Shown one piece after another: positions 1-34,606 of a stretch of 34,606 bases of DNA; within the stretch, counting starts at the first letter, position 1, and every line of letters starts with the position of its first letter. The notes under the pieces are model-generated. The model worked only from the letters and a program-made list of their open reading frames with translations. It had not been told where the DNA came from and searched no databases. The stretch is from an uncultured Bacteroidaceae bacterium (lineage in GTDB: Bacteria; Bacteroidota; Bacteroidia; Bacteroidales; Bacteroidaceae), in the NCBI GenBank assembly GCA_905235565.1, contig CAJOLR010000017.1, positions 1 through 34,606 on the forward strand, written 5' to 3'. The translations under genes were made by a program, and so were the position numbers.

Positions 1-311
1 ATCAGGATGAATGACGGCAGCATGACCGAGAATGATGCCAGCAGTGACCCGCACACGGCTTCAGTCCGCGTCATCCCGGCATTCTCAATGGCCTTGAAGC
101 CCACGTATGTGGCCGAGTTTATGCCTATCGGACCCGGAGTCATCTGGCTTACGGCCACGATATCGGTAAACTCTGAATTTGAAATCCAATGCTGTTTCTC
201 CACCACCTCATTCTGTATCAGCGAGAGCATTCCGTAGCCTCCGCCAAACCCGAACAGGCCTATCTTGAAGAAGGTCCAGAACAGTTTCATCCAGATAACA
301 ATGCCGTTCAT
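1..311 (-). CDS. Chromate transporter half-subunit, partial (runs off left edge)
   Basis: This is the N-terminal part of a CHR-family transporter half-protein. It begins at the ATG at 311 with MNGIVIWMKLFWTFFKIGLF and carries the family signature GFGGGYGMLSLIQNEV, followed by a VAVSQMTPGPIGIN stretch. At least 103 residues lie inside the window and the rest lies beyond base 1. Its ATG overlaps the stop codon of the upstream half-gene (ATGA at 311-308), so the two are translationally coupled. Paired short CHR proteins are known to work together as one transporter in other bacteria. Chromate efflux is the name given to the family, and the physiological substrate here is not shown by the sequence. 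The function is family-level; the identity of the fold is secure. Confidence 0.88.
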   Translation of the reverse strand, partial: MNGIVIWMKLFWTFFKIGLFGFGGGYGMLSLIQNEVVEKQHWISNSEFTDIVAVSQMTPGPIGINSATYVGFKAIENAGMTRTEAVCGSLLASFSVMLPSFIL

Positions 312-844
312 GCCTTCCTGAGTTTAAGTAAGTAATACAGGATTGCGCCCGCAATGGCCGCCAATATGATCCATACCGGCGATACTCCCAGCCACCAGAT
401 AAGCAGTGCGGTAACCACTGGCACCCACCAGGTCCATTTGTTCAGACCCGCCTTGGATGCCAGACGGATGGTAGGAGTAAGAATAAGTGCAATGACTGCG
501 GGACGGATGCCCTTGAACACATTCTCCACAATCTCATTGTCACGGTAACTGCCAGCGAACAGCGCAATGGCCAGGATGATGATTATTGACGGCATTGCGG
601 TGCCCATGGCACAGGCCACGCTGCCACGCTTGCCGCGCACCCTGTAGCCCACAAATATGGACATGTTTACAACAAAGACTCCCGGAGCTGACTGGGCAAT
701 CGCCATCAGATCCAGGAAGTCCTGATCAGTTAACCAACCTTTGTGCTCCACCACCTCACGCTGCAACAGCGGAATCATGGCATATCCGCCGCCTATGGTG
801 AACAGCCCCATTTTAAAAAAGGTGATGAAAAGGTCAAATAGCAT
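308..844 (-). CDS. Chromate transporter half-subunit (CHR family)
   Basis: This 178-residue inner-membrane protein starts at the ATG at 844 (MLFDLFITFFKMGLFTIGGG). An in-frame start 13 codons further upstream would run into purL and lacks family similarity. The signature FTIGGGYAMIPLLQREVV and the AIAQSAPGVFVVNMS segment match the CHR domain, followed by several hydrophobic segments up to a basic C-terminus. It is a single-domain (short) form, about half the usual two-domain ChrA. It starts 7 nt after the purL stop and overlaps the next CHR half-gene by 4 nt, so all three probably share a transcript. No ChrB-type regulator is visible. The substrate is inferred only from the family name. Confidence 0.9.
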   Translation of the reverse strand: MLFDLFITFFKMGLFTIGGGYAMIPLLQREVVEHKGWLTDQDFLDLMAIAQSAPGVFVVNMSIFVGYRVRGKRGSVACAMGTAMPSIIIILAIALFAGSYRDNEIVENVFKGIRPAVIALILTPTIRLASKAGLNKWTWWVPVVTALLIWWLGVSPVWIILAAIAGAILYYLLKLRKA

Positions 845-851
845 TATGCAG

Positions 852-3800
852 TTACTTTTGAGCCTCAACCCACTTGCGGGCATTCACGAATGCCTCTATC
901 CACTGGGTGATCTCATCATCCTGACGGTCAGCGGGGTAATATCCGCACTGCCACGGGAATATGGCGCGCTCTGGATGCGGCATCATAGCCACGTGACGGC
1001 CGTCGGCACTTGCTATACCTGCCACGTTGTAGTCCGAACCGTTGGGGTTGGCGGGATAATCGGCATATGTGTATTTGGCTATCACATTGTACTTATCCTC
1101 GGGGTAAGGCAATGAGAACTTGCCCTCACCGTGAGCAACCCAGACACCTAAGCGGCTTCCGCTCAGAGTCTTGAACATCACGCTCTCGTTCTGCGGTATT
1201 GTCAAGCCCAGGAATGCCGACTCAAACTTATGTGAGTCATTGTGCAGCATGTGAGCCTGCTTCTCATAATCCGGATTGATGAGTCCCAGCTCAATCATAA
1301 GCTGACAGCCGTTGCAGATACCTAATGACAGGGTGTCCTTACGTGCATAGAAGCGGTCCAGGGTCTCCTTGGCCTTGGGGTTGAACAGGAACGCACCAGC
1401 CCAGCCCTTAGCTGAACCAAGAACGTCAGAGTTGGAGAATCCGCCGCAGAACACAATCATGTTGATGTCGTCCAGAGTCTCACGGCCGCTAACCAGGTCG
1501 GTCATGGTTACGTCCTTGACATCGAATCCGGCCAGCCACAGTGTGTAGGCCATCTCACGCTCACCGTTGGTACCCTTCTCACGTATGATTGCAGCCTTGA
1601 CTCCGCTCGGTGTACGGCGGTCGGGATCCAGTCCGTACTGTTTAAGTTTACCGCTGAAGTTATAAGCGAACTTAAGGTCCATGGGAACCTTGGAGTAGTT
1701 CTTGTAACGCTTGTCGGCACAGCCGTTCATGGACTGCTTTCTGTCCAGCAGGTATGAGGTCTTGTACCAGAGGTCACGCATCTTGTCAATATCGATGGTG
1801 ATGTCCTTCTTGCCGCGACGGATGTAGAGTGTGCGTGCATCGGCGGGACGGCCTATCACGGCGTAACCTACACCGGCCTCATCAAGCAGAGAACCTACGG
1901 CATCCAGTTTCTTGCTCTCCACCTGCAGCACAACGCCCGGGTTCTCGGCAAACAGCATGCTTGTAAGATCCTTGCCGGTAAGCTTGTCCAGACTTACCTC
2001 CAGACCGCCCTGAGTGTTGGCAAAGCACATCTCAAGCAGTGTTACCACCAGACCACCGGCAGAAATATCATGACCGGCCAGTACCATACGCTTGTCAATG
2101 AGCTGCTGTACTGCGTTGAACGCATCGGCAAAATACTCGGGGTTCTTTACAGTGGGAACGTCACTGCCTATGCGGTCAAGTGACTGAGCCAGGGCAGAAC
2201 CGCCCAGTTTCTGAGAGTCAAAACTGAAGTCTATATGCAGCAGCACACTGTCCTTGCGGTCAGCAAGCACGGGTGACACCACCTTACGTATATCTGACAC
2301 CTCACCGCCCGATGACACGATCACGGTACCCGGGCTGATGACCTTGCCGCCGTCGGGGTACTTCTGGGTCATGGACAGGGAGTCCTTACCGGTGGGAACA
2401 TTGATTCCTAATTCAAGGCAGAAGTCAGACAGAGCCTTGACACCGCTGTACAGACGTGCATCCTCACCCTTCTGTGCGCGGCAGGGCCACATCCAGTTGG
2501 CAGAGAGTGATACGGTCTTGAGTCCATCGGTAAGCGGGGCGAACACTATGTTGGTCAGTGACTCGGCAACTGACAGGACTGAACCGGCAGCGGGATCGGC
2601 CAGACCTGCCTGGGGTGCATGACCGATGGCTGTTGCGATACCCTTGCGGCCGCGGTAGTCAAGTGCCACCACACCGCAGTCAGAGAGCGGCAGCTGCAGC
2701 TTACCCTGACACTGCTGGCGGGCAATCTTACCTGTCACGGAGCGGTCCACCTTGTTGGTAAGCCAGTCCTTGCAGGCCACAGCCTCCAGCTGCAGTACGT
2801 TACCCAGGTACTCCTGTATCTTATCATCACTGTATGTTACGTCCTCATATTTGCGCTCAACGGTCTCGTCAACCATATAGGTCTTGGGCGATGATCCGAA
2901 CATCTGGCTCACTGCCAGGTCAAACGGACGTACGCCGTCGGCCTGCTCAAAGGCAAAGCGGGCATCGCCGGTGGTCTCACCCACCACGTACATCGGGGCG
3001 CGCTCACGCTCGGCAATCTTGCGTACGTGCTCAATGTGCTTCTCATCAATCAGAAGGCCCATACGCTCCTGCGACTCATTGGCTATTATCTCCTTTGATG
3101 ACAGGGTCTTGTCACCAACCGGCAGCTTGCTCATGTCAATCAGACCGCCGCACTCCTCAACCAGCTCGGACAGGCAGTTTACGTGACCGGCCGATCCGTG
3201 GTCGTGGATGGAAACTATGGGATTGGTATCCTCCTCGCACAGGGCGCGTGTCACGTTGTAGGCACGTTTCTGCATCTCGGCATTGGCACGCTGAACTGCA
3301 TTCAGCTCAATACCCGATGAGTAGCGTCCGGTCTCAACCGATGAAACCGATCCGCCGCCCAGACCTATGCGGTAGTTGTCACCACCCAGCACCACAATCT
3401 TGTTGCCCTTCTTGGGAGTTCCCTTTATGCAGTCGCGCCTGGTACCGTAGCCCACGCCTCCGGCCAGCATGATAACCTTGTCATAACCGTACTGCTCGCC
3501 GTTCTCCTGATGCTCAAATGTAAGCAGCGAACCGCAGATAAGCGGCTGTCCGAACTTATTGCCAAAGTCCGATGCACCGTTTGATGCCTTGATAAGTATC
3601 TGCTCAGGGGTCTGATAGAGCCACTTGCGCTCCTTCATGGGCTTTTCCCATGAACGGCACTCATCATTGCGGGGATATGATGTCATATAGACGGCAGTTC
3701 CTGCAATAGGCCATGAACCTGTACCGCCACCCATACGGTCACGTATCTCGCCGCCTGTTCCGGTCGATGCACCGTTGAAGGGCTCAACAGTAGTGGGGAA

Positions 3801-4550
3801 ATTATGCGTCTCGGCCTTAAGTGATATTACGGTCTCTATATTCTTGATTATGAACCAGTCTGATGTAGAGTGATCGGCCGGAGCGAACTGCTCCACAACC
3901 GGGCCCTGTGCAAATGCCACGTTGTCCTTGTAGGCCGAAAGGATGCGGTTGGGGTTCTCCTGCGTGGTCTTCTTGATCATGCCGAAGAGTGATGACTCCA
4001 TCTCCTTGCCGTCAATTATGAACTTTCCCCCGAATATCTTGTGGCGGCAGTGCTCAGAGTTGATCTGGGCAAATCCGAACACCTCGCTGTCGGTAAGTTT
4101 GCGGCCCAGCTCACCCTCCACCTTGTGCAGATACTCAATCTCCTCATTGGAGAGAGCCAGACCCTCCTGCTCGTTGTAAGAGTCCAGGTCATCGATAAAC
4201 AGAATAGGCTGCGGCTTGATGTCAACGGTAAATATCTTCTGGTCAAGACCCTTGTACAGGCGCTGCAGCATTGGGTCGTAGTCAGCATCGGCATTAGCCA
4301 CGGGGAAATACTCCTCAATACGGCTTATACCCTTAAGACCCATGTTCTGGGTAATCTCAACGGCGTTGGTGCTCCAGGGGGTGATCATCTCACGGCGCGG
4401 CCCCACAAAGAAACCTTCCAGAGATTCCTGGTCCAAAGCATCGGCATTACCATAAAGCCAGCTCAGTTTCTTAACATCCTCTGCCTGCAGTTTTGAAGCA
4501 GTCTCAGTGGCAACAATCGTGCCCGTAGGGTTCTTGAAGAAAATAATCAT
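852..4550 (-). CDS. purL: Phosphoribosylformylglycinamidine synthase, single-chain
   Basis: This cytosolic enzyme converts FGAR, glutamine and ATP to FGAM in purine biosynthesis. At 1232 residues it is the large class I form, in which synthase and glutaminase lie on one chain. The synthase half shows LKAETHNFPTTVEPFNGAST with GTGGEIRDR close behind, and later the GKDSLSM and AGHDISAGG elements. The C-terminal glutamine amidotransferase domain has its nucleophile in LGICNGCQLM (about residue 1079) and the His/Glu pair in MMPHPERA (about residue 1195). The start at 4550 puts MIIFFKNPTGTIVATET at the N-terminus, and a TACCTTTG -7-like box lies about 24 nt upstream. Two CHR-family genes follow at once downstream, an unusual partner for a purine gene. 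There are no signs of damage. Confidence 0.97.
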   Translation of the reverse strand: MIIFFKNPTGTIVATETASKLQAEDVKKLSWLYGNADALDQESLEGFFVGPRREMITPWSTNAVEITQNMGLKGISRIEEYFPVANADADYDPMLQRLYKGLDQKIFTVDIKPQPILFIDDLDSYNEQEGLALSNEEIEYLHKVEGELGRKLTDSEVFGFAQINSEHCRHKIFGGKFIIDGKEMESSLFGMIKKTTQENPNRILSAYKDNVAFAQGPVVEQFAPADHSTSDWFIIKNIETVISLKAETHNFPTTVEPFNGASTGTGGEIRDRMGGGTGSWPIAGTAVYMTSYPRNDECRSWEKPMKERKWLYQTPEQILIKASNGASDFGNKFGQPLICGSLLTFEHQENGEQYGYDKVIMLAGGVGYGTRRDCIKGTPKKGNKIVVLGGDNYRIGLGGGSVSSVETGRYSSGIELNAVQRANAEMQKRAYNVTRALCEEDTNPIVSIHDHGSAGHVNCLSELVEECGGLIDMSKLPVGDKTLSSKEIIANESQERMGLLIDEKHIEHVRKIAERERAPMYVVGETTGDARFAFEQADGVRPFDLAVSQMFGSSPKTYMVDETVERKYEDVTYSDDKIQEYLGNVLQLEAVACKDWLTNKVDRSVTGKIARQQCQGKLQLPLSDCGVVALDYRGRKGIATAIGHAPQAGLADPAAGSVLSVAESLTNIVFAPLTDGLKTVSLSANWMWPCRAQKGEDARLYSGVKALSDFCLELGINVPTGKDSLSMTQKYPDGGKVISPGTVIVSSGGEVSDIRKVVSPVLADRKDSVLLHIDFSFDSQKLGGSALAQSLDRIGSDVPTVKNPEYFADAFNAVQQLIDKRMVLAGHDISAGGLVVTLLEMCFANTQGGLEVSLDKLTGKDLTSMLFAENPGVVLQVESKKLDAVGSLLDEAGVGYAVIGRPADARTLYIRRGKKDITIDIDKMRDLWYKTSYLLDRKQSMNGCADKRYKNYSKVPMDLKFAYNFSGKLKQYGLDPDRRTPSGVKAAIIREKGTNGEREMAYTLWLAGFDVKDVTMTDLVSGRETLDDINMIVFCGGFSNSDVLGSAKGWAGAFLFNPKAKETLDRFYARKDTLSLGICNGCQLMIELGLINPDYEKQAHMLHNDSHKFESAFLGLTIPQNESVMFKTLSGSRLGVWVAHGEGKFSLPYPEDKYNVIAKYTYADYPANPNGSDYNVAGIASADGRHVAMMPHPERAIFPWQCGYYPADRQDDEITQWIEAFVNARKWVEAQK

Positions 4551-4573
4551 TTCAGTTACAAAATTTTGATTTG

Positions 4574-4581
4574 CAAAGGTA
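4574..4581 (-). promoter_or_regulatory. Likely purL promoter, -7 element
   Basis: On the minus strand this reads TACCTTTG, which fits the Bacteroidota -7 consensus TAnnTTTG, 24 nt before the purL ATG. I do not see a good TTTG element about 19 nt further upstream, so the call rests on the -7 box and its position. Confidence 0.5.
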
Positions 4582-4644
4582 GTGATTTTGAGCCTTATTT
4601 CCTTCTACACACATCTTCTATTTATTAACATATTTGGAAGCACC

Positions 4645-4723
4645 GCCGGACTATGGGATTGGGGAGACAACGCTCCGAGGCTAATTCGCCTCTCCACGAT
4701 GCTCCCCAAACCCACAGTCCGGC
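4645..4723. repeat. 79-nt imperfect palindrome (MITE/REP-like or structured RNA)
   Basis: The outer arms are 22 nt each (4645-4666 and 4702-4723) and pair with two mismatches. Each arm runs from GCCGGACT to TTGGGGAG, or its complement. Nested inside is a second hairpin, GAGGC (4677-4681) with GCCTC (4688-4692), plus partly pairing ACAACG and CGATG segments. The element is clearly more GC-rich than the sequence around it. It sits upstream of both the leftward purL promoter and the rightward promoter at 4756, so it is not a terminator for any gene I can identify. It could be a miniature inverted-repeat element, a repeated extragenic palindrome, or a small RNA gene. No second copy was noticed in this window. 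Confidence 0.65.
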
Positions 4724-4755
4724 TCCTGCAACTGGAAAAAAAACAATCAAACATA

Positions 4756-4783
4756 TTGTATTTCCATAAAATACGTATATTTG
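4756..4783 (+). promoter_or_regulatory. Promoter of the leader/peptide/LRR-lipoprotein unit
   Basis: A TTG at 4756-4758 is followed after 17 nt by TATATTTG at 4776-4783, which fits the Bacteroidota -33/-7 pattern. Transcription would begin near 4790, giving a leader of more than 330 nt before the first ORF at 5127. Confidence 0.6.
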
Positions 4784-4908
4784 CAATTAGGTATAGTTGT
4801 TATTTGTTACTCTTTGCAACTATATTGACATATTAAGAAAGCGTATAGCTTTATTCCTGAGCAGAGAATCTGGACAATTCTTAAGCAAGACAGGGAGTAA
4901 GGATACAC

Positions 4909-5071
4909 GCTCACGCTGACTATAATTGAGCGACAGCTCATACTATAGACGGTCGGTGTGAGCTTTTCACAAATCTTATTCCGTCTTGCGGCAGTCCAGA
5001 GCCCTCTGTAGGAAAGGGTTATGTGGGCTCACACTTTCATTGTGTATTATTGTTCTGTCCGTGCCCTACAG
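4909..5071 (+). promoter_or_regulatory. Structured 5' leader with two multi-branched hairpins
   Basis: The 340 bases between the promoter and the first small ORF hold two clear foldable blocks. In the first (4909-4963), GCTCAC at 4909 pairs with GTGAGC at 4958-4963 and encloses a perfect TGAGC-GACA-GCTCA hairpin (4927-4940). The closing arm is followed directly by TTTT, as in an intrinsic terminator or attenuator. In the second, CTGTAGG (5006-5012) can pair with CCTACAG (5065-5071), and the alternative pairing GAGCCC (4999-5004) with GGGCTC (5025-5030) overlaps this region. The two pairings could be mutually exclusive. I do not recognise a named riboswitch class. Confidence 0.5.
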
Positions 5072-5126
5072 AACTCATTTATGGCATTTTCTTCCTTATA
5101 GGGATTAAATCCTAAACTGTCTGATT

Positions 5127-5252
5127 ATGAAAAAAAAAGAAGTCAAACAAAAGAGATCTTATCAGAAAATGGAAGTAAGGGTAATTGAGTTTTCTTCCAT
5201 GAATCCTGTATTAGTTTCTTCGTTTACCAACGGAGGTTTTCTTGATGAATAA
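5127..5252 (+). CDS. Small basic peptide upstream of LRR lipoprotein, 41 aa
   Basis: A 41-codon ORF begins MKKKEVKQKRSYQ at 5127 and stops with TAA at 5250-5252, 20 nt before the ATG of the lipoprotein. It has a Lys/Arg-rich start, a central beta-like MEVRVIEF stretch and a Ser/Gly-rich end (SSFTNGGFLDE). I recall similar 40-50-residue peptides (basic N-terminus, Y..P/Q motif, hydrophobic strand, Gly-rich tail) near fimbrillin and BspA genes in Bacteroides and Prevotella. Their function is not established to my knowledge. There is no signal peptide. It could be a regulatory leader peptide, a small protein in its own right, or a chance ORF; its position between the structured leader and the lipoprotein favours a real gene. 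Confidence 0.55.
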   Translation: MKKKEVKQKRSYQKMEVRVIEFSSMNPVLVSSFTNGGFLDE

Positions 5253-5272
5253 TTAAATGAAACTAATTGAAT

Positions 5273-7696
5273 ATGAGAACAAAGACTATTTTTGCTTCAG
5301 CGACCATTTCCGCTATTATGACTGTACTGTCATGTTCAGATTATATGACAGGCAATTTGAAAATCCAACCTTCACAGGAAATACAATGTAATTTTACGGC
5401 AGTAATGCCGGAGTTCAAATCCGAAGGACAAGCTGACACAAAAGCCTCTCTATCTTCGGTCGTAAAAATCAACTGGACTAAGAATGACAGGCTTGTTGTC
5501 CTGAACCTAACTAAAGGAAAACAATTGGGTGGCTACCTGAATGCCGACAACAATGGCATATCATCCTCTTTTACTCCCACGAACCTGACAGGAACTATTT
5601 CAGCAGGAGACAAATTGGTATTTCTACTGGATTATAAAAAGGAAATGGCAGTAGTTGATGAGCAGGACTACAATCCTATTTCTGTAGATTTTTCATCTCA
5701 AAGGGGTGATGGAACAGACGTACCTATAGTTGTTTATGCTGAATACACAGCTTCACAGGACAATAACATAGATGCCACAAATCCTGACTTCAATTTTTTA
5801 GTCAGCTATATGCAATTGGCCTTGTCCGCTCTTCCTGCCACAACGTCTGTTTCATCTGTTCAGATAAGCGATATCAGCAGCGGTTGTATGTTCACCATCT
5901 CAAATGACAAGAAATTTATTGCCACTCCCCAAAACGGAAGCATAACATTAAACAACTCATTCAATGCCAATTCAAAGGGCGCCAATACACGTTACTTTTC
6001 ATGCTTCAGTTCGGAGCAGAAAGCTACTCCCCGTGACGCTATGATTATTGCCAACGGCAACCCTCACCATACAGCATGGCTGAAATCAGCTTTTAATGTC
6101 GGTTTTTACTATCAGTCTGTTGCCACAGGTTTCACTAATGAGAACATCCAGTTTGTTGATGATGTCTTCAAATCATACTGTGTATCACACTTTGATGGCA
6201 ACAATGACGGTGAAGTATCATTTGCCGAAGCCGCAGCTGTCACCTCCTACCCGGCCTTCACAGATGCAGAGAAGAGTTCAATCATGTCTGTGTATGAACT
6301 TGCATATTTCCCTTCCGAACTGGGATTACCGTCATTTGCCGGTTTAACTGCACTCAAGAACGTAATATTGCCTGGAACCCTTACCGCAATTCCGGACAAT
6401 GCTTTCAACGGATGCACATCACTTGAAGAGATCAATATTCCAGACAACGTCACCACAATCGGAACCAATGCTTTTAAAGGATGCACTTCATTGCAGTACT
6501 TCAGCGGCAATCTGGCAAGCAGTGACCATCAGTTCCTTATTGACGGAGAATACCTGCTGGCATTTGCGCCAAACAAGCATAATAATGTTAAGATTCCCGA
6601 TAATATAAGGTATATTAATGATGGAGTATTTGAGAACTGTGCGAATATGAGGTCTGTGAATCTGTCTCAGACAACAAACATAGGAAACAACACTTTTGCC
6701 GGATGCACATCACTTAATTCAATCAATCTTGTGAATGATATAGTTTCCATAGGAGATGAAGCTTTTAAAGGCTGCAGTTCTTTGGAAACAGTATATAGCC
6801 AAAACAGTACACCCGCAGCCATCGGAACTGATGTGTTTACAGACTGCGCACCAGCCTTGAAGATTTTTGTAGCGGAATCCGATAAGAGCAATTATGACGC
6901 TGACGTAACTTGGAGTCAATATACCATTGTAGCCAGAAACTGGCATAAAATATACTATACTACTACAGATGGACAACCTATAACACCAAATGCCGGTTTA
7001 GATTTCGGTTATTCCTATAATGGAGATATCACAATTGTGTCAAACACATACAATGATGGTCAGGGAGTAATTGAGTTCAGTGGAAACATCAGGTATTTAC
7101 CTAAAGAATGGGATGGTGTGAATAGTTTCTATGCTTCTATGTTTACAAATCAGACCACATTGGTTTCTATTACTTTTCCGGAATGTATTGAAGAATTACC
7201 CTCTGTAAGCGGATGCAATAATCTTGTTTCTATCAATATTCCTGAATGCGTAGATGGTGAGGCAAATATTGAAGATAAGTTTTCAGGTTGTACCTCTATC
7301 AGTACTTTTTCAGGAACACATACTTGTGCAAATGGAAAGTACGTAGTATTTAATGGAAAAATATATCTTGCGGCACCTGATCTCCCTGCAGAGATTACCA
7401 TTCCCGGCGAAGTTAATTCAATTGGAGGTCTTGCTTTCTTGCTTTGCAGTAACCTGAAGAAGGTCACTATCATGGACAACATTAAGGAAATAGGACTGCA
7501 GGCTTTCCGCTCCAATCCATGTGAGATAGAAGACTACTATTTCACTGCAACACAACCTCCAATTCTGTCTGGAGATTTATGGACATTCTGGTTTAAAAGT
7601 GATGGTAAGATATATGTGCCTATGGATGCAGTAGATACATATAAGACTGCCGGACAAAACTGGGAAGCATACAAAGACAGGATAATAGGTTATTAA
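5273..7696 (+). CDS. Fimbrillin-like / BspA leucine-rich-repeat surface lipoprotein
   Basis: This is an 807-residue predicted outer-surface lipoprotein. The ATG at 5273 is chosen over an upstream TTG because it gives a compact signal peptide ending in the lipobox VLSC (Cys21). Residues 25 to about 290 resemble the fimbrillin-like N-terminal region of Bacteroidales surface proteins. A Ca-binding-like loop, DGNNDGEVSFAEA, follows at about 306-318. Treponema/BspA-type LRR_5 repeats with IP..VT.IG..AF.GC.SL spacing fill about 340-530. The protein is two-part: each half ends in a Y-rich cap (ESDKSNYDADVTWSQYT; VDTYKTAGQNWEAYKDRI). Such proteins bind host or microbial partners, but the partner here is unknown. 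Base use is visibly AT-richer than purL, hinting at acquisition. It probably shares a transcript with the small peptide upstream. Confidence 0.88.
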   Translation: MRTKTIFASATISAIMTVLSCSDYMTGNLKIQPSQEIQCNFTAVMPEFKSEGQADTKASLSSVVKINWTKNDRLVVLNLTKGKQLGGYLNADNNGISSSFTPTNLTGTISAGDKLVFLLDYKKEMAVVDEQDYNPISVDFSSQRGDGTDVPIVVYAEYTASQDNNIDATNPDFNFLVSYMQLALSALPATTSVSSVQISDISSGCMFTISNDKKFIATPQNGSITLNNSFNANSKGANTRYFSCFSSEQKATPRDAMIIANGNPHHTAWLKSAFNVGFYYQSVATGFTNENIQFVDDVFKSYCVSHFDGNNDGEVSFAEAAAVTSYPAFTDAEKSSIMSVYELAYFPSELGLPSFAGLTALKNVILPGTLTAIPDNAFNGCTSLEEINIPDNVTTIGTNAFKGCTSLQYFSGNLASSDHQFLIDGEYLLAFAPNKHNNVKIPDNIRYINDGVFENCANMRSVNLSQTTNIGNNTFAGCTSLNSINLVNDIVSIGDEAFKGCSSLETVYSQNSTPAAIGTDVFTDCAPALKIFVAESDKSNYDADVTWSQYTIVARNWHKIYYTTTDGQPITPNAGLDFGYSYNGDITIVSNTYNDGQGVIEFSGNIRYLPKEWDGVNSFYASMFTNQTTLVSITFPECIEELPSVSGCNNLVSINIPECVDGEANIEDKFSGCTSISTFSGTHTCANGKYVVFNGKIYLAAPDLPAEITIPGEVNSIGGLAFLLCSNLKKVTIMDNIKEIGLQAFRSNPCEIEDYYFTATQPPILSGDLWTFWFKSDGKIYVPMDAVDTYKTAGQNWEAYKDRIIGY

Positions 7697-7790
7697 AATA
7701 CAATTATACAATTGTCGAAAATATAAGAGCCACAGTGACAGCCTTATGACATAGAGATGTAATCCATTTGTGTCCAGGGGTCGAATTGTT

Positions 7791-7852
7791 ATTCGCAATA
7801 TATGCGAGTTAATTTTGTCATTTATTCGCAAATACATATATTTGTTGCGAAT
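7791..7852 (+). promoter_or_regulatory. fic promoter with nested dyad operators
   Basis: TTTG (7814-7817), 19 nt, then TATATTTG (7837-7844) form a full Bacteroidota promoter. ATTCGCAA (7824-7831) and its exact inverted copy TTGCGAAT (7845-7852) flank the -7 box. A second ATTCGCAA lies 33 nt upstream (7791-7798) and faces an imperfect inverse, TGCGAGT (7803-7809). The spacing of about three helical turns suggests binding of a dimeric repressor. Confidence 0.65.
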
Positions 7853-7869
7853 TAAATTAAGAATCAACT

Positions 7870-9165
7870 ATGTGGATATACGAAAGATACGATTGGATGA
7901 ACTTCGACTGGGATAAAGACAAGATATCGGCACTTGTTGAAAAGGTCAGTTCCAGCATCGGTTATCTTCATGGCCGGATTGCCTCTCTTGCGGAAGATGA
8001 CCGGTCTGGCGCATCTATAGAGATTCTCACCCAGGACATCGTGTCCTCTTTCCGCATAGAAGGAATCAAACTGAATACAGACGATGTACGTTCTTCCATC
8101 GTGCGGCGCCTGGGTGTCACCAACATCCAGACCACAGGCACCACGACCCATTTTATGGAGGGTGTAGTGGATATGATGCTGGATGCAACGCGTAACTGCA
8201 ACACCCCCCTTGACAGGGAACGCATCTTTGGGTGGCACAGCGCTCTATTCCCCACAGGGAAAAGCGGATCTTATCCGATTACAGTGGGAAACTACCGGAA
8301 AGGAGACGTTCAGGTAATATCCGGTTCCATGGGGCGTGAAAAAGTCCATTATATGGCACCACCCGCCTCTGACGTGAACGACTATATGGAAGAATTCATA
8401 TACTGGTTCAACAACGAGACCGGAATCTCCAACATCATCAGGTCTGCCATAGCACATCTTATATTCGTAAGCATACATCCTTTTGATGATGGCAACGGTC
8501 GTATAGGAAGGGCAATTGCAGATATGGCTCTGGCAGCGATAGACGGAGGAAACGGACGTTTCTTCAGTATGTCACGAGAAATAGAAAAAGAGAAGAAAGA
8601 CTATTATACCATTCTTGAGAAAACTCAGCGCTTCTCAAATGACGGAGTTATTACCCCCTGGCTGGAATGGTATGTCGCCTGCCTTGGCAGAGCTGTGGAC
8701 AGTTCACTGGAAACACTGAGCGGAATCCTGAACAAATCGGTATTTTGGCGCGAATTCTCCGGGGTGGAACTGTCCCAAAGGCAAAGGAAAGTGCTGAACA
8801 TTTTTCTAGACGGTAAGGAGGCAAAACTTACCGCGCAGAACTGGTCCCACCTGGGTACTGTCTCTCTTGATACCGCTTTAAGGGATATTGCCGACCTTGA
8901 AAAAAAAGGCGTCATATCGGCTTATCCCGGCAGAACGAGAAAAGTGGAATATGCCATCAATTATGTTAAGGCCGATGATTTTCTAGAGCATTTTCAGGAC
9001 ATTCACGTTGAACCGGGAGAAAGGGGCCGTTATCTCACTGCTGTATATGACGGAACAGATATTCGGGAACGGATATCCGATCTGGACTATGAACAGTTTG
9101 AATCAGGAAATATGTCTTACTCCGACCTGATTCACAAATATATGGCATATCTTTCGTCCCTGTAA
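7870..9165 (+). CDS. Fic-family protein with N-terminal inhibitory motif and winged helix
   Basis: This 431-residue cytosolic protein is predicted to transfer AMP (or another nucleotide) onto a target hydroxyl. The core motif HPFDDGNGRIGR lies at about 203-214 and contains all expected catalytic residues. The upstream motif S60-FRI-E64-G65 fits the inhibitory (S/T)xxxE(G/N) helix, so the enzyme should be autoinhibited in cis (class II). The N-terminal 80 residues match the DUF4172 type that often precedes Fic. The stretch from about 295 to 370 (LSQRQRKVLNIFLDG to TRKVEYAI) looks like a winged helix-turn-helix, followed by a short acidic tail. It is monocistronic, with a dyad-flanked promoter, which would suit autoregulation through its own winged helix. 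There is no separate antitoxin gene nearby. The target is unknown. Confidence 0.9.
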   Translation: MWIYERYDWMNFDWDKDKISALVEKVSSSIGYLHGRIASLAEDDRSGASIEILTQDIVSSFRIEGIKLNTDDVRSSIVRRLGVTNIQTTGTTTHFMEGVVDMMLDATRNCNTPLDRERIFGWHSALFPTGKSGSYPITVGNYRKGDVQVISGSMGREKVHYMAPPASDVNDYMEEFIYWFNNETGISNIIRSAIAHLIFVSIHPFDDGNGRIGRAIADMALAAIDGGNGRFFSMSREIEKEKKDYYTILEKTQRFSNDGVITPWLEWYVACLGRAVDSSLETLSGILNKSVFWREFSGVELSQRQRKVLNIFLDGKEAKLTAQNWSHLGTVSLDTALRDIADLEKKGVISAYPGRTRKVEYAINYVKADDFLEHFQDIHVEPGERGRYLTAVYDGTDIRERISDLDYEQFESGNMSYSDLIHKYMAYLSSL

Positions 9166-9230
9166 ATGCTGACGTTGAATGCTGCTCACTGACCACGAGC
9201 GCGCACATTTGTACTTTATTTTATCCAAAG

Positions 9231-9722
9231 ATGAAAGATTTTGCAGCGATAGACTTTGAGACGGCTAACAGCGAGCGGAGTTCGGTTTGCTCGGTGGGTG
9301 TGGTGATTGTGCGCGGTGGTGAGATTGTGGACTCGTTCTACTCGCTCATCAAACCGGAGCCTGATTACTACAACTATTGGTGCCAGCGGGTTCATGGATT
9401 ATGCAGCCGCGACACGGACGGCGCTCCCGTGTTTCCCGATGTCTGGGCCAAGATTGAGCCGATGATTCAGGGACTGCCGCTTGTGGCTCACAACAGCCCG
9501 TTTGATGAAGGCTGCCTTAAGGCTGTGTTCCGTACATATCAGATGGATTATCCCGACTATGAGTTCTATGACACCCTTTGTTGCTCACGCAGAAAACTGC
9601 CATCGTTAGCAAACCATCAGCTGCAGACGGTTGCCGCAGCCTGCGGTTATCAGCTGGACAATCATCACCACGCACTGGCCGATGCCGAGGCCTGCGCCTG
9701 GATTGCACGGGAAATCCTGTAA
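9231..9722 (+). CDS. DEDDh 3'-5' exonuclease (DnaQ/epsilon-like)
   Basis: This 163-residue protein has the exonuclease motifs in order: ExoI FAAIDFETAN (Asp8, Glu10), ExoII around LVAHNSPFDEGCL, and ExoIII HHHALADAEACAWIA, with the DEDDh histidine and aspartate. It consists of the exonuclease domain alone, with no polymerase-binding or BRCT extension. Such solo proteins process DNA or small nucleic-acid ends, and the true substrate cannot be told from sequence. It stands alone: 65 nt after fic on the same strand, and 31 nt from the end of the convergent glycosidase gene. Whether it is read from the fic promoter is unclear, as I see only a weak TACTTTAT-like box in front of it. Confidence 0.9.
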   Translation: MKDFAAIDFETANSERSSVCSVGVVIVRGGEIVDSFYSLIKPEPDYYNYWCQRVHGLCSRDTDGAPVFPDVWAKIEPMIQGLPLVAHNSPFDEGCLKAVFRTYQMDYPDYEFYDTLCCSRRKLPSLANHQLQTVAAACGYQLDNHHHALADAEACAWIAREIL

Positions 9723-9753
9723 CAGATTCGGGATGAGCAAAGAAAGATTTAAT

Positions 9754-12700
9754 TCATCTTCTTTTCACAGCAAGCGCATCAATGGCAACTGTACCTGAAA
9801 TATTACTAATCTCAACAGTATGGTTGCCTCTTTTTTTGGCTTTGTACCTGAAAACCACCTGTTGGGCCTTATGGCTTTCTGAACCCCTGAGCGACACAGT
9901 ATGAGCATCGCCGTCAACACTCACTGTCATATCGCCCAGTTCCGGTCCTACAGGAGCTATCAGCTCTATGCTTTTACCATAGAATATGGTACGCCACACA
10001 TCACCCGCATTTGAGGATACATACAGGTCGTTGTTGTAATCGCCTTGAGACAGATTGCACCGGTGTTCCCATCCTATGGTCGTCACTCCGGGATCATCGT
10101 CGTTGAAAAGTACCTTATCATGTGTTATACGCAGGACTTTGAATCCGTTGGCGAGACGCTCATCGCTGATTTCCTCATACGGTTGAAGCTGTGTTCCGGC
10201 CGATAGGGAGAGCCCCGCATCGGTCTGTCTGAAACTGATGCGCGCCTTGGGTTGCCCTACCAGTTCCACCTTGCTCACCTTCCCTATTGTGGCCGAATTG
10301 GTTGAAAGAGCATCCAGATTCACCTCACTTCCGTCCCAACTGTACAGCATGGCATATATGTAACCTCCGTTCCGGGTATAGATTACATTGTCATTGCCCC
10401 ACGTCTCAAACGGGCGGGCGCCATAGACGGCATCAGCGTTGATCTTGAGCCAACGGCCTATATCCTGACATATCTGTCGGGCCTCCGGATCGATATTTCC
10501 GCCTGCACGCTGGGTTATATTGAGCAGCAGCGCCCCGTTGCGGGACACATTCTGCATAAGCCGGGTGATGATCTCATGCGCGGGACGGTATGGAACACCT
10601 TTCCTGTAATGCCACTCCTGAAGGCTCACCTCGGTCTGGAAAGGATATGCCATGATCTGGTCCTCAGTAAAGAACTCGGTGCTCTTAAGCAGGCTTCTAT
10701 CTACCAGCGGTAGCAGTTGGGGCGAATTCTGGAAACTGTCATAACGCCCGCCAACTCCCTTGAATGTGGCAACAACCTGATTCCTGCCATCTTCCCTCTT
10801 GGAGGCAATGTTGTAGAAATTCTCTATAATATACGGAGTGAGCTTTCCCAGTCCCATGTTGATTCCCAGATCTACCTGTGAATCGCCTGCATGGTCATCA
10901 AAATAGATCATGTCCGGCTGATACTTGCGTATGGCATCATCCACACGGTACATGAACTGAGTGGCAAAAGGCGTTTCCAGTGAGTTTCTCCCATCCCGAT
11001 GAATCGGCCCGTACAGGTCAACAGGGTCCAGTCCTTCCCACCATTTGCCTATGCCGTCAGCGGCAGTAAGGTTGGCATCGTATGGGATTCCGGCATTGGG
11101 GCCGTTACGGTCACTGCGGTAGCGAACGGTCATGAACTGACCGTAAGTACGTGCCGGAGTGGCGTGAAACCCTATTCCGAAAGGCATATCGTACTTGCGT
11201 GCGGTCTCTGCCCAGATACCCACCACATCCTTCTTGGGACCCACATTCACTGAGTTCCATGGCTGATACTTGCTGTCCCAGCAGTCATAGTTGTCATGAT
11301 GGTTGCCCATGGCCACGAAATATCCGGCTCCCATTTCCTTGTAAAGCTGCATCAGCTCATCAGGGTCCCATGCATCGATGTTCCAGTCACGGCACAGCTC
11401 CTTGTAGCCGTAAACCGATGGGTGTCCGTAATGCTCCAGGTGATATCGGTACTGCTCGCTGCCCTCCTGATACATGCCTCTGGAATACCAGTCACCATCC
11501 TCAGCCTGAGACTGCGGGTCCCAGTGCGACCATGCACCGAACTTGGCCTCCCGCCACCACTCAGGAACATTGTAGTAACGGCTAAGCGTGTCCCAGCTGG
11601 AAGTGTAAGCTCCCTCCTCGGGCTTGAACTCCGGCAGGTTCCAGAGAGTGTTGTCGTGGATTACAGGTACCGGGCCGCTGTAACTGATACGCCCGTCGGG
11701 ATTTATCACAATCTTTTCCAGCACAATCTCCGGATCCACCATCCAGACTTTAAGGGTATGGATTCCGGGATTATCAACGGTTATTTGAGTATCCAGCCAG
11801 CGCAGGTTGTCAAACACCTCGTCACGCATCTGTCCGTTGCCGTTGCGCAGAGGATAGTTATGCGCCTGGGGCAGAGGCTTCAGTACCTTGGAACGTGCCA
11901 GGTTCTGCCGGGTATATTCGCTGAACTCATCGTGAAGGCCCTGACGGGCGTCAATCACCATCGGATTACCGTCATCGACCGATACTGCAAGCCGGAGTCC
12001 TCTTGCCGGATTGACATCCTGAGTGGGCAGAATACCCAGACAGACGGTCTGGCTGCCGGTTTCATGCAGATATATGTCATACTCCAGATGAGGTGCCGAT
12101 TTGATTCCCTGAAGTGGTACCGACGGAGCATTGTTGGGCCATATTCCCATACAGCCTGCTCCACGGCCCAAATCCGGCAACAGTCTCCATGCTGCATCCC
12201 TGCCCGGGATGTTGGCGGCAGGCTTAAGTACATCCACACCATACTCACCTGCCATTGTCCCGAAATACGGTCTTGCTGCTGACGGCAATTGTCCGTTCAC
12301 CGCCTCCACCCTGATGGGTATTTCTGTGACTGAATCCTTCTGCCGTACGGTTATAAGTGCCTCAGAGCGTCCCATGGGTGCCTTGCTCCAGTCAATATGT
12401 ACCTTGATTTCAAAAGTGTTCATTTCGGATACACCTCCCTCCTTGGGTCCGTCAAACAGGACCCAGTCCTTATCTGCGGTTACGGTAAAATCAGCCGTCC
12501 CGGTTCCCCGGTTAAAGAGACGTATATAGTATTTCCGGTTTCCCATAGCGTCAAAGACCGGCAGTTGTGCCTGGGCCGCAATATCCCTTATTGAACGTCT
12601 CATCTCCCTACGGAGTCCGGTACCCTCAACAGCCTCTGTCTGGGGTTCAATCAATGGCCAGGCCTGTTCACTGCCCTCAACCTCCACAGCGAGTGAAGCG

Positions 12701-14706
12701 GTTTTCTGAGCCTTGACGTGATATAGAGTGGGCAGACGGTCCTCGTTGGGCATGGACCACTGGACATAACCTATATGTTTGTCGGACATCATGTTCTTCC
12801 ATTTTCCTCCTGCCAGAGTGTCGTTGTAATAATCGGACAGCTCCTTGTCCCTGTCAAACAGCCTTTTGACATGATCAGCCAGATTATTGGCAGCAGTATT
12901 GCCCTGAAGCGCATAGATATTGTTTTTCTGTGCCATAAGCCATATCTTGCCCACACCGGCCGATGCCACTGCCGGATAATAGACCAGTTCAAAGAAAGCA
13001 TCCGAGTATCGGTCCGGAATCAGCGGCTTGAGTGCTTCGGCCCGTTCCTGGACCTCATCCCACAGACGCATCTGCCGGTTAAGTTCATCGTAGTTATCGT
13101 AGCTGAAAATACCGGTACTCTGGACCTCGGGCTTTCGCATCAGGTTGAGTTTGGGATACCTCGATACTATCCAGGCTATCTCCTGGGCATGTTCCCTTCC
13201 GAAATTCTGCTCAGCCCATGAGAGAGTATAATCAAAAGTATCATCGGGCCCTATGGCATCAGGATCCCATGCATAGTGCATTATGAAGTCTATGGGCAGT
13301 TCCTTGGGTTTGAGGTCACCCACATTGATAATCCACAGGTCATCAATTCCTGTGCGGTATGCCAGACTTAACTGCTCGCGCAGTTTAGGTATTGTTGTGG
13401 TGTTTATCCAGCGGTCGTTCCAGGGCCCGCCGTTCATGTCTATATGATAGTACATTCCCAGTCCGCCCTTACGGTTAAGTTCCTTTTCAGGGCCGGTGCG
13501 GCGTATATAACCCCAATTGTTGTCACAAAACATGAGCAGGACATCGTCCGGACTGGTCATCCCTGATTCGTAATACCTCTGGACCTCGGTAAACAGGGCC
13601 CACATCTGCGGGACCTCACTCGCATCTTTTCCATAGACATCGCTTATTATGCTGCGCTGGTCACGTATCACGTCATAAAGCACCTGGGTGTTCTGCTCGT
13701 CATTGCCCTGACCCATAGGGACATCGCCGTCCCCGCGCATACCTATGGTAATCAGATTCTCAAACTTGCTGTTGCGCTCCAGTCCCTCACGCCAGAATTT
13801 CTTCAGATTGTCGGCATTGGTAACATAGTCCCATATCCCCACCTCTCTCTGACGACTGGTATATTCCTGCTGGGCACGCATCATTGGCTCATGATGCGAT
13901 GTACCCATAATCACTCCGTACTCATCGGCCAGGGCTGGGCTTCGGGGGTCATCCTCGTTGAATGCCTTACCCCACATGGCCGGCCACAGATAGTTGGCCT
14001 TGAGCCTGAGTATCAACTCGAACATGTGGGCGTACATCACGCTGTTCTGACCGTTCCGGGTTCCGTCCTCCTTGAACTTTGTGTCACTCCATCCGCTGAA
14101 CGAGGGACTCTCATCATTTATGAAAATACCGCGGTACCGTACCTTGGGCGATGGCTGGACATATCTCCCGGCCTTTACGGTAAGTACATCATGCTGCCGG
14201 GCAGGGACATCGGCCCACCAGTACCAGGGTGAAACACCTATCTTTTCAGATACGTCATATAATCCGTATATGGTGCCGCGTCTGTCACTGCCTGCAATTA
14301 CCAGACTGCCGTCAATGACCTCAATCACAAATGACTCCCGCTCACCGGCAATTCCTTCTACATCAAGTTTTCCTCTTTTAACAAGTCTGTCAATGACATT
14401 GCTGGATCCTATGGTTCCGGCTATCACACATCCTTTGGATGGCTTATCGGACGTTATTACCACTGCTGCGGTTCCCGTTACACGCTCCATATCCACGGCC
14501 AGGTCAGATGCAGCGCGTTTTACTCCCTTACAATCATTGTCCGATACTATGATGGAAGCGCTTTTACCGCCTTGAGCCAGCGTAAAATCACTCTTGCCAG
14601 CCTTGTCAAAACTGATGTATTCGCCCGGTGTCCAGGCTTTTGATGACAGTTGGGCACTGACAGTTCCACAGAATAACAGGAATACGCATGTTAGTCTTAA
14701 CTTCAT
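9754..14706 (-). CDS. Secreted GH115-GH29 fusion: predicted alpha-glucuronidase / alpha-L-fucosidase
   Basis: At 1650 residues this is about the sum of two normal enzymes. The ATG at 14706 gives a signal peptide, MKLRLTCVFLLFCGTVSA, with the mature end at QLSS; it appears to be periplasmic. Residues from about 20 to 1015 follow GH115 throughout: GTIYGLYDVSEKIGVSPWYW, RLKANYLWPAMWGKAFNEDD, MGTSHHEPMMRAQ, and the GH115_C region. From about 1045 a complete GH29-like fold begins (WWREAKFGAWSHWDP), with the likely nucleophile in MIYFDDHAGD (about residue 1269). A beta-rich, possibly carbohydrate-binding tail covers about 1560-1650. GH115 removes (4-O-methyl-)glucuronic acid from xylan or arabinogalactan, and GH29 removes alpha-L-fucose. 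There is no frameshift, and no SusC/D pair next to it. The activities are inferred; the GH29 half could have another alpha-galactosyl-type specificity. Confidence 0.88.
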   Translation of the reverse strand: MKLRLTCVFLLFCGTVSAQLSSKAWTPGEYISFDKAGKSDFTLAQGGKSASIIVSDNDCKGVKRAASDLAVDMERVTGTAAVVITSDKPSKGCVIAGTIGSSNVIDRLVKRGKLDVEGIAGERESFVIEVIDGSLVIAGSDRRGTIYGLYDVSEKIGVSPWYWWADVPARQHDVLTVKAGRYVQPSPKVRYRGIFINDESPSFSGWSDTKFKEDGTRNGQNSVMYAHMFELILRLKANYLWPAMWGKAFNEDDPRSPALADEYGVIMGTSHHEPMMRAQQEYTSRQREVGIWDYVTNADNLKKFWREGLERNSKFENLITIGMRGDGDVPMGQGNDEQNTQVLYDVIRDQRSIISDVYGKDASEVPQMWALFTEVQRYYESGMTSPDDVLLMFCDNNWGYIRRTGPEKELNRKGGLGMYYHIDMNGGPWNDRWINTTTIPKLREQLSLAYRTGIDDLWIINVGDLKPKELPIDFIMHYAWDPDAIGPDDTFDYTLSWAEQNFGREHAQEIAWIVSRYPKLNLMRKPEVQSTGIFSYDNYDELNRQMRLWDEVQERAEALKPLIPDRYSDAFFELVYYPAVASAGVGKIWLMAQKNNIYALQGNTAANNLADHVKRLFDRDKELSDYYNDTLAGGKWKNMMSDKHIGYVQWSMPNEDRLPTLYHVKAQKTASLAVEVEGSEQAWPLIEPQTEAVEGTGLRREMRRSIRDIAAQAQLPVFDAMGNRKYYIRLFNRGTGTADFTVTADKDWVLFDGPKEGGVSEMNTFEIKVHIDWSKAPMGRSEALITVRQKDSVTEIPIRVEAVNGQLPSAARPYFGTMAGEYGVDVLKPAANIPGRDAAWRLLPDLGRGAGCMGIWPNNAPSVPLQGIKSAPHLEYDIYLHETGSQTVCLGILPTQDVNPARGLRLAVSVDDGNPMVIDARQGLHDEFSEYTRQNLARSKVLKPLPQAHNYPLRNGNGQMRDEVFDNLRWLDTQITVDNPGIHTLKVWMVDPEIVLEKIVINPDGRISYSGPVPVIHDNTLWNLPEFKPEEGAYTSSWDTLSRYYNVPEWWREAKFGAWSHWDPQSQAEDGDWYSRGMYQEGSEQYRYHLEHYGHPSVYGYKELCRDWNIDAWDPDELMQLYKEMGAGYFVAMGNHHDNYDCWDSKYQPWNSVNVGPKKDVVGIWAETARKYDMPFGIGFHATPARTYGQFMTVRYRSDRNGPNAGIPYDANLTAADGIGKWWEGLDPVDLYGPIHRDGRNSLETPFATQFMYRVDDAIRKYQPDMIYFDDHAGDSQVDLGINMGLGKLTPYIIENFYNIASKREDGRNQVVATFKGVGGRYDSFQNSPQLLPLVDRSLLKSTEFFTEDQIMAYPFQTEVSLQEWHYRKGVPYRPAHEIITRLMQNVSRNGALLLNITQRAGGNIDPEARQICQDIGRWLKINADAVYGARPFETWGNDNVIYTRNGGYIYAMLYSWDGSEVNLDALSTNSATIGKVSKVELVGQPKARISFRQTDAGLSLSAGTQLQPYEEISDERLANGFKVLRITHDKVLFNDDDPGVTTIGWEHRCNLSQGDYNNDLYVSSNAGDVWRTIFYGKSIELIAPVGPELGDMTVSVDGDAHTVSLRGSESHKAQQVVFRYKAKKRGNHTVEISNISGTVAIDALAVKRR

Positions 14707-14739
14707 AATCAGAATATTTGCACAGTGAAACACCATTTA

Positions 14740-14778
14740 CAAAAATAGCAAGATTTACGTGAAAATGGACTATTTTTG
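14740..14778. promoter_or_regulatory. Back-to-back -7 boxes between glycosidase and PPOX units
   Basis: TATTTTTG on the minus strand (14740-14747) lies 33 nt before the glycosidase ATG. TATTTTTG on the plus strand (14771-14778) lies 15 nt before the first ATG of the small lipoprotein ORF. Both fit TAnnTTTG. The matching -33 elements are weak, and the two promoters would overlap, so they may compete. Confidence 0.45.
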
Positions 14779-14805
14779 CAAGTATTAAACAATATGAGTC
14801 CTGCA

Positions 14806-14880
14806 ATGAAAAAACTGTTTATCATTGCCCTGACTTCCATAATGCTTACAGCATGCAAAACAGACAAGACAGCACTATGA
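14806..14880 (+). CDS. Minimal lipoprotein ORF (signal peptide plus 7 residues), 24 aa
   Basis: A 24-codon ORF (28 codons if the ATG at 14794 is used) encodes a full lipoprotein signal, MKKLFIIALTSIMLTAC, then only KTDKTAL before TGA. The stop overlaps the ATG of the next gene (ATGA at 14877-14880), so translation of the two is probably coupled. If processed, the product would be an 8-residue lipopeptide starting at the lipobox Cys. Alternatives are a remnant of a lost lipoprotein, or a frameshift that cut the export signal off the PPOX protein that follows. It is real as a reading frame, but its expression is not shown. Confidence 0.45.
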   Translation: MKKLFIIALTSIMLTACKTDKTAL

Positions 14881-15302
14881 GTACGACAATCACACCCAAC
14901 CCGCAGAATGCTCTGCGCGCACAGCAGTTCCTCAAGGACGCCCAGACATATTACCTGGCAACAGTTGACGGCGACCAGCCCCACGTACGTCCGTTCGGAA
15001 CAGCCGAGATATTTGAAGGCCGCCTCTACATCCAGACCGGCAAGTCCAAGAATGTCTATAAGCAGCTCAAGGCCAATCCAAAGGCCGAAATCTGCGCCTT
15101 CAAGGACGGCAAGTGGATACGCATAGAGTGCGAGCTCATCCCCGATGAGCGTGTATCGGCCAAGAAGGACATGCTGGACAAGAACGGGTCGCTGCGTTCC
15201 ATGTACAACGAGAACGATGACAACACCATTGTCCTCTATCTGCAGAACGCCACCGCCACCATATCGTCGTTCACATCAGACCCCGAGACTTTCACGTTCT
15301 GA
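14877..15302 (+). CDS. Pyridoxamine 5'-phosphate oxidase-fold flavoprotein
   Basis: This 141-residue protein has the split-barrel FMN-binding fold of the PNPOx-like family: YYLATVDGDQPHVRPFGTAE, then GRLYIQTGKSKNVYKQL and PKAEICAFKDGKWIRIE. It is shorter than true PdxH and lacks its C-terminal substrate signature. A role as an FMN- or F420/heme-type reductase of unknown substrate is therefore safer than pyridoxal-phosphate synthesis. I chose the ATG at 14877, where MSTTITPNPQNALRAQQFL leads straight into the domain; an alternative ATG at 14853 adds eight residues. It is coupled to the tiny lipoprotein ORF upstream and followed after 5 nt by msrA, which suggests a small redox-related operon. 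Confidence 0.85.
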   Translation: MSTTITPNPQNALRAQQFLKDAQTYYLATVDGDQPHVRPFGTAEIFEGRLYIQTGKSKNVYKQLKANPKAEICAFKDGKWIRIECELIPDERVSAKKDMLDKNGSLRSMYNENDDNTIVLYLQNATATISSFTSDPETFTF

Positions 15303-15307
15303 CACAT

Positions 15308-15826
15308 ATGTATAAGGAGATTTATTTTGCTGCCGGCTGTTTTTGGGGAGCGGAGAAATACCTCAAGCTCATTCGCGGAGTGATAAGCACCGAGGTGGGT
15401 TTTGCCAACGGGAACACCCCTGATCCCACCTACAAGGAGGTCTATACCGATACCACCGGCTATGCGGAGTGTGTTCACGTGACATACGACCCGCAGGTTA
15501 TTGCTATCGATAAACTGACCCGAATCTATTTCAAGGCCATAGATCCCACCAGTCTGAATAAGCAAGGTGAGGATGAGGGAACGCGCTATCGCACAGGTGT
15601 TTACTATGCCCCCGATACTGACGCGGCAACGGTTGAACTCTTACAGAAAGTCTTTGCCGAACAGCAGCAGGCACTCGGACCCGGCCGTAAACTGGCATTG
15701 GAACTGCTGCCCCTAAAGAACTTCTACCGCGCCGAGGAGTACCACCAGGACTATCTGGACAAGAACCCTACGGGCTATTGCCACCTTACTCCGGCGCTCT
15801 TCCGTCTGGCTGCCGAATCCAACTGA
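15308..15826 (+). CDS. msrA: Peptide-methionine (S)-S-oxide reductase
   Basis: This 172-residue enzyme reduces methionine-S-sulfoxide in proteins or as free amino acid. The catalytic motif GCFWG lies at residues 10-14 with the nucleophilic Cys11. GFANGNTPDPTYKEV and the conserved EEYHQDYLDKNP complete the active site. The length is that of MsrA alone, with no fused MsrB domain. There is no signal peptide, so it acts in the cytosol. It follows the PPOX-like gene by 5 nt and ends facing the convergent cysH, with 41 nt between. The family identity is very secure. Confidence 0.96.
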   Translation: MYKEIYFAAGCFWGAEKYLKLIRGVISTEVGFANGNTPDPTYKEVYTDTTGYAECVHVTYDPQVIAIDKLTRIYFKAIDPTSLNKQGEDEGTRYRTGVYYAPDTDAATVELLQKVFAEQQQALGPGRKLALELLPLKNFYRAEEYHQDYLDKNPTGYCHLTPALFRLAAESN

Positions 15827-15867
15827 CCTTAAATCAGCGTTGATTAACTAAAGTAGCGCCTGTAATA

Positions 15868-16605
15868 TTAATGTTTGCGGCTATGTAGGCCGCACTCACG
15901 TTTGTCGGGGTTCTCCCACCACCAGCGGCCGGCGCGGATGTCCTCGCCGGGGTTGATGGCACGGGTACAGGGCTGACACCCTATGCTGGGGTAGCCCTGC
16001 TCGTGCATCTTGTTGTAAGGCACATTGTTGGATTTGACGTAATCAATGACATCGGCCTCACTCCACAGCATGAGCGGATTGAGTTTGATCACGTCATCGG
16101 CGGTGTCGTATTCTATTATCTGCATGTCGGTGCGGGTTACGGACTGCGAGCGGCGGAGTCCTGTAATCCACACATCCACACCCTTGAGGGCGCGTTTAAG
16201 CGGTTCTATCTTGCGTATGTCACAGCACAGGTGGCGCAGCTCCACGCTGTCATAGAACAGGTTTATGCCGTGCTGGCGCACCATCTCCTGCACCTTGGCG
16301 TAATCCGGAAAGAACACCTCGATGCGGATTCCGTATCTGCGGTTGGTGCGGTCAATCAAGTCATATATCTGGGAGAACATACGGCCGGTATCCAGGGTGA
16401 AAATCCGGACACTGCCCTTAACCTGACGGGCAATCATGTCGGTCACGGCCTGGTCCTCATAACTGAGGCTGGTTGAGAGTGCGGCACGGAGGCCGAATGT
16501 CTCAACCGCCCACCTGACTGCTGTCTGGGCGCTCTCCAAGGCGCTCAGACCGGCCCACTCGGCATTCTTCTCTGCCACAAGGGCTATCTTCTGTTCCTTA
16601 GTCAT
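15868..16605 (-). CDS. cysH: Adenylylsulfate (APS) reductase
   Basis: This 245-residue cytosolic enzyme reduces activated sulfate to sulfite. It shows the PAPS-reductase fold (LSTSLSYEDQAV; IFTLDTGRMFSQIYDL) and the catalytic ECGLH near the C-terminus (Cys238). Two further cysteine pairs, Cys127-Cys128 and Cys210-x2-Cys213, are the four ligands of a [4Fe-4S] cluster. That marks the APS-using type rather than the PAPS-using type. This agrees with the absence of an APS kinase (cysC) in the cluster. Its ATG (16605) overlaps the end of cysN by 8 nt. It is the last gene of the sulfur operon. Confidence 0.94.
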   Translation of the reverse strand: MTKEQKIALVAEKNAEWAGLSALESAQTAVRWAVETFGLRAALSTSLSYEDQAVTDMIARQVKGSVRIFTLDTGRMFSQIYDLIDRTNRRYGIRIEVFFPDYAKVQEMVRQHGINLFYDSVELRHLCCDIRKIEPLKRALKGVDVWITGLRRSQSVTRTDMQIIEYDTADDVIKLNPLMLWSEADVIDYVKSNNVPYNKMHEQGYPSIGCQPCTRAINPGEDIRAGRWWWENPDKRECGLHSRKH

Positions 16606-17878
16606 AGCTCTCTACTATCATTCCGGCACCAACGGTGTCATTTGTCCCGTCAATAAATATCAGTGAACCCATGGTGCGGTTGTCGCGGTACGCATCAAAC
16701 ACAAGCGGAGCGGCGGTCTTAAAGTGCACGCGCGCAATGTCATTGGCCGTAAGCTGCTCGACACCATAGACTTTCTCCTGCCTGTCAATATCCAGCTTGT
16801 ACTCTATCTCCTTGACGATACCGGCCACCTCCTGCGTTGCGTGACGGATGGTGTAACGCTTGCCGCACACTAACGGTGATGTACGCAGCCAGCAGACATC
16901 CAGCACAAAGTCATTGCTCATGGAGGGCTTAACACCGCTGTCCGATGCAATCACGTCGCCGCGGCTTATGTCTATGTCATCCTTGACGGTGATGCAGACC
17001 GATTCGCCCGCAACCGCCTGCTCCTTCTGATTCTCGCCCAGCCAGATGCCGGTAACGGTGCTCTTTGAGCCCGATGGAAGCACCTCTATCCTGTCACCTA
17101 CACGGACAGCCCCCTGTGCTATGCGCCCGCCGTATCCCCTGAAATCGGGAAACTGCCTTGATATGGGTCTTATCACATACTGCACCGGGAAACGCATTCT
17201 GTCGGCATCACCGGCAGGAATCTCTATCTCCTCCAGCAGTTCCAGCAGTGACGGTCCATCGTACCATGACATACGCTCCGAGCGGGACACCACGTTGTCG
17301 CCGTCCTTGGCGCACATAGGTATGAATATCACATCATTGAACTCCAGTCCGTTTTTGTTTATCATAGCGGTGTAGGCGGCACTGATGTCATCAAACACCT
17401 TGCCGTCAAACTCCACCAGGTCCATCTTGTTCACGGCCACCACAACCTTGGGGATACGCAAGAGCGAAGCAATGCACGAGTGCCTTACCGTCTGCTCCAT
17501 TATCCCGTGACGGGCATCCACAAGTATCACAGCCAGATCAGCTGTCGATGCACCGGTAACCATGTTACGGGTATATTGGATATGTCCCGGAGTGTCAGCG
17601 ATTATGAACTTGCGCTTGGGTGTGGCAAAGTAACGGTATGCCACATCGATGGTTATGCCCTGCTCGCGCTCGGCACGCAGGCCGTCGGTAAGCAGCGCCA
17701 GGTTCACCTCCTCGTTGCCGCGGCTGCGCGAAGCCTCCTCGACAGCCTCCAGCTGATCCTCAAAAATTGACTTTGAATCATACAGCAGACGGCCTATGAG
17801 CGTACTCTTTCCATCATCCACACTGCCTGCTGTAGTGAACCTCAGCAGTTTCATCTCAAGATATCCATTGTTCTGCAT
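16598..17878 (-). CDS. cysN: Sulfate adenylyltransferase subunit 1 (GTPase)
   Basis: This 426-residue regulatory GTPase subunit of ATP sulfurylase drives APS formation by GTP hydrolysis. The P-loop GSVDDGKST is at 18-26, DTPGHIQYTRNM and VNKMDLVEFD follow, and the usual EF-Tu-like beta-barrel domains make up the rest. It ends without the C-terminal APS kinase domain seen in fused CysNC proteins. It lies between cysD (11 nt gap) and cysH (8 nt overlap), and CysD-CysN should form the usual complex. It looks intact. Confidence 0.96.
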   Translation of the reverse strand: MQNNGYLEMKLLRFTTAGSVDDGKSTLIGRLLYDSKSIFEDQLEAVEEASRSRGNEEVNLALLTDGLRAEREQGITIDVAYRYFATPKRKFIIADTPGHIQYTRNMVTGASTADLAVILVDARHGIMEQTVRHSCIASLLRIPKVVVAVNKMDLVEFDGKVFDDISAAYTAMINKNGLEFNDVIFIPMCAKDGDNVVSRSERMSWYDGPSLLELLEEIEIPAGDADRMRFPVQYVIRPISRQFPDFRGYGGRIAQGAVRVGDRIEVLPSGSKSTVTGIWLGENQKEQAVAGESVCITVKDDIDISRGDVIASDSGVKPSMSNDFVLDVCWLRTSPLVCGKRYTIRHATQEVAGIVKEIEYKLDIDRQEKVYGVEQLTANDIARVHFKTAAPLVFDAYRDNRTMGSLIFIDGTNDTVGAGMIVESYD

Positions 17879-17889
17879 AGTTAGAATTC

Positions 17890-18798
17890 TTAGAAGTAAC
17901 CCTGTTTCTTTCTGTCCTCCATTGCTGTCTCGGAGCGCTTGTCATCGGCACGTCCGCCACGCTCGGTGACGCGGGTGGATGCAATCTCGTCAATTATCTC
18001 CTCAAGTGAATGGGCGTGCGATAACGTAAGTCCCGTGCAGGTAACATCACCTATGGTACGGCAGCGCACCTCACGTTCCTCAACCACCTCCTCGGGACGG
18101 CGGGGTATAAAATCGGGATCGGCTGCAAGCCACTGCCCGTCGCGTAAGAAACACTTGCGAATATGCGTGTAGTACAGGCTGGGAAGCTCTATCGGCTCCT
18201 GATATATGTACTGCCAAACGTCCATCTCGGTCCAGTTGCTTATGGGGAATGCCCTGAAATGCTCTCCCGGCTCTTTCTTGGCGTTGAAAATGTTCCAGAG
18301 TTCCGGACGCTGGTTCTTGGGGTTCCACTGTCCGAACTCGTCACGGTGCGAGAATATGCGCTCCTTGGCACGTGCCTTCTCCTCATCACGGCGGGCACCT
18401 CCGCAGGCACAGTCAAACTTGTGCTCGGCCAGGGTGTCTAAAAGCGTCACGGTCTGCAGCTTGTTGCGGCTGGCGTTGAACCCCTTCTCCTCAACAACCT
18501 TACCCTCATCGATTGACTTCTGGACCGAACCCACCACCAGGTCGGCACCCAGACGTTTCACCAGATCATCACGATATACCAGTGTCTCGGGGAAATTATG
18601 TCCGGTATCTATATGTACAAGCGGAAACGGTATCCTGGACGGATAGAAGGCTTTGTATGCCAGATATGTGAGTACAATGGAGTCCTTGCCTCCCGAGAAC
18701 AGTATGCACGGTTTCTCAAACTGTGCGGCCACCTCTCTCAGTATGAATATGGACTCGGCCTCAAGTTCGTTTAAGTGAGTAAGCTGATTTGAACTCAT
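17890..18798 (-). CDS. cysD: Sulfate adenylyltransferase subunit 2
   Basis: This 302-residue catalytic subunit of ATP sulfurylase makes APS from sulfate and ATP. The ATG at 18798 gives MSSNQLTHLNELEAESIFIL, which lines up with known CysD starts, and the length equals the usual 302. A TTG at 18813 would overlap the pstB stop and is less likely. The PP-loop-type motif LFSGGKDSIV and the GARRDEEKARAKERIFS stretch are in place. It begins 11 nt after pstB, so the transporter and the activating enzyme are in one operon. Confidence 0.96.
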   Translation of the reverse strand: MSSNQLTHLNELEAESIFILREVAAQFEKPCILFSGGKDSIVLTYLAYKAFYPSRIPFPLVHIDTGHNFPETLVYRDDLVKRLGADLVVGSVQKSIDEGKVVEEKGFNASRNKLQTVTLLDTLAEHKFDCACGGARRDEEKARAKERIFSHRDEFGQWNPKNQRPELWNIFNAKKEPGEHFRAFPISNWTEMDVWQYIYQEPIELPSLYYTHIRKCFLRDGQWLAADPDFIPRRPEEVVEEREVRCRTIGDVTCTGLTLSHAHSLEEIIDEIASTRVTERGGRADDKRSETAMEDRKKQGYF

Positions 18799-18809
18799 AA
18801 TATTGTTAT

Positions 18810-19583
18810 TCAACTGAATAAACCTGAAAGATATCTCTTGGTAAGCTCATTTTGCGATGATTTGAACACCTGCGATGCAGGTCCCTCCTCGACCACCTCG
18901 CCCAGATAGAGGAACACCGCATAATCGGCTATGCGCAGAGCCTGCGGCAGAGTATGGGTTACCATGATGATGGTGTATTTCTCCTTGAGCCTTACAAACA
19001 GTTCCTCAATGGTCTTGCTCGATATGGGGTCAAGGGCGCTGGTAGCCTCATCGGCCAGAATGAAATCGGGCTCCACAGCAAGGCTGCGGGCCAGACACAG
19101 ACGCTGCTGCTGACCTATTGAAAGGCGGGCTGCCGGACGGCGCAGACGGTCCTTGACCTCATCCCAGAGGCCTACTTCACTCAGGTATTTCTCAACGGTC
19201 TCATCCATCTCCTGCTTACGACGGTGCATACCGTGGATACGGCATCCGTAGGCCACGTTGTCATAGATGGACATAGGCAGCGGGCACGGGCGCTGAGGCA
19301 CCAGGCCCACGTGACGGCGCAACTCTATCAGGTGCTCATCATCGGCTGTAACTATATCCTGACCGTCTATGAGCACACGGCCATCAATGTTGAACCCGTC
19401 GATATTCTCGGTCAGACGGTTAAGACAGCGCAGCAGCGTACTCTTGCCGCAGCCTGACGGACCTACTATGCAGGTTATCCTGTTGACCGGGAATGATACG
19501 TTTATGTTCTTCAGAATGGGCTGGCCCTCTATGGATACGTTGAGCTTGTCAACCACCAGCGATTCGGTAATTTTTTCAGTCAT
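18810..19583 (-). CDS. PstB-type ABC transporter ATPase (probable sulfate uptake)
   Basis: This is a 257-residue ATPase of the phosphate-transporter subfamily: Walker A GPSGCGKST (41-49) and the PstB-like PMSIYDNVAYG. It departs from standard PstB at spots that are nearly invariant. The signature reads LSIGQ (154-158) instead of LSGGQ, and Walker B runs into DEATSALD (178-185) where DEPTSALD is usual. The His loop (MVTH) is intact. It follows pstA by 5 nt and precedes cysD by 11 nt. The position inside a sulfate-reduction operon argues that it powers sulfate rather than phosphate uptake; that is an inference. I leave the symbol blank for that reason. Confidence 0.88.
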   Translation of the reverse strand: MTEKITESLVVDKLNVSIEGQPILKNINVSFPVNRITCIVGPSGCGKSTLLRCLNRLTENIDGFNIDGRVLIDGQDIVTADDEHLIELRRHVGLVPQRPCPLPMSIYDNVAYGCRIHGMHRRKQEMDETVEKYLSEVGLWDEVKDRLRRPAARLSIGQQQRLCLARSLAVEPDFILADEATSALDPISSKTIEELFVRLKEKYTIIMVTHTLPQALRIADYAVFLYLGEVVEEGPASQVFKSSQNELTKRYLSGLFS

Positions 19584-19588
19584 ATCGT

Positions 19589-20440
19589 TTATTTGTTAAG
19601 ACGGGTAATTCTGCGTGTAATAACTCTGCTTACTATGCTAAGTACCAGTACCAGTATGGTCAGCACCAGAGCGGCGGCGTATGCGCGGCCGGGAAACGGA
19701 TCGGGCATGCCTATCCAGTTGAATACTGCCAGCGGCAGCGTGGCGGTGGGGTCCGAAAGAGAACGTGCCGGCTGGTCGGAGAATCCTGCTGTGAACATTA
19801 CTGCGGCGGCATCGCCTATTGCCCTGCCCACTGCCAGCAGGAATGCTGTAAGCATACCCGGCAGGATATGCTTGAGCACCACCCACACTGTCTCCCATTT
19901 GGTTGCACCCAGTGAATATATGGCATCGACCATCTCATCGGGAACAGTCTTGGCTATCTCGTCACCTGAGCGTATCATCATGGGCACAATGAGCAGCACC
20001 GTAACCATGATACCGCCCAGGACCGATGCCCTCATGCCCACGCCCACCATAACCAGGAAGGCGAACGCGCCATAAACTATGGGAGGAATTCCGTACAGGA
20101 CATCGAATGCCAGACGGATTATGTACGATACTCCCGTGCGCCTGCGCTTGTACATTGTTATATAGAACACCACAGGAATACTGATGCACGCACCGATAAC
20201 CGCTGCCGGAACCACCACATAGAGCGATCCCAGGATGGCGTTCAGGAATCCGCCGTCGGGGGCTGTGTTCCACTCCTTGCCGGGGAACCTGGAGACCATA
20301 TCCCACGAGAGCGCCTTGCCGCCCCTTATCAGTATGGTACCCAGAATGCTTACAACCGCTCCAAGAACAACGAGAGTGGCAGCCAGCATCACGCCCCGCA
20401 TCACCTTCTCCTCTATCTGTCTTTTACGTATATGATTCAT
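19589..20440 (-). CDS. PstA-type ABC permease (probable sulfate uptake)
   Basis: This is a 283-residue inner-membrane permease with about six hydrophobic segments. The conserved cytoplasmic coupling loop reads DEMVDAIYSLGATKWETVW, and AVGRAIGDAAAVMFTAG matches the PstA region after it. It starts one base after the stop of the PstS-PstC fusion and ends 5 nt before the ATPase gene, so all three are tightly coupled. It should pair with the permease half of the fusion. Homology is to phosphate permeases, while the operon context points to sulfate. Confidence 0.9.
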   Translation of the reverse strand: MNHIRKRQIEEKVMRGVMLAATLVVLGAVVSILGTILIRGGKALSWDMVSRFPGKEWNTAPDGGFLNAILGSLYVVVPAAVIGACISIPVVFYITMYKRRRTGVSYIIRLAFDVLYGIPPIVYGAFAFLVMVGVGMRASVLGGIMVTVLLIVPMMIRSGDEIAKTVPDEMVDAIYSLGATKWETVWVVLKHILPGMLTAFLLAVGRAIGDAAAVMFTAGFSDQPARSLSDPTATLPLAVFNWIGMPDPFPGRAYAAALVLTILVLVLSIVSRVITRRITRLNK

Positions 20441-20441
20441 A

Positions 20442-22382
20442 TCAGCTGTTTTTCTCTATTCTGTAAAGGATTACACGTGACAATATGTTGAACAGCAGCA
20501 CCAGCAGGAGCAGCAGCAACGCGGCAAACATAATGGCCGACTCATACAGCGGGATTGATGCCATCTCTCCATAGTTATTGCCTATCAGGGCTGGCAGGGT
20601 GTAGAACGGATCCAGCAGCGAACCGCGCAGACGCGGCAGGCATCCGCACACCATCATCACCGCAATGGTCTCGCCGATGCATTTGGACAGAGCCAGCACC
20701 ACAGCCGCGAATATACCCGACAGGGATTTGCGCAGCACAACCTTGCGCGTGGTCTGCCAGCGTGTGGCACCAAGTGCGAATGATGACTCCCGCATATCGT
20801 CCGGCACGGTTGCGAAAATCTCGCAGAACAGGCTGACCATGATGGGCAGCACCATGACTCCCAGTACAAGCGATGCCGTAAGCAGCGAATAGCCTAATTT
20901 GGGAATAAGGGTAAGCACACCCCAGAGGCCGAAAATAACCGACGGCAGCGATGCCAGTATATCCAGAGCCGGATTGACTATCATCTTGAGGAAACGCGGT
21001 GCATACTCGGTAATGAACACCGCCGTAAGCAATGACAGCGGGAGCGAGAAACAGATGCTCAGCAATGTGACGGCCAGCGTACCGTGTATGAACGGTCTGA
21101 ATCCGAAGAGTCCCTGCGACGGTTTCCACTGCGTACCGGTAAGAAGCTCACCGAGAGTGCTCTTGTCAAACATCGGAGCCGCCTTACCCCACAAAGCGGC
21201 CAGCAACGCGACAAGCAGTGCAACTGATGAAAACGAAAGTATCACCATCATAGTCTCCGACATCCTCTGGCGGAAAACCCTTCGCTTGGAACGCGACGGA
21301 AGCAGGAACTGAATCCCGGCAGTCATGAACAGCAGCACCACGACAATACCGGCCAGCAGAGTTATCAGGCGTGTGTTGTCACGCCTCAGTCCTCCGCCTC
21401 TGCGCCCGACGTTCAGCTTACGCATTGACTCACGCGCCGATGCGTTCGATATGCGTACGTATCCGTTGGGCTCATTGAACTCCTGACCCTCGGATATCAC
21501 GAACTTGAGGAATTCCAGCGATGCCGTATCGGCCGGAACACCTTTTGTTACCAGATAGAGGTTGCGCGACGGAGGTGCCGGGAAACGTCCCTCCTCTATG
21601 GCTTTGGCAATACTGGAACGGGTGTCGTATAGTTTTTCATCGTCACTTACGCTTTTGTTCCCGTCAATGTCCAAGGGCAGGACTGAAAGACCTTCCTGCA
21701 TCTTAAGGGTCTCGGAATCATAGGCATACGCCATGTTGTTGAAACCTATGCCAAGCGGATCGTCTATAACCGCCTTGGATATTCCGGGATCACCGTAAAC
21801 TGCGGTACCTCCCAGATCCTCCTGCACGGCATCAAACCAGGCGGCAAACGTCTGGGCAGCACCACAGGCATCGGAGCGGGTATATACATGTATAGGGTTG
21901 TTATCGGTTGTACCCAGCAACTGCCCCCAAGTGGTATATTCTCCGGTTATCCATATCTTGTGGGCATCATCGGCGGTTATACCGTGAGCCAATATCTTAT
22001 CACGCAGCGGGTTTGATGAACTGAAAACCGGAAGTACCGCATCCTTGGCTACGGTAAAGTCAATTGCTCCTTTCTCACGCTCTTCATCATGCGGCTCGCG
22101 CGACAGCATGGCAAAATCAACCATTCCGTTAATAACATCGGTCATACCCTTGCCGGCCCCGCCCGATGAGAGGTCTATACGTACGGCCGGATGACGGGCC
22201 GAGAACTCGTTGGTCCACTCCACAGCCATCGGATAGAGTGCGAAAGCGCCTGATATCGAGATGCTTCCCTGAAGATTGTCAGTCCCAACATTATCCGTTT
22301 CGTTGTGTCGGCATGATGAAAAGAGCAGAAATACCGCCACGAGAGGCGTAAGGGCTTTCAGATTGCAATGATTAAAGTACAT
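20442..22382 (-). CDS. Fused PstS-like binding lipoprotein and PstC-type permease
   Basis: This 646-residue protein combines a binding protein and a permease that are normally separate. A lipobox, LLFSSC (Cys24), anchors the N-terminus. Residues from about 38 to 320 form a PstS-type binding domain (ISISGAFALYPM; IDLSSGGAGKGMTDVINGMV). A transmembrane permease of PstC type starts at about 335 and carries the coupling loop DDMRESSFALGATRWQTTRK. The position of the PstS aspartate that accepts a proton from phosphate appears to be Ser here (VDFAMLSREP). The usual SGT anion loop reads RSDACGAAQTF (169-179). Both changes are compatible with a different oxyanion such as sulfate, but my alignment is by eye. 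It heads the transporter-cys operon behind its own promoter. Confidence 0.87.
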   Translation of the reverse strand: MYFNHCNLKALTPLVAVFLLFSSCRHNETDNVGTDNLQGSISISGAFALYPMAVEWTNEFSARHPAVRIDLSSGGAGKGMTDVINGMVDFAMLSREPHDEEREKGAIDFTVAKDAVLPVFSSSNPLRDKILAHGITADDAHKIWITGEYTTWGQLLGTTDNNPIHVYTRSDACGAAQTFAAWFDAVQEDLGGTAVYGDPGISKAVIDDPLGIGFNNMAYAYDSETLKMQEGLSVLPLDIDGNKSVSDDEKLYDTRSSIAKAIEEGRFPAPPSRNLYLVTKGVPADTASLEFLKFVISEGQEFNEPNGYVRISNASARESMRKLNVGRRGGGLRRDNTRLITLLAGIVVVLLFMTAGIQFLLPSRSKRRVFRQRMSETMMVILSFSSVALLVALLAALWGKAAPMFDKSTLGELLTGTQWKPSQGLFGFRPFIHGTLAVTLLSICFSLPLSLLTAVFITEYAPRFLKMIVNPALDILASLPSVIFGLWGVLTLIPKLGYSLLTASLVLGVMVLPIMVSLFCEIFATVPDDMRESSFALGATRWQTTRKVVLRKSLSGIFAAVVLALSKCIGETIAVMMVCGCLPRLRGSLLDPFYTLPALIGNNYGEMASIPLYESAIMFAALLLLLLVLLFNILSRVILYRIEKNS

Positions 22383-22387
22383 AAAGT

Positions 22388-22438
22388 TAGTGTAGTATTG
22401 CGGAGTGCAAAACTACACTATTATGATGTACTATCAAA
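22388..22438 (-). promoter_or_regulatory. Promoter and 9-bp inverted-repeat operator of the Pst-Cys operon
   Basis: On the minus strand TTTG (22438-22435), 19 nt, then TAGTTTTG (22415-22408) exactly match the Bacteroidota promoter pattern. A perfect inverted repeat TAGTGTAGT (22388-22396) / ACTACACTA (22412-22420) with a 15-nt spacer overlaps the -7 box and the expected start site. This is ideally placed for repression, most simply by the Rrf2 protein encoded immediately upstream. Confidence 0.75.
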
Positions 22439-22443
22439 GAAAA

Positions 22444-22854
22444 TCAAGCAAAATCTTCCAGGGTACGTGCAGAAAGATTGTCGTAAATAATCTGTTGGAT
22501 ATCACCGAACATATCCCTGATGCGGCATTTTTCCCTATCAAGACCGAACTCGCACTCAAACGAGTTTCCGCATATATCAATACAGGATATCATTCCCACC
22601 TTCTCGCCCATGGCCAGGATAACGTCAAGCACCTTGATTTCACGCGGCGGTCTGGCAAGACGGTAACCGCCGCTGACTCCCCGCTCGCTGACAAGCATAC
22701 CATCATTGCGCAACTGAAGGAAAATACCCTCCAGAAAACGGATAGGCACATTCTGTTCTTCCGAAATCCGGCTCATTGGAACTGCCGCCTGACCATATTC
22801 CCTGGCCAGTATTGTCAGAGCCATGATAGCGTATCGTGTCTTGCGTGATAACAT
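22444..22854 (-). CDS. Rrf2-family transcriptional regulator
   Basis: This 136-residue DNA-binding protein starts MLSRKTRYAIMALTILA, typical of Rrf2. The winged helix includes VPIRFLEGIFLQLRNDGML and the wing GVSGGYRLAR. Four cysteines follow (Cys91, Cys95, Cys101, Cys110) in the region where IscR-type members bind an Fe-S cluster, although the spacing differs from IscR. Rrf2 proteins include CymR, the cysteine-metabolism repressor of Bacillus, which uses a cysteine synthase partner. It ends 6 nt before the -33 box of the Pst-Cys promoter and is read in the same direction. Its own promoter may use TAACTTTA (22886-22879). I infer that it controls sulfur assimilation through the inverted repeat at 22388-22420. 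Confidence 0.9.
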   Translation of the reverse strand: MLSRKTRYAIMALTILAREYGQAAVPMSRISEEQNVPIRFLEGIFLQLRNDGMLVSERGVSGGYRLARPPREIKVLDVILAMGEKVGMISCIDICGNSFECEFGLDREKCRIRDMFGDIQQIIYDNLSARTLEDFA

Positions 22855-22910
22855 AATGCATCATTCTGTTTTGCTCCGTAAAGTTACTGTTTTTTTTCGG
22901 TTATTTTAGG

Positions 22911-22918
22911 TAATTTTG
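22911..22918 (+). promoter_or_regulatory. Likely promoter of the TonB-receptor operon, -7 element
   Basis: TAATTTTG on the plus strand fits TAnnTTTG and lies 58 nt before the receptor ATG. A T-run at 22890-22897 occupies the -33 region without a clear TTTG. Confidence 0.5.
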
Positions 22919-22975
22919 CAGGCTGTTTACAAAGAAAGGTTAAGTAGTAACAACACACGGTTATCCCGAATAGGA

Positions 22976-24988
22976 ATGAACAGAATTATCAGGATAATTA
23001 TACTTCTTGCTCTTTTGCCGCAGACACTGATTGTTAAGGGGCAGGAAGACACCATATACTTTACTATACCTGAGGTTACTCTCATCGGTCACCGCAATCT
23101 TTCGGCCATAAGCGGCACGATGGCTTCAGGGCTGCGTATTGACGCAAAGCTCATGGAGACATATCCCAAGATGTTCGGCTATACGGACCCCATGCTCTAC
23201 CTCCAGTCTCTGCCCGGGGTATCGACCAACTCCGAACAATCGAGCGGTCTGCATGTGCAGGGCGGAGAATCATCACACAACATCATTACCGTGTCCGGTA
23301 TTCCGGTCTACGGCAACATGAACTTTACCGGTCTGTTCTCCCTTTTCAACCAGGACCATCTGCCCAAGGTAGAGTTCAGCACCTCAGACCGGATGCCTCA
23401 CATCGGTGCCTGTCTGGCGCTTGACCACGCTGACACCATACCGGCACGGCTGTCCGGAACCGCGACTCTTGGGCTCATCTCCGGACAGGGCACGCTGCAC
23501 GCTCCTCTGTCGGCCGGCACATACCTGACACTGTCTGCCAGACGCTCATTCATCAACGCCATTTACGGACCGATGCTTGAGTTTGACGGCAGCCCTTTCA
23601 GATATGGGTTCACCGATGCCAATTTCACTCTGTTTCACCGCATAGACTCACGCAATACTATAGACCTCAATGCATTATGGAGTCATGATGTAGGAAGTAC
23701 CACATACGGTATTGCAAAGATTGACATGAATGTCCACTGGGGCAACACACTGGCATCACTCCGATGGAGACATCAGGACAAGACTGTCAGATCAAAGACA
23801 TCACTCTTTATTTCAAGATACAACTTCCAGGGCGATATACGTAATGAACTTATTAACGGCAATATAAATGCACATATAACCAATGCCGGAGTAAGTACCG
23901 CCATCAACCTGCCGCACAATTTAAACCTTGATGCCGACCTTAGCCTGTTCCAAATACTGCCTCAGGATCCGCACATAACTGACAATAAGGTAATAATGTC
24001 CTCCCAGGTTGCCCAGAAGTCATTTCTGGGCAACCTGGCGCTCAACCGCCAGTTCAAAGCAGGTAGAAACTGGAATTTTATTCCGCACCTGCTCCTGTCC
24101 GCATACAATGTGAACGAAGGATATGAGTGCGTCAACCTGGATCCTGCGCTTACAATAGGACTCAACCTGTACAGATACGGTTCGTTCACAGCCGAGTCCG
24201 GCATCAAGCACCAGTATCTGAGCCAGACAGGCATGACAAGTGCAGGGCTGCCTAACGAATTCTGGCTATCCGCAGGCCGCTATTTCAAGCCCCAGCAGTC
24301 GGTTTTCGGAACCCTGACATATGACTTGGATTTCAAACAGTCCATGTATTCGCTTTCGGTCCAGTTATACGGCAAGCTGCTTGCCAACCAGCTCGAATAT
24401 ACCGGATTCCTGTTTGACCTTCTCACCCGTCCGTACAGGCTTGAGGACAATCTGCTGATATGTTCGGGATATAATTACGGCATAAACCTGATGATTGCCA
24501 AGCAGGCCGGCAAGGTAACCGGATGGATTAGTTACTCATACGGCCAGTCTATCCGAAGGGGTGACGGGGAGCTGTTCCCCACCTGTTTCCACTCATCCCA
24601 CGAGCGGGCGCATGAACTCAACGCTGTCCTGTCATATAAGATCGGCAAGTTTGACCTGGGAGGCAACCTGACCATGGCATCGGGTAATCCATATACCCCG
24701 GCCAAGAACCTCTATCTGCTTTCCAACTCACTGTTCATCTATTATGATGACTACAATTCTGCCCGGCTTCCCATGTATATGCGCCTGGACCTTTCTGCCA
24801 CATACAACCTGCCACGCCGCCGCAACCTGGACCAGAGCATCAACCTGTCGGTATACAACGCCACAGCCCACAATAACTACAACATGGGATACATAAGGGC
24901 CGATGAGGACGAGATGACCATACGCTACAAACTGGCAAAACTTGTAATCCCTGTGATACCCTCAATAAGTTATTCTTGCAGATTCTGA
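22976..24988 (+). CDS. TonB-dependent outer-membrane receptor (short form)
   Basis: This 670-residue outer-membrane protein starts at the ATG at 22976, giving a signal peptide (MNRIIRIIILLALLPQTLIV) and a mature end near KGQ. The plug domain is clear: MLYLQSLPGVSTNSEQSSGL, VQGGESSHNIITVSGIPVYG. The rest alternates polar and aromatic residues like a beta-barrel and ends in an aromatic residue (SYSCRF). It lacks the N-terminal carboxypeptidase-like domain of SusC-type receptors and is shorter than them. The next gene, one base away, is a DUF4249-like lipoprotein, the usual companion of this subgroup. The ligand is unknown; the neighbours do not include polysaccharide-degrading enzymes. Confidence 0.88.
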   Translation: MNRIIRIIILLALLPQTLIVKGQEDTIYFTIPEVTLIGHRNLSAISGTMASGLRIDAKLMETYPKMFGYTDPMLYLQSLPGVSTNSEQSSGLHVQGGESSHNIITVSGIPVYGNMNFTGLFSLFNQDHLPKVEFSTSDRMPHIGACLALDHADTIPARLSGTATLGLISGQGTLHAPLSAGTYLTLSARRSFINAIYGPMLEFDGSPFRYGFTDANFTLFHRIDSRNTIDLNALWSHDVGSTTYGIAKIDMNVHWGNTLASLRWRHQDKTVRSKTSLFISRYNFQGDIRNELINGNINAHITNAGVSTAINLPHNLNLDADLSLFQILPQDPHITDNKVIMSSQVAQKSFLGNLALNRQFKAGRNWNFIPHLLLSAYNVNEGYECVNLDPALTIGLNLYRYGSFTAESGIKHQYLSQTGMTSAGLPNEFWLSAGRYFKPQQSVFGTLTYDLDFKQSMYSLSVQLYGKLLANQLEYTGFLFDLLTRPYRLEDNLLICSGYNYGINLMIAKQAGKVTGWISYSYGQSIRRGDGELFPTCFHSSHERAHELNAVLSYKIGKFDLGGNLTMASGNPYTPAKNLYLLSNSLFIYYDDYNSARLPMYMRLDLSATYNLPRRRNLDQSINLSVYNATAHNNYNMGYIRADEDEMTIRYKLAKLVIPVIPSISYSCRF

Positions 24989-24989
24989 G

Positions 24990-25817
24990 ATGAAGATATC
25001 AAGATACATACTGGCTATACTGCTCCTGACCGCCTCATGCACGCCTGAGCTTGCTGATTCACCCGAAATGATTGTCGTTGAGGGATGGATAGAAAGCGGC
25101 AGTGCCCCCGTGGTGTTCATAACATCATCCGTATCCGTCAACTATGACAGAAAGAAGATGGCAGACCTTATCGGTCATGTAGCCCTGAACGCAAACGTTA
25201 CGGTAACGCATAATGACCAGACATACACGCTCCTGCCTAATCTGAAAGACGAATACCTGTTGAAGTTATGCTACACCACAGATGCCCTGAAAGGTGAACC
25301 GGGAGGTACATACCAGCTCAGTGTTGACTGGAATGGCCATTATGCTGAGGCCGTAACCACTATCCCCCAGCCCGGAAGCATAGACTCGATAGCTGTAGAG
25401 AGACACAGCTCAGCAGATACCCTGTATATGGTCAAGGCGCATGTGGTGCCTCATCCCGATGTCAGATACTATCGCTTTTTCAGCATGGACGTAGAGCGTG
25501 ACAACACATACATGGCTTCATATCTGGGTACTTATGACAGCCGCCTTAACAATGACATGGCGGTTGTCAACCGAGGGAATTCAGATCCCATAGTCATGCC
25601 AGACTATTTTTACCACCTTGGTGACAGCGTCAGTTTCAAGCTGGCATCTATGGACTCTATAGCATACCTGTTCTGGAGCAAACATGATGAGAACGTCATT
25701 TTCAGCCATGTGGCGCTGTTGCCCTACTCCAGCAATCTGACAGGCAATATTGAGGGCGGGCTCGGATACTGGTTCGGGTACGGCGTGAGCACCTACGGAC
25801 TGCGCATCGGACAATAA
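24990..25817 (+). CDS. DUF4249-like lipoprotein paired with TonB receptor
   Basis: This 275-residue lipoprotein has the lipobox LLTASC (Cys17), followed by [20 protein letters not shown], the hallmark opening of DUF4249 proteins. Beta-strand-rich segments follow ([22 protein letters not shown]), consistent with a cell-surface partner lid or binding subunit. It starts one base after the receptor stop, so the two are co-translated and probably form one complex. The substrate is not known for the family, to my knowledge. uvrA begins 21 nt downstream and may be read from the same transcript. Confidence 0.8.
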
Positions 25818-25838
25818 AACCAAAAGACTTTCAGAAGG

Positions 25839-28670
25839 ATGAGCGACAACAATTCCATAATAGTTAAGGGAGCAAGGGTCAACAACCTCAAGAACGTCAG
25901 TGTGGAGATACCGCACGATAAGTTCGTAGTCATAACCGGCCTGTCCGGGTCGGGCAAGTCATCACTTGCTTTCGATACGCTGTATGCTGAGGGCCAGCGC
26001 CGTTATGTGGAGTCGCTGTCATCTTACGCACGTCAGTTCCTGGGCCGTATGAAAAAGCCGGAGTGCGATTTCATTGAAGGCCTGCCGCCTACAATCGCCA
26101 TCGAGCAGCGCTCAGGCAACCGCAATCCGCGTTCAACCGTAGGTACGCAGACTGAGATTTACGAGTATCTTAAGTTGCTTTTTGCACGTATCGGCCACAC
26201 CATATCGCCTGTCAGCGGCAAGGAGGTGCGCAAGCACAGTGTTGAGGATGTGGTCTGTTTCATGCAATCACAGCCCAAGGGTGTTCGCTTTACTGTTCTG
26301 GCGCCGATGCTCATGCGCGGAGGACGGGGTCTGGAGGAGCAGCTGCGCACATCGCTCAAGGAAGGATTCACCCGCATTGAGTATAAATCCGGGATAATAC
26401 GTATTGAGGACCTGCTCAGCGACAGCAAGCAACTGACAGAACTCTCCAAGCACACCAAGGAGATTTACCTGCTCATTGACCGCCTCACCACCGATGACTC
26501 CAAGGAGACCCTGAGCCGGTTCACTGACTCCGTGGAGACCGCGTTCTTTGAGGGAGGCGGCGAATGTGCGCTGCGTTTTTACGATACCCCTGATACATCA
26601 CTCCACAAGTTCAGCAACCGCTTTGAGGCCGACGGCATCAAGTTTGAGGAACCTACCGACAACCTGTTCTCGTTCAACTCGCCCGTAGGGGCGTGTCCCA
26701 AGTGCGAGGGATTCGGACGTATTATCGGCATTGACGAGTCACTGGTAATACCTAACCGTGCTCTGAGCGTTTATGACGGTGCGGTGGTTTGCTGGCGCGG
26801 TGACGTGATGACCGGATGGAAGGATGACTTTATCCTTCACGCACAGGAACACGATTTCCCCATATTCACACCATATTACCAGCTTACACAGGAGCAGAAG
26901 GATTACCTGTGGCACGGAAGCGGTCGCGGCCGTGACGAGCGCGGATGGGAGGAGACCTGCATAGACACATTCTTCCGTATGCTGGAGAAGAGCCAGTACA
27001 AGATACAGTACCGTGTGATGCTGGCCCGATACCGCGGCAAGACCATCTGCCCCGATTGTCACGGGACACGCCTGCGTAAGGAGGCCGGTTATGTCCAGGT
27101 GGGCGGCAAATCCATCAACCAGCTGGTTGAGATGCCCATATCGGAGCTCAAGAAATACTTTGACAACCTTAAGCTTCCCGAGCATGAGGCCAAGGCGGCC
27201 AAGCGTCTGCTCATAGAGATAAACAGCCGCATTCAGTTTATGCTGGATGTTGGTCTGGAGTATCTCACACTTAACCGTGCGTCGGCCACGCTTTCGGGTG
27301 GCGAGAGCCAGCGCATAAACCTGGTCACATCACTTGGCAGCTGCCTTATGGGATCTCTATATGTATTGGACGAGCCCAGCATCGGCCTGCACAGCCGTGA
27401 TACCGACAAGCTCATCAAGGTGCTGCGCCAACTGCAGGAGATAGGCAATACCGTTGTAGTGGTTGAGCATGACGAGGAGATTATCCGTGCATCGGACTAT
27501 ATCATCGATGTAGGTCCCGAGGCAGGACGCCACGGCGGTGAGATAATCTATCAGGGGCCAACCGGCCAGCTTGAAAAGAATTCCGGAAGCTTGACCGTAA
27601 AATACCTGACCGGCGAGGAGTGCATACATGTGCCTGAGTCACGCCGCCCGTGGAACAATTATATAAAGGTGGTTGGGGCGCGCCAGAACAATCTGGACGG
27701 CATTGACGTAAAGTTCCCGCTCAATGTGATGACCGTTGTAACCGGCGTGAGCGGATCGGGCAAGAGCACTCTGGTGCGCGATGTGCTGTACCGGCACCTC
27801 AAGAATATATACAGCGAATCAACCGAACGTCCGGGCGAGTGCATGGGAATCGAGGGTGATACCGGAATGGTACGCGCCGTGGAGTTCGTGGATCAGGACC
27901 CCATAGGCAAGACCACCCGCTCCAACCCCGTTACCTACGTAAAGGCTTACGATGAGATACGCAAACTGTTTGCCGACCAGCCGCTGTCACACCAGATGGG
28001 TTATCGGCCAACACATTTCTCATTCAACTCCGAGGGCGGACGCTGCGAGGAGTGCAAGGGTGAGGGAATTGTAACCGTTTCCATGCAGTTCATGTCGGAC
28101 CTGCAGATGGTATGCGAGAGCTGCCACGGCCGCCGTTTCAAGAACGATGTGCTGGAGGTAACATATAAGGGCAGGAACATCTGGGAGATACTTGAGATGA
28201 CAGTAAACCAGGCCGTTGAATTCTTCTCGGCCGATGATGCCGCCGAGCGCCGCATTGTCAGGAAACTGGAGCCGCTGCGTCAGGTAGGCTTGGGTTATGT
28301 AAAACTGGGACAGTCATCATCCACCCTCTCCGGCGGTGAGAGCCAGCGCGTGAAACTGGCCTATTTCCTGAGTCTTGAAAAGGCCGATCCCACCATATTC
28401 ATATTCGATGAGCCTACCACCGGCCTGCACTTCCACGATATCCGCAAACTGCTGGAGTCATTCGACGCCCTGATACGCCGCGGCCACACCGTAATAATAA
28501 TAGAGCACAACATGGACGTGATCAAATGCGCCGACCACGTCATCGACCTGGGTCCCGAAGGCGGCGGGCGTGGCGGCCACCTGGTAGTGTGCGGCACCCC
28601 CGAGGATGTCGCCGCCTGCCCCGCATCCTACACCGGCCGTTTCCTCAAGTCCAAACTCAAAAAAAATTGA
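25839..28670 (+). CDS. uvrA: Excinuclease ABC subunit A
   Basis: This 943-residue damage-recognition ATPase of nucleotide excision repair has the normal UvrA layout. There are two ABC modules with Walker [10 protein letters not shown] (34-42) and GVSGSGKST (about 637), and two signature motifs reading LSGGESQR. The zinc modules [17 protein letters not shown] and [17 protein letters not shown] are all present. A run of AGAAGG precedes the ATG at 25839. It lies 21 nt behind the DUF4249 gene, an ordinary chance neighbour. The first half is normal and no residue is missing. Confidence 0.97.
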
Positions 28671-28671
28671 C

Positions 28672-28679
28672 TACTTTTG
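28672..28679 (+). promoter_or_regulatory. Promoter of the YihY-family gene, -7 element
   Basis: TACTTTTG fits TAnnTTTG and begins one base after the uvrA stop, 24 nt before the next ATG. A-rich sequence covers the expected -33 region within the uvrA end. Confidence 0.5.
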
Positions 28680-28703
28680 TCCCCTGACTAACAATTAATT
28701 GCT

Positions 28704-30047
28704 ATGGCTGAGAAAAAGAAAAGCAAGCTCAAGGCGCTTATAAACCGCATAACCGAATTTGTAACCAAGGATATCTGGTCATTTGAGCTGTATCAGAAAG
28801 GGCCGCTGCGCCGCGCGATAGCCAACACGGTAAAGGTTGTCGTAATAGCCGTGCGCACATTCCTGGACGACAAGGTCATGACACGAGCCGCAGCGCTCAC
28901 CTACTCCACGCTGTTTGCCATCGTCCCTATCCTGGCGCTGATATTTGCCGTTGCCCGCGGATTCGGATTCGAGAACATCGTAACCAGCCTGCTCCAGAAC
29001 GGTATCATTGGTGAAAATGAATCCCTAAACTCAGTAATGCAGTTCATTGACGGCTACATGCAGTACGTTTCAAGCGGGGCATTCATCGGTATCGGCCTCC
29101 TGTTCCTGCTCTTCTCCGTATATTCTTTGGCCAATGGAATTGAAGCCAACCTCAACTCAATCTGGCACGTCAAGAAGTCACGCCGGATGGGCAGGAAAAT
29201 AACTGATTATTTCTCTCTGATCCTGCTTATCCCGATAGGTATCATCTGCCTCTGCGGTATGTCAATGCTGGCATCAGGCGTGCTCTCTCACATGGAAGGA
29301 TTCCAGCTTCTGGGAGGATTCGCCAAATTCATTATTGAGGATGCACTACCGTATGTGATTGCAGGTTTTATACTTACAGGCTTCTACATATTCATGCCCA
29401 ACACCAAGGTCAGGTTCAGGTATGCCATCATTCCGGGCATTATTGCAGGATGCCTCTTCCAGGCCCTTCAAAACCTCTATTTCAACGGACAGTTCTCACT
29501 ATCCAGCTACAACGCCATATACGGAGGTTTCGCAGCCCTGCCGCTGTTCCTCCTGTGGCTGAACGTATCCTGGGCAATCATACTGTTTGGATGTGAGTTG
29601 GCATACGTAAGTCAGAACAATGACAATTTCAATTACTTCAAGGAGCCCGACAAGATAAGCCGCCGGCATGAGGATTTCTACAGCCTGATGGTAATGTCAT
29701 GCATCTGCAAGCGGTTCAACAGGCATGAGACGGCCCTGACACGTAAGGAGTTGGCCGATGAACTGCACATTCCGCTGCGCTATGTAGTCGCATCACTTGA
29801 TACCCTGACTGATGCCGGCCTGCTGGAGACCGTACTCCAGAACGATGAACGCGAGCCCGCCTATGTACCCGCCACCGACACCAGGCAACTTACTGTGGTC
29901 AAGGTACTGTCCGCAATCACCAACTGCGGCTACTGCGACCTGGACCACGCGCTTGACAGCAGCATACGTGAGGCACTGCTCAAGATAGACAATGAGCGCA
30001 AGAGCCTGAGTGGTGACATCTGGTCCACTCCACTGACCGATATTTGA
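28704..30047 (+). CDS. YihY/BrkB-family membrane protein with C-terminal winged helix
   Basis: This 447-residue inner-membrane protein has six or so hydrophobic segments. It contains the family core RAAALTYSTLFAIVPILALI and the end segment YNAIYGGFAALPLFLLWLNV. Proteins of this family were once named ribonuclease BN, a label now regarded as wrong. A soluble C-terminal tail of about 120 residues (RHEDFYSLMVMSCICKRF to the end) contains ALTRKELADELHIPLRYVVASL, which reads as a winged helix-turn-helix like that of MarR or Rrf2 proteins. The role of the family is not settled. The gene has its own -7 box and is closed by a hairpin terminator. Confidence 0.87.
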   Translation: MAEKKKSKLKALINRITEFVTKDIWSFELYQKGPLRRAIANTVKVVVIAVRTFLDDKVMTRAAALTYSTLFAIVPILALIFAVARGFGFENIVTSLLQNGIIGENESLNSVMQFIDGYMQYVSSGAFIGIGLLFLLFSVYSLANGIEANLNSIWHVKKSRRMGRKITDYFSLILLIPIGIICLCGMSMLASGVLSHMEGFQLLGGFAKFIIEDALPYVIAGFILTGFYIFMPNTKVRFRYAIIPGIIAGCLFQALQNLYFNGQFSLSSYNAIYGGFAALPLFLLWLNVSWAIILFGCELAYVSQNNDNFNYFKEPDKISRRHEDFYSLMVMSCICKRFNRHETALTRKELADELHIPLRYVVASLDTLTDAGLLETVLQNDEREPAYVPATDTRQLTVVKVLSAITNCGYCDLDHALDSSIREALLKIDNERKSLSGDIWSTPLTDI

Positions 30048-30070
30048 CAGGTTGTCAGTCTCGAATTATA

Positions 30071-30101
30071 AACGCATGACATTTTGTCATGCGTTATTTA
30101 T
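30071..30101 (+). terminator. Hairpin terminator after the YihY-family gene
   Basis: A perfect 11-bp stem (AACGCATGACA / TGTCATGCGTT) with a 3-nt loop is followed by ATTTATT. It lies 24 nt after the stop codon. Confidence 0.85.
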
Positions 30102-30188
30102 TGGCACCACATTTGTCTCTTATACTGCGAAGGCGGCCCGATAGGGAGCCGGATAAAACAGAATGTCTAACAATTAAAGTATAGGAGG
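30101..30188 (+). promoter_or_regulatory. hsp20 upstream region: sigma-54-like site and strong Shine-Dalgarno
   Basis: TTGGCAC-N5-TTTGT (30101-30117) resembles the sigma-54 -24/-12 pattern, with GG and the -12 G in register and T in place of the -12 C. It overlaps the tail of the preceding terminator, so it is only tentative. AGGAGG at 30183-30188, 8 nt before the ATG, is a full Shine-Dalgarno sequence, which is unusual in this phylum and otherwise not seen in this window. Confidence 0.35.
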
Positions 30189-30196
30189 TTACAACT

Positions 30197-30640
30197 ATGT
30201 TACTCGCACGCAGAAATCAGAACTACAACCAGAATTGGTTACCAAGTTTGTTCAACGATTTTATGAATGATGATTGGTTCACAACCCGCACCGCAGCCAG
30301 CGTTCCGGCACTGAACGTAATAGAGAATGAGAAGGACTATGAACTTGAGTTCGCTGTTCCGGGTCTCAGGAAAGAGGAACTGAACCTGCAGGTAGATGCC
30401 GACGGTGTCATGTCAATCTCCATGGTCCGCAAGCATGAGGAGAACAAGGAGGACAGGAAACGCAACTACATCCGCCGTGAGTTCTCTTACCAGGAGTTCA
30501 ACCAGAGCTACATCCTGCCCGATGATGCTGACCGCGACAAGATATCGGCCAAGGTTCAGGACGGCGTTCTGGCCATCAACGTGCCCAAGATGCCTGCCGA
30601 AAAGCAGGTCCAGGCCGTCCAGAGCATCAAAATCTCATAA
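30197..30640 (+). CDS. Hsp20/alpha-crystallin small heat-shock protein
   Basis: This 147-residue cytosolic holdase chaperone starts MLLARRNQNYNQNWLPSLFNDF, followed by an alpha-crystallin domain from about residue 35 to 140 (PALNVIENEKDYELEFAVPG; DGVLAINVPK). The C-terminal Ile-x-Ile-type anchor is present as IKIS. The start is fixed by the strong AGGAGG ribosome-binding site, so translation is probably very efficient. It is monocistronic, between a terminator on each side. The call is a clear family match. Confidence 0.95.
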   Translation: MLLARRNQNYNQNWLPSLFNDFMNDDWFTTRTAASVPALNVIENEKDYELEFAVPGLRKEELNLQVDADGVMSISMVRKHEENKEDRKRNYIRREFSYQEFNQSYILPDDADRDKISAKVQDGVLAINVPKMPAEKQVQAVQSIKIS

Positions 30641-30654
30641 AAGAATCTTTCAGT

Positions 30655-30710
30655 TAAGCAACCGGCTCTCATCTGCATGAGGCAGATGAGAGCCGGTTGC
30701 TTATTAATAA
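30655..30710 (+). terminator. Long perfect hairpin terminator after hsp20
   Basis: A perfect 22-bp stem pairs 30655-30676 with 30682-30703 across a 5-nt loop, followed by TTAATAA. It starts 15 nt after the hsp20 stop. A stem of this length is exceptional for a terminator and may also stabilise the message. Confidence 0.85.
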
Positions 30711-30758
30711 CCTGTAAAGGAAGCGGCTATTCCCCATAGGAAAGTCCAAAGGATTCTG

Positions 30759-31616
30759 ATGCTTTCTTTGGCCGACAATTATCATTGGGACAACGAAAAC
30801 GTAAACGCCGCCTCCCGCTTTGAAAACATCATCTCCCGGAACCAATTCCCCCTTTATCCGGACATCTTTTCCATCGTCATCTGCCGGTCAGGAAGCATCT
30901 CGCTCACGTCAGGAGGAGTACGACTGTCTTCCGGTCCCAGGAATGCGATAGTCACACTTGGAGGACAACCGATAGATGCCGTGGAAATGACACCGGACTG
31001 TAGACTCCTTTTTTTTGCAGGGAAAAGCAAATACTTCAATACAAAGATTGACCTGGACGATGCAAACCGTTTTCTCCGCCTGGCCCTGGAAATCAAGCAT
31101 CCTTTCCTTTTCCCACTTACCCAAAGTGAGTTCCGCGCTATGGAGAAACTATATTTCTCGGCCAAAGAACTGCTCCTGATGGTTCCCGAGAAATCGAAAG
31201 GTGGGATTGCCGCAGGATATGCCCGCATCCTTTCCACCATCATTTTCGCAAAATTACAGAACCAGGGACAGCGGATAGAAGAGGAGGCACAGACGGCAAA
31301 CAGAAACCTGCTGGTGTCTTTCCTGGAAAATGTCAAGCGGAACTGCCGCCATGAACGCGGGATAGCATTCTACAGCAGTTTTGCCAACCTGACACCAAAG
31401 TATTTCTCAAAACAGATCAAGTTCATTTCCGGCAAGTCTCCAGGGGCCATAATCCAGGAGTACACCATGGCTGAGGCCAGGGCCATCCTTTCAAGCAAGA
31501 AATACACAGTCAAAGAAGTCAGTAACCTGATGAACTTCTCCTCACCTTCCAGTTTCTGCAAATACTTCAAATCCGGCCAAGGCCTTTCACCGGGAAAGTA
31601 TATGGAGCGTATATAG
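30759..31616 (+). CDS. AraC-family transcriptional regulator
   Basis: This 285-residue regulator has a C-terminal AraC DNA-binding domain of about 95 residues. The first helix-turn-helix lies around FANLTPKYFSKQIKFISGKS and the second around TVKEVSNLMNFSSPSSFCKYF, ending SPGKYMERI. The N-terminal 170 residues form a cupin-like sensor (FSIVICRSGSISLTSGGVRL) with no recognisable ligand site. It reads towards the PheC-like lipoprotein 265 nt downstream and may regulate it, but the sequence does not show this. Its base use is more AT-rich than that of uvrA. Confidence 0.9.
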   Translation: MLSLADNYHWDNENVNAASRFENIISRNQFPLYPDIFSIVICRSGSISLTSGGVRLSSGPRNAIVTLGGQPIDAVEMTPDCRLLFFAGKSKYFNTKIDLDDANRFLRLALEIKHPFLFPLTQSEFRAMEKLYFSAKELLLMVPEKSKGGIAAGYARILSTIIFAKLQNQGQRIEEEAQTANRNLLVSFLENVKRNCRHERGIAFYSSFANLTPKYFSKQIKFISGKSPGAIIQEYTMAEARAILSSKKYTVKEVSNLMNFSSPSSFCKYFKSGQGLSPGKYMERI

Positions 31617-31750
31617 TAATGTATGGCCGAAAATCTTACCGGTCCCCTTCTCTTTTCCAAAAGAAATGAGAGTGGTCGTGACAGCCAGCGCCACCATGGC
31701 CCTGAGCGCATAAAATCTTGGCCTTAAGGCAAGGTTACAAAAAGTATCAT

Positions 31751-31758
31751 TATCTTTG
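31751..31758 (+). promoter_or_regulatory. Likely promoter of the PheC-like lipoprotein, -7 element
   Basis: TATCTTTG fits TAnnTTTG; the start site would be near 31766, giving a leader of about 115 nt. The -33 region is not convincing. The stretch 31617-31750 shows nothing else that I can identify. Confidence 0.4.
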
Positions 31759-31760
31759 TC

Positions 31761-31895
31761 ATGCCCCTGAGAGTGTTGTCCTGCAGCAAAGATGATGACA
31801 ATCCCGGCATAGACTCCGGCTTCATTATAAGCAACTATCAGATTTTCCGCATTTCCGGTGGCAAGGAACACGCAGAGTTATATGAAAAATCATAA
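31761..31895 (+). pseudogene. Possible lipoprotein remnant, 44 codons
   Basis: The frame reads MPLRVLSCSKDDDNPGIDSG and on to a TAA that overlaps the next gene. VLSC followed by SKDDD is the typical look of a Bacteroidales lipoprotein processing site, and the in-frame bases upstream (KSIIIFV) look like the hydrophobic core of a signal peptide with its start codon missing. It resembles the head of a secreted protein cut off by the start of the following gene. It may also be chance, since it is short. Confidence 0.35.
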
Positions 31896-33048
31896 GTTTT
31901 GGCCTGTTTCATTATGGCTGGTTCTTTACAGTATATCAGTCCTGGCATCTTGTGCAAAAGATGACAGCCCTGCCAAGTATAAAGATGTAACGGAGACAGC
32001 CGATAAGGTATGGGCTTTCAGTCAAAGTCATCCTGATGGCTTTACGCTCGACGTCCGCACTATGACATGCCCCACGGAGGGTATAGCAGTCAGTTATGCT
32101 GCCACACAGGACAGTCATTCGCGCGACCAGCTGGAGTACGTGGTCAGTCATGCCCTACAGCACGACGGTTATGTCAGCGGCTGGTATAATAGCCAAAACG
32201 GTCTGTATTATTTTGACAGCACCCGTCTGTTTCCGGAGGACTCGCTTGCTGCCGCAATTCAGTTTGGAAAGGAAAACGGACAGCATTCCGTGTTCATACT
32301 TTCCTCTTCAACGGATATACCCATCACCGGAAAGGTCGCTCAGATTGTAGAACGTGGCAAGTTGCTTGTGGGAACCACGGGCGACTATCGGCCTTTGTCG
32401 TATAGAGAACCCGATGGCAATTACTGGGGCTTTGGAATCGAGATGGCAGAGAATATAGCCGGGCGACTGAATGTGGAAATTGAATTTGCGATGACCTCAT
32501 GGCCTACGCTGACTGCCGATGTGCTGGCAGAGCCTCAAACCTTCGACTTTGCCATTGGCGGCATCACCATAACAGACACAAGACGCGAAACGATGCTGAT
32601 GAGCGAGGGCTATCTGGCTAACGGAAAGACAATTCTCTGCCGGGTATCGGAGTGTGACCGCTATAAGTCGCTGGACGATATTGACAGGCCTGAAGTGCGG
32701 GTGATGGTGAATCCAGGTGGGCTGAATGATAAATTCGCAAACGACAACCTGACACGCGCAACAATCATCGTTCACCAGAAAAATGAGGAAATCCCCACCC
32801 TCATAGCAGAAGGAGAGGCCGATGTGATGATAACGGAGATAACGGAGGCTCCTTATTATGTGCAGACAGACACCCGTCTTGCAGCACCACTGCTTGACAA
32901 GCCTTTCACTCACGGAGAGATTGGCGTGCTTATGCAGAAGGGGCAGGAGGACCTGCTGCAGATGGTGAACAACTTCATTCAGAAGATGAAATCAGACGGC
33001 ACCCTTCACCGTCTGCATGAGAAGTACGGACTGGTTTACGCCTACTGA
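31882..33048 (+). CDS. Chimeric lipoprotein: N-terminal accessory domain plus PheC-like binding/dehydratase domain
   Basis: This 388-residue lipoprotein starts at the ATG at 31882, with the lipobox SVLASC followed by AKDD. Residues 150 to 385 have the family 3 solute-binding fold and agree closely with cyclohexadienyl dehydratase (PheC). The matching segments are VGTTGDYRPLSY (Asp168), TSWPTL, GGITIT, VRVMVNPGG and ADVMITEITEA; Glu322 falls about where the PheC catalytic glutamate does. That enzyme makes phenylpyruvate from prephenate in the periplasm. Residues of about 30-145 (SHPDGFTLDV..., ALQHDGYVSGWYNSQNGLYYFDS, AIQFGKENGQHSVF) are not part of PheC. They remind me of a small domain found in proteins of Bacteroidales mobile elements. 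A plain amino-acid binding protein is the alternative. Confidence 0.75.
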   Translation: MKNHKFWPVSLWLVLYSISVLASCAKDDSPAKYKDVTETADKVWAFSQSHPDGFTLDVRTMTCPTEGIAVSYAATQDSHSRDQLEYVVSHALQHDGYVSGWYNSQNGLYYFDSTRLFPEDSLAAAIQFGKENGQHSVFILSSSTDIPITGKVAQIVERGKLLVGTTGDYRPLSYREPDGNYWGFGIEMAENIAGRLNVEIEFAMTSWPTLTADVLAEPQTFDFAIGGITITDTRRETMLMSEGYLANGKTILCRVSECDRYKSLDDIDRPEVRVMVNPGGLNDKFANDNLTRATIIVHQKNEEIPTLIAEGEADVMITEITEAPYYVQTDTRLAAPLLDKPFTHGEIGVLMQKGQEDLLQMVNNFIQKMKSDGTLHRLHEKYGLVYAY

Positions 33049-33102
33049 CGACGAGATAACCAGGTAACATAAAACAGATTCTAAAAGGAGCACTTAAAGA
33101 AA

Positions 33103-33132
33103 GAGGAGCACACCACTACAGGGATGCTCCTC
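33103..33132 (-). terminator. Hairpin terminator between convergent genes
   Basis: GAGGAGCA (33103-33110) pairs with TGCTCCTC (33125-33132) over a 14-nt loop. On the minus strand it is followed by TTTCTTT, as for the end of nifJ, which stops 26 nt away. It can also serve the rightward lipoprotein gene. Confidence 0.7.
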
Positions 33133-33157
33133 AATTCTAAAGTGTTAAGGATAGTTC

Positions 33158-34606
33158 TTATGCCTCCTCACCCCAATTCTCCTGAGTCTTGCGGATGTAG
33201 CTCTGGTAGCGGAGCTTGGCCATACGCTGTGCCTCGGCAAAGAGCTCCTCGGCCTCGTTGGGATAAGCCTTCTTGACTGAGAGGTAACGTACCTCACCCA
33301 TCAGGAAGTCATGGAAGTTCTCCCAGTTCGGCTCCTTACTGTCAAGTGAGAACGGATTCTTACCCTCCTCGGCAAGAGCGGGATTGTAACGCCACAGGTG
33401 CCAGTAACCGCACTCGACAGCCTTCTTCTCCTCAGCCTGGCTCTTACCCATGCCGCCCTTGGCCTTAAGACCGTGGTTGATACAGGGAGCGTAAGCGATA
33501 ACGATTGAAGGACCGTGCCAAGCCTCGGCCTCGCGGATAGCCTTGAGGCACTGTGCGTGATCGGCACCCATTGCAATCTGAGCAACATATACATAACCGT
33601 AGGTGGTGGCAATCATACCCAGATCCTTCTTGCGGATACGCTTACCCTGAGCGGCAAACTGAGCTATGGCACCCAGAGGAGTAGCCTTGGAGGCCTGACC
33701 GCCGGTATTTGAGTAAACCTCGGTATCCAGAACCAGGATGTTGACATCCTCACCGCTGGCAATCACGTGGTCAAGACCGCCGTAACCTATATCGTATGAT
33801 GCACCGTCACCGCCGATGATCCACTGTGAGCGTTTAACCAGATAGTGGTCAAGTGTCTTGAGCTCAGTGCAGACGGGGCAACCCTTGGCAGCACCGTCAG
33901 CGATGCATGCGCGCAGCTTGGGAGCAATCTCCTTTGTCTTGTCGGCATCCTCCTTGTTGGCAATCCACTCCTGAGCCAGCTCCTTGTACTCGGCGCTGGT
34001 CTTATCGGACTCAATCATCTCAGTGAGCAGCTTGGCAACACGCTCTTTCATCTTCTTGTTACCCAGTGCCATACCCAGACCGAACTCGCAGAAGTCCTCA
34101 AACAGTGAGTTGTTGAATACAGGACCCTGACCCTTCTCGTTCTTGGTGTAAGGAGTTGAAGGTATTGAAGCTGAATAGATTGATGAGCAACCGGTAGCGT
34201 TGGCTATCATCTGACGGTCACCGAACAGCTGTGAGAGCAGCTTGACGTATGGAGTCTCACCGCAACCAGAGCAGGCACCTGAGAACTCAAACAGAGGCTG
34301 AGCGAACTGCGAGTTCTTGACATTGCTCTTGATGTCAACCAGATCCTGCTTTGAGGGAACTTTAACAAGCTTGTCCCAGTCGGCAGCCATCTTCTTCATA
34401 TCGGCTGCATCTGGGTTGAACGGAACCATTGTGAGAGCCTTGCCCAGCTTGGGGTTACCCGGGCAGATGTCGGCGCAGTTGCCGCAGCCAAGGCAGTCCA
34501 GAACTGAAGGCTCGATGACGAAGTGCATTCCCTTCATAGCGGCGGGGGCCTTCATCTCGATGGTATCCAGCCCGTCGAGGCCCTTCATCTCGTCGTCAGT
34601 CAGGAC
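33158..34606 (-). CDS. nifJ: Pyruvate:ferredoxin (flavodoxin) oxidoreductase, C-terminal part (runs off right edge)
   Basis: This is the C-terminal 482 residues of the large single-chain enzyme that turns pyruvate and CoA into acetyl-CoA, CO2 and reduced ferredoxin. Visible in order are the second ferredoxin-type cluster motif (CLGCGNCADICPG), the proximal cluster and TPP region (CSGCGETPYVKLL; ATGCSSIYSASIPSTPY), and the TPP-binding loop GDGASYDIGYGGLDHV with NTGGQASKATPLG. The reading frame stays open to base 34606, so the true start is outside the window. It ends at 33158 just before a hairpin. It suggests anaerobic pyruvate metabolism. Confidence 0.96.
   Translation of the reverse strand, partial: VLTDDEMKGLDGLDTIEMKAPAAMKGMHFVIEPSVLDCLGCGNCADICPGNPKLGKALTMVPFNPDAADMKKMAADWDKLVKVPSKQDLVDIKSNVKNSQFAQPLFEFSGACSGCGETPYVKLLSQLFGDRQMIANATGCSSIYSASIPSTPYTKNEKGQGPVFNNSLFEDFCEFGLGMALGNKKMKERVAKLLTEMIESDKTSAEYKELAQEWIANKEDADKTKEIAPKLRACIADGAAKGCPVCTELKTLDHYLVKRSQWIIGGDGASYDIGYGGLDHVIASGEDVNILVLDTEVYSNTGGQASKATPLGAIAQFAAQGKRIRKKDLGMIATTYGYVYVAQIAMGADHAQCLKAIREAEAWHGPSIVIAYAPCINHGLKAKGGMGKSQAEEKKAVECGYWHLWRYNPALAEEGKNPFSLDSKEPNWENFHDFLMGEVRYLSVKKAYPNEAEELFAEAQRMAKLRYQSYIRKTQENWGEEA

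Follow-up and report, generated by a model that had tools for sequence, protein, structure and literature searches.

What does a Pst-type transporter import when its genes stand in one operon with those for sulfate activation and reduction? The question is raised by a locus in the window, a stretch of 34,606 nt of an uncultured Bacteroidaceae bacterium, and the original prediction had answered it with sulfate. The gene list and spacings on which that answer was built were confirmed: an Rrf2-family regulator, a PstS-PstC fusion, PstA, PstB, CysD, CysN and CysH are encoded by seven genes on the minus strand, each identified by Pfam and NCBIfam models. The regulator gene is separated from the fusion gene by 61 nt. 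From the transporter on, the intergenic distances are 1, 5, 11 and 11 nt, followed by an 8-nt overlap; the spacing between PstB and CysD is 11 nt with the CysD ATG at 18798 and a 4-nt overlap with the TTG start.

The regulator (22444-22854, 136 aa) matches PF02082 with 107.3 bits and scores over the TIGR00738 cut-off. The fusion (20442-22382, 646 aa) matches PF12849 (105.4 bits) and PF00528 (57.4 bits), and its PstC part passes TIGR02138 (226.6 vs 196.45 bits). According to hydropathy, the PstS-like binding protein comprises residues 1 to about 330 and is followed by a hydrophobic segment (339-357), a basic linker and PstC. A lipobox-like FSSC24 in the N-terminal part suggests that the binding domain is probably lipid-anchored. 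The PstA-like permease (19589-20440) reaches 192.3 bits with TIGR00974, slightly below the cut-off of 193.45, and the PstB-like ATPase (18810-19583) 314.1 bits with TIGR00972, below 343.2. The small and large sulfate adenylyltransferase subunits, CysD (17890-18813 with the TTG start) and CysN (16598-17878, 426 aa, also matched by Pfam), exceed the cut-offs of TIGR02039 (402.6 vs 396.6 bits) and TIGR02034 (540.6 vs 336.1 bits); no APS-kinase domain was matched in CysN by the Pfam and NCBIfam models. CysH (15868-16605; TIGR02055, 261.4 vs 235.3 bits) is of the assimilatory APS reductase type, with the characteristic CC...CxxC motif (cysteines 127, 128, 210 and 213) that is shared by 56 of 57 linked CysH proteins.

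In fold, subunits and the order PstS-C-A-B, the transporter resembles the phosphate importer PstSCAB (TIGR02136, TIGR02138, TIGR00974, TIGR00972). Homology extends to all four subunits, of which only PstC passes its NCBIfam cut-off (PstS_2, 108.5 vs 206.6 bits). It differs from PstSCAB in its lack of five phosphate-binding hydroxyls and of PhoU, its linkage to CysDNH and Rrf2, and the fusion of PstS to PstC. With the sulfate-thiosulfate importers of the SulT family (CysPTWA/Sbp) it would share a periplasmic binding protein, two permease subunits, one ATPase and sulfate as substrate, but membership in that family is excluded by the scores of the PstC part with CysT (36.5 bits, cut-off 246.1) and CysW (22.6 bits, cut-off 329.1). 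Another sulfate transporter, CysP, is a single permease. It is a membrane carrier without a binding protein, unlike the ABC importer of the window. CysP of Bacillus subtilis is a sulfate permease of the PiT family and provides a precedent for a phosphate transporter family turned to sulfate with loss of phosphate-critical residues (PMC5840216). A recent non-classical sulfate importer is the TauE-family uptake transporter of P. fluorescens, a homologue of which sits with sulfate-assimilation genes (PMC11535334); its family is unrelated to the Pst-type system. Searches of open-licence PMC papers turned up no Pst-type sulfate importer.

The PstC sequences related to that of the window are set apart from the others by a single tree branch (support 100/99), and the fusion of PstS and PstC is restricted to one sub-clade. 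The channel motifs of PstC and PstA differ between clades. The binding proteins of the clade carry the residue signature A46, F47, A48, A76, K78, A175, N216; positions 46, 47, 48, 76 and 175 are A, F, A, A and A in at least 131 of 132 clade sequences, whereas all ten phosphate-type PstS proteins have S or T at position 76 and T at 175. Matching pocket residues are also present in 49 clade members that were found independently of motif patterns. In CpPstS, phosphate is bound by the side-chain hydroxyls of S32, S33, T34, T61, S83 and T175 (PMC12421899). Matched to these contacts by loop motif, not by sequence alignment, five of the six hydroxyls are replaced nearly invariantly in the clade and one serine is kept. 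A glycine loop, one serine and an arginine are retained in the pocket, which also has an NN pair and a lysine that does not vary; serine 94 (7/10), arginine 169 (8/10) and glycine 174 (10/10) are common to it and the phosphate-type proteins. Two other guides to specificity were set aside. The fold comparison, the top 40 matches of which are phosphate-binding proteins, was of no help, and Asp56 of E. coli PstS was dropped as a phosphate criterion because 7 of the 10 phosphate-type PstS proteins of the order have a serine there as well.

Among the 80 closest loci, CysD is encoded near the transporter in 52, CysN in 51 and CysH in 52, so that the gene order is not limited to one strain. The full order Rrf2-PBP-PstC-PstA-PstB-CysD-CysN-CysH is kept in four loci (L053, L054, L055, L058), although their upstream flanks differ. 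Other families share the block, and so does a further order of the class, in which the arrangement is divergent, with the transporter copy of L180 on one side and Sir-, siroheme-, CysH-, CysD- and CysN-like genes on the other; because of this recurrence, it is not a product of chance. Some other operons include siroheme or sulfite-reductase genes, and a Porin_O_P-type gene lies directly upstream, as a cluster member, in 41 of 120 loci. Counting against sulfate, CysD lies within 12 kb of no more than 10 of the 75 clade members from an even sample of the order.

The transporter and CysD are also inherited together. Within the genus, CysD occurs in exactly 6 of 37 genomes, and these are the six with the fused transporter. 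Across 198 genomes of the order, CysD is present in 70 of 73 clade carriers vs 68 of 125 non-carriers (Fisher p 7e-11, shared ancestry being ignored), which leaves three carriers without it. Both linkage to and co-inheritance with the sulfate activation genes, as expected of a sulfate importer, were found. They also bear on the possibility that sulfate is not the main substrate and that the importer serves a different sulfur oxyanion (thiosulfate, sulfite or an organosulfonate) or a range of oxyanions with molybdate among them. What the side-chain changes reveal is no more than a loss of phosphate contacts, and the many stand-alone clade members could have a different substrate. However, the most frequent linked genes, CysD, CysN and CysH, act on sulfate itself, and the same-genus profile follows CysD without exception; another main substrate is unlikely.

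Sulfate might also enter by a different route. The original prediction had found no other sulfate transporter, and this stands for the window, where SulP, CysPTWA and CysZ are absent from the 18 of 20 non-overlapping ORFs of at least 150 aa that were scanned with Pfam (all except 25839-28670, UvrA by eye, and 30759-31616); a Chromate_transp protein of the CHR family is encoded at 308-883. It does not stand for the genome, in which a search for SulP located a single gene outside the window (C8:44584-45684). SulP is likewise found in 32 of 37 same-genus genomes and might be the true sulfate importer, with the Pst-type system auxiliary or decayed. Yet SulP is no rarer in genomes of the order without CysD (35/60) than in those with it (64/138; p 0.16, shared ancestry again being ignored), no SulP match was obtained in G007, a fused carrier of 97% completeness, and all Pst-type reading frames of the window are intact. 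In view of the missing association with CysD, this explanation was rejected as very unlikely.

A role in phosphate uptake was assessed from the surroundings of the transporter genes. Of 10 phosphate-type Pst loci, 9 have a neighbouring PhoU gene (eight by Pfam, one by BLAST), compared with none of 137 clade loci searched by BLAST with the PhoU proteins of the former, and Pfam detected none among the genes of the window operon. Conversely, CysD, CysN and CysH are absent from all ten phosphate-type loci (9.5-17 kb each). A separate phosphate-type Pst is retained by three of the four unfused carriers surveyed (G041, G056, G058). The second, phosphate-type copy that had been expected is missing in the genome of the window, which has no other Pst permease, but two genes of the Na/Pi-cotransporter family are present there and could serve phosphate. 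An ordinary phosphate importer beside cys genes, perhaps balancing the phosphate and pyrophosphate released by sulfate activation, would agree with the overall homology to PstSCAB and the lack of another Pst permease, but pocket, PhoU, linkage and profile disagree, and it was rejected as a main explanation with hardly any probability left to it.

Sulfate import, as originally proposed, is most likely because of the recurrent linkage, the co-inheritance with CysD, the altered phosphate site and the lack of PhoU, and the Pst-type ABC importer of the operon is very probably a dedicated sulfate importer. Periplasmic sulfate would be captured by the binding domain, fused here to PstC via an added membrane helix, and passed to the PstC/PstA channel in a PstB-driven manner. 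CysD and CysN would then convert it to APS, and CysH would reduce APS to sulfite. The ancestor would have been a phosphate-type PstSCAB, the pocket of which lost five of six phosphate-holding hydroxyls and gained the lysine and the NN pair. The operon had been described as complete from uptake through activation to reduction; it reaches sulfite only, because no NIR_SIR siroheme sulfite reductase was found in the genome of the window or in eight same-genus genomes (0/9). This absence was counted against sulfate, as were the SulP gene, the three carriers without CysD, the fold matches to phosphate-binding proteins and the PstC score above the phosphate equivalog cut-off.

The regulator had been described as a cysteine-responsive repressor, a wording that is not supported: the protein belongs to the Rrf2 family like CymR and IscR, but falls below the cut-offs of both (NF047409, 61.1 vs 195 bits; TIGR02010, 78.7 vs 207.55 bits). 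IscR also has three cysteines. Those of the window protein (C91, C101 and C110, spaced C-x9-C-x8-C) recur in every one of the 16 linked Rrf2 proteins aligned, window included, a pattern that may point to Fe-S or thiol sensing. Encoded just upstream, the Rrf2 protein probably represses the operon via an inverted repeat, TAGTGTAGT-N15-ACTACACTA (22388-22420), the proposed operator. It overlaps a promoter-like element on the minus strand, TTTG-N19-TAGTTTTGC (22407-22438), which fits the Bacteroides -33/-7 consensus. When up to 3 mismatches in the 18 arm positions are allowed, the repeat recurs at an unchanged distance from the start codon in 5 of 12 fused relatives (L038, L039, L040, L041, L055), and by this test the other seven lack it. 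Its site is the only match in its own genome at up to one mismatch. This rarity proves little, because among six genomes the operator search found single sites in G000 and G009 and a pair in G023, with nothing in G007, G027 and G033, and a control pattern matched twice each in G000 and G027 and once each in G023 and G033. A scan for sigma-70 promoters and terminators was uninformative: it returned 15 promoter-like sites vs 7.1 expected, of which a weak one (22447-22420) overlaps the upstream part of the proposed promoter, and 3 terminator-like sites vs 6.4 expected.

A broader proposal, to which we give an even chance, extends dedicated sulfate uptake to the whole of this Pst clade in Bacteroidota. 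The system would have evolved by loss of the phosphate-binding hydroxyls, often with its own Porin_O_P-type channel and in some lineages with a three-cysteine Rrf2 repressor, and in the lineage of the window, which is without a siroheme sulfite reductase, sulfite would pass to an unrecognised enzyme or to sulfonated products. If sulfate is the substrate, the Pst-type transporters of the clade, carried by 73 of the 198 sampled genomes of the order, would be misnamed as phosphate importers, the label that family models give them, and the signature given above would be usable for re-annotating genomes. Like the PiT-family CysP, the clade would represent a change from phosphate to sulfate within a phosphate importer family, and for many Bacteroidales the initial step of sulfate assimilation would become known.

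The seven genes of the operon are all encoded on the minus strand with the spacing given in the original prediction, as borne out by the reading frames of the window. Based on Pfam and NCBIfam, they encode Rrf2, a PstS-PstC fusion (PBP_like_2 and BPD_transp_1), PstA, PstB, CysD, CysN and CysH, the latter of the APS-reductase type. As a single contig, the window belongs to an assembly of 2.2 Mb that is 91% complete. The binding domain shares 92% identity with its nearest named records, which are Bacteroidales/Bacteroidaceae MAGs; the order is taken to be Bacteroidales on this basis.

The gene order PBP-PstC-PstA-PstB-CysD-CysN-CysH was found repeatedly in other loci, unfused as a rule. When named genomes were searched with an alignment of eight sequences, at least 485 relatives came up. 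Among the best 80, which were retained as loci and some of which are cut by contig ends, CysD is present in 52, CysN in 51, CysH in 52, Rrf2 in 12 and the PBP-PstC fusion in 9. In Odoribacter laneus (L113), PstB is followed by CysH. In a genome of another family (G042), a cysteine-synthase-like gene (assigned by eye), the transporter and CysH form one run, with Rrf2, CysN and CysD on the opposite strand.

For an even sample, 198 genomes of the order, each at least 90% complete, were searched. Clade membership was set at ≥398 bits (next match 303), which gave 75 matches in 73 genomes. CysD is present in 70 of the 73 carriers versus 68 of the 125 non-carriers (Fisher p 7e-11, relatedness ignored); the 138 CysD genomes include one below the family cut-off (G082). 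SulP is found in 64/138 genomes with and 35/60 without CysD (p 0.16). Within the genus of the window, many of whose 37 genomes are incomplete, the fused transporter occurs in six, CysD in exactly those six and SulP in 32. Only 10 of the 75 clade members lie within 12 kb of CysD, so most stand apart from it, which is the main weakness of the sulfate reading. Among the more distant ones, L134 and L140 have CysH without CysD nearby; neighborhoods were inspected for 40 members plus four others. Across the phylum, sampled with 296 genomes, nine matches pass E 1e-70: one is that of the window, and the other eight belong to different orders or classes. Scores of 380-395 bits occur among these eight, and there is thus no clean score gap outside the order. 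In one of the eight (L180), Sir-, siroheme-, CysH-, CysD- and CysN-like genes run divergently from the transporter; an Rrf2-like gene is nearby in five.

The clade was compared with ten Pst loci labelled phosphate-type by sequence (L042-L051). PhoU adjoins PstB in eight of these by Pfam and in a ninth (L043) by BLAST; none was found at L042 by either search. The same BLAST gave a PhoU-like ORF in 0/137 clade loci, which are of unequal length and include near-duplicates. CysD, CysN and CysH are found in 0/10 phosphate-type loci. L042 (G035:C54) belongs to a same-genus genome without CysD; a Na/Pi-cotransporter match and a gene resembling response regulators lie near its pst cluster.

In the PstC tree, the clade (112 rows) is separated by one branch (support 100/99) from 14 phosphate-type-locus rows, including four that group apart as PstA-like and were retained. 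One sub-clade (support 100/100) comprises 13 rows, all of them fused. Ahead of the first PstC helix, the fusion carries an extra hydrophobic segment at residues 339-357 as well as a basic linker, so that the binding domain can remain outside; both are also present in the nine other fused proteins checked. C24 is conserved in at least 90% of the sequences in two alignments (A2 and A3), and a strict lipobox pattern matches 4/10 fused proteins. Many genomes also have relatives of a third class, scoring about 90 to 186 bits, mostly in frames of ~560-600 aa with a binding domain and a further part.

Seven phosphate contacts are described for CpPstS: S32, S33, T34, T61, S83 and T175 via side-chain hydroxyls, plus G174 (PMC12421899). 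Paired by loop motif only, these correspond to A46, F47, A48, A76, S94, A175 and G174 of the window's binding domain. Across 132 clade sequences, some of them near-duplicates, A48, A76, K78, S94, R169, D171, A172, A175 and N216 are invariant, while A46, F47 and G174 are kept in 131. In all ten phosphate-type PstS proteins, position 76 is S or T and position 175 is T; positions 46-48 are mostly S, D or T, but three of the ten combine A46 with F48. Since the relatives had been collected using two peptide motifs from the pocket loops, residues were recounted on 49 members from genomes searched by profile. At positions 46, 47, 48, 76, 78, 94, 169, 174, 175 and 216, 48 or 49 of the 49 agree; position 173 is C in 39. 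The best matches of a structural model (mean pLDDT 87) are phosphate-binding proteins, and the fold therefore gives no reading of specificity.

A promoter-like sequence of the Bacteroides type just upstream of the fusion gene overlaps with an inverted repeat. At ≤3/18 arm mismatches, the repeat recurs at the same distance in 5/12 fused relatives and is absent in seven, of which L037 has a looser form by eye; in L055, the repeat's own arms are perfect. In its own genome, no second site matches at ≤1 mismatch, but a control pattern also found sites. Three cysteines are conserved in 16/16 linked Rrf2 proteins. We infer repression of the operon and Fe-S sensing by Rrf2.

Among 120 loci, Rrf2 is present in 15, and 41 have a member of one gene cluster as the immediate same-strand upstream neighbor; the two members run through Pfam (L061, L054) are both Porin_O_P. 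Siroheme genes and NIR_SIR-TusA are present in a few transporter operons. The upstream flanks of the window's close relatives are unlike one another. The gene divergent from Rrf2 (22916-24988) is receptor-like in the window and L040, Porin_O_P in L041 and L054 and another membrane protein in L039, so that the operon block behaves as a cassette. A lone PstS-like protein without Pfam match is encoded elsewhere in the genome (G000:C29; L032:8199-9074), with genes downstream that look by eye like a SusC/SusD pair and a TonB receptor. In L153, a PBP_like_2 protein (11378-12310) beside a TonB-type gene directly follows the transporter operon, and a Cys/Met-metabolism PLP enzyme is encoded upstream.

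Some points, on transporters and on sulfite reductase, do not fit. The window's genome has one SulP and two Na/Pi-cotransporter-family genes; a search of this 91% complete MAG gave no PiT. A CHR-family gene (Chromate_transp, 308-883) encodes a half-size protein of 191 aa. Siroheme sulfite reductase (PF01077) has no match in this genome or in eight others of the genus, among which are five fused carriers; the window's genome nonetheless has CysD, CysN and CysH. A 1660-aa protein (9754-14736) combines a GH115 part, with GH115_C, and an alpha-L-fucosidase part (PF01120).

A comparative study names SulP, CysP (PiT), DASS and CysZ/TSUP as sulfate transporters, and 'Pst' does not occur in its main text (PMC5840216). 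Searches of open-licence PMC papers listed no Pst-type sulfate importer. The system is a member of the Pst family by descent, and we propose that it works like a sulfate ABC importer.
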